NCBI GenBank assembly: GCA_947184155.2
Contig: CAMXCT020000902.1
Coordinates: 553,501 to 617,500 of the forward strand
Source of the DNA: Cladocopium goreaui
Taxonomy: Eukaryota > Sar > Dinophyceae > Suessiales > Symbiodiniaceae
Length of the DNA: 64,000 bases
Direction: 5' to 3'
This document shows positions 1 through 64,000 of the stretch, piece by piece. The first letter of the stretch is position 1, and each line of letters begins with the position of its first letter. The notes beneath the pieces are model-generated. The model saw only the letters and a program-made list of their open reading frames with translations. It ran no database searches and was not told the DNA's origin. The position numbers were made by a program, and so were the translations under genes.

Positions 1-192
1 GCTTATTCCCTGAATTGGTTGATGAGAAAATAGAAACTGGAACTGCATTTTGGGCCGTAATATGTTGTGATGACAGCAGTTTCCTATGATTTTTCCCATT
101 TGTTCAATCCAGAAGCTTGTGATACACGAAGTTCTAGCACCAGGTTGAGTGGACAATGGACATTGAACTGGGGAGAGCAGATGTGACCCCAG

Positions 193-315
193 AGACATCC
201 AAGAATCCAAGCTGGTGCAGCTACTGCAGGGGCAACTCTCCCAGGCATCTGTTGCAGAACTCCAGCATCCCAGCTCAGTGTGGCCTTGCCTTGAGGCAGA
301 TGGACTGCTATGCCG
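193..315 (+). CDS. Gene A exon 1 (unknown helical protein)
   Basis: Internal exon opened by a CCCCAG acceptor. It reads without stops in the frame containing SKLVQLLQGQLSQASVAELQ, an amphipathic helical stretch. I end it at 315, where a GC donor follows TGCCG; the two leftover bases then join the next exon in frame, giving a Cys-Ile-Ala-Cys-Lys junction. A GT donor at 320 is also possible but leads to a stop in the next exon. The true 5' end of the gene probably lies before this window. No family recognised. Confidence 0.5.
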
Positions 316-469
316 GCCAGTGTGAGAATTCACACCCATTTCACGTATAGCTGATATAGCAATAGTCACTATTTAATAGTCACCGTACCTAAGAAGTCAC
401 CTAAAACATCAATTGCCCGGTCCATTGTCAGTTTCACGACATCTCGCATCGCCTGTTGACCTCACGCAG

Positions 470-585
470 GTGCATTGCTTGCAAGGAGTCGGGAAGTGAT
501 GAATCCCTTCTGGATTGGCATGGCCCTGTGCTACAAAGTCAGGATCTCAGGGGTTTCATGGCCCTGCGGGCCCTGGGGGATGAAT
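470..585 (+). CDS. Gene A exon 2
   Basis: Exon after a CTCACGCAG acceptor; one base completes the codon from exon 1. It contains a CIACK cysteine pair and the segment DLRGFMALRALGDE. The chosen end is a GTCAGT donor at 586, leaving one base that pairs with the two-base start of exon 3. No domain recognised. Confidence 0.5.
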
Positions 586-788
586 GTCAGTTGCCAGCTT
601 CCAGACTAAGTTTAGAGATCTACAGGAAAAAGAAGAACAAGCTGCTATGTGTCAATTGTAAAAATCTGTTATTCCATGGTGTTTCTACATGTTTTTCCTT
701 GAATCCATCCATTGGTCATCCCAAACTATCCCCTATGTGGGCCCCAAATCCTACGTTTTTTTTCTAAGGCACTGAGCTGAACCACCAG

Positions 789-933
789 CTGGAGGCTGGG
801 TAATCCCACTGAAGCTGTCCCCAGAAAGGCGAAAACTGGGGGAAGTCCAACAGGTTGCGGAGCAAGTCTTCCGATTCCTCAACAGTGCCGAAGACTTCCA
901 GGTCGGGGCCTCGGGGCCGGCCAGGGTGGCCAG
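789..933 (+). CDS. Gene A exon 3
   Basis: Starts after CCACCAG and reads through a strongly helical, charged segment, ERRKLGEVQQVAEQVFRFLN, to a GTGGCT donor at 934. The phase at both ends agrees with exons 2 and 4. The opposite strand is also open across this region, a by-product of its GC-rich codons; the forward frame is preferred because it chains with neighbours. Confidence 0.55.
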
Positions 934-1234
934 GTGGCTTAGCATGAGATCGGTCCAATGATGCAGGAAGTTGCATGGATTTACCACGTGCAACACCGGA
1001 AAATGATGGTCAATCATGAGACTGCGGGTAATACTGTAACCCAATCTTTTGGCAGACCCGTATAGATCATATAGCCACAGCTATACCACCCAATCGTCTC
1101 AAATGTTGCCAGATTCTTGTGCAAATATACGCAAATATCATATGCCAGAATTGGTTTAAGGGAAACTTACCATTTTCTTTTTGCATGTTTTTACCCATGG
1201 TTTCCGGTGTCCGTGCAAACAGCGTTGAGGCCAG

Positions 1235-1280
1235 GGAGGTTTCCGTGCTATTGCGGTGCCTGCAGCTGACACGGATGGAG
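1235..1280 (+). CDS. Gene A exon 4 (short)
   Basis: A 46-nt exon after GAGGCCAG, reading EVSVLLRCLQLTRME and ending at a GTGTCG donor. Its first base completes the Arg codon left open by exon 3. The frame stays open further downstream, so the 3' limit is uncertain. Confidence 0.4.
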
Positions 1281-1476
1281 GTGTCGATTGAATCGATGAT
1301 GGAAAATGATTGTTTTGATAGTTTTCATTTTCCTCATTTTTTTTATAGATGAATTCTTGATATGTGAGTAATTCTTGTTGGGTGAGATCTACGTTTTCAT
1401 ATGTGTTCCTAATTGTCTTCTGACAGGAATATATATATATATATACATATCTGAAGAATCAAGTGAACATGTGCAG

Positions 1477-1508
1477 AAACATTTGCTGGAAACTGGTTAC
1501 AGCTGCCG
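1477..1508 (+). CDS. Gene A exon 5 (very short)
   Basis: A 32-nt candidate exon after GTGCAG, reading KHLLETGYSC, with a GC donor (CCG|GCGCTC). Included because it starts in the phase left by exon 4 and ends in the phase required by exon 6. Its shortness makes it tentative. Confidence 0.33.
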
Positions 1509-1652
1509 GCGCTCTGTCTTAGGCCCATTTAGGTGCATTTTTTTGGCACCAGATTTTCCATGATTTTCCCCGAAGCCCTGCCACCATTGGTGACCATCCG
1601 CCTGTCATAGAAAACCTCATCCCATGTGGGTTTAAGCCATATGGAGCTCCAG

Positions 1653-1751
1653 GACCGTCTACCTTGGTGGTTGGATGTTCGAGCCTGCCGACGTCGCAGC
1701 CATCGGCCAGGGCCCAGAGAGACCAAGAGTTCTGAACGATTTGCAGAAGTG
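1653..1751 (+). CDS. Gene A exon 6
   Basis: Exon after CTCCAG, containing GPERPRVLNDLQKW. Ends at a GTTGAA donor. Both phases match the flanking candidate exons. The opposite strand is open too, but gives no chain with neighbours. Confidence 0.48.
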
Positions 1752-2176
1752 GTTGAAGGGAACATCTATTTGCAGGAAGTCCTCCATATTTGAATTTCTT
1801 GGAAGTAAAAGGGATGGTCGGTTTCCTGTGAGACTATCCTTAAACTTGAATTCAAAATGAAAGATAAATTTGACAACGAGAGGTGTATAGGGGCCCTACG
1901 CATGCAAAATTGATTGGCATTGGGCCCCACACCGATTGCTGGATGTTGCTGTCGTGCCATGCATCAGAACCTTTACCCATGAAACCTTCCTGATTGAACC
2001 ATTTTTTGGGATTTGCCTTCTTGGGTCATGTACCCATCATCGTCAGTCTCATCATGTCTCTATATATGTTTCTTGTCCTAAGTTTAAGTCAGTATCATAC
2101 TACTGTACCATACTGTAGCACTGTCTAACATGTGTACCACTGTCATCCACTGTCTAAAACTCTATGTTTCCTGCAG

Positions 2177-2229
2177 GAAACAGCCCTTTCCCGGCCTTTT
2201 GCTCAAGGCCTTGGCAAAAGTGTGCCGTG
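2177..2229 (+). CDS. Gene A exon 7
   Basis: Exon after a good polypyrimidine tract and CTGCAG, reading PFPGLLLKALAKVCR, with a GC donor (CGTG|GCCAAA). The phase fits exon 8, giving a Cys-Arg-Gly-Leu-Met junction. Other frames stay open for about 110 nt further, so a longer exon is possible. Confidence 0.45.
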
Positions 2230-2345
2230 GCCAAAGTCTTCCAGAAGACGGACGAGTTTGAGGATTGGGGCACCAAGGTGCGGGAGACCCCGGTGTCCCT
2301 TTGTTCCAAAGGCCTCAGACTAAAGGAGCAGCATGGAGCAACTAG

Positions 2346-2454
2346 TACCCTCCGGTAATGACTAACATAGCTATTGAAAATGGCCCATTTATAGTGGATT
2401 TACCCATTAAAAATGGTGATTTTCCATAGTTATATGTTAGTTTACCAGAGGGTA
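2346..2454. mobile_element. Palindromic MITE family 1, copy 1
   Basis: Near-perfect inverted repeat starting TACCCTCCGGTAA and ending TTTACCAGAGGGTA, inside the intron between gene A exons 7 and 8. The arms carry the shared core (TAGCTATTGAAAATGGCC on one side, its complement on the other). The element would fold into one long hairpin. Confidence 0.85.
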
Positions 2455-2462
2455 ATGATAAG

Positions 2463-2469
<7 letters not shown>

Positions 2470-2505
<36 letters not shown>

Positions 2506-2506
2506 G
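2470..2506 (+). repeat. (ATC)n microsatellite
   Basis: Uninterrupted ATC/CAT triplets directly downstream of MITE copy 1, in the same intron. Confidence 0.9.
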
Positions 2507-2575
2507 CAATACTAGTACAACATGTGCAGTGACACACTTTCTTACGGATTATGGCCCAAAGGTCACAATCCGCAG

Positions 2576-2689
2576 GGCTGATGTCCGGCGAGGCTTTGCT
2601 TCTACGTTTACGTTGGACCTTAGCCGCAGCACAGCTGTGGCCTGCTGATGCCTTCCGTCTCCTGGATGCTCGCCTCAAGCGTCAGTTGG
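2576..2689 (+). CDS. Gene A exon 8
   Basis: Exon between CCGCAG and a GTATGG donor. It encodes an Ala/Leu-rich amphipathic helix, RWTLAAAQLWPADAFRLLDA, followed by RLKRQL. Clear coding look on the + strand. Gene A continues beyond this point, but the next exons are not secure: small candidates near 2845 and 2960 and around 3480-3585 keep the phase but have no recognisable domain. Confidence 0.58.
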
Positions 2690-3599
2690 GTATGGGTCAA
2701 AATTAGGTACCCCAATAATTGGATGGTTAATACTAAACTAGACTAACATCTGTGGTCCCCTAGGTCTTCCATTTTGACCCACATCCAGTTATCTCAATTC
2801 AATTCCAACATCTTTCGAAGCTTATTCTTCAGGGCTTCCACGGTTCCTATCGGTTCCTTGTCCGATTTCATCAGGAAATATCATGATTATTAATTATGAA
2901 TGATTATCATGCACTTGAGCCAAGGATGTGGGCAACAACGGTTGCCTTCAGCGCAAGGATTTGATCTCTGGCCTGGAGCGTTTGGGGGTTGGGGGCCATA
3001 GTTTCATGGAGGATGGAAAGCAAACCTCTGAAATACCTCTGAAAACAGTGGAACCATGTGGAACCCGGAAATGCAACCATGATGATGTGTACTTACTGAA
3101 GATGTATTTTTGAAAAGGTTGAATTTTCATGTTTCGAAATGACTGATGATTTCGGAATGACTGCGTGATGATTTTGAAGATTGGAACGATGATTGTGATG
3201 TCTTTGGGCCATTTTGGAATTGTGTAGATACGCAAATCCTTCCGGATCTTGGATCCTCAGAACCGATGAATCTATGAAGGATGAAGGATGCCTTGGTGGA
3301 CCTTGTGCAACATCAATCAACATCAAATTGGTTGCAAATGGGGTTGTGAATGTTTTGTATAAATGGTTTCAACATGTTTCAACATGTTGCAGCTATTCAG
3401 ATTATTCAGCCATATTCAGCCATTTACCTATTCGAAATGGTGATTTTCCATAGTTTTTTGTATGTTTCCCAGTCTCCGGGTGGTGGCACTGGCGCTGTTT
3501 CGCCCCAGGTCCGCAGTGAAGGTCTGTCGCAGGAGCGCTGGACGCGGCAAGTGGAGAATCTGCCTGGACCTTGTGTCTGTGGACTTGGAAAGTTGGGGA

Positions 3600-3840
3600 T
3601 CTAAAACCTGAAGATGGGATTTATTGAGATTTCATTGGGATGATTTGATTTTGATAATAATATATCATCCTAATATATTGAAATATCATATAACACACTC
3701 ATATAAAAAATATATATGATATGTTTATATAATATATTTTGATTTTGATGGGAACATTGGGATTTCATATAACACACACATATCATATATATATATATTT
3801 ATCATAAAATGTGTGTGTGTGTATTATATTTAGATGGGAC
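3600..3840. other. AT-rich intronic stretch
   Basis: TATATAT/ACACAC-rich sequence with no open frame; probably intron of gene A. Confidence 0.6.
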
Positions 3841-3858
3841 TAATTGGAGAATGTTTGT

Positions 3859-3951
3859 AAAGCAATGTCATAAGCCACCCATATTTGGATGGTTTATACC
3901 AGCCATTTATGCTAAAGCATTGGGGATGGCTTACTATTTATTATTGCTATA
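3859..3951. mobile_element. MITE-like family 3, copy 1
   Basis: Imperfect inverted repeat: GTAAAGCAATGTCATAAGCC on the left and GGCTTACTATTTATTATTGC on the right. Related copies at 4078, 8912, 36205 and 54458. Confidence 0.5.
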
Positions 3952-3961
3952 CCAGCATTAG

Positions 3962-4065
3962 TACCCTCTGGTAAACTAACGTAACTATGGAAAATCACCA
4001 TTTTTAATGGGAAAATCCACTATAAATGGCCATGTTCAATAGCTATGTTAAATTACCAGAGGGTA
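3962..4065. mobile_element. Palindromic MITE family 1, copy 2
   Basis: TACCCTCTGGTAAACTAACG at the left, complementary TTAAATTACCAGAGGGTA at the right; 104 bp, nearly perfect hairpin, TA at both ends. It lies between two family-3 elements. Confidence 0.9.
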
Positions 4066-4077
4066 TGAATCATCTAA

Positions 4078-4203
4078 TGTGGCAAACTCAATAATAAACC
4101 ATCCCCAACAGAGGTTTATTGTTGGGTATACCCTTATTTGGGATGATAAAGTGACCACCCATATTGCTTGGCTAAGTTACAATGGGATGGTCTATTCGCT
4201 GGT
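4078..4203. mobile_element. MITE-like family 3, copy 2 (degenerate)
   Basis: Left end ATGTGGCAAACTCAATAATA followed by AACCATCCCC; a diverged complement, GGGATGGTCTATT, at the right. Confidence 0.4.
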
Positions 4204-4325
4204 GCAGAGGTCGCTCAGTTGTACCAAGTTTGGCAATATCTATGGACCATGGGAGAACCCCTAGGCAATTTGACTGCTTAGATGAATCTAGCCACTAAAA
4301 GAAAAATCATCAAGTCCTTCATCTC

Positions 4326-4422
4326 ACTGGTGCTTAGTAGGGAATGGGGCACTGGGATGAAAAAATCACTAGATATCAATAGTTGTTGTAGATCATTCCC
4401 CCATTCCCTACTCAGCACCAGT
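4326..4422. mobile_element. Palindromic MITE family 4, copy 1
   Basis: Ends ACTGGTGCTTAGTAGGGAAT and ATTCCCTACTCAGCACCAGT are inverted repeats with one mismatch. Related to the copy at 35831. The ends place CTG|GT and CACCAG| where donor and acceptor sites would be. Confidence 0.75.
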
Positions 4423-4756
4423 AAGTCATTACAGGACTGACCCGCATCGGCCATGTTTTCAGAGCTGGTTGCTTCTCAGGTTCCGATGGATGGCCCAAGA
4501 TCACCGAGAGGCAACAGTGACAGCTGGTTCCATATCTCCTAAGGGCCCAAATGCATATTATATATATATATACAATATATATATAGAGAATATGAAATAT
4601 ATAGTGTTATATATATAATATTATATGATATGTAAATGGAGGATTCCTACAATGGAGGTACCCCAAATCATCCAAGTCATTAGACCATTTTGGTTGTGGT
4701 TTTCGGGATCCCCCATTTAAGAAGCCACCGTATGAATACATGAAATACATGGCGTG

Positions 4757-4888
4757 TGGGAGACCTGGGGAGATCCAAAATGTGTCCTTCTCACGAAGGC
4801 ACGTTGGGAGCTCCAGGTGATTTTCCTCGAGGAGTTCCGAGCAGCACTGGAATTCTCATCTGCAGAGGTCAGCAGGCGGATTTTCCAT
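4757..4888 (+). CDS. Candidate gene A exon
   Basis: Open frame containing WELQVIFLEEFRAALEFSSA, strongly protein-like. Possible donors are GTCAGC at 4868 and GTAGCA at 4889; the acceptor is not certain. Assigned to gene A only by position and strand. Confidence 0.35.
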
Positions 4889-5475
4889 GTAGCAATAAAA
4901 ATCATGGTTATAAACATAACATAGTAATAATATGTAATAATGATATTAGCGAGAATAATGATAATAGTAGGGAGCCATATGATATGCGTCTTTCATATTT
5001 TTCTGGCTGGTATCTGGTGGTTTCAAATCTATGTCATTGTTTTTTCAACCATGCATGGGATGATTGGTTGAAATGACAAGCATATTTTTGGGATGGGTTA
5101 AAGCCATTTATAACCCCCAACCAGTTTTGGAATGTTTCCGGATTTTTTGGGATTGTTGCCGGACCGGATAGGTAGCGCACTGTGTAATCTGATGAACTAG
5201 CAATGAGGGGTTCGATGATTGTCATGTTTGCATGCAGTGTAGCCTGCTTTAACATAATAACATGTAACATATCAAACACTGGAGCATCTTTGATTTAAGG
5301 TCGATTCTAATATGATGCTGGCCAGTATGCTGGCCAGTTTGATAGTTTTAGTAAAATTACATTATTGTTGATTGCAATCACTATATAAACATTATTATTA
5401 TTGATCATATTATGTTCATTTAACCAATCCCAATATTATTGTTTTTGTTAAAAAACATGTTGATTTTCATGCCAG

Positions 5476-5573
5476 GCCCTGTCTGTGGCTTCACCTGCGG
5501 CAAGTCCAGCAAGTCCAGCAAGTCCAGCGAGTCCACAGTCTGGCACTGAATGCAACTGAAGTCCGCCTACCCG
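5476..5573 (+). CDS. Candidate gene A exon with 9-bp tandem repeat
   Basis: Between GCCAG and a strong GTAGGT donor. Contains CAAGTCCAG repeated in tandem. One frame gives a Leu/Val/Gln-rich peptide and stays open to the donor; another gives Ala-Ser-Pro repeats ending in a stop at about 5560. The frame is therefore unresolved. Confidence 0.32.
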
Positions 5574-5652
5574 GTAGGTAAACCATAGGAAAACCATAGG
5601 AAAATGGTGGGTTAATGGGATTTAATGGGATTTAATGGGATTTAATGGCACT

Positions 5653-5803
5653 TACCCTCTGGGAAACTAAAATAGCTATGGAAAATCACCATGTTTAATG
5701 GGAAAATCAACTATAAATGGCAATTTTCAATGGAAAATCACCATCGGGAATGGGTAAATCAACTATAAATGTGCCATGTTCAATAGCTATTTCAAATTAC
5801 CAT
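5653..5803. mobile_element. MITE family 1, copy 3 (internally duplicated)
   Basis: Starts TACCCTCTGGGAAACTAAAA. The middle block (GGAAAATCACCAT ... AAATCAACTATAAATG) occurs twice, and the right end is decayed (CAAATTACCATA). Confidence 0.75.
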
Positions 5804-6251
5804 ACCCATGTTCAAGTAGAGTAGCTGGTTAAGATCCACATTCAAGTCTTACTTTATCTTACTTCAGTATCATTTAAAATTTAAAATGAAGATCCGGCAG
5901 AAGACTTGGTCGTTTTGAATGATCGGAAAATGTAATTCGTTCAATTAACCTAGGTTGAAGACACCGTACCTCCCGTCATCTAAGAGTTTGCTACGGAAAA
6001 TCGCCATTGTAGGGAAATCATCGAGAAATGGTGGCATTTTCCATTGATTCTGTGCCACCCTCAGGGCGAACGCTAGCCACAAGCAGGTACGGCTGACTTC
6101 GACAATGCATGACAATGCAGTCCATGTGTCCACTGTATGGAGAACATTGGAGAATCATATTTAGATTTAAAATCATTAAAAACCCATGGCTTCCTGCATA
6201 CTTCCTATGTTAAATCCAATGAATCATGGAGTTTTGTGGTCCACGGGGCAG

Positions 6252-6370
6252 ATTTGATGTCCCATGGGCGGCCTCACAGATCCTGGCGCCGACATCCCCG
6301 AGAGTTGGGACTGGCGTCTTCGCGTGGCCCAGTGATGTGGTCGGCGCCAACACGTCACCATTGAGATCAG
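6252..6370 (+). CDS. Candidate gene A exon
   Basis: Between GGGGCAG and a GTGGGG donor. The frame reads FDVPWAASQILAPTSPRVG and continues open to the donor. Protein-like composition; no domain recognised. The reverse strand is open too, but without matching splice sites. Confidence 0.42.
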
Positions 6371-7048
6371 GTGGGGGGAGGAGATCGGTTTCAAAAATCT
6401 GATTGTCAACCAATGGCTCGCCAGCCCTTGGCGAAACTCTTGGAGACGGTGATGGAGAGAGAGAGAGAGAGAGCACCATAAAAAGTGGATACAAATCATT
6501 CAACATGTTTGAAAGATCTTCATTTCATTTGTGTTCAATCATTGGGGGTTCTGAAGTCGTGGGGGGTCCCAAGTCATCTTGGATTTCTCACTACGAAACG
6601 GAAAAACGTGGATCATTTGGGATGATGACCCTCAATGGGATGATTGAATCATCGTTGCTTGGCTGGGTGCAAGGTGCCTTAAATATGGCAGATGTCACCC
6701 GAAAATGGTGATATCATGTGATTCTTATGTCTGAATTCGATGGAGGGAGGCAGTTGTTGGAATGATGTTTCTTTCTCAGCAGCTTCACCACATCCAAAGC
6801 ATCATGTGATATGGAGTACATATACGTATATATATATTGTATGTGTACACACACACACACATATATATATATACACTGTAATTAGTAAGTCAGCAGTACT
6901 GGGATATATTATGCCATATTATGCCTATGGATCCAAACATTTTCCGAGAATGTACTTAAACCCCCAAATCATAGCCCAAATGCATCCAAATACTTTCTGA
7001 GAAGGTACTTGGATCCATAAGGGTCATAAGATCAAAGAACCAACCAGC

Positions 7049-7154
7049 TACCCTCTGGTAATTTAACACAACTATGGAAAATCACCATTTTTAATGGGAA
7101 AATCCACTATTTCTATGGCCATTTTCAATAGCTACGTTAAATTACCAAAGGCTA
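7049..7154. mobile_element. Palindromic MITE family 1, copy 4
   Basis: TACCCTCTGGTAATTTAACA at the left, slightly decayed right end TTAAATTACCAAAGGCTA. Ends 30 bp before the exon at 7184. Confidence 0.85.
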
Positions 7155-7183
7155 AGTTGTGAGATATCTGACTTTGGCACCAG

Positions 7184-7258
7184 ACCTTGAGACGACTCGA
7201 ATTCGGGAATTCGGTGCCAGGTGCTGTGGGGCCAGCGGTTCCACCGTCCATGTCGCAG
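7184..7258 (+). CDS. Candidate 25-codon exon between two MITEs
   Basis: Between GGCACCAG and a GTACCA donor, exactly 75 nt, open in the frame TLRRLEFGNSVPGAVGPAV. A second frame is open as well. It is framed by MITE copies 30 bp upstream and 49 bp downstream. No domain recognised. Confidence 0.42.
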
Positions 7259-7307
7259 GTACCACAGGTACCATGCTTTGGAGATGACTTTCTCATTGGA
7301 CACCCCC

Positions 7308-7411
7308 TACCCTCTGGTAATTTAACGTAGCTATTGAAAATGGCCATTTATAGTGGAATTTCCCATTCAAAATGGTGATTTTCCATAGCTACGTTAAATT
7401 ACCAGAGGGTA
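7308..7411. mobile_element. Palindromic MITE family 1, copy 5 (intact)
   Basis: A 104-bp near-perfect palindrome, TACCCTCTGGTAATTTAACG ... TTAAATTACCAGAGGGTA. The internal GT-to-AG segment would span 7317-7405 (89 nt). Confidence 0.93.
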
Positions 7412-7793
7412 AATGGTCGCAAATAAGTGTTCTGTAATTTCCCTACAAAACCTTGCTTCTTTGATTTGTTTGTATCTTTTTTGGGGTGTGTTTGCTGGTA
7501 TGAACGGGGGAAAGGGATTATGTGGGTAGGTATGTGGGATTAACATGGATTAATCCAAAAAATGGGGTACAACCAACAATGGCGATATAATTGGAAATCA
7601 TCACAGGTAAGCTACAATGTATCAATATGATCATATTTAATATTAGTGGTTGACCCACTAATGGTCTTTTTCCACCCCACCATGACATGACCATAATGGA
7701 AACATGAGGATCAAAAACATATCAAAACCGGATTTTAGAGGTGCACCCCCCATTGTTGGACTTCGTTTGGAGTTGTACCATAGTGGTATCCAG

Positions 7794-7887
7794 GGTGAAC
7801 ATGGTGAAGCCACCAAGAAACCACCAGGCATTGAGCCCGGCCTCCCCGGGCTTGGAGAACTTTTTGATGTCGGATGAACCCAGCTGA
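7794..7887 (+). CDS. Candidate C-terminal exon
   Basis: After GTATCCAG, one frame reads HQALSPASPGLENFLMSDEP and then meets a TGA stop. A second frame is Gly/Pro-rich and stops slightly earlier. Possibly the 3' end of gene A. Confidence 0.33.
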
Positions 7888-8094
7888 TGCTCATGCTGAG
7901 CTGTGGTCATTCAACGAGCGCTTGGTTATGAGAATGCTAATATGGAGACCATTTATGGATGATTTATATACATTGATTTGCCGAGTTACCTATTACAAGC
8001 TACCGGGGGGTATGCGTTGATTGAAAGCTTGAGAAATGACGCAAGCACACACACACACACGCACACCAATGTGGGACCGTGATGGTCCTCACAG

Positions 8095-8148
8095 GTCTCC
8101 CACGGCTGCTGGGGAACTCAGCGATGGCATGAGGATTCTTGGCTTGTG
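8095..8148 (+). CDS. Candidate short exon
   Basis: Between CTCACAG and a GTGAAT donor; reads SPTAAGELSDGMRILGL or an alternative frame. A GC-rich island in AT-rich sequence; no domain. Confidence 0.27.
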
Positions 8149-8149
8149 G

Positions 8150-9230
8150 TGAATATATATATAATATATAATATATATATAATATAATATATATATATAA
8201 TTATCTATTTATATTTGTATTGTCTATTTAGTATGTATGTATATACGTGCAAAAATGAATATTCCAATGATATATCATGATCCATCATATGTCTTTAGAT
8301 GTCATGCTATCCTCATTTATCCGCAAAGTCCCTCCACATCTATTTGCCCGCCCAAATGTGCAGCAGTTCAAAGTACTTCATCAACCAAGAGATTGGGAGA
8401 ACTGCATTGATTAGAGCATGTCAGAGCTAAAACTCGAGGAGCAAACCTCTCCTGTTGCTAGATTCACAGCCGAAGCAGCTAGCATCTGAGCACCAGCGGC
8501 GCCAGTCTGATACACCCTGTTTGATACATTGGGATACATGGGGCTGAAAGGTCAGAAGCTCCTTGATCGTCCCTTTGTTTTTTCCCCAGGGAACAGCTGA
8601 TTTTTGTTTTTTTTTGCCCTCAGATTCGGTAGATGACACACGCATTGCCACGGACACATACGGACACCATATCAAACAAGTGCATCGCTCCAGCTGTAGA
8701 AGGCCGCGGAAACTTTGCGAAAGCGGCGCAAGGGATGAACAATGTCCATCAAAGTGACCTAGCAATAAGAATCCAGATGTTCAGCTCTTGTGTAGTCACT
8801 ATTGTCAAATTGCTAGGGCACTGTTTTTTTTAAATATGTTTTTTGCTCACAGCTCAAGTGCTTCAAAATTTGGCCAACTCTGAGATCTCAGTGGCCAACT
8901 GTCAGAGAATCCCATAAACCCAATTTCATACACCATCCCCAAGTCATCACATATTCCAACATATTCCAACCATCCCCAGTCGTAGGTTTATGGATGGTTT
9001 ATGGCGTTGGGTTTACCTGCCTACTGCTTTTTACAGCCTGGATGCAGCCTGCCTCGGCAATGGCCGACACAGGCTGGACAGATATTCCGGTATTGCATTG
9101 ATCCGTGCAGATGTGGCAATAACCTGACTTGTCGCGAGTTGCAAGGCTTTTGTACTCTGTAACTGACATGACAGTGGCAAAAAATTGACATATCAGTTTA
9201 TTATAGTTTATTGAAATGAAAAGGTATCGT
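8150..9230. other. No gene recognised
   Basis: TATA-rich microsatellite at 8150-8240, then mixed sequence with short open frames on both strands, and a family-3 MITE-like element at 8912-9016. Confidence 0.5.
8912..9016. mobile_element. MITE-like family 3, copy 3
   Basis: Contains CCATCCCCAAGTCATCAC on the left and GGTTTATGGATGGTTTATGG on the right, with CCATAAACCCAA / TTGGGTTTA as outer arms. Confidence 0.5.
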
Positions 9231-9298
9231 GAATGCATGCCGCAGCCAGCGTCCACATTTCACGCCCTCCTGTGAACTGCACGAAGATTTGCAACGCA

Positions 9299-9455
9299 AT
9301 GGAGGCGCCCAAACAAGACTCTATGACGCCTTGGTGGAAAGGTACGAAATATGACTTTCCGAAAAAGACCCCTGCTTGGTTCGCGGATGGCATTCCTTGG
9401 GATACATTTCAGGAAGGAAAACCGCCCATGGTCTACGATCCTCCACAGTGGCTGG
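9299..9455 (+). CDS. Gene B exon 1 (likely start)
   Basis: Open frame beginning at the ATG at 9299; an in-frame ATG also exists at 9233. It reads WFADGIPWDTFQEGKPPMVY and ends at a GTAGAA donor. The one leftover base joins exactly with the two-base start of exon 2. With the next four exons the frame is continuous: 756 nt, 251 residues plus stop. The N-terminus is Trp/Pro-rich with no obvious signal peptide. Family unknown. Confidence 0.58.
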
Positions 9456-10405
9456 GTAGAAGCTCGGGATAGCGTGGGAGTTGAAGTGAAATACAGCCGC
9501 GGTATGTGTAGAATGTGATGCCTCAACCTTCAATATTAAATATATGTAAATATTACCATAGATGGGTGGTATAAGCCATCCCCAAGTGGTATTCCGAATG
9601 TGGAGTCACCACAATAGTGGCTTGACGCTGAGGTGGGTTCCCGGCTATCTCCCTCATTGCGCTCAGCAGTGCAACTTTTGGTCATATCGTTCCCCTTGGT
9701 GCGTGGTCCCCTGCAATTGCCACTGGGCCGCAACAAAAACCGTGGGATGGGTGTCAGCATGTAACAAGCGTGGCTGAGACTTTGTTCTGATTATCTATAT
9801 ATATATGGTTTGCATTCGATGTGTGGATGTTCATGGTGGATGTTTGGAACAAATTGCCGCCATTCGTCGTCATTGTCATAGTTCGCAAACACGGATGTAC
9901 AGCTGACATGTCCTGAACTCTTTGGCCCAATCTTGTGTCGCCAAGATTTATAAATTGCATTCAATTCCCATCAATTGCCCAAATTCCATGACATTTCCAA
10001 GGGTTCCTGTTCCGAAATAGATCATGTCATGGATCTTTTTCGGCCTCCGTAGCATCCTGAGGCATGGCCTGTTGTCAGTGCTGCTGCATCAAAGACTCGG
10101 AAATTGTCTCCGTGGCGACCTGGAACGTGTTGTGTGTTGATGGCCAGAATTTGCATCGGAAATCATCCCCAATTCCACCAGAAAGAGATGGCATGTATGA
10201 GATCCAACGGTTGGGATTAATTGTGGGTTTGCACAATTAGATGTTGCTAGAAAACTGGAAAGATGTGGAAAGAGATGGAAGGCCATGGAAGGCTATGAAA
10301 AAAGCATGTCTGACATCTGGATAGGAAACTGCACTTTCAGAATCTTTCAGAGCCATTTGGGTCATTATTTGAGCACAATGTGCAAAATTTTGCATATCAT
10401 TTAAG

Positions 10406-10536
10406 CGACCAAAAGGGAAGGTGGTCGGCCGGCCTTGGCATCCTTGGCACCTGAGGATACTCCAGATGAATGGATGACGAAGATGATCACCAGCGGGGCC
10501 AACGAGAAGACTCCGGAATGGATGAATGGCGCCGTG
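10406..10536 (+). CDS. Gene B exon 2
   Basis: Between TTTAAG and a GTTGCT donor, 131 nt. Encodes EDTPDEWMTKMITSGANEKT and finishes on a codon boundary. Hydrophilic; strongly protein-like. Phases at both ends agree with exons 1 and 3. Confidence 0.65.
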
Positions 10537-10595
10537 GTTGCTTTATGGTTTTATAGGGATGATATTGGGATAATACTGGGATATTGATTATGATA

Positions 10596-10677
10596 TACCC
10601 ATAGGATGGATCCGGCTGGTGCTGGTATATTAATGCTAACATAAAGATTGGGGCTATATAAAGATGGGATCCATGGC
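10596..10677. mobile_element. MITE family 2, degenerate copy
   Basis: TACCCATAGGATGGATCC at the left with TGCTAACA in the middle and GGGATCCATGG at the right, matching the ends of the better copies at 20814, 44177 and 60447. Confidence 0.5.
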
Positions 10678-10704
10678 ACACCAAAAAAATGGCAGCACCG
10701 TTAG

Positions 10705-10886
10705 GATCCGTCATGGGATTGGGTTCACCATGGGCTTCACCATGTCCTACATTCTGCCGTGGCCATCGCGCTGGGGCCAGGAATCTTTTGGCTTTGCGAC
10801 AACAACGCGCCATCAGAGACACTCTTTACCTTCCAAAGTGCAGATTGGGCCGAAGGCTCAAAAGTGGTTGCTTGGTCTAGCTTGAC
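10705..10886 (+). CDS. Gene B exon 3, likely membrane segment
   Basis: After GTTAG, in phase 0 with exon 2. Contains a His-rich turn and the hydrophobic stretch VLHSAVAIALGPGIFWLC, a plausible single transmembrane helix, followed by an acidic soluble part. I end it at a GTGTCC donor whose two leftover bases fit exon 4. The intron that follows is about 3.8 kb and holds the giant TACA microsatellite. Confidence 0.62.
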
Positions 10887-10929
10887 GTGTCCAGGTGCTA
10901 ATAATTAGACTTAATTATATAGTTACCTA

Positions 10930-11875
10930 CAAACACATGTAAATAGACACACACACACATATATATACACATACTACATACATATCATATATATATAGTG
11001 ATATATCTATATATATATTACACACATATACATACATACATACATACATACATACATACATACATACATACATACATACATACATACATACATACATACA
11101 TACATACATACATACATACATACATACATACATACATACATACATACATACATACATACATACATACATACATACATACATACATACATACATACATACA
11201 TACATACATACATACATACATACATACATACATACATACATACATACATACATACATACATACATACATACATACATACATACATACATACATACATACA
11301 TACATACATACATACATACATACATACATACATACATACATACATACATACATACATACATACATACATACATACATACATACATACATACATACATACA
11401 TACATACATACATACATACACTACATACATACATACATACATACATACATACATACATACATACATACATACATACATACATACATACATACATACATAC
11501 ATACATACATACATACATACATACATACATACATACATACATACATACATACATACATACATACATACATACACACACACACATACATACATACATACAT
11601 ACATTACAGACAGACAGACAGACAGCCATGCATGCATGCATACATGCATACATGCATACATGATACATGATACATGCATATATGCATACATGCATCCATG
11701 CATCCATGCATCCATGCATCCATGCATCCATGCATCCATGCATCCATGCATCCATGCATCCATACATCCATACATCCATACATCCATACAGACAGACATA
11801 CATACATACATACATATGCATATATACATATACATACATACATATACATATACATACAAACATACATATACGTTT
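10930..11875. repeat. Composite (TACA)n microsatellite
   Basis: About 540 bp of nearly pure TACA repeats (11029-11571) with one interruption near 11420, followed by GACA, CATGCATA and CATCCATG variants. Very long 'proteins' readable across it (Met-Tyr-Val-Cys or His-Thr-Tyr-Ile repeats) are artefacts of the repeat. Confidence 0.97.
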
Positions 11876-11877
11876 TC

Positions 11878-12135
11878 CCAAACAGTGTGTCCACACTCAG
11901 GGGTTCTTACGGTAAGGGTTGAAGGCCGGGGTTTTCTGGGGCACATTTTTTCCTGTGAATTCTCGCATAAAAGTTCCCCTGTGAGATGTGCATTTCCACT
12001 GCGCAGGCTCGCACAAGCTAGGGAGCGCGGTCAGGGTTCATTTGCACTGCGGCATTTTCATTCTGTAAATTCTCGCATAAATGTGCCCTTCTGAGACGTC
12101 CATGTGCATTTTGACTGTGCAGGCTCTCACAGGCT
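11878..12135. repeat. Dispersed repeat with internal ~110-bp duplication
   Basis: Starts CCAAACAGTGTGTCCACACT, then AGGGGTTCTTACGGTA; the same block recurs at 59989. Downstream, AATTCTCGCATAAA and GTGCATTT ... GCAGGCTC occur twice about 110 bp apart. Confidence 0.6.
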
Positions 12136-12199
12136 GGGCGGTGCTTCTGCTCTGTGGCTGTCCATGTGCATTTCGGGTGCTTGAGTATATAGCTGCTTG

Positions 12200-12620
12200 T
12201 ATGAAAGCTCTTCTGGGATGCTCTTGTGAGGTTCTTGCATCTCAATCTTGTTCGATCCCCTCCAGCACCAGCAGGTCCTGTTATGATGACCTTGTGACAT
12301 CCGGGTCCTGGCATGAAGATCTTGGTCAAGGTCTTTTACAATTCCCTGAGCGACGCGAGGATCTTGTAGAGATCATGGTGAAATCCTGTCAGGGGTCCTT
12401 GCATGATCCTGTACAGGTCCTTTTGGGAAGAGCTTGTGGGGATCCTTGCGCAACGCTGTCAGAGGCCTTTGCATGATTTTGTGCAGGTCAGAGGTCCGTA
12501 GTGAAATCCCTTACGTGTCCTTGCATGGTCTCGTACAGGTTCTTGTGACAAGCTCTTGTGGGGATTGTGTTGGAATCCTCCTCAAGAGGTCCTTGCATTA
12601 AGCTCTTGAAGATGCTCTGC
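12200..12620. repeat. Degenerate ~30-60 bp repeats
   Basis: Variants of GTCCTTGCATGATCCTGT and CAGGTTCTTGTGA recur. One frame is open for 131 codons but its sequence just follows the repeat. Confidence 0.5.
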
Positions 12621-14300
12621 GTTGGTGCTTGTCTGACCGTTCTTCTGGGATGCTCATAGGAAGTTCTTGTTTGAATCCTTTAAGATCTTCTATATATAGT
12701 CTATATTGCTTTATATGGAAGTCTTCGACGACCTTTTGAATTCTGTTAGATGTCCTGGTATGAGGTTCTGCCATGAGGTTTTGATGACTAGACATAGCGT
12801 TGTTTCTTGTGCCAAAACAAGTTGCTGCTGCTGCAGTTCCGATACAGTCTAACGTGTTACTGCTCCATAGCTACTGTTGCTGTGCCAAATCTTCGGGGGC
12901 CCGCATGGAGGAATGAGCAAGACATGACCTTTAATCTTTGATGACCTTTTTGGAACATAGAAAACTCAAGTATCTTCAGCATCTACATCCATCCAATTCC
13001 ACCCATCGCATTGAGGCTCAGAAGAAATACTATCACAACTTTGGCGTTCCAGCCAACTGCTTTGGTTGTATTGTCCCTCGGATTTGATGCGGGCGATTTT
13101 CCTGAGAGTGGGCCCCGCCTTCTTGTGGAATGGGTTTGCCTGTGCATTTCCGGAACACACTGTTGATAGGAACTATATAATCTGGATGTTGGGCCTTCAT
13201 GCTTGCGATTGGTTCCATCAAATGGTTCAAGGTAGTGCTGGTGGAAAAATCTAACCTCTCTGTTTTACAGACGGTCGTCGAGAGATTCCCTTGACCTTCA
13301 ACATGTTGATATCAACAGACCTTGTCGATTACAAGTGCTGCCATGTGATACCAAGCTGCAACATATGTTTCCCGATTGTGGCAGGTTTACTCGATGTTTC
13401 GTTTTTCTGCGGTTGTAGGACATAGTGAAATTGCATCAAGTCATGCACTGTAAATTTAAGCTATCTTACGTTTTTTTTTTCCGACCTGACGCCATATGTT
13501 AATTGATATTGTGGTATAGTATAGTGATATTTTTTAAAGGGTTTTTCAGTTGATTTACTTATCTCAGGTTTGTAGTTTCGGTATAATTAATTCGTCATGT
13601 TATTGCCCGTTTCCTGCGGTCACTCCCAGTTCCTGCCACCCAGACGATGTTCGGAGCCGCACTCACGGATTCCACACTTCGTTTGGATTCTCGGAGACAG
13701 CTTCAGTCCATGGCCCTTTTCAGACGTCATTGGCATCAATCATATGAGAGTTCCTGCAAGAGGAAACCCCCAAATCATGAAAAACTTGTTTTTTTCTCCA
13801 TGGGTAATGCAGTAATCAATATGGTGACACGCTAGTTTTCAGAACCCCCATGTCAGCCATGTTATCAAGCATAGTTTTTCGGCACATCCTGCATGATATT
13901 TGGGGCCTCTCTTGGGCAGTTGGGTAAGCACTTTGGCCATCCCCTACCGCTTTGCCAACCTAGGTTGAGGCCTTGAGGCCATCAGTGATACTTTGAAACT
14001 ATGAGTGCTTTCAAGTATTGTTTCATATATATATGTGATATATATATAGACTAGAGAGTATATATATATATACAATAATAATTATTCTTATTGTTATAAT
14101 TATAATAATATATATATATTTCCTATTGTATCAAATTTCCAAGTGTTTCTTTTATTGCCGCAGTTTGTTCAATCCACGTGTCTCACATGTGACTTGCTAT
14201 TTCAATGTCCCATCCATGGTATTGTGCAGATGTTTCCTTAAATCAACCCAATGACAACTGGCCATTTCAGGTGCCTAAATTGGAGGTACCTAAATATTAT
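12620..14300. other. Intron sequence, one possible exon
   Basis: Mostly non-coding within the long gene B intron. A GC-richer open patch after CTCCCAG (13630-13760) could be an exon, but it is not needed for the gene B frame. Confidence 0.4.
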
Positions 14301-14331
14301 ATATATATGTATATATATATACTTGTCTATG

Positions 14332-14672
14332 TGTGTGTGTGTGTGTGTGTGCAATTGTATACAAACACACGCACACACACATATATACATAACATATAAT
14401 GTAAATGTAAATGTAAATGTAAATGCAAATGTAAATGTAAATGTAAATGCAAATGTAAATGTAAATGTAAATGCAAATGTAAATGTAAATGTAAATGTAA
14501 TGCAAATGTAATGTAAATGTAAATGTAAATGCAAATGTAAATGTAAATGTAATGTAATGTAATGTAATGTAATGTAAAGTAAATGTAGTGTAAATGTAAT
14601 GTAATGTAAATGTAATGTAATGTAAATGTAATGTAATGTAGTGTAGTGTAATGTAATGTAATGTAATGTGTG
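14332..14672. repeat. (GT)n and (AAATGT)n microsatellite
   Basis: GT dinucleotides, then ATGTAAATGTAA / ATGCAAATGTAA units, decaying to ATGTA pentamers just before gene B exon 4. Confidence 0.95.
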
Positions 14673-14700
14673 TGGCCTATATTTTAGCGCTAGATTTCAG

Positions 14701-14851
14701 GGGATGTGCCCCCAAGTTCTATCGGGTCCCTTTCGAAGCCCCGAAGGAATTGTCGCCCAACGACAAGTGGATCAACCTCTATGGCGCGGGGCCAGGGTGG
14801 ATCTACGTGGGCCAACCGGAGGATGGGGGGCACCCGGCAGATTATGAGGAT
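14701..14851 (+). CDS. Gene B exon 4
   Basis: Between GATTTCAG and a strong GTGAGA donor. Encodes NLYGAGPGWIYVGQPEDGGH within an open 50-codon frame. Clear coding character and strict phase agreement with exons 3 and 5. It starts only about 30 bp after the hexamer microsatellite. Confidence 0.7.
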
Positions 14852-14889
14852 GTGAGAGTCACAATACATGCAATGCATACATCCATCCA

Positions 14890-15225
14890 TGCATATCTAC
14901 ATACATACGTACGTCCGTACAAATACAATACAATACAATACCATACCATACCATACCATACCATACATGCAGAATTACGTTACATGACATTACACTACGT
15001 TACGTTACGTTTCATTGCATTACATCACATCACATTACATTGCATTGCATTGTATTGCATTGATGCATACATACATACATACATACATGCATGCATGCAT
15101 GCATGCATACATATATACATGCATACATACATACATACATATATATATTCATATATATATATATATATATATCTATATCTATATCTATGTATACAATTAT
15201 ATATATCTACATGTGTGTGTGTGTG
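14890..15225. repeat. Composite ATAC/ATAT/GT microsatellite
   Basis: Mixed ATACA, CATTA, TACGT, ATAT and GT tracts in the last gene B intron. Confidence 0.9.
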
Positions 15226-15445
15226 TGCTTATCTTTGTGTTTAAATCTGATGGGATGTGGGTACGATTCCAGAACAGTAGTGATCGAAATGACTTGGTTT
15301 GCTGTGTTCCCTACTTGGAGGATCACCCAACTGGGTAGAAACCATTTTTAGCCACTGAAAAAACAGGATAACCCTAATCGGGCACTGTTTAAATCTTATG
15401 AACCGTGGTTATGCACCACTTCCTTGATCTAAGTGGCCAAAGCAG

Positions 15446-15580
15446 GATACCTTTGAATGCAAAAATGCGGCTGTGGATGTGTACGGCGAAAGCTTCAAAC
15501 CCGTGACGGACCTCAACGAGATGCTACGTGTGAGCCACAACGACGAGACGCTGCCATTGTCGGAGCCCAACTACCAGTGA
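15446..15580 (+). CDS. Gene B exon 5, C-terminus
   Basis: After AAAGCAG in phase 0. Encodes VYGESFKPVTDLNEMLRVSH and ends at TGA (15578-15580). A good GTAAGA donor follows the stop by 4 bp, possibly a 3'-UTR intron. Completes a 251-residue reading frame. Confidence 0.66.
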   Translation, partial: DTFECKNAAVDVYGESFKPVTDLNEMLRVSHNDETLPLSEPNYQ

Positions 15581-15805
15581 CTTGGTAAGATTCATCTCCC
15601 TGTTTTTTGGCTTCAAACAGTTGTATTATGGGGTATTAATGGAACATTAATGGGGTATTAATGGGATATAAAATCAACAATCTGATGTTTGGGTCTGTGT
15701 GAAAATTAACCATAATTATTAGCCTGTTGGTAGGGAAAATGATGATTAATCAATGTATTCGAGGTACCCTATTTTCAGACAAACCCACATATTAATGGGC
15801 AACAG

Positions 15806-15927
15806 GCTTCCATGGTTCCGTCTCGGATCTGTCTTATGATACGGTAGTTCCGCCGTGGCGCAGCCGAAGGTATCGAGTGCGTAAAGTGGCATATATGGAC
15901 AGCTATGGCAAGTTGGTGAAAACTGAG
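15806..15927 (+). CDS. Candidate exon (gene C?)
   Basis: After CAACAG, open frame with the basic segment RSRRYRVRKVAYMDSYGKLV, ending at a GTGCCT donor or a TGA 12 nt later. Lies only 225 bp after the gene B stop, so it probably belongs to the next gene. Confidence 0.42.
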
Positions 15928-16478
15928 GTGCCTTGGTGATTCCAAACATTTCCAAGCTATTCCTATGTTGTTCCTATGTTGTTCCTTTATGATATGTTTG
16001 TGCATGTAGAATGGGGCCATTTTTGCATATTTTTGCCTCTACATGGTCATCCCCATGTGGCCATGGGCCCATCCCTGAACCTTTGGGACCCCGAGTTAGA
16101 CGTTGCTTTAAAATTCCCATTGGCTATATATAGTAATATAGTATACTTAATAGATTATATACATTTATATACGCTGTAATACATCGTTTTATTGCCATGA
16201 ACCCATTTTTTTCCATATACATTTTGTAGTACATTGAGACTATACGGGATATAAACTTTGCCATAGGCTATAACCACATATATTATATAACCATATATAT
16301 ATATAACCCATATAACGTATTTAACTTGTGCCATAATATATCCAAAGTGTCTGGGAAATGTTTGTTGCCCCGGAACCAATAGCTACACGACGCTTGCTCG
16401 ACCCATTGAGGCCTGGGATGAATTTGTGAAGCGAGTGGCTGGGCATATCCCTGAAATTTGACCCTTACATCTGTTAGG

Positions 16479-16582
16479 TACCCTCTGGTAATTTAACATA
16501 GCTATTGAAAATGGCAATTTATAGCGAGTTTTCCCATTGAAAATTGTGATTTTCCATAGTTATGTTAGTTTACCAGAGGGTA
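16479..16582. mobile_element. Palindromic MITE family 1, copy 6 (intact)
   Basis: 104 bp, TACCCTCTGGTAATTTAACA ... GTTAGTTTACCAGAGGGTA. Confidence 0.93.
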
Positions 16583-17118
16583 CCTCCAATTTAGGTAAAA
16601 TAGAACACTCTATTGAGAGAGAAGAAGGACATCGTTCTGGCGGTCCGCAGCCGGTCACGGCTTGAGCGCCCGTAAATAGATGACTCTCCGGAATGATCAA
16701 GGTAGTGGATCTAGAGGGTCATGTCCATTTCAAATCGACCAAAGGGACCAGTGGTTTGGGCGGGAACTCTGCACTGTTGCCAGCGCCTGATGTTTCCCCC
16801 TGATGGGAAACAAGAAAAAGTGTCACACATTATAGCAACACCAAACTAGATGCCGAAAAGTGGGAAACCTGCTATTTTTTGGTGGTAAATATATGTAAAG
16901 ATCATCAAACTACCATCCTGGGAACACGTTCGGCTTTTTTTTGGGGGGGTTGCGATAATTCAGTCGTGTCTCCCCCATTGTGAGTTTCTGAGGCAAAGGT
17001 GCCATTTGCACCCGGAACAGAGCCGAATCTGGGGCAAAAAACAGCAGTTTCATGGAGGGACCACAAGATGTGTAGATACCAGTAGCAGCAATGTCCTTTC
17101 AGAAACATAGCATTGCAC

Positions 17119-17264
17119 TGGCCCTCTGAAAATTCAATATCGCTATGGAAAATTCGCATTTTTAAATATCGGTAGATATGTGTACATAACATATATAATA
17201 TTCAGTAATCCATACATAGGCAATGGCAGCAATTGTCCATAGCCATGTGATCTACCAGATGGTA
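17119..17264. mobile_element. MITE family 1, decayed copy
   Basis: GGCCCTCTG and CTATGGAAAATTCGCATTTTT at the left, CCATAGCCATGTGATCTACC and AGATGGTAA at the right; the middle is replaced by AT-rich sequence. Confidence 0.5.
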
Positions 17265-17489
17265 ATTTCCTAAGCGGTATCCGACGGGTTAGATGTACAG
17301 TCTCTTCCGTAGATGGCTAGCACTGCTAGCAAATGCATTATATGTGCTACAGATAAAGTTCACTTGCATGGTATATCAATGGTATATTGTATGATATAGG
17401 TTCATTTGTGTATCAACATGATCAAGAAATTGAATATGCACACAGTATAGCAACCCCTCAAAAAAAAAGGTAGAACATGATAGAACCAC

Positions 17490-17660
17490 ACTATCCCCGC
17501 GAAGACTTCGTTGCCCAGGAACTGCTGTGGCTATTGCTTTTGCTGCCGTTCAAAGGAGTTCCTTGGCGTCATTTTGTCGTTGACTTTCGCCTTGGGACCT
17601 GTGGATCTGAGAGGCACTTGGTCCAGAAACTTGGTGCCTGCGGATTTGTTGAATTTCTGT
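17490..17660. other. Open patch, strand uncertain
   Basis: GC-richer island open in two + frames (one Leu-rich after TTGCCCAG) and one - frame. No splice phase chain found with neighbours, so not called as an exon. Confidence 0.3.
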
Positions 17661-17819
17661 GATTTTTTTCTGGCGCTTCCCAGCTATGCCCTTCTATTTT
17701 TTGCCTTTTTGTGGATACGTGCGATTTATGTTCATGTGACCACAAGAAGTTAAATACTTGAAGAAGGGGAGCTCAGAAGCAACTGAACCAACTTCGGCGT
17801 AAATGGCCCTTAAGTCCAG

Positions 17820-17926
17820 CTACCAGCAAAGAGCGAAGACTGGTGATTGGACCTGCCCACTGGCACCCGGGCTGAGGGACCTGGCCTTGGGGCGCTATCC
17901 TCACACCAACACCAAGTTGATCCTTG
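17820..17926 (+). CDS. Gene C exon (unknown)
   Basis: After TAAGTCCAG; contains TGDWTCP and LALGRYPHTNTKLIL. Ends at a GTTTAT donor with one leftover base that matches the two-base start of the last exon. No clear zinc finger: the two-cysteine knuckle is not completed. Confidence 0.45.
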
Positions 17927-18230
17927 GTTTATGTTCGGACCCTAAGTGCTGAAGGATGCTGGAGCCCTCTGGAGTCATGGATGACCCACATTGGAAACCC
18001 GGGAGTCACGGATTGGACCTGGCAGGGGTATGTTATCCCTCTGATGATGCGAGAAGTAAGTGGCGTTTTGACCATCCGAGATATTCCGAGATGTAGTTGG
18101 AGCGGAAACGTTTTCCCGAGTTTGGGGCAGGATTTCTGAGACAATCTGACCACTGAGTTTCTTCAGAGGCACAGAAACACACGTCAAATTGCATTGTTTT
18201 GATTTAAGTTTTGCATGATTTTTCTTCAAG

Positions 18231-18376
18231 CTTTTGGTGAACCTCATGGGATCCCAAGCACTGATCCAGATGGCGAAATCGATCGCGAACGGGCACCGCG
18301 GTTCCTGAGGATTGTGAAGTATGCACCGAGCACCAAGTCGACCGCGCCAGCTCAGACCATTGGAGCCCAGCAGTAG
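18231..18376 (+). CDS. Gene C C-terminal exon
   Basis: After a pyrimidine tract and CTTCAAG. Encodes DGEIDRERAPRFLRIVKYAP and ends at TAG (18374-18376). Strong coding look. A MITE lies 54 bp after the stop. Confidence 0.58.
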
Positions 18377-18430
18377 TCACATGACGCCACGTTGACGTTG
18401 CACTTGGGGATTTTTATGGAGTATACTGAT

Positions 18431-18536
18431 TACCCTCTGGTAAACGTACAAAAAACTATGGAAAATCACCATTCTAAATGGGAAAACTCACTATAAATGG
18501 CTATTTTCAATATCTATGTTAAATTACCAGAGGGTA
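18431..18536. mobile_element. Palindromic MITE family 1, copy 7
   Basis: TACCCTCTGGTAAACGTAC ... TTAAATTACCAGAGGGTA, 106 bp, in the presumed 3' UTR of gene C. Confidence 0.92.
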
Positions 18537-20524
18537 TACGACGTATGACCGGTATGTACAACATGAATGTTGCGCTTGGCGGAAGGATTGCGTTTTCATT
18601 CATCAAATTTTGATGCAGCCTGCGCCATGTGTCTATTTGCATGGCAAGCGAATGATGTGTGACTCCCAAGTGCACGCATGCCAGCACCATGAATTTCCCT
18701 GTGACATTTCCTCAGCTGAAGCTGGAAATGAAGGGGGTGTCATACGCAGGACCCTGGTGTAGAGTTTTCTAGGGAACGTTTCCTGACAGTAGGGGCCTCG
18801 GAGGAATCGAAGAATCATCACTCATCTTGCTTTGTTGGAGCTTTCATGGGCCATCTACTGTTGGAGAAAGACACCAGCCACATCACTGAATGGGTGTGTG
18901 GTCTGCCTAATGACTGCAATTGCCTCATTTTGCTACTTGCTATTTTAGAGTTTGCATCCCATTTGTTTTTCATTTTTTTGCATCACATTTCAGATGCACT
19001 AAAAAAACACTGGTCAATCGCTGGCATTGGGCAATTGAAAAACAGGAACTTTGAATATAAGAGTCATATTCATATTCATACTGACTTATGTGTTTGGGAT
19101 GTGATCGCGAATCATTTCCTGCGTGTTTGTGGATGGAGCCTAGCCACTCTCGCGAGGGAACTGAGGAATTTCGAGAGCTGCCGCCAATGGGCAAAAGCTG
19201 AGTCCGAAGATGCAGGGCCTGCAGACGCTGTCTCGTTTTGCTGTAGCTGCCACAAAAAAAAATATGCCCAGCGAATCTGGCAAATTTTAACCTAACATGA
19301 AAGTCTGCCGTTGATACAGGCCACAATTGCTTGGGGTTACGGTTAGGGTTGATGATCAATATTGACTGCGTTACGTCCAAGCTCGATGGTTTTAGCCGTG
19401 GATTTCCTGTGCAGGATGATGGCGTACCACTGAGGGGAAGGGGCCGCGGTTTGCAGGTTCAACTGGAACCCTGGCGATGCAGAAATCAGAGCCTAATATC
19501 GCAAACCCCAAAGGCAGGGTCTAGTCTAGTGGAGGGGTTTCTTTGCACGCCTGAAAAAAATGTCTACTCTTGGTGCAGCTTCCTGGGGATGTATCTCACA
19601 TACATTGGCATCTCTAAGAGACCTTGTCGCCATCCAGAATCCTATGAAACTACCATATATAAATTTAATATATGTTCAATCATGTTCAATCGCTACTTTA
19701 TATATCTTTATTATAATGGTCCCAGGGCGAAAAAAAACAGAAAATCGCAGGTAGCACAGGCTGATCATGTCATACTGCAGCCCTGACGCTGAGGCCGAGA
19801 TTTGTCCCCATTACCTTACAGGCAAAATGTGCCAAAAGCTGTCCGCTGGAAGCTCAAGTGTTGCATGGTGTAGATGATTCCCTGTTCATGGCTACACAAT
19901 GCTACACATGTCATGGGATTAATTATAGTGGATTATATACGATTGTATGAGCATGGCTGAAATACATTCGAAAATTGACCCACACAATTTTGATGATATT
20001 AATAATATTAGTTATTGACCAAGAAATGGAGCTATCAGAGATCATGGGTCAAAATTTGGAATGCATCATCCATCCGTTGTGAGGCGTCAACAAAAGCTAG
20101 CTCTACTCACATCATTGATACATTCCCAGTTGGCCCAGTTTCGGCCACCAATAACCCCAGCATACTGCCAATAGCTTGATATCCTTGGAGGATACTGGGG
20201 TGTAATCTATGGGAACTGCCAGGAGCAGTTTGGTCTTGATTGTTCTGGGCTGTAGAATTGGCTTGGGCTTGGGACGTTGTCCCAGACAAAAAGTGGTTCA
20301 ACACTCACTCATACTCAAAGTGTGATCAGATCGTGCACATTCCTTTCCCCCCACAGGACACGTTTGCCACCAGTCTCTCACCCATCAATTCTTGTAGCTG
20401 GCACTCAGGGTTTTAACCCACAATGCGGAGTCTGCTAACCAAATATGTACATGGCAACTTATGGCAATACGTGGCAATTATACATCATGTTTCCTCCTAC
20501 CTTGCATCCAGATACATGGAAATA

Positions 20525-20620
20525 TACCCTCTGGATCCGTCTGGTAATTTCACAAAGCTATGGATACTATGGAAAAACACGTTTTTTTTAGAGGTTAATC
20601 ATGGTAAACATATGTAAAAA
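20525..20620. mobile_element. MITE family 1, decayed fragment
   Basis: TACCCTCTGGATCCGTCTGG then TAATTTCACAAAGCTATGGA; the right arm is not recognisable. Confidence 0.4.
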
Positions 20621-20813
20621 TCATCCACTCAAACGGGCCATGGCTTCCATAGCAACTGCCGTGGAGCTTCCGTAGACACCCAAGGCCGGGCGTTTCAAGG
20701 TGAAGTGGCACAAACACTCCTCGCCTGGCCCGCAGTTCGTCGCGGGTTTGACCATGGGAATGAATGGGTTTGATAGTGACTAATGAATACTAATGGTGAT
20801 TAGGTGTGATTAG

Positions 20814-20916
20814 TACCCATAGGATCCATGGTGCTGGTATATATGCTAACAGAAAGGGGGTATATTGATGGGATCCATGTTACCATATATAGCAGCACGA
20901 TGGATCCTATGGGGTA
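20814..20916. mobile_element. Palindromic MITE family 2, copy 2
   Basis: TACCCATAGGATCCATGG at the left, ATGGATCCTATGGGGTA at the right, with TGGTATATATGCTAAC against its complement inside. TA at both ends. Confidence 0.8.
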
Positions 20917-23701
20917 TGGGTTAATGGCGATTCATGGTGATTCATGGTGATTCACAGTGATGACTGTAATTGATAGTGATGAATGGCAACGTCATGGAAT
21001 ATTTGTGGAGATGTAATGGGGGCAGAATAAGCTATATAATGACATAATTTATGTATAATGGAATAGTGGTTAACAATAAATTGATGAATGGGTACGTAGT
21101 GGGCTTTCCATTTTGGATATAGAATGATATACATATACATATACATACATACAAAAAATATTTATATATATATATATATATTGGGGACCGAATAGGATAT
21201 TAATGGCATATCCATCGAATATTGGTCAGTACCCTCCGGCGATGACCACATTTTTTCCAGCCATTCCCACCATTTGACATCGCTGCACTTTGCAATGTCC
21301 AAACCTTTTTGTGGTGGGTCTTCCGCCCAGCTGTGTACTCTGTTTTAATTTAAGCCAACATTTCCAACATAGCCATGGCATGCCATGACATTCCGAACCA
21401 TAATTCGCAGTTCGTCAGATTAAATTGGAAATCCCCATTTTTTCATATTTCAAGACTCTTCCATGTATTTGGAAATAATATCGCCATCATATTTTCATAC
21501 ATTTATTATCATAGATGTCCATTTGTTTACTCGAGTTCTTTCACCTGTGCATGACTGCTGTCACTGTCTTCCGTGCATCTCCCACGGGGTGCACTGTCAC
21601 GGGGTGCACTGTCAAGGTTTCGACCCCTGTGGTCAGATGGGTTGTTGACACTTTGGGCCGCTTCGGAGTTTGCGACTCAGAAGATCCTGGGGTGATTTTT
21701 TTAAAGGTTGAGCAGCTGGCCTGAGACGGAAAGAATTGGATGTGAGTCTTGGTACTTCAGCTTTGTATCAAGATGTGTCAAGATGAAAGTGGCTAAGGAT
21801 TTGCTGCACATTTTTAGAGTCTTAGTGATTGATTTCAAGATTTTCAAGCAACAAGATGCAGAAAGTCTAGGCACCTTTGTTACAATCCTGTTGGCTGTCC
21901 AGATGCCATCAGATGCCTTTTTTTTGCCATGCCTGGACCTGCAGACTCGGCTCAAGTCTCCATTTTCGGACGCCAACCAAAACCAAATCCATGCAGGGAG
22001 TGTTCCTCTGGGAATTTTCCCTTAAACTTTCAATGAGGTGACAACACACCCAATGAGCAAAAAGAAAGTACAGTCCCCGTGGTGTCGCAATATGAGGCTC
22101 ATTCCACGAGGAAACTTCATTGGTTTGAAACGAGGCATGCAAGATTGGAGTCACACGGGGCTGTTGAGATGTGGCGTAGGAGTTGGGGCTGTTGGGGAGA
22201 AAAAGTAAACTTTAGAGATATGTATTGCTTTCAGAAGGGGGACCCCCAAAATCGGAATCTGACTGGGGGAAATGTCGATGATAAACGAGATTTCGGGGTT
22301 TCAACATGTTCCATTTTTTGAGAGAAGCCTTGAAGGCGTGTGTAGATGTATGCCTCATATCTCATATCTTAATTCAATGGATTGGTTTAAGGGAAATTTT
22401 ACAGGAAAGCCCCATAATTATTTTTTTGTGGAAAACCATGGTTTCCGGTGTAGATTTTCCCTTCTACATCCTTCCACCAATCCAGTGATTAATCTACCAA
22501 CAGAAAATACAAGCTTTGGAATGGGTTTTGGCCACCAAGGCTCCAATGCCGTGAAGGAAAGAATCGCGTGGTCGCATTATGTGCGCCCCTTTGGGTGTGC
22601 AGCTGCCAGGGGTGTGCCGCTTCGATCCAGGACTGAATATCTCCCAGGGTCCCAGAAATTCCAAAGCTAATATATCTATAACATACATGGGAATAACATA
22701 TTTTCATGATCACAATAGTAATACCCATAGCAGCCTATAATCTAAAGCATTCTTTGAACAAAAATAAAGCCTACAATCCAAGAATGGCCTCATAAATCGG
22801 TCCAGAAACTTGCCAAATGGCTTACTTATGGGACCTAGCGCATCTTTGACAGCCAAGGTATCTACGGCAAAGCCTTCAACACATCTGGTTGAGGTGGTGC
22901 CAAGTTTGATTTCTTGGATTACTTTTTGATTAACCACATTTAAAGTGAGAGTGAGCAGAATTGTAGTCATCCCAAATTCCACAAGTTCCTCTTGGGCTCA
23001 CGAGCCAGAAAGTGTCATTCGTGTCCAAAAGAAGGGACTAGCTGCCTAGCTGACCCGATTCAAGCAAGAAAGATGTGGCTTGTTTGAGGTACAGCGTATC
23101 TTTCTGGGGTTGTCAGAACTGGGATATCTCGACATATCTTGACATCCGAAAAACACACCCAAAACCAATGCCATCCGGCCGTGCAGGTCACCGATGAGCA
23201 ACACAGTGGCTTCTTTGCCAAGCATCCACGGGTGCAGAGGGTGTAACAGACGACCTGGTTTCGGGGAGCCAACTCGGTGTCATGAAAAACATATCTGTGA
23301 CATGGCAGTGGTGTTAAATATTTTTAGTGCTGAGAATTAATTAATTGGATATGATATGGTGTTCTAAATCCGTTTTTTTGTTGATTCGATGATTCGATAT
23401 ATTGGGGAGTATCATGATCCAGCTGGGGATTTCCTATTGATCAACCACTGGAATCAGGAAGGGTTCTTGAACACTGCCCATTTGGATATAGTGGGAACAT
23501 CATGCCACAAAATGGAAACAATTAAACATGGCTGGGAAATATGCCGAACTATATGATCATGAATGGAGTTTCAGTGGGACAATAATCTACAAATGGTGGC
23601 TTGCCCATTTGCAATCTTTGATTGGCGGGGTAGATGAGAAGATGCCATTTGAGGGTGTTGACCTGATCGATCTTACCTTTTTTAGCTTAGAATATAATCA
23701 T

Positions 23702-23817
23702 TACCATCTGGTTATTTAACACCGCCATGGAACATCACCATCTTTAATAGGTAAACCATCTACAGTATTTCAATGGGCCATCTATACCATTGCTATGTTA
23801 GTCATAACCAGAGGGTA
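23702..23817. mobile_element. MITE family 1, copy 8 (diverged)
   Basis: TACCATCTGGTTATTTAACA ... GTTAGTCATAACCAGAGGGTA. Belongs to a variant whose ends read CTGGTTATTTAAC, as also seen at 36510 and 41773. Confidence 0.8.
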
Positions 23818-24457
23818 ATCATTTAATTGTTAAATAACCAGAGATAACAATAGGTAATCCTTGGAGATTTCTGGCAAAAAAGACTGGCTTCAGAAGCACC
23901 CAATGAGCTTTTGCTGTTTGCCAGGATGAGCTGAAGCGCTTTTTGGGCACCTTTTTCCCGCATCCGATCCGCTTCCGGCAGATTTGGCCCATAGCTCAGC
24001 TTGGTTTCTACCCAGGGTAAAACCTGGAGCTTTCTTTCCCGCAAAACCAAGTAACTCAAACAGTTCAATGGAGAGGATAGGATAGCATAGATAGCATAGA
24101 TAGTGTAGATAGCATAGATACTATCCCATTGCTTCAATTTTCCCCATTCCCCTGGATATGTTTGACACTTCAGGCGATCAAAGGATAAATCGAACGCCTT
24201 GTGCCTTGGCTGTCGCCTTTCCTGCAGCTTTTTTCCCTGCGGAGTTGGTCGATGTTTGTCCCAGGCAAACCCTAAATCCACCATTTATATCCATTTATAT
24301 CCATTTATATCCACTTATATCCATTTATCCCAAATGGGAATCGTCATTTTCGTTGTTTAAATGGAGGGTATACACACCATTTTGGGTCTACACTCTGGTG
24401 GATGTTGGTGAGGGCTGAATTTGACCAAGGCGATGCTCAAATTTGAAGCGCCCTGAG

Positions 24458-24530
24458 GTATATTTGGGCACCAGTTCCGCCCTCCAGCGACTATGTGGCT
24501 GTCGGCATGTTGTGCACCACCGTGGATGAG
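24458..24530 (+). CDS. Exon with Vps13/Vps62-like motif
   Basis: After CCCTGAG, reads WAPVPPSSDYVAVGMLCTT and then VDE to a GC donor. The pattern W-x-P-x-P-P-x-x-[DG]-Y-V-A-[LV]-G is the repeated motif of Vps62/DUF946 proteins and the Vps13 adaptor-type region. Neighbouring exons were not found, so this may be an isolated exon of a long gene or a remnant. Confidence 0.42.
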
Positions 24531-24654
24531 GCCAGAGTTGGGATTGGCGTGGGACAATGTTGAAGTGGGTCTCAAAATGGAATAGAGTATACTTCCAATT
24601 AGCAATTATGACCTATCTTCAGACAAACCCAGATATTTATAGATGATATATATA

Positions 24655-24690
24655 TATATTATTATTATTATTATTATTATTATAAAGATA
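24655..24690. repeat. (TAT)n microsatellite
   Basis: ATATATATATATTATTATTATTA-type tract. Confidence 0.85.
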
Positions 24691-24905
24691 TTTAAAGATA
24701 TGTAGTTACTTATACACAGATAAAATAAAAAGTGTTTGGCACTGTTCAGTAAGAGTTTCAGTGCTTCCGGAGCTGCGGAATCCATTTTGAATCACCGTCT
24801 CATCATTCGGTCAAACCATGGCATGTGGGGTAGGTTCACTACCATTGTGAATGGGATTCCTTACACTGGGGTATAGCAACCCCTATGAGGATAGTGGACG
24901 GTCAT

Positions 24906-24992
24906 CAGCCCATCATCCTTATCATCATCCTCATCCTCATCATCATCATCATCATCATCCTCATCCTCATCCTCATCCTCATCCTCCTCCTC
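24906..24992 (+). repeat. (CATCCT)n / (ATC)n microsatellite
   Basis: CATCAT and CCTCAT units; gives a His/Pro-rich artefact frame. Confidence 0.9.
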
Positions 24993-25069
24993 TGAAGACT
25001 TGCCTAACCCCAAACAACTCATTACTTAACCTCGAACAGGTTATAGCTTAACCTTGAACAACTGTCTTT

Positions 25070-26084
25070 CCTAACCTTGACTTGAGTTCGTCTGGTGCTG
25101 CTTTTGGATCAAAGATGATGAGCTGGTGCATGAGACTTTGCTCGCCGGTGCTGGTTGCATGGCTGCTTTCATGAGCAAGAACGGCAAGGCCAGAGAGGAC
25201 AGATTCTGAGCAGATTTGTTGTATCTACTGTACACCTTGTGCAAAACTAGTCCTCGATGTGCTATGTCCAATCTGGCAGCAGGAATCCAAAAGTGGTGAA
25301 CAAACTTTCCGGCGAAAAGTGGAGGAAGCTCACAGAAGCTGAGAAGATGCCGTACAAGGCTTGTGTGTGGCTGAAAGAGATTGCAGCTTCTGTGTGATTC
25401 TTTTCTTTTGTTTTTGTTACAGCTATTGATTTCTTGTGCCAGACCAAATTCGAAGAGAAGAGGGAATACTTCGAGGCCAGGTCCTTGGCGCTGAAGTATT
25501 TCCGGACATCCGGTCGCTGCTTTCCATGTTGAGGCGGCTATGAGGCATTTGGCCAAACGCAACAATCGGAAATTTGCCCATAGCTGAGGACACAGCAGCA
25601 ATCATTCATCCAATTCTTGTTTCTTGCCATCGATACATGGGGCAAAGTCTTACAACCAAATGATTTCCACAGTTTCACAATTAGTGCATCCAGAAGTTGT
25701 CTATCACCGGAATGTGAAGCTTCCCATAATTTCTCATAGATTCTTAGAATCGTTTGCTGCTGTACGGCGAACCATGGACTGGGAGGATGCATTTCCCATG
25801 GGTGCTCAAGACGTGGACCTTATCGGGCGTGTGCAGATGTTGGGCTTCGGTCACTACCAGAAAGTGTGCCTTGGCAGTTGAGAAATTGACACAGCTTGTC
25901 GATTTGCCAAGCGTACATTATTCGATAAAAAACTTGCTTTTTGCCATCTTTTCTCATGCGGCTATGAGGAAAGACCTCAGGTCTGGAAAAAAAACGGGCC
26001 AAGAGCTATTTTAGGTAACCTTTTGCAAGGGCATGCCATGTACCACTGGCAAATGGACAACTGGAAACTGAGGAAGCAGCGTTC
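25070..26084. other. Open patches, strand uncertain
   Basis: A 176-codon - strand frame (25071-25601) and shorter + strand frames (one reading LVHETLLAGAGCMAAFMSKN near 25120) overlap. None has a recognised domain or a splice chain; possibly an old retrocopy. Confidence 0.3.
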
Positions 26085-26945
26085 ACTTTCTCAAGCAATC
26101 TTCTGTTTGTGCCTCAGTCATCCCATAGCTTGTCACGCAGTCGTCCCTTGGTTGGTCCTCGCAAATGCGCACGGATAGCTTGTCACACAACGACCAGTTC
26201 GTTTGTGAGAAAGTAGCTGCATAGTTTGTCACACAGTGATTCTGTTTGTGCCTCAGTCATCCCATAGCTTGTCACGGTTGGTCACATAACGCGTCCTTGG
26301 CTTGCTGACAACGCACCTGCAGCTTGTAATAAAGCGACTTGTTGCACAAGGGTCTTTTTTGCTTGTCACCAATGCGGACAGATAGCTTGTCACACAGCGA
26401 CTAGTTAGTTTGTCAGATAGTACCTGCATAGTTTGTCACACAGTGACTGTTCTGTTTGTGCTTCAGCCCTTTGGTTGGCACAGAACGCCTGCCTCCTTGA
26501 CTTGCTGACAGCGCACCTGCAGCTTGTAATAAAGCGACTTGTTGCATAAGAGTCTGTTTTGCTTGTCACCAATGCGGACGGATAGCTTGTCACACAGCGA
26601 CTAGTGACTAGTTTGTTTGTCAGATAGTGGCTGCATAGTTTGTCACACAGTGACTGTTCTGTTTGTGCCTCAGTCATCCCATAGCTTGTCACGCAGTTGA
26701 CAACGCAGCGGCAGCTTGAAAAAGAGCGATTTGTTGCATAAGAGTCTGTTTTGCTTGTCACCAAATGCGGACAGATAGCTTGTCACACAGCGACTAGTTA
26801 GTTTGTCAGATAGTACCTGCATAGTTTGTCACACAGTGACTGTTCTGTTTGTGCCTCAGTCATCCCATAGCCTGTCACGCAGTCGCCCTTTGGTTGGTCA
26901 CATAACGCGTCCTTGACTTGCCGACAACGCACCTGCAGGTTGTAA
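26085..26945. repeat. ~200-bp satellite, about four copies
   Basis: Units share GCTTGTCACACAGCGACTAG, then AGTTTGTCACACAGTGACTG and TTCTGTTTGTGCCTCAGTCA, and later CACCTGCAGCTTGTAATAAA. Anchors recur near 26178, 26384, 26585 and 26778, so the spacing is close to 200 bp with indels. Short CTTGTCAC sub-repeats occur within each unit. Confidence 0.85.
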
Positions 26946-27249
26946 GTACATATCTGTAGACAGCATATCCAAATGCTTCGACCAAAACAGCTGTTTCTTG
27001 CAGCAAATCTTCCAGTGAAAATCAATGCAGCTACCAAACTGCCTCAATCCAGCTGAAAACGACTCAAATCCAGAAATGAATGCATTCCATGACAGGACTC
27101 TCCACGGTTTTGAAGGCCCTCCAGAGCATGCTATGGGCACACGGCTCAGTGCTTAGGTGGTGACTCTTCAGGCGTTGCATTTGAACAACATGAAGTCATT
27201 GAAAGATTGAGAGCCATGGCGGTGGAACAGGTTCAATGCTGAAAATTCC

Positions 27250-27470
27250 AGAGCTACTTTCATATGATGAGTCAACACTCAGGTGTTCGTTCAGCCATTC
27301 CTTGATATATTTTTGCCTCAAGTTTCACAGCTAGCTTCATATGAGTCAACACTCAGCTGTTCAGCCATTCCTTGATATATTTTTCCTCAAGTTTCACAGC
27401 TAGCTTCATATGATGAGTCAACACTCAGCTGTTCAGCCATTCCTTGATATAACATTGTCTCAAGTCTTCA
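27250..27470. repeat. ~85-bp tandem repeat, three copies
   Basis: TTTCACAGCTAGCTTCATAT, then GAGTCAACACTCAGCTGTTC and AGCCATTCCTTGATATA, three times in a row with small indels. Confidence 0.9.
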
Positions 27471-27499
27471 AAGGATGAAGCATCGATAGAAGACAAGCT

Positions 27500-28420
27500 T
27501 TCTTGCAAATTTTTCCAAGGTCTACGGGAGCTTTTTTTGGCCACTAAATTAGTTTACGGGATCTTTGTTTGCCACTAAATGAGTCTAGGGGAGCTTTGTT
27601 TGCCAGCGGGAACTGTTTTGGCAACTAAACTAGTTTACGGGCCACTCAATTAGTGTCAGGGGCCGACCCCCAAAGTAGCAGTAGTTCCCCTCCCCGAACT
27701 ATTTCCATCCCGACCCGAAGTTGTAGTTGTTTGCCCCCCCGCACCCCCCCAAAAAAAAAGTCAAGTTGTAGTTGTAGTTGTTCGCAGAAGGGGCGGGGTC
27801 TACAGCATTGTACGTGAGCTTTTGTTGCCATTAAGTTAGTCTACGGGAACTTTGTTTGCCACTAAATGAATCTACGGGAGTTTTTTTTGCAACATTTTGC
27901 AACTAAATTAGTCTACGGGAGCTGTTTTTTATCACTAAACTAGTCTACGGGCCACTCCATTAGTGTCAGGGGCCGGCCCCGAAAGTAGTAGTAGTAGTTC
28001 GCCCCACCACCCGAACTACTACTATCCTGACCCGAAGTAATCCCGAAGTTGTAGTTGTTTGCCCTCCCCCGCCACCCGAAAAAAACAGTCAAGTTGTAGT
28101 TGTTTGGGGAGGGGGCGGGGTCTGCAGCAGTGTACGGGATTTTTTTTTGCCACTCACTTAGTCTACAGGAGCTTTTGTTGCCACTAAACTAGTTTACGGG
28201 AGCCTGTTTTGCAACTAAGCTAGTCTACGGGAGCTTTCGTTGCCACTAAATTAGTTCGCGGCCATTTTTTTTTGCAACTAAATGATCCTACGGGAGCTTT
28301 TTTGGCCACTAGGTTGTATTTGTTTTCCCCTTCTGCCCCCCGAAAATTAAAAAAAACAGTCAAGTTGTAGTTGTTCGGGGAGGGGGCGGGGCCTACAGCA
28401 CTGTACGGGAGCTTCCACAA
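27500..28420. repeat. Nested repeats: ~40-bp units in ~300-bp blocks
   Basis: CTACGGGAGCTTTTTTTGCC and CACTAAATTAGT units recur throughout. A larger block (GTGTCAGGGGCCG ... GTCAAGTTGTAGTTG ... GGGGCGGGGTCTACAGCA) recurs about three times (from 27650, 27965 and 28310). Confidence 0.85.
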
Positions 28421-28631
28421 TGTGATGAGGTACTGGCAGGAAGTAGGTTTTCCATGGTTTTTCCATGGGAATCTGCAAGTGCTTGGAAGGGTATTTTCGG
28501 ATTGAAACTTGGAAGTAAATCAGTTTTGCATCCCAGAGTCATGGAGTCATCCATACTACCCCCCTTTTTGGACATTTGCCATGGGCAAACATAGGAAGAG
28601 CAGCAATAAATTCATGGCGCTTTTTTTTCAG

Positions 28632-28679
28632 GCACGTGATGATGCCTTGGCAGCTTTCAATGAGGATCCCACTCTGAAG
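28632..28679 (+). CDS. SNF2-type helicase, exon before motif V
   Basis: After a T-rich tract and TTTCAG, a 16-codon exon in phase 0 encoding RDDALAAFNEDPTLK. This matches the segment just before motif V in the C-terminal helicase lobe of SNF2/Rad5-like ATPases, where an R-x(4)-[IL]-x-x-F-x-x-[DN] pattern is usual. It ends at a GC donor (AAG|GCAATG). Reading straight on instead meets a stop after 12 codons. Confidence 0.55.
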
Positions 28680-28911
28680 GCAATGGACGTTGAACTGTCG
28701 GAATTGATCAATGGATAACGGTCCCGCCATTAGTATAGCATATGATGTACTAGTATTCATCAATTTAATAATGGGACCCATCATTAGTAGGTCCCACTAT
28801 ACTATTAAGTATGAGGGAATCATCATGATGGATCAAGACATCTGGAACCCGTTTCTTGGATGAATTGGGTCGATAGGAATGGGGATTAACATGCGCTGGG
28901 ATTCACCTGAG

Positions 28912-28962
28912 GTGATCCTCATCTCTTTGATGAAAGCTGGTGAAGAGGGCTTGAACATGCAG
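28912..28962 (+). CDS. SNF2-type helicase, motif V exon
   Basis: After CACCTGAG, a 17-codon exon in phase 0: VILISLMKAGEEGLNMQ. This is the SNF2 motif V region, usually [VI]-[LI]-L-[LI]-S-L-K-A-G-G-x-G-L-N-L. An extra Met and a Gly-to-Glu change in the second G of the KAGG motif are odd and may mean decay. A GC donor (CAG|GCGCAT) follows. The motif VI exon was not found nearby, so the gene may be a fragment. Confidence 0.58.
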
Positions 28963-29374
28963 GCGCATTAATGCAGATTTGAGAGGAAATGTGCCACCAG
29001 ACGCATCAGTTGGAAACTAGTAGAAACTATCCAACCTGATTCAACATATATTCCCCATGAAATTTGATATTGTTCAACCATAATTCACATTATTATTAAC
29101 TTTTGTGAACACTGGCATGTATTGTGTTGTATATGTGTCTATCTGTCTTATCCCCCAATAGGTCTCTCTGATGTGCATGTCGTGCCGCTACACTTTGGCA
29201 GGTCTGTCTCCGATCTGGAGCCCACGCCGGCTCACGCACCAGAGTAAAAAAACTGACTGTGGGTTGTGCACTGGGATTGTTCGTGGTTGTTCATAGTCAT
29301 AGTTAAAGATGCACTGCTGGTTCGGGGTTAAGTGTAACGCTGTGCGGGGTTAAGAATGTGGAATTGGTACGGGG

Positions 29375-29865
29375 TTAGGCGCGTGTCCCCCTCCTCCTCC
29401 TCTTCCTTTTCCTCATCCTTCTCCTCCTCCTCCTCATCATCATCAGCATCATCATCATCATCATCATAATCATCATCATCAGCATCAGCATCATCGTCAT
29501 CGTCATCGTCATCGCAATCGTCATCGTCATCATCATCATCAACATCATCATCATCATCTTAATCATCATCACCATTACCATCATCATCATTATCGTCATC
29601 ATCACCATCATCGTCGTCATCGTCATTGTCATCATCATCATCATCATCATCATCATCGTCATCGTCATCGTCATCGTCATCGCAATCGTCATCGTCATCA
29701 TCATCATCATCATCACCATCATCATCTTAATCATCATCACCATTACCATCATCATCATCATCATCACCATCACCATCACCATCAGCATCATCATCATCAT
29801 CACCATCACCATCACCATCACCATCATCATCATCATCATCACCATCATCATCATCCATGCTTTAT
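29375..29865 (+). repeat. TCA/TCC/TCG trinucleotide microsatellite
   Basis: About 480 bp of (TCA)n with TCC, TCG and CCA variants. A Met-rich - strand frame across it is an artefact. Confidence 0.97.
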
Positions 29866-29882
29866 TCAATTCATCATCTCAG

Positions 29883-29990
29883 ACTGCGGATGGTTGCGAA
29901 ATCCAGCAGGCTCCAGACCTCGAGGAGTTGCGCTGCATGCCCAGGAGTGGCACGTGGCGACACCATGGCGAGTCTTTGTCATTATGCGGG
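29883..29990 (+). CDS. Weak exon candidate
   Basis: Between CATCTCAG and a GTGGGT donor, exactly 36 codons in the first frame (ADGCEIQQAPDLEELRCMPR). All three frames are open, so the call is weak. Confidence 0.27.
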
Positions 29991-31131
29991 GTGGGTTAAA
30001 CACGGTTAAACAATAGGTATAGGGATACCATTATAGGTGTGGTAAGCCATGATATATGGGTTTTGATCACTGAATGTGCGGATATACGACTGATACATGC
30101 TGGTCGATAAATGATAAATGATTAGTTCCGGCGTTAAAAAGTAACGCATGAATTGGTGATTATCATCATGTAGGAACTGGGAATTCCCGTTCTTCACCAA
30201 CCAGCATATGTAGTGGAATGACAGGTTTGGTCTGTGAAGACCGGTTGGCTACCGGATCATTTGGACTTGAATCACAGGTACTGACGCTTTACTGGATGTT
30301 GTTTTTGGTTGTGCATCGGTTCAGTGAGAACACTCCAGGACTTGAAAGTCACTATAGGTCAAGGCATGTGATAAACAAACGTTTGAAAAAATATTCCGAG
30401 TCAGCAAGTGATATCACCTGCGAACTCAGGGGCAGTTTCCACCGCAGAGTTCTGGTTCCAAGCAGCATGGTGAGCCGCAACCAGAATCAGCAGAGATCAC
30501 CCCATCGACAAACCGACACGTTCTTTTCCATGGCTTCATTATTGCCAAAATCCTTGAAAAAAACAGAAAAATATAAACAATACACACTGTTCGGAAGCCT
30601 GTCCTTGGCTCCTAAAAGCCCTGTTCATGGCATAGAATGGCTTACTATTCTGGTTTCAACTTCCAGGCCCTCGGCCATGCCGCGCTCATCGTTTCATGTG
30701 GCACTGGTAGCCAGTGCTTTGAACCTTGGATGCCATGGGCCCCCTGGTGAAGATGGGATTTACAGTTATCTATTGATATCTATTGATTCAGTATGTATTC
30801 GTATCATTTCGTATCGGGCAACCATATAATTCTGATTTGATTTACAGATGTATGACTTCCCGTTGCCAGTTGAATTATGAATGCTGGGCTGCCAGGAGTG
30901 CCTGCAACGCTAGTGTTTGGACAGTTTGCAGTGGCTTCCTTCCAGCGGGACTCCATTCTTTGAGTGAAAAGTATTGAAAAAGTAAGAAACCAAATAATCC
31001 CATGTACTGTACTGTAAAGAACCTGAAAATGAATACACAAAGAGATGAAAAAGTGAGTTATCACTACTTCAGTCGGAAATTGTCCTTTCTATCTCTTCGG
31101 GAAATGTTATAGAAAAAACTTCAACCCCAAG

Positions 31132-31230
31132 GATTGCTTCGCCACGGATGCTGGTGGGCCCTGCCAACCCTGCGCAGCTGCGGCCTCGAAGTTCTCGAAG
31201 TTCTCGAAGCGCCAGATGGTCGGCAACTGG
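31132..31230 (+). CDS. Candidate exon, Cys/Ala-rich
   Basis: Between CCCCAAG and a GTATGG donor, 33 codons in phase 0, with GGPCQPCAAAASKFSKFSK. Contains a 9-bp tandem repeat (AAGTTCTCG). No neighbours assigned; may precede the AlgH gene. Confidence 0.4.
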
Positions 31231-32283
31231 GTATGGATGAATATTCTGGATGCGCCATTTATACCTTGAATTTTGACCCACATACATTTTTTATATTAGT
31301 ATATAAACGTCCACACACACAGACACACACACATATATGTATATACACATGTTTTTACATATATTATATACATATATACATACAGATAATTACAACATAT
31401 ATTTATGCATATATTGATATATTCATGAGAAAAAATCCTGGACCCTTGGGGTAACCCTTATTCTTGCAGAATATATATATATATATTATAGCATATACAT
31501 TTTGATCCTACAGGGATACTTTCTAAAGACAAGGGGTTTGACTTGTGGTGCATGTGCATTAGCTGCCCCTCACTGCAGCAGTTCAGAGTGACCATGTTGG
31601 TCAAGAAAGTATTTTTTCCTGGCCATGGCAGCTGCCCCAGCCTGTCTATGTACTACTTGGACACCACTGGCCTAACTTTGTGGAGCATCCTCCCTATTTT
31701 CACAGAGATCTTTGGTAAAACGTCCAGGCCAGGATTTACCAACGAACAAATATATATCTATATGTATATATGCCTATATATATGCCTGTGCATACTGATT
31801 TACGTATCTACAAGACATACAGTACCAAATCAGAGATAGAGAGAGAGAGAGAGTACCAAATCAAGTGTCAAGTAATCAAACGCCCCACTGCTGTGCACGG
31901 ATAGCTCCTGCAAGATCCAATTGTGATTGAGATGGCGCGTTGTGGTCCAAGAAGTTTTGGTGACTTGGTGAGTCACTTTGTGCACGCCTGGTTAACCAGA
32001 ACCCAAGTGGTCGCTACATGTCAATATATTGATATAACATGTTGCAGCTTCCAACCCTCCGTTGCAAAGGTATTTATAGGAGTTGTGTCTCCAATCATTC
32101 TTCAACGGGTGTTTGATAGAACGGGGGTTGCTTGTAATCCCCACTATATCCCCATTATGTCCCCACTACATTTCCACTATATCCCCATAGAATTCCCATA
32201 GAGTGGTGGGGAACCCCATACAATTCCAACAAAACATCCCATCAATTTCCCATGAATTTCCCGAAAAATCACGAAGAACCCAG

Positions 32284-32424
32284 GCCTCCCCGGACGGAGC
32301 AGAAGGCGTCGTTGACGACGATTGGCGCCGCTTCCGCGCGCGGCTCCTGCAGCGGGAAGACGCGCTGACAGAAGACGTGGCCAAAGGGACCATGGAGAAG
32401 GAGTTGATGTGGGAAGGGTGTAAG
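32284..32424 (+). CDS. AlgH/UPF0301 gene, exon 1 seen
   Basis: Between AACCCAG and a GTGGGG donor, 47 codons in phase 0. Contains DDDWRRFRARLLQREDALTE, the D-W-R-x-F-R-A-x-L signature that precedes the AlgH domain in plant and algal UPF0301 proteins. The first of at least nine exons that chain by phase over about 6 kb. UPF0301/AlgH (DUF179) proteins have no settled biochemical role; in bacteria AlgH was linked to alginate regulation. The 5' end of the gene was not found. Confidence 0.68.
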
Positions 32425-33560
32425 GTGGGGCCCCCAAACGGCTAAGTTGGTGAAAAGTTGGTTTATGTTATATAACAATAACTTATATCTAGGGTAAGAA
32501 CATGTAAGAACTCGATACTAGATACAGTATCTAGGGTAACTATGGGTAACTAGTATGGTCCTGGGGCGCCCCAGCATTTGTGGGGCTTGGAGGAAATTCC
32601 CGTAGGATCATGGGCTACCAATGGCTACCATCCTTCCAGCAGCATGTTAGTTGGGGACTGTAACGGGGCTAGATATGATTTTCCACCACAAAATTCTGCA
32701 GAGGGTAACCATGGATAGGCCATCTATACATGTTTTTGCGGGCATGCCACATGTTGGGCTAGGAATGGGTTGTGATTCATTGAGATTTTTTCAGGATGGC
32801 GGGATGGGACTTAATCTATGCAGTGAGTGATTCGAAAGAATTACCAGCCTGCACATGCCGATTTAGAGACTCAACTAAAATCTGGTGTGGCAACCTTGGA
32901 AGTTTCACTAAGGGAGGTCTCCAACCTTACTTAGGGTGCGTCAGCCAAATTAGGGCGATAACACAAATTATGACTCATGGCTATATTTGGTGTGGTGTAT
33001 GAATATGATTAATTATTACACAATGCCAACCAAGGGTTAAAAGTTACTTACTGGGGGGCTTACCCATTCCAATTCAGCTAAATTGTCACCCTTTTTGGGG
33101 GTAGTCAGGGTTTATCTTCTGGTAATCAACTGTGGCCATGCAAAATCATCGAACTAAATGATGGATTTCCCCGCTTGCCACGGTTGATTGCCAGCGGCTA
33201 GGCAAAGGATTATATTGTCAAATATATATAAATATATTAATATATTAATATATATATATATAGTGTTTTGCAATGGAACATGACATCATCCCAGTGAAAA
33301 GTAAAGGATAGTAAAGGTCTAAATCTCATGAATAGCCTACAATAATGAATCACCTTTAATAATACTGATCATGGATTGTAAATATTACTCGTAGGTTACC
33401 CCAATCATATTCTACAATTACATATTACATCCAATTAGGTTGCAGTTATTGGGTAATAATTACGATAATACTAATGTAATACTAATGACATTTAATGGGT
33501 AATACTAATGATCTAAAGTTCATCCATTTTAGGACCCCACAACCCTCTCTGATTCACCAG

Positions 33561-33618
33561 GGCTGGATCCACCGCAGTCCACTCATCGAGAAAGGCTCAG
33601 TGCTTTTGGCCAAGCCTG
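33561..33618 (+). CDS. AlgH/UPF0301 gene, exon 2
   Basis: After GATTCACCAG, phase 0, reading WIHRSPLIEKGSVLLAKP. This is the AlgH N-terminal strand (H-P-x(3)-x-x-[KR]-G-x-L-L-[LI]-A). Ends at a GC donor (CCTG|GCGATG); reading on instead hits a TAG. Confidence 0.68.
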
Positions 33619-34241
33619 GCGATGCCTAGCTCAAGCAGTGTTTTTTCGAGTGGAAAAACATGGAAAACCAATGAAAACCATATTTTTTACACATTGCAAA
33701 AATCTATAAACCAACTGAGAAAAATAGAACGACAATTTGCAACAAATTGTTTTAGATGATGTTAGTAGGATTCACTGAATTTCATTCATTGGAACCGCAA
33801 TGGGGGGTCTCGTTTAGTCTATTTAGTCCAGTGGGATTTGGCTTTTATGTATGCTTGTCGTTTTTGAGGTTATCATACAGTCATACAGCAACCTACATCA
33901 ATCAACCCCTGAAACAATAACGATATATATATATATATAAGTATACATATAATATGTACTATATTATCATCAATAAAAAAAACACCAGACCCAACAATGG
34001 CCCTTTCACAACCCCTTGGACACAGCAAATTCTGACACCAATTTGTTGATGGTTTGGAATCTTGCAGTTAGCCGAGTCAGTGCAAAGTGATGGAAGGGGT
34101 ACAAAAAGCTTTGCTTTTTGTGGGATCTTGTGGGTGTTGAATGGAGGGCATCCACCAACATGGATAAGTTTGATGCACCTTGTTTGCTTTATTTTGCCTA
34201 TGTTTATCCGACATTCTCCAGAAGCCTCTTACTTTGGCCAG

Positions 34242-34379
34242 CATCAACTTTGCATCAGCCACTGATCATCACTGCAAAAACATACTGCCATGTTGCGACG
34301 GAGGAATGGGCGGTGATGTTTCCATTTTTCCACAAATCGGTCATCCTCATCACCGATCACGAGGATGAATACACCCGGG
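34242..34379 (+). CDS. AlgH/UPF0301 gene, exon 3
   Basis: Contains FPFFHKSVILITDHEDEYTR, matching the AlgH core F-x-[KR]-[ST]-V-[VI]-[LV]-[LI]. The 3' end at a GTCGCT donor is firm, because it leaves one base that completes Gly with exon 4. The 5' end is a guess: the acceptor TTGGCCAG fits by phase, and the first 20 or so residues are less AlgH-like. Confidence 0.6.
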
Positions 34380-34603
34380 GTCGCTCGGCAGGTGAAGATC
34401 CTCTGGGAATCACGGCAATTAAACATGCTTTGCGGGAAAGCCCTCCCAAGCAGCGGTTCAATCATGTGTTCCCCAGTATAAACCGCCATTTGCAGCGGGT
34501 GGTCCATATGTTCCCTATATTTTCCGATGTGTTTCCCATTCTTTTCCATTTGGTTCAAAGTTTATTGTTATCAGTGAGCCCGCCATGTCGCCAGATTCGC
34601 CAG

Positions 34604-34672
34604 GTTTCGTGCTCAATCGCCCAACGACCAGAAGCGAAAGTTATGGTCGCCTCGAATTCAACGTGTGGTACG
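34604..34672 (+). CDS. AlgH/UPF0301 gene, exon 4
   Basis: After ATTCGCCAG, reading FVLNRPT and then LEFNVWYG. Both are hallmarks of the family (G-x-V-L-N-R-P-T and the F-N-V-W-x-G-G-P strand). Ends at a GC donor (TACG|GCGCC). Confidence 0.75.
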
Positions 34673-35156
34673 GCGCCTTGACACTGATGATTTGTGTTCC
34701 TTTGCCTCTTTGCTCCCCAGTCATCCAGTGTTCAATGTTCAACAGATTCTGGTGGAACTTACATGAACTTACTTCAACTTGTCTGTATTTACTTATCTAT
34801 TAGACTGCTTGCCTGGTGATACAGGACTGGAGCCCTGGAACAATTTCTGACCTTGCGGATTGAAGGCATCAACACCACTCCGTTCTGTTGGTTTGTTTCG
34901 CATGGTTTGGAGTCGGTTGGGGATGAACAAACCTCTGCACCAGTTGGATGCTGAATTTCCGTGGGGATGCAGACACATCCCGTATCCATCCCCTATACAT
35001 CCCATATCTACAGTATCGTAAAGTGACTATCTTTGGGTTTGAAAATACTGTACCTCTAAAGCCATTAGGCCATTAATGATAAAAAAAAACATTTATCCGA
35101 CAAAAGCAGAACATAGCAGAACATAGCAGAACCATTTTGCGGTATCGTATATAGTA

Positions 35157-35325
35157 GTGTGTATATATATATATGCAAATATGATCATATGTATATGTAT
35201 CACACATATGTTTTATTTATATATATATATGTATTTACATATTGGTATATTTATATCTATCTATCTATATGTATATATATATATATGTACATATATATAT
35301 ATGTATATATATATTCTTATGTTCA
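35157..35325. repeat. AT-rich TATA/GTAT microsatellite
   Basis: ATATATGTATAT-type sequence inside the AlgH intron. Confidence 0.85.
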
Positions 35326-35371
35326 CACACAGCCATGGCTTTCAAGATTCAGTCGCCGTCCACAAAACGAG

Positions 35372-35386
35372 GCGGACCCTGTGAAG
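35372..35386 (+). CDS. AlgH/UPF0301 gene, candidate 15-nt microexon
   Basis: After AAAACGAG, the 15 nt complete the second Gly and give GPCE before a GTGCCT donor. The family motif continues W-x-G-G-P-[VL]-x and then x-x-R-x-F-[VI]-L-H-S, so joining exon 4, this microexon and the exon at 36933 gives the normal spacing in frame. Only 15 nt, so tentative; a longer version is open to 35472. Confidence 0.42.
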
Positions 35387-35556
35387 GTGCCTCCTCAGAT
35401 CCATCGATGCCATCGACGAAGCTTGGCCGAGCGAAAAATTGCCATGACCTAAATCTTTCGGAGATTGGATAAAATCTGTAAATAAATAGAATGATATTAA
35501 TGATTATCTGGATGAAATATTAACTATGATATTAATGATATTAATGATAATGATAT

Positions 35557-35663
35557 TACCCTCTGGTAAACTAACATAGCTATGGAAAGATCCACCATTT
35601 TTAATGGGTAAATCAACTATAAATGGGCCATTTCCAATAGCTACGTTAAATTACCAGAGGGTA
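35557..35663. mobile_element. Palindromic MITE family 1, copy 9 (intact)
   Basis: TACCCTCTGGTAAACTAACA ... TTAAATTACCAGAGGGTA, 107 bp, inside an AlgH intron. Confidence 0.93.
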
Positions 35664-35830
35664 ATGATTATCTGGATGAAATATTAGTTATGATATTAAT
35701 GATATTAATAATAAAACCTGTGCTGTATATATCTGGATATTAATGATATAATGGGATAATATAATGGTAAGGCTGGATATATGACATAATTGCATATAAT
35801 GATCATCATGATTATCATTACTAGTGTAGT

Positions 35831-35943
35831 CTTACTGGTGCTAAACGTAGGGAATTTTCGGGAATGATCCATTGGCTCACTAGTAATAATCATCGGAGCA
35901 ACCCCCAGCAACCCATCCATTCCCTTCGTTTAGCACCAGTAAG
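35831..35943. mobile_element. Palindromic MITE family 4, copy 2
   Basis: CTTACTGGTGCTAAACG and its exact complement CGTTTAGCACCAGTAAG form the ends; loop sequence differs from the copy at 4326. Inside an AlgH intron. Confidence 0.8.
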
Positions 35944-36204
35944 TAGTAGGCCAAGCATCTCTGATCCAGACATTTATACTACATTTATGTCATTCATGGG
36001 TTTAATCCAAGTAACCTAGTAGTAATCGAGAGGTAGATTATCTTTATTCATGTATATTTCATGTCATCCAATCTGGCATTTATGTAATCCATCTAGAGAA
36101 CCATCTAACAATCTAGCAATGTATTTTAGAATCTAGTAATGTTTGGTAATCTTGTAATCTAATGGTAAATTTCTCTAATAATCTAGCAATCTATAGTAAT
36201 CTAG

Positions 36205-36325
36205 TAATGTGGTTAAAACAATGTCATAAACCATCCCCCAGTCATCACCATTTTTACAGGTGGTGTGTTGCTTACCATTCCCAGTCATGGGTGGTCTATG
36301 GCATTGAATTGTTTTACTCACATTA
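36205..36325. mobile_element. MITE-like family 3, copy 4
   Basis: AATGTGGTTAAAACAATG and CATAAACCATCC on the left, GGTCTATGGCATTGAATTG and TTTTACTCACATT on the right. Best inverted ends of this family. Confidence 0.6.
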
Positions 36326-36509
36326 TTAGGCATTGTTTATCAACTAACCATGATGATGATCAGCAAACATCGAAAATTAGTGGTGATTAATGGTGATGAT
36401 AATTTATAGTATATAATCTAGTATAATCACCATGAAAATCACCACTAATGTTCGATGTAGATCCATGTAGTTTTACTGAGATGTATCTAACATGATATCT
36501 AATTATATC

Positions 36510-36600
36510 TACCCTCTGGTTATTTAACATAGCCGTGGAAAGATCCACCATGCTATAAGAACGGTAAACCATCTATTTCTATGGGCCATTTTCCATGCAA
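36510..36600. mobile_element. MITE family 1, right end missing
   Basis: Starts TACCCTCTGGTTATTTAACA and runs through CTATGGGCCATTTTCCAT, then breaks off. The next AG, 10 bp on, is the acceptor of an alternative exon at 36611. Confidence 0.7.
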
Positions 36601-36610
36601 TGAGATGTAG

Positions 36611-36693
36611 ATCCAGTAGGCAGCCCGGTGGCTGAGGACCGGCCTCTTCGGGGCCACAGCCCAAAGGCGGGTGGACACGCGTGGCAACGCGGG
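36611..36693 (+). CDS. Possible alternative AlgH exon
   Basis: After GATGTAG, open frame with SPVAEDRPLRG; P-[LV]-A-E-D-R-x-F is the bacterial AlgH/YqgE form of the segment after the Gly-Gly-Pro turn. Its phase equals that of the exon at 36933, so it could be an extra or alternative exon, or a decayed duplicate. Confidence 0.33.
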
Positions 36694-36932
36694 GTCTGGG
36701 GATGACAATTTGAACCCCCCATGTTTTGGCATCCAGCCATAAATGGGGGTTTCAAATGGGATAGCATATCTGGATTTAATATGATTTAATGGCGTTTGAT
36801 GAGATTTAATCATATTTCATCAGCAAACATTGTGATTTTATCGTGATTTCATGGGATTTAAAGCTACGTTTGGCAGTTCTGACAGCACCCAACTTTCCAT
36901 TTACGGGATCGCAACAGTTATGATCTCACCAG

Positions 36933-37001
36933 ATCCGACTCCGCGGAGGCAGTTCTGCCTCCACTCTCAGCCTTTGCCTGGTTCAGATTTGGTGGCACCA
37001 G
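36933..37001 (+). CDS. AlgH/UPF0301 gene, exon 6
   Basis: After CTCACCAG, reading RRQFCLHSQPLPGSDLVAP. The F-[CV]-L-H-S/R followed by S-D-x-V matches the AlgH middle region. Ends at a GC donor (CCAG|GCGCGC). Just downstream, CCCCTGCAGTTGGA and ATCCATGAAGATCCC are directly duplicated (about 37014-37088). Confidence 0.62.
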
Positions 37002-37439
37002 GCGCGCGCAATCCCCTGCAGTTGGAAGATCCATGAAGATCCCATGGGGCTTGGAAGATCCCCTGCAGTTGGATCCATGAAGATCCCCAGGCATCTTCTG
37101 CAATCTTCAACCACGCCGATAGTATCTTCAAGAGACCAGGAAAATTCAAGCTCAATCATAGCCACGAGGTATCTACATGACCGAACCCTGGGCAGCTTCT
37201 AGATCCATCATGGAGGGCAAGGTCGGGTGTGTGTTGGGCGGTCAGGGCCAGTTTCCTTGCCCTTTCGTGTCCTGATTATCTCTCAGGCCAAGGGTTTTTC
37301 ACGCAGAGAACCTGATTTTGTTTGTTGGAACCTTTGGGACGATTGCTGTTCTATTTTGCTTTGTTTTGGTGTATTCTTGTGTTTTCAGTTCTGTCCGTTT
37401 TGGTAAACTCCTTTATGATCCTCCCTAACCCATTTGCAG

Positions 37440-37504
37440 CATGGGGCATTGTCAACATTGGTGGGTTGACGCTGGAAAAGACATATGAAGAGTGCATGAC
37501 GCTG
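37440..37504 (+). CDS. AlgH/UPF0301 gene, exon 7
   Basis: After CATTTGCAG, reading WGIVNIGGLTLEKTYEECMT, the 'G-x-x-x-G-G-[ST/L]-L-[DE]' helix start of AlgH. Its two leading bases complete the codon of exon 6; a GTTGCA donor ends it in phase 0. A long + frame and a - frame run on past this point but fit no family. Confidence 0.57.
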
Positions 37505-37834
37505 GTTGCACCGTTGTACATCCACATTTTCTCCATACATGAAAGGTCTTGCATTTTGCGGCCTAGTGCGAACAGGTTGCACAACGTTGCACAGAAAAAC
37601 AAAGGCCTGATAGGCATAGAAGTTGATGGCCAAGGATGCCTTATGTTTTCCTGATTCTCCAGATGTTTGTCGGCGGCAACATTGAGACCCAAGTATTTGA
37701 TGGTGAAAAACCTGGTTTCTGTAGCTCCTTATCTTCAACCAGCCAAAACCAACCCATTGAATTGTATATACATACATTATATCTGACATATTTTTGAAGA
37801 TGGCCCATTGGTTTTTTTTAAAAACTGGACCCAG

Positions 37835-37961
37835 AAGCTTCACTCTCCAAACAGCGATTTGGAGGCTCAAGTGGATGATTTCATGCTGCTGGTCGGCCAC
37901 TGCATGTGGGGCCCCGGCCAGTTGCAAGCTGAATTGGATGAGGCAGCGGGAAATGTCCAGG
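37835..37961 (+). CDS. AlgH/UPF0301 gene, exon 8
   Basis: After GGACCCAG in phase 0. Encodes VDDFMLLVGHCMWGPGQLQA followed by ELDEAAGNV. The G-x-x-x-W-x-x-G-Q-L-x-x-E-[IL] pattern is the most diagnostic AlgH motif. Ends at a textbook GC donor, CAGG|GCAAGT. Confidence 0.78.
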
Positions 37962-38284
37962 GCAAGTCCTTTCTGGGGTCCACTACTGTGTCCACTACAG
38001 TAACTGCTCCCTTTGCCTGGAAGTGTGACCTACCAAAGACAGCCAAATGATTTGAGAATTATATGTCCCTGCTACGGTACTTGCACAACCTGTTTCTGGC
38101 ATTCCGGAGCCTTCTCTACAAATCACCCAAGTCCAGAGCCTGTGTACACCAGCTCATCCAGCTCTTATTTGGCCATTGGCATTTGGCAAGATTATAAGGC
38201 AAGGAGCCTGTGAACATTCCTTCTGAATTGGGAGGGAAAGATCCCAATAAAAACCCAACATGGCCGATCTCCTGTCGGTCGCAG

Positions 38285-38449
38285 TGCGTCACATTGTCCA
38301 AGGGGCAGACCTGGGAGATGGCAGCAATGGACACAAAGGCCGGGAGCTGCGGCTGTGGATTGCCAGGGTTTGCTACAAGCTATTTGGGGATTGGCCATAT
38401 GGGGCAGCTAACGATGGGCTGGGAGCCCAGTTATCTCAACAGCAAAACG
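38285..38449 (+). CDS. AlgH/UPF0301 gene, exon 9
   Basis: After GTCGGTCGCAG; two bases complete the codon from exon 8. Contains GRELRLWIARVCYKLFGDWP, comparable with the closing L-W-x-x-[VI]-L-x-x-L-G helix of AlgH. Ends at a GTCAGT donor. Further exons may follow at 39923. Confidence 0.55.
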
Positions 38450-38573
38450 GTCAGTTGAGGCTTGTAGGGGCATATTTCTGCTGTTTACACCAGTTTGTGA
38501 TGGTTCTGTTATTTTATCTCTTAGATTACAATAGACGCTGTGGGCTATTTTGGACTAATAAGTTTAACCAGCC

Positions 38574-39115
38574 CTAAACCAACCCTAAATACACCCTGAA
38601 CCAACTTCAAATAAACCCTTAACCAACCCTAAATAAACCCTTAACCAAACTAACCAAACCCTAAATAATCCTAAACCAACCCTAGATAAACCCTCAACAA
38701 ACCTGACCCTAAAGAAAACCCAAGGCAACCTTCTTAAAAAAAAATATAACTAAACCAACCCAAGCTAACCGCATGAGAGATCCAAGCTCCAAAATGTTGC
38801 AAATGGCCCCAACAAAATTCCTAAACCAACCTTAAACCCCAAATCAGGCCTAAATAAACCCTAAACCAACCCTAAATAAACCCTAAACAAACCTTAAACC
38901 AACCCTAAATAAATCCTAAACAAACCCTAAATCAACCCTAAACAAACCGCCAACAACCCCCAAACAAAACGTAAACCCACCGTAAAGTTACATGCATTTT
39001 TAAACCAGCCACAAATAACTAACAACTAAGCAAACCCTAAGCAAACCTTCGACAACTCCCAAAATGGTCTCAACCAACCCTAAATAAACCCTAAACCAAC
39101 CTAAGCCAACCTTCC
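38574..39115. repeat. Degenerate telomere-like CCCTAAA repeats
   Basis: Many copies of AACCCTAAA with linker words CCAAC, TAAACC and CAAACC, mixed with other sequence. CCCTAAA is the complement of TTTAGGG, the plant-type telomere repeat also reported for dinoflagellates. Not a clean array. Confidence 0.7.
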
Positions 39116-39335
39116 AAAAAAATATAAATCCTTAAACCAACTGTAAGTCAACATGTTGCCAATACCATGCGCATGAGAGATTCAAGCTCCAAAATGTTGC
39201 AAAAAGCAGTCGAGTGAGAGATCCAAGCTCCAAAATGCTGCAGACACCGTGCCAATGAGAGATCCAAACTCCAAAATGCTGCAAGTACCACGCAAATTAG
39301 ACATCTAAGTTCCAAAACGTTGCAAATGCCAGGTT
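38773..39335. repeat. Scattered GAGAGATCCAAGCTCCAAAA repeat
   Basis: GAGAGATCCAAGCTCCAAAA followed by TGTTGCAAA or TGCTGCA occurs once near 38775 and four or five times, about 45 bp apart, between 39173 and 39330. Confidence 0.8.
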
Positions 39336-39922
39336 AAACCACCTCGGCCAGAAAACGGGAAAAACAAATCCCAAAAGGAAACGAGACAAAAAAAAATCCA
39401 GCCTTAACTTTAGAACGATGACCACTCCTTTACTATTCACACTTGGAACCCACTATGAAATCCCACATTTTGGTGATGCAGGCAATTTGCACATGGGATG
39501 ATTCATTATCAAATACTACTGTGATCCAACTTGCGTATTTTGATGGATTTGTTTTGGTGTTTTTAAATGGTAATGTTCATCAACATTTGATGTACATTTT
39601 GGGGAACATATCACCAAACATATTGTACCCAAACATAGCCAAAAAGCAAAACAAACTCAACAATTTGGCATCTTTTTTGGGGACGTAGCATTAAACATGC
39701 GCAAGACTACCCCAGAAAAAACAACATAACAAGACGATAAAGAAAACAACAAATCTGGTGCAGCCTACCATATTCCCACTAATGTTAGTAAAGCAATAGT
39801 AAACAATCCCCAATTTTACTACACATGGATGGTATAAAACGTCAAAACCTGGGTGCTCTGTTTAGATTATTGCCTTACCAACATAAAAATTCTTAAATTC
39901 CCCCATGACCCACCAATCTCAG

Positions 39923-40022
39923 GCGGTCCTTCGCTTCCTCCCCCGACAGCAACGCGCCCTGCGGCGGCAGCGCTGTTTGAGTCGGGGCTTTCCCCTGTGG
40001 CGCAGGCAGCGCACGCAGGAAG
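39923..40022 (+). CDS. Low-complexity exon, possibly AlgH tail
   Basis: After AATCTCAG; two bases fit the phase left by AlgH exon 9. Encodes an Ala/Pro-rich segment (TRPAAAALFESGLSPVAQAA) to a GTGTGC donor. Could be a disordered C-terminal extension, or belong to another gene. Confidence 0.38.
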
Positions 40023-40383
40023 GTGTGCATCCCAATTAAATGGATAGCTTGGGTAAAGATCGCATACATGACTTGTAACCACCACTGTCAATGAATCGGC
40101 TGGCATGCCTATCCAAGCACTTGGCGGCTTGTAAAAAACGAGGCATGGACCAGCATGTTGTTGCTGGAAGGCCCTAGGACATTGACTCCATGAGGTTTGT
40201 GGTGGACTCAACGGTTCCCTGTCCAGTGTCCAACTGTCATGTTTTGCATGAGGTAGTCTCCGGTAATCAAACATGGCTAGCCGTGAAATCCACCATACAT
40301 GAGCAAGTGCAAAAACATCATCGAACTACAGCACCTATTGTTGAAGTATGAAGTATCAATATTCAAGCGATGATTTTTTCCTG

Positions 40384-40475
40384 TTTGGTATTCCAACATA
40401 GTCATAGAAATTCATTTTTTTTTGGGTAAAACTTCTACAAATGGGCCTCATTCCATAGCTATGTTCAGTTGCCGG
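40384..40475. mobile_element. MITE family 1, decayed copy
   Basis: TTTGGTATTCCAACATAGTC ... CATAGCTATGTTCAGTTGCC keeps only the core of the family. Confidence 0.4.
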
Positions 40476-40499
40476 GCGCGATGTTTTTTTCGTTTACAG

Positions 40500-40594
40500 C
40501 CGCCAATGGCAGGCTCTACAGACGCGTTGAGAAGTTGGTCCCGGAGACCAATGTCATTGCTAGAGAACACGTTGAGAGGCGGGGCATCATGTGA
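40500..40594 (+). CDS. Candidate C-terminal exon
   Basis: After TTTACAG, reads VEKLVPETNVIAREHVERRG and ends at TGA (40592-40594). Strongly protein-like. A second frame stops earlier. Ownership unknown: the last AlgH exon or another gene. Confidence 0.4.
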
Positions 40595-40599
40595 CATTT

Positions 40600-41190
40600 T
40601 GTCATGTCGTTGCCGGCAAAACGTCTCATTTTGATCATCATCGTCACTTTAAGAAATGGTGTTTGAATAGGTAGTCAATAGTAGTTTGATTGATATTGAA
40701 ACAACATAGACGTTTTGAGCAATATTTACTACATGAATTATATAACAACATGTTAAATAGATTTAGATAGAAGCAAGATATACAGGTACTAATGCATTGT
40801 AACCATGATTGTTAATTCATTAGCACTGATGATTTACACTATATTTGTTTTTATCCATTACATTACTATAGCCAATATCACTCCATGAAATTTCACTTAT
40901 ATGCATACATAGATATGATAGCCCCTATTCTATTATGATATATTGCCATTGTATATATATATGTCTATCATTATTGACACTCCTCATCATTGGGGATATT
41001 CACTGCTACATCCCTAATACGTATTACATGGTTATTATTATCCTTATATGTAAGGTATTTATTATAGGCATAACATAACTTTGATCATATGCATATGTTT
41101 GTATGATAGAACTCCATGATATCAATACTGCCGAGCCGCTGGAGGTACCGTATCATAGCCATATTGTGCATAGCCCTTATATATTGTAGG
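40600..41190. other. AT-rich non-coding stretch
   Basis: TATA-rich sequence without usable open frames; probable spacer between the AlgH and armadillo genes. Confidence 0.55.
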
Positions 41191-41299
41191 TACCCTCCAG
41201 TAAACTAGCATAGCTATGGAAAATGATCCATTTATGGATGATTTACCTCTTGAACATGGTGGAGGCTACTTCGTAGCTTGGTTAGTTTACCAGAGGCTA
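41191..41299. mobile_element. MITE family 1, copy 10 (diverged)
   Basis: TACCCTCCAGTAAACTAGCA ... GGTTAGTTTACCAGAGGCTA. The centre differs from the consensus. Confidence 0.75.
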
Positions 41300-41343
41300 C
41301 TTCCAATCAGTACCTGACATGGCCGCTGAATCCACGTCCGCAG

Positions 41344-41461
41344 CAGTGGCGTCAGGCTCAGCGACGCAGAGTTGCTCCGTTTCGTGCAGGACCTGTCGCA
41401 GTCACAGGACTCGTCGGACATATCGGACGCCACGGCCCTGGGAGGCAGCTGGAGCTGCATG
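41344..41461 (+). CDS. Armadillo-repeat gene, N-terminal exon
   Basis: After GTCCGCAG, one frame reads LSDAELLRFVQDLSQSQDSS and ends at a GC donor (CATG|GCAGTG) in phase 0, matching the next exon. A competing frame starts at an ATG at 41320 with an Ala/Ser-rich peptide; I prefer the first because it chains. Confidence 0.48.
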
Positions 41462-41772
41462 GCAGTGCTTAAAAACCCTGGTTGCACTGGTTGGTTCATG
41501 ATTAGTTCGTCATTAGGAAACAAATCTATCAAAGTATGGGAATGTAAGCGGATATAAGTGAGAAGTGATGTTTTTTTTGTTCGGATTTAATGGGGGGTTC
41601 CGGGTTCACCATGAAACAAATGGCGATATAGCATGATATAGCTGTAGCTGATACATACAGTGGTGACAGGGGGTTTTGAAGACTGCTCGCCTGAACATGC
41701 TGACATGATGATGTAATCACATGTTTTAATTACTATTGTTTTGTGTTGTTTTATTGTGTTGTATTTATCATT

Positions 41773-41886
41773 TACCCTTTGGTTATTTAACATAGCTATG
41801 GAAAATCCCTATAAATGGAGGTTTTAGTGGGAAAATCATCTGTAAATGGGCCATTTTCCATAGCTATGTTAAATAACCAGAGGGTA
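41773..41886. mobile_element. Palindromic MITE family 1, copy 11
   Basis: TACCCTTTGGTTATTTAACA ... TTAAATAACCAGAGGGTA, 114 bp, in the first armadillo intron. Same end variant as 23702 and 36510. Confidence 0.92.
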
Positions 41887-42164
41887 AGTCATCCTGATTT
41901 ATGGAAATTGTTGTTTGAACATGGGGAAAATATGGTGCTGGTATGTTTTTGGTGGATGTTTGGCCACAGCTGCGATGGCCTGAGGCAATGAGCAAGTCCA
42001 ATGGCAGGACACTCTGAGAAAGGCTGGGCGGAGCGGGGTTGAAGGTGGGTGGTGCAAGTTGCTACTTTGCCAGTTACACTGTGTTTGGAGTATTTTCCTT
42101 GGCTGTCACAGAGTTAGCCGCCTGGGTCCCAATATGTCCCAATGCTTTCCCTCCAAGCTCGCAG

Positions 42165-42256
42165 GTCTTGTACCACATGCAGCAGGACTTGTCCGCTTCA
42201 CAACAAGAGAACTGCTGCGAAGCTTTGCGAAATTTGATCGTCGACCAAGATAGCAG
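42165..42256 (+). CDS. Armadillo-repeat gene, exon 2
   Basis: After GCTCGCAG in phase 0. Encodes VLYHMQQDLSASQQENCCEA and then LRNLIVDQDS: the armadillo pattern [VI]-[VIL]-x-x-M-x-x-[HD]-x(4)-x-Q-E-x-[CG]-C-x-A-L-x-N-L. Ends at a GC donor (GCAG|GCAAGA). Confidence 0.68.
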
Positions 42257-42484
42257 GCAAGAACCTGCCAAGTGGAGAGTCTTCCATGAACCATGAACTT
42301 CACAGGCTATGGAGAAATTTAGTATCCCAGATTTGGATGAACTATCTCTGAAACATTCTGAAACGATATGGTTTGTGATTTTGCAAGGCACTTCTGGGAT
42401 CCTGCCTTTTGTAGTTGGCACTTGTGGTCACATCTATCCACTATAACACACATGAACGGAATGGACATATATGAGGTTTGTATC

Positions 42485-42560
42485 TAAACAGAGAGAGAGA
42501 GAGGGAGGGGGAGATGTGCGTGTGTGTGTGTGAGTGTAGGTGTGAGTATGTGTGTCCACT
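42485..42560. repeat. (GA)n and (GT)n microsatellites
   Basis: AGAGAGAGAGAG followed by GTGTGTGTGTGAG tracts within the armadillo intron. Confidence 0.9.
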
Positions 42561-42994
42561 GTAAATGTTTAGATATATATATAAATGTACATGCGCATAC
42601 CTATGTATATCATATATGTGGGTACTTACGTTAAGTTCCTTTTGCAATGCTTTGAGCATTTCAGAAGGGGAGATTAGGGGGCTGGGGGTTGGGGTGGGGG
42701 GAAGTTGTGCATGCATGTGGTACATCAAAGCATCTCCAAGGATAAGACAGTAAAGATGTGCGGCAGTATGCGTGGCTGGAAACACAATAGAAGTGTGGGA
42801 CTTCACCCAAGCATCCCAATATAGTTAGATGTATATACGCTTACACATGTTTACATATTATACTTACATATGAATACATATGATATAATACACCAATCTT
42901 ACCATATATATATATACACTGTATATACTTGGATAAAAAACATATGCCACATGTCATCATGTGATATAATACACCATATAAGAATACACTGCAG

Positions 42995-43068
42995 GTCCTT
43001 TGCCAGTGACTTGGGCGCCATAGAGTCGGTTCTGGCGGCCATGAAGGCCCTGGAGTCCAGTGGAATAT
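42995..43068 (+). CDS. Armadillo-repeat gene, exon 3
   Basis: After ACACTGCAG; its first base completes an Arg codon from exon 2. Encodes SFASDLGAIESVLAAMKALE, matching the next armadillo repeat (G-[GA]-I-E-x-V-[LI]-x-A-M). Ends at a GTGAAA donor just before a TATA tract. Confidence 0.66.
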
Positions 43069-43589
43069 GTGAAATATATATATATATATACATATATATG
43101 TATATGGGTATGTTATCTTATGTTATGTTATGTTATGTTATAATGGTTTCTATATTCAAGAAATGACATGTTACACCCAAGTTATGGCATGCAAATCTGA
43201 GCTGTGAGGATGTAAAACGAGGATTCTAATGCTCCAAAAGTCTAAACGTCGAAGAGACTTGAAATGCAGATGCGGAGGTCGAATCAGCTGTGGGCGGTCG
43301 ATGCTCATGTTTGACCTGTGGAATTTGACTATTTGAGAAGATTTGATTTTAATGCCTTGAAGACTGCAAGGATGCGTTTTCTTTCTTTTTCATGATCAAC
43401 TTGTAGATGGTTTATCCCCAAGAAAAATCCGGATTATCCATGTTTATCCCATTATAATCCCATTATTTACAGTGTTTTATAGCTACCAACAGTTGCCAAA
43501 GTAGGTGCAGGATTTCTTCCATCCTATGCCAGGCGCATAGCGATGCACCTGGTGTTCAAGGTGTGCGGAAGACGGTGTAGAATCAACTG

Positions 43590-43726
43590 GGTTTACCAGA
43601 CGGGTAAACATACCAAAAGATGTGGAAAAACCCATGGGCTTCCGTTGGAAAATTATGAGAATGATCTATAAATAGTGTTTTTGTTTAACTGTTTTTTCCA
43701 CATCTATGTTAGTTTACCCTAGGGTG
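43590..43726. mobile_element. MITE family 1, decayed copy
   Basis: GTTTACCAGACGGGTAAAC at the left and CTATGTTAGTTTACCCTAGG at the right, with the CATAAATAG-type core degraded. Confidence 0.4.
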
Positions 43727-44176
43727 AGCCTGAAAATGGGGTATACCGGTATACCACCCAATACATATTGCATTTGTAGTGGGGAAATGGTGATTAGCCA
43801 CCAACGTTGAAATGACTATGGGGGTATATGGGGTACTGGCTTCTCTCGAGCGCTGATGGCTTGAAGAAATGGATCAAACATGGAAGGTTTCATGTGTTTC
43901 GTTGTGTCTAGGTGGCCCAATTTGATTCCATATGAGTCAGACCTACTCTTCCATATTCAATCTCTAATGAATGATAACCCCCAATATATTGAATAGTGAT
44001 ATATATTTCAATGTATGTTTCGGATGTTGATGGATTTTATGGGTCATGGTTAACCCAAATATTTTGCATAGTCATAACCCAAAAAAAACAAGAAATCAAG
44101 GTTTTCAGGCACGGTACCTGCTATATTAATAAGGCCAATTTTTTAGGGCGAAATTTCGACATGTCCCCAAGTTCTA

Positions 44177-44271
44177 TATCCCATAGGATCCATGTATGGT
44201 ATATATGCTAACATTGGGGGTATATTGATGGTAAATGTTACCATATATAGCATACATGGATCCTATGGGTA
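44177..44271. mobile_element. Palindromic MITE family 2, copy 3 (best)
   Basis: CCCATAGGATCCATGTATGG with TATATATGCTAACA, against the complementary TACCATATATAGCATACATG and GATCCTATGGGTA. 95 bp, near-perfect hairpin, 60 bp before armadillo exon 4. Confidence 0.88.
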
Positions 44272-44330
44272 TGGCTTTATACCATTTTAAATGGTGTACA
44301 CTCCATTTTTTGGGGTTGTGAAATTCCCAG

Positions 44331-44413
44331 GTCATTGTGCTGGTACCTTAACGCATCTCGCGGCGGGCCTTCGTGAGCGACAACTGATCTTCAACCTCAA
44401 TGGCCTGGACGTG
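44331..44413 (+). CDS. Armadillo-repeat gene, exon 4
   Basis: After AATTCCCAG; two bases complete the codon left by exon 3. Encodes LTHLAAGLRERQLIFNLNGL and Asp-Val, the end of one armadillo repeat and the Gly-Leu-Asp opening of the next. Ends at a GTGCCT donor in phase 0. The repeat lost one or two residues around the exon 3-4 junction, so a missed tiny exon is possible. Confidence 0.6.
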
Positions 44414-44744
44414 GTGCCTGGACGGGGACCAAGGTTATGGAGGATTAAACCATAGAATAGGAGATTTATAGTTGGATGATGTTGGATGATAACATGGTTT
44501 TTCACCATATTAATCATATTAACCATATTAACCATATTAACCATATTAACCATATAATTCGGATATTGGATGATTATGATTTATAATACCCTTTATAATG
44601 ACCTCACGTCGTGACGTCGCTGGAATGATGCTTGGAGTTTGGGAGATCCCCAGTGCTGCAAGGACCTCAGCCTTTTTGAAAGAGAGCCTGACTGTGGGGA
44701 CTGTGGGAGTGCGCCTTTGTTGTTTAATTGTGGTTAATGTAGGT

Positions 44745-44855
44745 TACCCTCTGGTAAACTAACATTTAACTATGGAAAGATCCACCATGTTTTTCATGGG
44801 AAAATTCACTATAAATGGTGATGTTCCATAGTTATGTTAAATTACCAGAGGGGTA
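44745..44855. mobile_element. Palindromic MITE family 1, copy 12
   Basis: TACCCTCTGGTAAACTAACA ... TTAAATTACCAGAGGGGTA, 111 bp, in an armadillo intron. Confidence 0.92.
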
Positions 44856-45539
44856 AGGTTTCACAAGCTAATTCATGTGTGGTTTGTGATCGGAAACGTG
44901 TTGAGGTTTTAAGACTAAGTCATATGCAGAAAAGTTGCACTCCCACAGTCCCCCGTTCTTTTTTTAAAGGGTTAGTGAGTGAAATATCATCAGTCAGCCA
45001 GAAGTGACCGTTTGGGCCTTTCGTTTACTTGTTGGCTGTTCAGTGGGGGTTACCCTTCTATTTCTGTCAACCAGTGCGCACAGAATACCTATGTTTGGGA
45101 CGTAGAAAGGTGGAAAGGTTTGGTGAGAGTTTATATGGCCTTGTCTGAAAACAGGGATTACCATCAAAATGTCTCTATATATCTCTATATAATATATAAA
45201 TAGAATATAAATAGGGAAGGTATATGGGGGAATGATGATTAAGCAACAGATTAATTCAGCACTACGCGCCCTTGTTGAGATGACCTGGCTACGCGAAACG
45301 AAATGTAGATATCAAAAAGCCATGAACACCCACCAGTTGTGCATATTTTATTATATTCAATTATATTATAGAGAGAGAGAAGACATGTCCTGAAACAAAA
45401 AAACAACTATAATAATTTTTGCGTGTATATGTATATATGGGTATGGATATGTATGTGTTTTTTAGCGTGTCACTTGTTCTGGAATATCTCAGTGCAAACC
45501 CTCTAGGGCCCCATGGTGGCAGGCAATATGCTCATGTTG

Positions 45540-45649
45540 TACCCTCTACTAACATAGCTATGGAAAATCACCATTTTTAATGGGTAAATGTGGGTATATC
45601 ATCTATAAATTTAGCATTTTTTACAGCTCTGTGAGTTTACCAGAGGGTA
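45540..45649. mobile_element. MITE family 1, copy 13
   Basis: TACCCTCTACTAACATAGCT ... GTGAGTTTACCAGAGGGTA. The left end lost the GGTAA word, hence its donor-like site; the right end keeps ACCAG. Confidence 0.88.
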
Positions 45650-45704
45650 AATACACCAACTTTTGGTCTTGTAAGTAGTGACTTTGTATTTGTGCATTTT
45701 GCAG

Positions 45705-45755
45705 GTAGTCAGTGGCATGCAGCAGCATGAAGACGCAAGCCTAGTTCAGTACAAG
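45705..45755 (+). CDS. Armadillo-repeat gene, exon 5
   Basis: After TTTTGCAG in phase 0. Encodes VVSGMQQHEDASLVQYK, an armadillo repeat start ([VI]-V-x-x-M-x-x-H-x(5)-V-Q). I end it at a GC donor (CAAG|GCATTG); the frame also stays open to 45899 but loses armadillo character there. Confidence 0.6.
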
Positions 45756-46637
45756 GCATTGGAAGCTTTCCACTGGAAAGCCAAGACTTCAGAATCAAAG
45801 TTGCAATTTGGGTATCATGAGTCAGGAGCCCCAAAAGGAAATGCAGTGGGTTCTTGTGGGTTCTCATTTCAAGTTCTTTTGACAACCCAAGGAAGCTAAT
45901 CCTCAGCAGCCCCATGCAAAAATCATAGAGAAATAGAGAGTAGTGTGACGCAACTGGTGGTTTTGATTTCCTTCAAGCACGGCATTGGTACTCGTATGAG
46001 CAATCAAGAAGTGGTGTAGTGTTGGAACCAATTTCCAGCCCGCAGCTTCGTGCAGCTCGCTTTGGGCTCATAATCATAGTAGGCAGGTAGTCAGACATTG
46101 ATACTGGGCTGACCCGACATTGTTATTGACATGATGGCATCAGGAGCCCGGGGAGTGATGGCTTTTTCGTGGTTCGGCATCGAGCAAGCCTAGACATGCC
46201 GACATCCTCAGTATGAAGCTAAATGCTACGGTCATCCCCAATATGGATATGGGTCTATATTCAATATACCTGAATCTTACCCATGATGACAAATGGCCAT
46301 AGAAAACATGTAAGGACCTGACGTCAACTTACATGGTTAAGATGGATTAAGATGTACCATACAAATGACCATTGTAAATGGTGAGATATGCCCCTTTGTA
46401 GGAGCTATGACGAATGGTTCAATATATAAGATTATATAAGTATTAAGGTCAAGGACTATCAATTGGACCCAAGTGGCCGGTGGAGCCAGCTGGACATCAT
46501 GAATTCTGCATATGATTCCCCATGTGTTCAGCATGGATGGATTTATCATGATTTATCATGATTTATCTCATTTATCATGATTTATTATCTCATTTAATGT
46601 CTCCATGTTTTGCCATGTTTTGCCCCTGCTGTTCAAG

Positions 46638-46788
46638 GTCCGCACGTGGGATCCCTGGTGCAGGACCCTTCACTTCTCGATTGGGATCCCTGACTCCTCC
46701 ATGCAAACCGAGCGAGCCCATCTTCGTTGATGAGCCACTGCCGGACCTCCCTGTCACAAGTCCCTTGCACGAATTGGACTACGAATGA
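46638..46788 (+). CDS. Candidate C-terminal exon, Pro-rich
   Basis: After GTTCAAG, reads EPIFVDEPLPDLPVTSPLHE and ends at TGA (46786-46788). May be the C-terminus of the armadillo gene. Disordered, acidic/proline-rich. Confidence 0.48.
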
Positions 46789-47084
46789 TGTTTCGAAGAA
46801 AATGGCTGCAGAATGTGAGCTGAATTGTGTTTAATGATTAAGATATTATATTAAGATCATTTAAGGAGATATATAAGGAGATACAGTATGAAAGGAGAAT
46901 GGTGGAGATTTGGATCCACTTTAATCTTGCCTCAGCCTGGCAGGTTTGAAGCCACCTAAGATTTGTGGCTTGGAACCCGCTGGCGAAGGCCGTGGACGGA
47001 TCTCTTTTCACTATGGATCCACGATTGGTGGAGTTACCCTCAAAAATGCTGATAAATAGCGATAAATACTGATAAATATGATAA

Positions 47085-47185
47085 ATAGTGAGGGCGATGG
47101 AGAGAGAGATAGAGAGAGAGAGAGAGAGACAGAAAGAGAGAGAGAGAGAGAGTGAGTGAGTGAGTGAGTGAGTGAGTGAGTGATA
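47085..47185. repeat. (GA)n / (GTGA)n microsatellite
   Basis: AGAGAGAGAGAG followed by AGTGAGTGAGTG. Confidence 0.95.
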
Positions 47186-47568
47186 GATAGTCATGTTGAA
47201 ATTGGTATCCCGTCTGTCAATTGGGAGATTGTTAATCCCGGGATAACATCATGACGAGCTGACCATCTGTCAATGTCTTACAGTAACCATGGCTTATGGC
47301 TTGATGGTGGTGCAGCAGATGAAGGCTCATTATGGGTATGCAAGTTCGCTGTTCGACCAACAAACATAAACATAAATCAATATAAATCAATAAAAATATT
47401 TTAACATGAATATATGAATTGTCTTTCCAACTGAACACTAATGGTTTTGCACAAGACTTAGCACAGGTGATGCAACATGGTGCAACTATCATTTGTGTTG
47501 GCTTCTCCCACGGTATTTGGAGGCATTTTTGGTATTTTTTGGTCTGACCTATTTGACCCGGCCATCAG

Positions 47569-47677
47569 TGACCGAGCCGCTCCAGGACGGGCAGTGAAAA
47601 GCTTTGAGGGTTACTTCATTGTGGGCAATATCCAGGATGGCCTCAAATCTCCTCGCCATTCCTATCACCAGTGGCAG
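47569..47677 (+). CDS. Candidate exon (unknown)
   Basis: Between GGCCATCAG and a GTCCCT donor. Encodes GYFIVGNIQDGLKSPRHSYH. Protein-like; the frame is also open 5' of the acceptor with a hydrophobic stretch. No domain recognised. Confidence 0.42.
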
Positions 47678-47719
47678 GTCCCTGATGCCCCTTGGTTGCT
47701 TTGGGTTTTTTCACACTTC

Positions 47720-47862
47720 GCTGTTGAAAATGGTCCATGTATGGACGATTTAGCGTATTTTGCTATTAAACATTAGGATTTTCCATAGTTGAGTAGCTAA
47801 ATCATCCATTTAGCTATTATATTTTCCCGTGATTTACCTTATGTTAAATTACTGGAGGGCCC
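47720..47862. mobile_element. MITE family 1, decayed copy
   Basis: Core words TTGAAAATGGTCCATG and GATTTTCCATAGTTGAG survive, with GTTAAATTACTGGAGGGCCC at the right end. Confidence 0.4.
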
Positions 47863-48094
47863 TACAAATGTCATCCCATGTCATCCCGCTGACCTGAGGA
47901 CATCCCAGACGATGTGGCAATTGCGCCCAATCGTTCCTTGGTTCGGCCCATGCAAAGCTGTGTGCGAATTACCTGAATGACCTACCACTGAAATATGTAA
48001 AACATGACCAAGAAACTTATGACTGCGATCCTAGGTCTATAAATGTCTCTCAAGTATAAGTATATACATGTTAGTAAGTGCATGTATTTTTTAG

Positions 48095-48236
48095 CAGCCC
48101 CTTTTTCGGTTTTGCTTTTACGCATCTCCAATTGGCAGCTGGTGTGCGACAACTGCAAGGCTTGCTCCATGAGATCAAACACCGACAATTTCAGGACTTC
48201 CTGGAAGAGATGCTTGGCCTTGCTTGGCTGCGATCG
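48095..48236 (+). CDS. Candidate exon, helical (unknown)
   Basis: Between TTTTTTTAG and a strong GTAAGC donor, 142 nt. Encodes GVRQLQGLLHEIKHRQFQDF and LEEMLGL, an amphipathic helix pair. Clear coding look; family not recognised. Confidence 0.48.
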
Positions 48237-48774
48237 GTAAGCCCGCAAAAACGATGAAAATCGGTTGGTTCCAGGATGGTTCCAGGAGAATAGATTGACT
48301 TTCCCATATTTTCGAGGAATCCAACTTTTCTATCCTTTTTGGGGGTTGCGGGGTTGCTACAAAAAAACTAAATCCATCTAAATTCTGAAGAGTTCCAAAG
48401 AATTAACAATAGAGTTTAGTCTTTAAGCACTGGCTTCGCGGCTTCCCCATGAGGGTTCGGTCCTCCCATAAACTCGAGATTTAATATGTTCTAGACTTTC
48501 AGGTTGAGGATTTCCATGTGGAAACCCTATTCCTGACGTCCCCGACAGCTATTGGGTCCTTGTTGTGATGCTGACTACTTATGAGGATTGATTGTTCACT
48601 GCATGGTCATGCCATGTGCATCTCGTATATAGACACAGATTGAAAGTAGACGAAATACACGCAGAGGATATTCTTTCACCGGTTGATTTTTTGGTTGGCG
48701 TCATGAAGAGACTGAAACCCGATAATTGAGCACGCAGGCAACATCACACACATGTATCAGAGGTGTGTGGTGCC

Positions 48775-48896
48775 TGTAAATGCATCCAGTTGTAGAGTGC
48801 GCTGCGTTGTGATACAGGACATGCATGGTACCTAATACAGGTAGCCTCGACTGCCGCAGTGCAGGCGCCTTGGGTCAAAAGCTAACGCGTTTAACA
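48775..48896 (+). repeat. Copia left LTR
   Basis: Begins TGTAAATGCATCCAG and ends TTAACA; typical TG...CA ends. 122 bp, similar over its length to 50157-50269, with two short indels between them. Confidence 0.8.
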
Positions 48897-48897
48897 T

Positions 48898-48909
48898 TGG
48901 TAGCGGAGC
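48898..48909 (+). promoter_or_regulatory. Primer-binding site, initiator-Met tRNA type
   Basis: TGGTAGCGGAGC directly after the left LTR; the usual copia primer site is TGGTATCAGAGC, complementary to the 3' end of initiator tRNA-Met. Two mismatches. Confidence 0.7.
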
Positions 48910-49239
48910 TGTCTTACGAAGCTCCAGCTGAGCCTTTGGAGGTGCCCAAACGCTGGTTGCCGGGAGGAGCATGGTCTGAGGAAGATTTTATGCATGTTGT
49001 TTTTTAAGGGGCTGTGTGCAAACTCCCAGTAGCGGATGGTGGTTGCTTGTGATAGTTGCTGAAGTTCAGCCAGGGCAAACGGGTTGAATTTGGTGGAACC
49101 CAACGAGGATTTCTCTACTGTTGTGACATGCAAAGATACGACAGCAAGACTTGAAAAGACATCATGCCGCACAGGTGTGAAAAAAAGAATCTCCTGTTAC
49201 GGAAGGAGACAGATCACAGCGTGGAAGCGTGGTCGGTGG

Positions 49240-50150
49240 ACTTGCCTGAGTGGCAAGACAGGCAAGACCAGATTTGTCGTACAAGGTGCCAAAGTTGCAG
49301 TCATGATGCAACAACGCAAATTACCAGAGGTTAAGCAAAGCAACATCCGGACCATGGACTGGTATACAGATCAGTTGCAGCCGACTGGAAGAGCATGATG
49401 CTTGCCATGGTATCTGACGCATCATGGAGCAATGAGACAGAATACCGCAAGGAAAACAACAGAAACACAGAGGTCAAAGGGCACGCATAACCATTTTGGC
49501 AAGCCCAGATTTAATTTGACAAGTTTCCACATATATATAATTAGTTGGCAATCAACTATAATTCGAAGGGTGTGCCGCAACACACTCCAAGCAGAGACAT
49601 GTGCAATGAGTTCAGCTGTCGAAGAAGGATTGGGATTCAGAGCTATCCTGACGGACATCCACCGTAGCTTAGAATCAGTGCATCACTAGAGCGGAAGACC
49701 AGGTCATGGGACATCACGCGACATATATGGCTGACAGATTGGAAATCACTTGAAGATCATGTGAGAGGCAATAGTCTTGGAAAGGTAGACGGCAAGAGAC
49801 TGTCAATATATCTCACAGGTCTGAGACAGCTACTATGGCTACTATGGTTCGACGAAAACAACGAAGGACTTGATGCACTCAAGGACGGATTGCCCGACGA
49901 AATCCGATGGATAAACAAGTCTATCATGCTGGTGGACGTGCTGACGAAGGACATGAATTCAAACGATATGAGAAGAATCATGAAAGACTCAATGGAGCAT
50001 TGGGGCCACAGCAGAATCATAAGTCACAAAGATGGCAAAACAGAAATATCGCAAGCCAGGGGAAAAGCAGCAGCTGAGAGAAGCCGCACAGGAAGATCAG
50101 GAAGAAGAACACATGAGAGCCAGACTGGAAGTGTATCACACGACCAGAAT
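49240..50150 (+). pseudogene. Copia Pol remnant (reverse transcriptase end and RNase H)
   Basis: Broken reading of the polyprotein C-terminus. ARQARPDLSYKV (from about 49250) is the conserved reverse-transcriptase/RNase H linker, with TGA stops before and after. MVSDASWS (about 49408) carries the first RNase H acidic residue in another frame. RRVCRNTLQAET (about 49568) carries the Gln-Ala-Glu site. IRWINKSIMLVDVLTKDM (about 49905) is the closing D-x-x-T-K segment. Frame shifts separate all four. Confidence 0.8.
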
Positions 50151-50156
50151 TACAGG

Positions 50157-50269
50157 TGTAAATGCATCCAGAAAGGGCGCAGTGTTGTGATACACGGCGC
50201 GCACGGCACCTAATACAGGTAATCTCGGCTGCCGCAGGCACCTTGAATCAAAAGCTAACTCGCTTAACA
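50157..50269 (+). repeat. Copia right LTR
   Basis: TGTAAATGCATCCAG ... CGCTTAACA, 113 bp. Differs from the left LTR at several positions, suggesting an old insertion. Confidence 0.8.
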
Positions 50270-50489
50270 CGCATGTATCAGGCCGTGGGATTTTGTTTAT
50301 CTCGGAGGTGATTGCAAGTTTTTAGGTAAATAAGTGCCCCAGACATACAAGGGTGCGGTCCAAACTGCACAGATTTAAAGATATTTATATATATTTCTTC
50401 AGGCGTGCGCATGGATGCATGTGGTGATCGATTTAAAGGTCCTTGTAAGGATTTTTAATTGCGAAAGCCGTGCATGTTATGTTGGAAAC

Positions 50490-51260
50490 CCTCGCGAAAG
50501 TTTTTTCGAGTTCGCGAAAGTAATTTTTTTTCGCGAAAGTTTTGCGAAAGTTGGATATTATATCATTATGTAAAGGGCTGCCACCCACTGCCGCCCCGGG
50601 TCCGGCAGGAGAAGGGCACTAGAGAATTTCGGTTTGGTTCTGGTTCAGTTCCCTGTGTGGTGGTGCTTGTGGATAATCACACCCTTCATATATAGGTAGC
50701 AGCCGAGCTTCCACAGGCGAGGCTTCGCGACAGCCAAACGCCATGGTCCTGAAGCACATCCTTGCACCTGCCGCTGTCACTGCCTAATGATGCTTTTTGA
50801 AGTCTCAAGAAACAAGCTCCAAATGCAGCAGGTAAGTTTCCAAAAGTGAGGCTTTGCGAGAGCCAAACACCAAGGCCCCTGGTGTTCGCTTTTCCTTCAA
50901 TCAATGCACCCCCTGCTGACGGCCGGGGTCTCTGTGAATAGGGATATTTTCGCGAAAGTTCCGCGAAAGTTATGCGAAAGAGCGGGCGAAAGTCAAAGTG
51001 CATGTTGAAGGGGGTGGGCCAGTAAACCTCGCCAAAAAACCTAGTCAGCTACAATCTGCCCTGAGAAGGGATTCCGTGATGCTGCTAGCTGCACGTTTAA
51101 AAGGCTATCAAGAAGTGATCCGTGATTCTCTGGCGTAATTTGGCAGGCGGTGAACGAATCTTCATAAGAGGTGTTGTTGGCCAACATAGGCCCCGCGAAA
51201 GATAAACATGGAGTTCGCGAAAGTTTCGCGAAAGTATTTTTTTTATTCGCGAAAATGGCC
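50490..51260. repeat. CGCGAAAG-rich patches
   Basis: TCGCGAAAGTTTTGCGAAAG-type words cluster at 50490-50550, 50945-51000 and 51195-51260, plus GGCTTCGCGACAGCCAAACG / GGCTTTGCGAGAGCCAAACA copies at 50720 and 50850. No gene recognised here. Confidence 0.7.
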
Positions 51261-51391
51261 GTTCCCGGATAAAGGAATTTTGATCAAAACCCATGTGTAT
51301 ATATATATACTTGTGTGTGTGTGTTTCAATTGGTTTCCAAAGCATTTGGGTTTATCCTCAACGTATTTCCTTCAACGTATTGAAATGCCAG

Positions 51392-51468
51392 ATTCTGGCT
51401 GCCCCATTTTCAGGAAAATCTACGGCCAACCTCGCAAGTTCAAGAAGGACGTGACCACTGTGCCCTGA
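51392..51468 (+). CDS. Candidate C-terminal exon
   Basis: After ATGCCAG, one frame reads SGCPIFRKIYGQPRKFKKDV and ends at TGA (51466-51468). A second frame contains GKST but also stops at once. Weak. Confidence 0.3.
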
Positions 51469-51482
51469 GGGATATCGGGCCC

Positions 51483-52355
51483 ATGCTGAAATATTCAGGG
51501 GATGTTCAGGCTGTGGATGAAGATAGTTGTGGATTACCTGCCAATACTGTTTTGTTGAACCCCTATTACCTGGGGCAGCCGAGCTGCATGATTGTTTTGG
51601 ATCTGCATTCGCTTGCCTTCGTAATTTCCAGGAACCCTGCGCGTGCAGGGCACTCGAGACCCCTACTCCACCTTTTCCGCAACCACTTGATTGTCTTGGC
51701 AAAGGGTTCGCAAATCAATTCGGGAGTGCAAAAGTAGATTGCACGCACGAAACCGATGTACAAATGAGATTCTGCATACTATATATGTATGCCGTGTGCC
51801 TGTATATCTTATTGCACCATATACGCTACCGCCCTCCACCGCGAAAAACAGCCATAATATCTCCGAATTTGGAAAGGTGCATTGCATGTGTGAAAGTGGC
51901 AAGCGTAGGAGTGCAAACATATGGGCAAGAGCACAAAGAACAGACATAGTCACACTTTGGATTTGCGAAGGTGGCAGGAGGAGCAAGACCGGACATGTTC
52001 ACAATTTGAAACAATGCACTGAATTTGCGAAGGTGGCAGCGTCGTAGCAAGACCATATATAATGACAATTTTTGACCTTGACCATCCTTGACCCAATGTA
52101 GGGAGAAGACGTTCTCAAGATACTGGTTGCGCTGGCTAAGCAACAGGTTGATGCTACCAGGCAAACTCTTTGACAGAATGCAGTTTTGTTTTAAACAACC
52201 GTTGCATTCCAAAAAACACTTTGATACATTGTATCTCTTTGAATCTTGGATCACGATTACTCCCCACAAAGATGGCACCCTTTCCTGAAGCAGCTGTGCA
52301 CATTTTGAAGGCCTCTTTGAAATTTATTTAAGCGCTGACGCGCGACAGCCGGCCA
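51483..52355. other. Open but unassigned sequence
   Basis: Overlapping open frames of 80-150 codons on both strands, none with a domain, splice chain or clear composition. Confidence 0.3.
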
Positions 52356-52359
52356 GGGG

Positions 52360-52780
52360 CCCAACTATGTTGGCCCATCTTGTGGCTATATGTTGGCCTA
52401 TGTTGGCGTATGTTGGCCTATCTTGCGGGCAACGTGGGCCCATCTTGTGGCTATGTTGGCCTATGTTTGCCTCATGTTGGCCCATGTTGAGCCAAAAGAT
52501 CCGAAAAATGGGAACAGCAAAAAAACGCTGTAAAACGCAGGATATTTTGATGGTCGGCGGGCTATCTTGGGGCTATGTTGGCCCATCTTGGGGCTATGTT
52601 GGCCTATCTTGAGAGCAATGTGGGCCCATCTTGGGGCTATGTTGGCCCATCTTGGGGCCATGTTGGCCCATCTTGGGGCTATGTTGGCCCATCTTGGGGG
52701 CTATGTTGCCCCATCTCGGGGCTATGTTCGCCCATCTTGAGGCCTATGTTGGCCCATGTTGACCCATCTTAAACCACAAG
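52360..52780 (+). repeat. ~21-bp minisatellite
   Basis: Units of the type CATCTTGGGGCTATGTTGGC, repeated many times and interrupted at 52490-52560. A related flank, AAGATCCGAAAAATGGGAA, occurs on both sides (52497 and 52787). Confidence 0.92.
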
Positions 52781-52892
52781 ATCCGAAAAATGGGAAAAAT
52801 GCGACGAGCACAAAACACCGTAAAACGCGGGACTTTTTGGCCGGACCGACTCTCCTGCGGCAGGGGCGGCGGCCCCTCTCTCCTACGGCTAG

Positions 52893-53150
52893 CTGGCTGC
52901 TGCTGCTGCTGCCGCTGCTGCTGCTGCTGCTGGTGTTGTTGTTGTTGTTGTTGTTCTTGTTGTTCTTGTTGTTGCTCTGGCTGCTGGCTCCTGGCTGCTG
53001 ACTGCTGGCTGCGTGTTACCTGCTTACTGGATGCTGGCTAGCTGGCTGCTGGCTCCTGGCTGCTGCTTAATGGCTGCTGGCTAGCTGGCTGCTGGCTCCT
53101 GACTGCTGCTTACTAACTGCTGGCTAGCTGGCTGCTGGCTCCTGGATACT
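52893..53150 (+). repeat. (CTG)n/(TTG)n tract and CTGGCTGCTGGCTC repeats
   Basis: CTGCTGCTG then TTGTTGTTG triplets, followed by about 170 bp of GGCTGCTGGCTCCTG / CTAGCTGGCTGCTGG units. Confidence 0.92.
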
Positions 53151-53404
53151 AGGCGGTAGTAATAGCAGTGCGGTACCTCTTCTTCCCTTACGCGCTCCCC
53201 CTTGCGTCGGCCGGGGTCGGCGGATTATTGCTGCGTTTGTTGGAGGTTCCTCACGTTCCTTTTTAGAATGATGGCACGCTGCCTTAAGAAACCTCGCGCT
53301 CTTTTCAAGAAATGCTATTCCCTGGTAGGGTGAAGTCCAAAACAAAAACATTGGCTGGGGTGTGGTGGGGTAATAACGTTCGGTTCGGCTTCTACTCCAT
53401 AGTA

Positions 53405-54085
53405 AGTGTTCTTGCACTTCCACACGTACGCCATGCTACGCTGCTGCATGTTCTCTTGCACTTCCACACATACGTCACGCTACGCTGCTGGATGTGCTGT
53501 TTTCACTTCCACACATACATAATGCTACGCTGCTGCATGTGCTCTTGCACTTCCACACGTCATGCTACCCTGCTGGATGTTCCCTTCCACTTCCACACAT
53601 GTCATGCTACGCTGCTGGGTGTTCTCTTGCACTTCCACACCTACGTCATGCTACGCTGCTGCGTGTTCTCTTGCATTCCACGCATACGTCATGCTACGCT
53701 GCTGGATGTGCTCTTGCATTTCCACACATACGTCATGCTACGCTGCTGGATGTGCTCTTGCACTTCCACACGTACGTCATGCGACGCTGCTGGGTTTCCT
53801 CTTACATACGTCAGGCTACGTTGCTGGATGTTCTCTTGCACTTCCACACATATAGTCATGCTACGCTGCTGAATGTGCTCTTGCACTTCCGCACGTACGA
53901 CATGCTACGCTGCTGGATGTTCTCTTGCATTCCACACATACGTCATGCTACGCTGCTGAATGTGCTCTTGCACTTCCGCACGTACGTCATGCTTCGCTGC
54001 TGGATGTGCTCTTGCACTTCCACACATAAGTCATGCTACGCTGCTGTATGTTCTCCTGTGCTTTCACACGTACGTCATATGTGTA
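53405..54085 (+). repeat. 44-bp minisatellite, about 15 copies
   Basis: Unit contains CTTCCACACATACGTCATGC, TACGCTGCTGGATGT and GCTCTTGCA. Since 44 is not a multiple of three, the long open frames across it cycle through frames and are artefacts. Confidence 0.93.
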
Positions 54086-54089
54086 AATC

Positions 54090-56685
54090 TCTTGTACTTC
54101 CAACTTTGTGCTTGAAACCAACACAGGAACTTTTCGGCGAAACCCTCGGGGAAGCTTCGTGCTTGTAAAACACGCGGTTTTTTCACTTTTGAGGTCAGAA
54201 AATTATTCCCGAAAAAAACAATGTGCAAAGTACTACAGCTTCGGACATTTCCATCATCTTCCTGGGGCTGTGTGATGTCATCACCGACACGGCCTCCGAC
54301 AGACCTTGTTACCGTGCTATTTCAAAAGAGCAATGCATCCCATTGAAAACATATACTGAAGTAGCGCTGCGCTGTTTCAGAGGAATGTTCCACCAGGTTT
54401 TCGTCCTTTCCCAAAGTACTGCGCCTTTGAAAGGTTCTTTTTAATATCATTGCATCTAATGTGGGCAAAACAATAATAAACCACCCCCAAATCACCATAA
54501 ATAGGTGGTATATACCATTCCCACATGAATGGTTTATTATAGTTTTACCTGCATTAGTGAAGTATTGCTTCTAAGAAGTACTACTTGGCCCGATCCAAGA
54601 TCCGAGATCCAAGATTCTCTCCAAAACTTTGGGAAATCTCCGATCTTGGGTCAGGTACTGTACCTCCTAGCACCTGCTTACGCCAGAGTCAAATGGTTAA
54701 AGTCAACATTTCAGATGTTTAAAGTTTAAACAAACCTTTGATACTCTTTCAAGACTCATAGAATCTTGTAGCGGGATGTTGCCCCACTTGGATATTGGGA
54801 ATATCGCCCCCAACTACTGAAGTAAATCTATTTATTTATATCTATAATATATCTATGTATGCAATTAATGCATGTATGTGTATATACATACATGTAACAT
54901 GTATATATATATATACATATGTTTATATATATATATATATGTTCATATTATTTAAATTATTTATATAGATATATACAGATAGGTGTGGAAGTCCATTTGT
55001 TTTGTCCCCAACCGGCCAGGAGATTGAGCTCCACAGACGTATTTTGAACGTGTCTGAGGGTCCCGGTCGACAAATTTCGGCCCCTTGAGCTGCCAGCGTG
55101 CTGGCGGGAACTATGGGGTTCGCGGAATTGGTTGGCCGCCCGGGCCGACGTTTTTCCAGTTGCGTGCTGGTCTCCTCTAAACAAACGCCGAGGTTGGGGG
55201 AAAAATGATGAAAAATGGGGAAAGGGTCAGTTTGCCTTCGAAAAATTATTCGACAGGACCGTGTGATGGAGTGACCCACCCCAATTGCAAACGACTTGAT
55301 TCTCTGGATCAGCGCAAGTGGCTGGGAAATACGTTCGCCTTAGCAACTGGAGTTGCGCGCTGTAGATATTATTTAAGCCAGAAACTTGTGAGTGAGGCAG
55401 GACTTGGCACGGCCGATCTATGCCGATTTGGGGATATTATTGTTTTTGCTTGATAATTTGTTTATATAGTTGGGTTGAGCGATCCTGCAGGGCCTTGGAG
55501 GCCATCATTGTTGTACGAAAGTTTCCTTCTCCATGAAGTCATGCGTGAGTTTGGTGTACCGTTCATGGTGAATTGGAATAGGGTGGCCTGGGGCATAGCA
55601 AGGGAATCATCCATCATCTATTTTTTGGCAACCACATTTCCAATCTCAGCGATGGAGAGAAGGGATCTCCTTTGTTTCAAAAAAACAGGCTGCGCAAGGG
55701 GACTGCCTTTAGCAGCAGCTCATGAAGTTTCTGAGGCTGCTATTTGCACACACAAAATACAAAATCGGGATTATTTTTCAACAGTGGTCATTTAATTGTC
55801 GTACGATGTCAACATGACCCCTCCTGCTGCCACCAAGGGTGGCTGTGGCGTAACAAAAAGTGGGCACACGTTTCAGTATGTGTGGCCGAAAACCACAGCA
55901 GGACAAGGGCATGCGGGCTTTGTTACATGTTAAAACTGCCTGCAACGTTTGAAGCTGTATCGGACCTCCTTTAGGAGGTGGATCTGAATTCATCTCCCGT
56001 TGATCAAAGGACTGGAGAAATGATGCCAGAAGTGAGTTAGCCTAAACCTTTGGTTCCCCCAGCATCCCCAGCCACTTGTAGGCCAATCATGGGATGGTAT
56101 GAATAAGCGTTTGTGTTTTGTATAGCTTGATTGCAAGTGATTGCAACCTGAACTGAAACCCCTATGATTCCCTATGACTACATACTTTAAGCAGAATTAC
56201 CATATGCATCAATATATACATTTCTCTGCAGGTGCCTATGTGTATATGTACATTCTGCAAGAAACAATGGTGTTAATGTTGAGGTGTTTATTCTTGTTTC
56301 AGTCACTATTCTGCTTTGTATATCGAACTCAGGGACCTCGCAATGAACAGGACAACAGTTTTGTGACTCTTCACCGGCCCTGTTTGCAAATCCTGTTTTT
56401 AATGCTCACAAGTCCCCTCATCAAAAAGCTTTGTGAGTGCATGTGCTTCATGTGGCAAAGAAAACACGAAGCCATTCCCAAGTTACCACAGTTTACCATT
56501 TCGGGGTACTAACTACATGGTAAGCGGCTCACAGAACGCCGCCTGTTTTTCCAACCGTGGCGAGTTCATTTTGCATGTGTTTTCTCAAGGATTTGTGTTT
56601 TTGTTTTTACTCTGTTAAATCCTTCGACAAACTACTTGTTTTCATTTTTTTGTGTCAAACTTTCAAGTCTTTGTCTCACATGCGT
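54090..56685. other. No secure gene
   Basis: Open patches at 54223-54444 (+), 54957-55200 (both strands, GC-rich) and 55475-55795 (+, reads SFLLHEVMREFGVPFM). No splice chain or domain found. AT microsatellite at 54830-54980. Confidence 0.35.
54458..54555. mobile_element. MITE-like family 3, copy 5
   Basis: AATGTGGGCAAAACAATAATA with AACCACCCCC, against GGTTTATTATAGTTTTACCT and GCATT. Confidence 0.6.
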
Positions 56686-56689
56686 TTCA

Positions 56690-57010
56690 GGACTTGAAGA
56701 AGTGAAGAGCGTAGCATCAAGAGCGTGTCGGAAGGTACTTGAAGAAGTGAAGAGCGTAGCATCAAGAGCATGTTGGAAGGTACTTCAAGAAGTAAAGAGC
56801 GTAGCATCAAGAGCGTGTTGGAAGGTACTTACTTGAAGAAGTGAAGAGCGTAGCATCAAGAGCGTGCTGGAAGGTACTTGAAGAAGTAAAGAGCGTAGCA
56901 TCAAGAGCGTGTTAGAAGCAGTGAACAAGACGTGACTACCCACCCCACCCCAAACCACACCACCCCACAAGAAGTGAAGAGCGTAGCAGCAAGAGCGTGT
57001 TTGAAGCAGT
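56690..57010 (+). repeat. 45-bp minisatellite with in-frame units
   Basis: Unit contains GAAGAAGTGAAGAGCGTAGC, ATCAAGAGCGTGTTG and GAAGGTACTT. The first three units keep one frame (EEVKSVASRACWKVL); a 4-bp insertion before the fourth breaks it. Further diverged units near 56870 and 56965. Confidence 0.9.
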
Positions 57011-57944
57011 GTGAACAAGACGTTATTACCCACCCCACCCCACCCCACCGCACCCCACAGGCACGAAAGCACACGAAAGCTGGCGGCGTTCTACGAGCCG
57101 CAAGCCAACTACATGTACTAACTATATAAATTATATATATATATAATTATATATACCTGCACCGCCCAGTGGTACAGATAAATGTGTACTTTTAGGGTGT
57201 TTGGTACACTTTTTTGGTAAACGGGCAGATTCTGAAAGCAACCTCATTTTCGAGCACATTTTTTTGAAGGTAACTGTGTGGACATATTTTTCCAAGTGGC
57301 TAATAATGGCTATGTTTTGTGCCGTTTTCAGTTTTGCCAGCCCCTTCCCAACTGGTGCTCAAACATATACGTCTAAATCAGCCCTGTTGGCAAGCATGTG
57401 GCTGGGTTTGAAGCCTAGTTGGCCTATATAGTTGCTTTCACAATGTGTTTGTTGAAAGATGACATGGGCACAGATGATGTGACCAACATGCAGCTATTAA
57501 TCTGTGCCAAATATCCCCATACCCCGTATATAGCTTTACCATGATTTACTTCAATAAAAAAGCAAGGCTGCTGCGCACGATATTGAAGACGTTCTTGTTT
57601 CCATGCATGACTGGATGCATGACTTATTTTTCAGATGGTTGCATCTGATTCCTCCTCCAGGATAAAAATCGGAAATTTTCCGCTCGCTGTGAAATGTTTG
57701 AAGCCCTGCCCATGGGTAACTCATGGCACGACGCACAAGTGCTTGATGCATGGGACTATATGTGGAAACACCTCATGGCAAAAGTAGCCGGCCTGTGGCA
57801 TGGCTGTGCATGACAAAGTTTGACCGTGAACTCTGGGAAACACGGTCAGGTTGACGTTTGCTTGATGAAAAATGGCGCCTTGCATTAGGTCGGTTTTGAC
57901 ATGCATGATGTTGACATTTTGCGCCTGATATTATCCAAGGGTCT

Positions 57945-58015
57945 TGCGCGAAACGGGCGCGAAAACGCGCGAAACGGGCGCAAAAAGGCGCGAAACGGGC
58001 GCGAAAAAAAAAGTG
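57945..58015 (+). repeat. GCGCGAAACGGGCGCGAAAA tandem patch
   Basis: Five or so units of GGCGCGAAA / GCGCGAAACG in 70 bp. Confidence 0.85.
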
Positions 58016-59988
58016 TACCACTTGACCCTCTTGTTTTGACCGTCACGACGTGTCGCGTGTTTTTGAAAACTCTTTTTACCATGGTCCGAACAGAAGGCAT
58101 AGTCCGAAGAGAAGGCGCCGCCATGTGGTCTTGAGCTTGTGGGGGGCATATTGTTTCAGTCTGAGCCTAGCCAGTTCTTCCATCGCACCGTTTGGTTCAT
58201 GGAATGGCTTCATTTCCGTTTTACTTGGACTCCCGGTGCGCATGTTTCTGGATTTTGCCGCGTGTAGTGTTCATCTTATATATGTTATGTATTTGCTTGT
58301 TGTGACTGTGGTGTTTTCGTGTTGAATGTTGAATGTTGAACGCCCTGCATGAGGATTCTTCGTGTGAAAAAAAATGCCCGACTGTTGATGTGATGTTGTG
58401 AAAATTGCGCTATAGCTGAAGGTTGTTTGCTGGAGGTATCTTGGCCATTCTTGGCCTATGAAAAACATACGTGATGTTGAGGTGGATACTTTAGATTTAC
58501 CCTGTCCAAAGCTCGGTTGTTTACATGTGCTGCGATGCAACCCATGTTGTCAGGCGTGGCTGTTCGAGGTCGTATTTGGCATGCTGCACATGCATTAGCG
58601 CGTAACAAAAGTGTCCTATCGAGCCTTTGGGGAAAGAATCAGGTTGATTACTATGGAGAGCCACGGAACTTCGGACACCTTTTTTTTTCAGACCCTTAAA
58701 CGGGCACATTTTTTGAAATCGGGCAGAAAAAAATGGTGCACATTTTTGTGTACCAATGGGAGGTTCAGGTATATATAGGATATACGGGTTTATACGGTTT
58801 TACCAGGTCATGCCCAAGAACTTGGCTTCGTGATGGGATTTACCATGGGATTTACCATGAATTTATTTCTTGCTGTGGCCTCTATGGCAATGGCAACATC
58901 ACCAGTCCACTGAGCTCGAACGGGCCGACCCAGCCTTGCAGCACGAGGGGCAAGGTGGCTGAGACGAAACTGACTCTGTGACGTCAGTTTGGGCGCTGTG
59001 ATGATTGTGATGTGCGATAAATATAACGGACTTCCGAGTTGGTTGATGATGAATTTGTTTGCGCAGTTTGTTTTTTTAAGTCACTACATGTCAGACAACC
59101 CTTGTGGCATCTTGTGCCTTTGGTGGTTTTTATCCACCTTGATTTTGCCAAAAGGATGCCCAATGGTTATGTTGATCCAACAAGTCCAAACTGATGATGG
59201 CTGCCTAAGAAATCCTGGCGCTTTCACACTGCGTTCTGTCTGGCCTAGGGCAACTTAGTGCGTAATAATTCTTTGCAACCCACGTGAGCAGTTTTGAAAA
59301 TTGGGCTGGCTCAGATAAGGCTGGTGCTGCTAACATCTGCTAACTCTCCAACATTGCTCACAGCTAGAGTCTAGACATGCGCTCTGTGTCTGAAAGTAGG
59401 GCACAGGCCCAAAATATCAACATATAATGTAGTTTCTCATTATAATTGTCCATATGTTTCCCGTTGAAATTCCCCAATTGTTGGGTTGTTGGGGTGGGGC
59501 ATACCCCAATGATCCCCATGATCTACATCTAAACTGCTCATTTGTCCTCGTGACTTTTCCTCATTCCTCGACGATGCGGCATTCCTGGCTGCCCGTCGGG
59601 GGATTGACGTTTAAAGATTTTGCGGTCTACCTCAAAGGACCCAGGTGTGTGCACACACTTGCAGACATGACAGCCAGATTTTCGGCCTTCGAATCATTTC
59701 CATGATATTTCCATGATATTTCCATGATATTTCCATTATATATCATTATAATGTACTGTACTGTAGATAGAATGTGGGATGTTCAACTTGTTCAACCATC
59801 CCTTTCTAGTCAAGATTGTTTGGACATTTCCACCATCTACTCGTACGTGTAGTGTTGTCAAAGCGGTCATATCGATGCGTCGGCACCTGGCTCCATTGAG
59901 ACTAGGTCAATGTTGGTCAAATCCAGCGATGAGTCGGGCCCACATCCACAGGGTGGCCATTGCATCCAAGATCTCCCAGTTTAATTCC

Positions 59989-60080
59989 CCAAACAGTATG
60001 TCCACACTGAGGGGTTCTTACGGTAGGAGCTAAATAGGGCCGGGGTTAGATCAGGGTACGCTCTTTAGTCTGCGCAGGCT
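59989..60080 (+). repeat. Second copy of the 11878 dispersed repeat
   Basis: CCAAACAGTATGTCCACACT, GAGGGGTTCTTACGGTA and CTGCGCAGGCTCGTACAAG correspond to the block at 11878-12020. Confidence 0.7.
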
Positions 60081-60335
60081 CGTACAAGATGGGGACCTAG
60101 GTTTTGGCTCTTGCTCGTCTTGAGAGCTATGTCCATTTCGTGCGGCAGGCGTGGGACATCCGGGACATCTTGAGGTCTGGAACGGCGTTTTGCTTTTAGC
60201 TGCGGTTGCGCGCGGTCTCTGCCGCCGAGAAGTTTGCTGTGATATGTACATTGGTCTGATGTCGAGGTTGCCTCAGCTGCTGCCCGGAACGAGGCGTTTG
60301 TGGTTGCACGGCGGAATGCTTTGCCCTTGTTGGAT

Positions 60336-60407
60336 GGACCTTTGGTGGCGGAAGTCATGGCAAAACGTTTTGCATCGTTTTGCCATGACTTCCGCCACCA
60401 AAGGTCC
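60336..60407. repeat. 32-bp perfect inverted repeat, 8-nt loop
   Basis: Bases 60336-60367 are the exact reverse complement of 60376-60407, separated by TTTTGCAT. The sequence is GC-richer than its surroundings and unlike any other repeat in the window. Confidence 0.95.
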
Positions 60408-60446
60408 GCACCTTTCACATCTGTCTTGGGGTTGTGTGATATATCA

Positions 60447-60578
60447 TATCCCATACGATCCATGTATGCTATATAATATATGGTAACATTTACCATCAAT
60501 ATACCCCTAATGTTAGCATATATATATATATACATATATATATATATTTATTTATACCATACATGGATCCTATGGGTA
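60447..60578. mobile_element. Palindromic MITE family 2, copy 4
   Basis: CCCATACGATCCATGTATGC ... CATACATGGATCCTATGGGTA; centre expanded by a TATA tract. Begins 40 bp after the 32-bp hairpin. Confidence 0.82.
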
Positions 60579-60579
60579 T

Positions 60580-63500
60580 ACTTTCTTACATCCCAGTTAC
60601 AAGGCCTGCTTGCGAACCAACCTGGATGACCATGTCACTGCGGCTGCGCGCGTCACTTGCGAACCAACTGCCCCGAACCCTGCGGAAAAATTCCAAAACA
60701 TTGATTTCGATGTCTCCTGTACTCATACACACATTCTACTCATATACACCTTCTCCACACTGTTTGGGGTCTCTTGCCGGTGTAGTTGTTTTATTGGCTG
60801 TAACTGCTGAATGTCAATATAGATACGTCATGGAATGTTGAAGTCATATTCCTTGTTGTTTGTTTTTGAGGGTCCAATGTTCAATGAGCAGCTCGCAAAC
60901 CACATCATTCCTTCTCAGGCCGCAATTTATGATGTTTGCAGTGGTTGTTTTCGGTACAGTAAGACAGCAATCATCAAAAACGCATCATACCAGTCACTGC
61001 CAGCAGCATATGCTGGCCTGGACCCCATAATTTTCCATAATTCATTTGCCACACACGGTCCTCAAACTATTCTGCTACATTTGACCAACTGGTTCAGGGC
61101 AATAGAGTTGCCGGTGAAGTTGTGCTCGGGCAACACTTCGGACATGCTGCAAAATACTCACAAACAAATGCAAACCCGTCTATAGGCTATATGTCCCAAC
61201 CAAGGTAAAAAAAAATACATCTTGAGGGATGGAAAGGCGCTACAAATAGACGCTGTTCGATCCAACCAAACGCATCAAACGCTCTTGAATCGTTCTCCTA
61301 GTTGCGATGACAAGGGATGCCTGACCATGCATTGCGTACCTTTAAATTTGAAATTTGGAGACTCGTGCTCATCAGGCCTACCCGCAATCAGGAGTGGCAA
61401 TGAAAATTCCCTATAAATTATTTAAATGAATGTTTTATAAAATATGGGTTTAAATATGGTTGTATGGAAAAACAAACGGTGGTTTTTCCAGCAAACCATG
61501 TTTGATGACTAGAGAATTTTATTCTAGGTTTTTTGTGGTTTTCTTTAGGCTCAGCTGTCTGCCCACCCAACTGATAGCAGACATGAAGTGGACCATGCTG
61601 AAATCAAATCCCATCAATGTGGCACAGCCAATGCCATAAACCTACTATTTGGGAAAAAAATGTCAACCCAACCATTCACGTTGGGTTTCCCACATTGAAC
61701 TCAGATAAAATCCTTGCACGGCAGCTAGCACAATCCACAGTGCAGTTGCCTGAGTACGTCGATTCACTTGCCCTGGTTGGAACCCAGCGGACAAAAACCG
61801 TCTCTATGGTGCGCGTTTGGGCGCTTGAGACATTGACAGATGTCAAGTCGAAGTCACGGAAGCCAGTGACTCTCCCACCGCACACCACGCAGGGTGCCCT
61901 GCTGCCGTTGTACAGTGGCACAGGCCCACCGCGACAATATATGGACTTTTTTTTTAAACGCCATCCATGGGAGCTGCCGTAGAACCGGCACGTGCCATGA
62001 CTCTGTGTTTCAACACCTGTGCTTCTGCGACCTGAACCACGCGAGCTAGTAAACAGCTCTTGGGCTGACGGATGCTGAGGGATTTGAAGCGAGCTTCCAG
62101 GAGTGTGGCTGGCAGTTTTTTTGGATAGACTTCTTGGAGTACATCCCATTACTGACAGTTGTGATCGCATCTTCACACCTTCACAATCCTTCACAGTTCT
62201 TCTGATCTTGGGAGGTTCTGCAAATCGCATGGCTAAGCCTGCGCTATCCTCGATATGTGAAGCCTTACGGCGCCTTACGGCCTCTCACTATGGTGGTGGT
62301 GAATCATCTAATTGTGCCATATTGTCCACATTGTCCCTATTGTTCTCACTGAACTGCATAATATGCACTCCAAATCCCTTAAGTTTGCAAAGGATTTATG
62401 TTTGAAGCGGCGGCGTGAAGTTGAAGCCCTCCCTGCTGAAGCTTTCAGAGCCAGATGGCAAGAACATGAGGTGGATTGCATGTATATTATATTTTATTTG
62501 CACATGCATCCTGCACTAATATCCCATGGTTTGAAAGTTTGTTTGTCCCACATGGTCCACAAAATGTTTGAGCGGTCCTACGAAACCTCAGAATTCGAGT
62601 TTGTACATAGACGAATACCATCAAAGAGCTCTTTAAAATTCTTGGAATAGTACCAGGACTTAAGCAAACAAATTAAAAATATAGTTGTTTTGTTTCTTTC
62701 AGGAAGAGTGTTAAAGTCCACCTTTTGTTATCCACTATTTGTTTTTGATCAAATTATGTTGCTCTTTGACTATGGCAGCAGGGCTTCAAAATCGGTGGAC
62801 TTTTTTGCTTTTTTGGAACACCCAGGAGGTTCCTGCCTGCAGCTCCTGCGATAAGCAGTGGCTCGGTGGCTCCCGTGCCCCCTTTGCTCAAGGTAAGTTA
62901 GTGATATAGTCACATTTATCCTATATCCATATTGTATCTATATTTCTATAATTATATAGATATAATAGTATATTGTGTGTATATATACATATATATCCCG
63001 CCGGGTCGGGAATGGAACGTGTAGGCGTTAGCAATTCACTTCTCGGCACTTATGACCAACACTGGGATTTACCAGTGATTTTGCCTCTGACGATGATGCA
63101 AAATGTATAATCCTGGTTGTGTTTTCGTTTTTTTTTGTTTTTACCTCAGCGGCAAGCAAATTTTGTCAAAATGCCGTACCTCCACGGATGCATCTCTGAG
63201 AGCCGATGTGGCTATTTCCACAGCGGCGTGTGTTTTTTACTCGCTGACTTGTCTTGCCTACAATGATACAACTTGGCCACTTGAGTGCCACACAGTTGAA
63301 ACAAGTCATCATGCTCAGCATGTGTGAATCTCCATTGCCAACTGCGGATACGCAAAGGTATCTGTTTTGACTGAGAGCTGAGGGACTTTGGAATATGAGT
63401 TTTCATTTGCTTCCAGCAGCTGTCAACGGTGCCTGTGTGAACACTCAAGGCAGCTCAAGGCTCTGTTTCGAAATCTTTCTGTGCGTTGGAATTCCCCAGC

Positions 63501-64000
63501 ACTATGGTTTACAAAGAAATGTTTCGCACGGCACTCTTTTGCTACCTTTGGGTAGCAGGGAGCACCATCTGTCAACAAGCAAGAAGAGTTTCCATTTGAC
63601 GGTTTGCCAAAATGTCTTTTCCTGGTTTTGTTGATAAATCGTAATTCCTTGCGTGCCGCTTCTTATTGTGCCTTTAAAACCATGACTGATCTAAATAGTC
63701 TGAAACCCTGCATTTTATTTTTCATGTTTGAAGCCGTAGCTAAAACCTGCAGTAAATGCTAACGCGCGTCTATATGAAGTGGGTGCCGCTGCTAGTTGTT
63801 AGTGGTGGAACTGGAACATCTGCAGAGCTGGTCGTTGCCTTTGCTGTCACTGTTGCTTTGTCAAACAGACAGGATAGACTACAAGTTCTCTGGTGGCGAC
63901 TGGGTCACGGGTCAACCAAAGCCGTTTTTTTTTTAAACTTTTGCTAGCGGCTAGCGCATTGCTAGCGGGGATCTTGCGGGTAAAATTACGTACGAATTCG
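60580..64000. other. Open but unassigned sequence
   Basis: Successive + frames of about 65-120 codons at 60835, 61222, 61617 and 62312 (for example PSQAAIYDVCSGCFRYSKTA near 60910) and a 184-codon - frame at 61676-62230. None shows a domain I recognise. Could be single-exon sequence, a decayed element or chance. Confidence 0.3.

Follow-up and report, generated by a model that had tools for sequence, protein, structure and literature searches.

The 64-kb stretch of DNA analysed here, referred to below as the window, contains at positions 7308-7411 (plus strand) a near-perfect palindrome of 104 bp, measured TA to TA, with ends TACCCTCTGGTAA...TTACCAGAGGGTA. Its two arms, 49 nt each, are 88% complementary across a 6-nt loop, and 88 of its 104 positions are self-complementary. 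This copy served as the example in a preliminary description of the window, which took it for a palindromic MITE with inverted ends; the long complementary arms, the fixed ends, and the many dispersed copies documented below all agree with that designation.

The ten long open reading frames of the window have no match in Pfam. Six-frame Pfam scans, with stops written as X, covered both strands of 1-10,001, 15,200-35,200, and 35,500-55,500 as well as the plus strand of 55,500-64,000, while 10,002-15,199 was scanned through three long open reading frames; the minus strand of 55.5-64 kb, plus one plus-strand frame, had no match among PDB sequences. Short dinoflagellate exons could escape such scans. 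Two matches were rejected: a CitMHS match at about 28.7-29.9 kb on the minus strand (E 1.4e-6), which lies below the curated cut-off and falls in a Met-rich simple repeat, and a DesK_N match (E 0.006), likewise below its cut-off. Scans of the window with Rfam at gathering thresholds, for tRNAs, and for spliced leaders found nothing.

A family of palindromic elements

A search with the single sequence 7308-7411 found the other 11 members of a hand-listed set of 12 copies, each with an E-value of 4e-8 or better. A profile built from these 12 scores its own members, by construction, at 71 to 105 bits, whereas 50 dinucleotide shuffles of the window reached 13.6 at most. A larger profile finds, at E<=1e-3, 21 non-overlapping copies in the window, 13 of them full-length, where the preliminary description had recognised at least 14, and all 11 start coordinates given there belong to genuine copies by profile. 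Allowing at most two mismatches, the motif CCCTCTGGTAA of the ends is found 42 times in the window against 14.2 +/- 3.9 times in shuffles, a count that none of 100 shuffles reached.

Full-length copies lie at 2346-2454 and 16479-16582 on the plus strand and at 7049-7154 and 18431-18536 on the minus strand. Further profile matches include plus-strand copy 41191-41299 and, on the minus strand, 45540-45649, 44745-44855, which has an extra G before its right TA, and two copies with GGTTA-type ends, 23702-23817 (116 bp) and 41773-41886. Two more minus-strand copies sit within other repeats: 3962-4065 inside a different palindromic repeat (3920-4108), and 35557-35663 at the TA of a tandem unit. Less regular examples, all on the minus strand, are a rearranged copy at 5653-5802, seen as two overlapping profile matches with an internal duplication, a truncated copy at 36510-36596 (43 bits), and a diverged copy at 40385-40475 (37 bits).

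We derived a consensus from 79 copies, comprising the 12 window copies and 67 full-length copies scoring at least 60 bits in 200 kb of the genome to which the window belongs, taken from regions picked for their copy content. The consensus is 104 bp long, TA to TA, and palindromic at 82 of 104 positions. Substitution divergence from it has a median of 6.7% and a minimum of 1.9%, values biased low by the choice of regions through exact end matches. The consensus arms differ (GGTAATTTAACATAGCTATTG versus GGTAAACTAACATAACTATGG), and the element therefore has an orientation. It has no coding capacity, each of the six frames being interrupted by stops.

Long hairpins, with predicted energies of -27 to -67 kcal/mol, are formed by either strand of the 12 window copies. 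Transcribed copies might thus act as precursors of small RNAs, by analogy with MADE1, a human element of 80 bp with two 37-bp terminal inverted repeats that gave rise to mir-548 (PMC1784062). Folding of this kind is expected of any palindrome, however, and we consider such a role for the present family rather unlikely.

Other repeats accompany the family in the window. A second palindromic family has TA-CCCATAGGATCCATG ends (20816-20913 and 44180-44269), and a third, with ACTGGTGC...GCACCAGT ends (4326-4422 and 35831-35943), likewise reads CTGGT...ACCAG. A fourth palindrome-like repeat (TTGGGGATGG...) occurs at 3920-4108, 39772-39855, and 54453-54537, the first of these being nested with the MITE copy at 3962. 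A 72-bp hairpin at 60336-60407, with GGACCTTTGGTGGCGGAAGTCA arms, is higher in G+C than the MITEs. Short tandem repeats with units of 10-12 bp are found at 5612-5648, 15623-15665, 20924-20954, 24281-24328, and 58833-58859; by eye they resemble inner pieces of the MITE (TTAATGGGAT, ATGGTGATTC, CCATTTATAT), and it is possible that they are slippage products of MITE interiors.

Insertion at TA and abundance in the genome

TA had been described as bordering every good copy and was attributed to insertion of the Tc1/mariner type. It is present at both ends of 11 of the 12 hand-listed copies, the exception being 44745-44855 with its extra G, and 149 of the 158 arms in the consensus sample begin with TA. 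AT-rich sequence adjoins the insertion TA (81 sites). Related sites that lack the element have a single TA, as opposed to two at occupied sites, and TA is therefore the target-site duplication, as the attribution supposed. One case is the copy at 35557-35663, where the occupied tandem unit reads ATGATAT-TA-[element]-TA-ATGATTATCTGG while an empty unit reads ATGATAT-TA-ATGATTATCTGG. This neighbouring empty-site relative (35490-35550, plus strand, matching from 35498) has one TA against two, and the joined site at 35557 aligns better with one TA (score 108) than with two (score 101).

A search with 88 joined sites returned 16 rows, of which three, from two sites, were clean; L017_7679 and L027_4399 (two rows) were ambiguous, and the remaining rows were self-overlaps, other MITE copies, or AT-rich noise. 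The copy at L023 9225-9345 has empty relatives at 2688-2780 of the window (minus strand) and at L018 1202-1294, with 85-86% identity over both flanks and one TA each. The copy at 41191-41299 has an empty relative at L020 7530-7591, with 79% identity and one TA. The copy at 3962 splits its host palindromic repeat, whose relative at 39772-39855 (minus strand) lacks the MITE and, at 72% identity, has one TG at that place. A separate observation, made by eye, is that 16479-16582 and 41191-41299 have similar flanks (...TAGG-TA...TA-CYTCCAAT), as if the TA of one repeat had been hit twice; the indication is weak, since aligning 200 bases of flank locally failed to recover it.

Counting two intact 13-nt ends with 70-100 nt between them, the genome (1,165,616,438 bases) has 29,897 places with perfect TACCCTCTGGTAA and TTACCAGAGGGTA, and none with the reversed pattern. 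Exact 17-mer ends number 27,439, and the 200 kb picked for copy content hold 135 copies. With intact copies of 96-126 bp numbering about 30,000, the family amounts to roughly 3 Mb, a large component of the genome, and it is a useful marker for dating and for empty sites. Among the first places listed, copies on contig C2 look unevenly spread, with concentrations at about 0.63-0.89 Mb and at 1.43-1.67 Mb and few copies between them. In viral contigs, three exact 17-mer matches were put down to chance (the profile gives two of them 10 bits and the third no score), and a pattern with 19 specified bases was not found there.

Stowaway-like MITEs are short, non-coding, and high in copy number, with a TA duplication, and MADE1 likewise has a TA target-site duplication. 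The present family is like these Stowaway or Tc1/mariner MITEs, MADE1 included, as a short, non-coding near-palindrome of very high copy number with a TA duplication; the assignment is to Tc1/mariner-like or Stowaway-like elements on a single character, the TA duplication. We know of no element whose end sequence matches CCCTCTGGTAA. The literature searched contained no description of the 104-bp family, and a search with its end letters returned no title on MITEs or dinoflagellates. The family is new, and its kind is already known.

The ends TACCCTCTGGTAA are the terminal inverted repeats, which a transposase acting in trans would recognise and which are presumably kept because elements without intact ends would not move. 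The Tc1/mariner-type transposase domain DDE_3 has only eight matches in the genome, and no autonomous element sharing the ends of the family was found, one of the eight loci (L048, C2234:23400-26800) having been read. The 3.4 kb read at that locus contain an open frame of 397 amino acids encoding the DDE_3 protein, but neither ends like those of the family nor clear inverted repeats. Equal-scoring matches occur at two places on C4 and on C3580. The protein may possibly be the product of a domesticated transposase gene.

Splice-site geometry of the ends

The preliminary description had also read the inverted ends as ready-made splice sites on both strands, and had compared the family to introners. 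GT and AG stand in register on 19 of the 24 strands of the window copies, and among copies bounded by TA 126 of 140 strands have both. The claim fails for the remaining window strands: the minus-strand acceptor AG is lost in 2346-2454, 41191-41299, and 41773-41886, the plus-strand acceptor AG in 7049-7154, and the GT donor at the left end of 45540-45649. These counts speak for an introner, an element that, having landed in an exon, would be removed by the spliceosome at its own CTG|GTAA and ACCAG| sites. So does precedent, introners with terminal inverted repeats and 4-bp target-site duplications having been reported in Symbiodinium microadriaticum (PMC9860276) and introner-driven introns in dinoflagellates (PMC11453091).

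The length that such splicing would leave behind points the other way. A scar of 15 nt had been proposed, which is correct if both TAs are counted, but one TA is added by the insertion itself, and the net gain over the empty site is therefore 13 nt. With the alternative acceptor CCAGAG| the net scar is 11 nt. Either length shifts the reading frame, whichever strand is transcribed, whereas most reported introner families keep the mRNA length or change it by whole codons, added or removed (PMC9860276).

Nor is there any sign that GT and AG are under extra constraint compared with neighbouring end positions. Among the 149 arms that begin with TA, conservation is 96.6% at each of the two GT positions, and 97.3% and 98.0% at those from which AG derives; for comparison, positions 3-6 range from 95.3% to 99.3%, position 13 stands at 99.3%, and position 12, at 83%, reflects a GTTA subfamily. 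The geometry itself comes with every palindromic end in which both CT and GT occur, and it appears in 21% of random TA-starting palindromic ends of 13 nt. Stricter forms are rarer, with GTRA..AG in 2.1% and GTAA..YAG in 0.6% of random palindromic ends, and the rarity of the latter, which is the exact form seen here, counts against a purely incidental resemblance.

If spliced transcripts were copied back into the genome, the spliced-scar 15-mer TACCCTCTGAGGGTA would be expected, a prediction that tests splicing jointly with retroposition. The 15-mer occurs twice genome-wide, against four times for the reversed control. One occurrence, at L033, forms the terminus of a diverged match to the MITE (43 bits), and the other, at L032, has a MITE fragment 18 nt away. 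The spliced scar is thus at chance level.

Copies in kinesin genes and relation to known introners

Kinesin (PF00225) has 104 matches in the genome, from which nine multi-exon loci (L034-L042) were taken, mostly for their long spans. Exons were mapped using intronless kinesins from the same genome; several exons between the detected blocks went undetected, and one in L042 (about 780-908) was found by eye. L038 and L039, which share their exon matches and their MITE copy, look like one gene on two contigs. In six loci (L035, L036, L037, L038, L040, and L042), each of the 15 copies at E<=1e-3 falls in the space between detected exons, clear of all of them, a result to be read with the undetected exons in mind and with a choice of long spans that favours long introns over introner introns of about 90 nt. 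This count takes the copy shared by L038 and L039 once and leaves out a weaker copy in L035 (E 0.009). No copies were found in L034 and L041.

Two introns could be placed by continuity of the protein on both sides. In L042, the intron 909-2410 (CGC|GCGTCT...CAG|GTC, a GC-AG intron) contains a MITE at 925-1048, 16 nt inside the donor, and the joined exons read continuously as EVR|VSFLEVY. In L037, the intron 5531-6551 (CGG|GTTCAG...CAG|GTC, GT-AG) contains a MITE at 6348-6473, and the joined protein is the continuous NVINALTEKTGRHVPYRDSK. Both introns use splice sites other than those of the element, which argues against excision of the MITE by itself. Placed from one side only, a putative acceptor AAG|GTAATG in L036 lies 43 nt after a MITE, and a putative GC-type donor in L037 about 59 nt before one. 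The GC donor and AG|G acceptors seen in these loci agree with those described for Symbiodinium (PMC4083563), and the genome is therefore of dinoflagellate type.

The same distances bear on a looser form of use, in which one end of an element would occasionally serve as a donor or an acceptor inside a longer intron or an untranslated region, leading to exonisation or alternative splicing. MITEs only 16, 43, and about 59 nt from exon boundaries offer the opportunity, and even weak signals might by chance be recognised; on the other side, native sites and not those of the element give continuous protein in both resolved introns. We judge such use unlikely, if better placed than the hairpin-RNA role considered above.

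The resemblance of the ends to splice sites is probably a coincidence, since the frame would shift and the genic copies examined sit in ordinary introns. With GT and AG not extra-conserved, the scar at chance level, and all 15 kinesin-locus copies off exons, the introner reading of the preliminary description is very hard to maintain, and we give it hardly any weight. Scarcely more credible is an orientation-free introner outside coding sequence, whose copies in untranslated regions or non-coding RNAs would be spliced at their own palindromic sites on either strand; a 13-nt scar would be harmless there because the exons in which it landed would be transcribed but non-coding. What we consider very probable is that this is a palindromic MITE family of about 104 bp and very high copy number, that its resemblance to splice sites is incidental, and that its genic copies ride in pre-existing introns. 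Such copies would be passengers, their own sites presumably left unspliced. A tempting introner claim thereby becomes a clear negative for the samples tested, and a palindromic element with GT..AG ends makes a poor introner candidate unless the duplication length and the scar together keep the frame.

Comparison with reported introners sharpens these differences. Those of S. microadriaticum (PMC9860276) are alike in being non-autonomous, with inverted ends, in a dinoflagellate-type genome; of their two splice sites the 3' one lies in the element and the 5' one comes from the 4-bp duplication, whereas the 104-bp family, with its TA duplication, would have to provide both and would cause a frameshift. 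Aureococcus introners (PMC9860276, legend to Fig. 2F) are alike in having both splice sites inside the element and in leaving a scar in the mRNA, which is however of 12 nt, or four codons, where that of the 104-bp family would be 13 nt. Further sources treat introners (PMC10666404 and PMC10522408). The introner elements of Amoebophrya (PMC7789003), also of the dinoflagellate lineage, share the inverted repeats that form a hairpin; they are annotated as introns, and direct repeats of 3-5 nt span their exon/intron boundary, in contrast to the genic MITE copies examined here, which sit inside larger introns.
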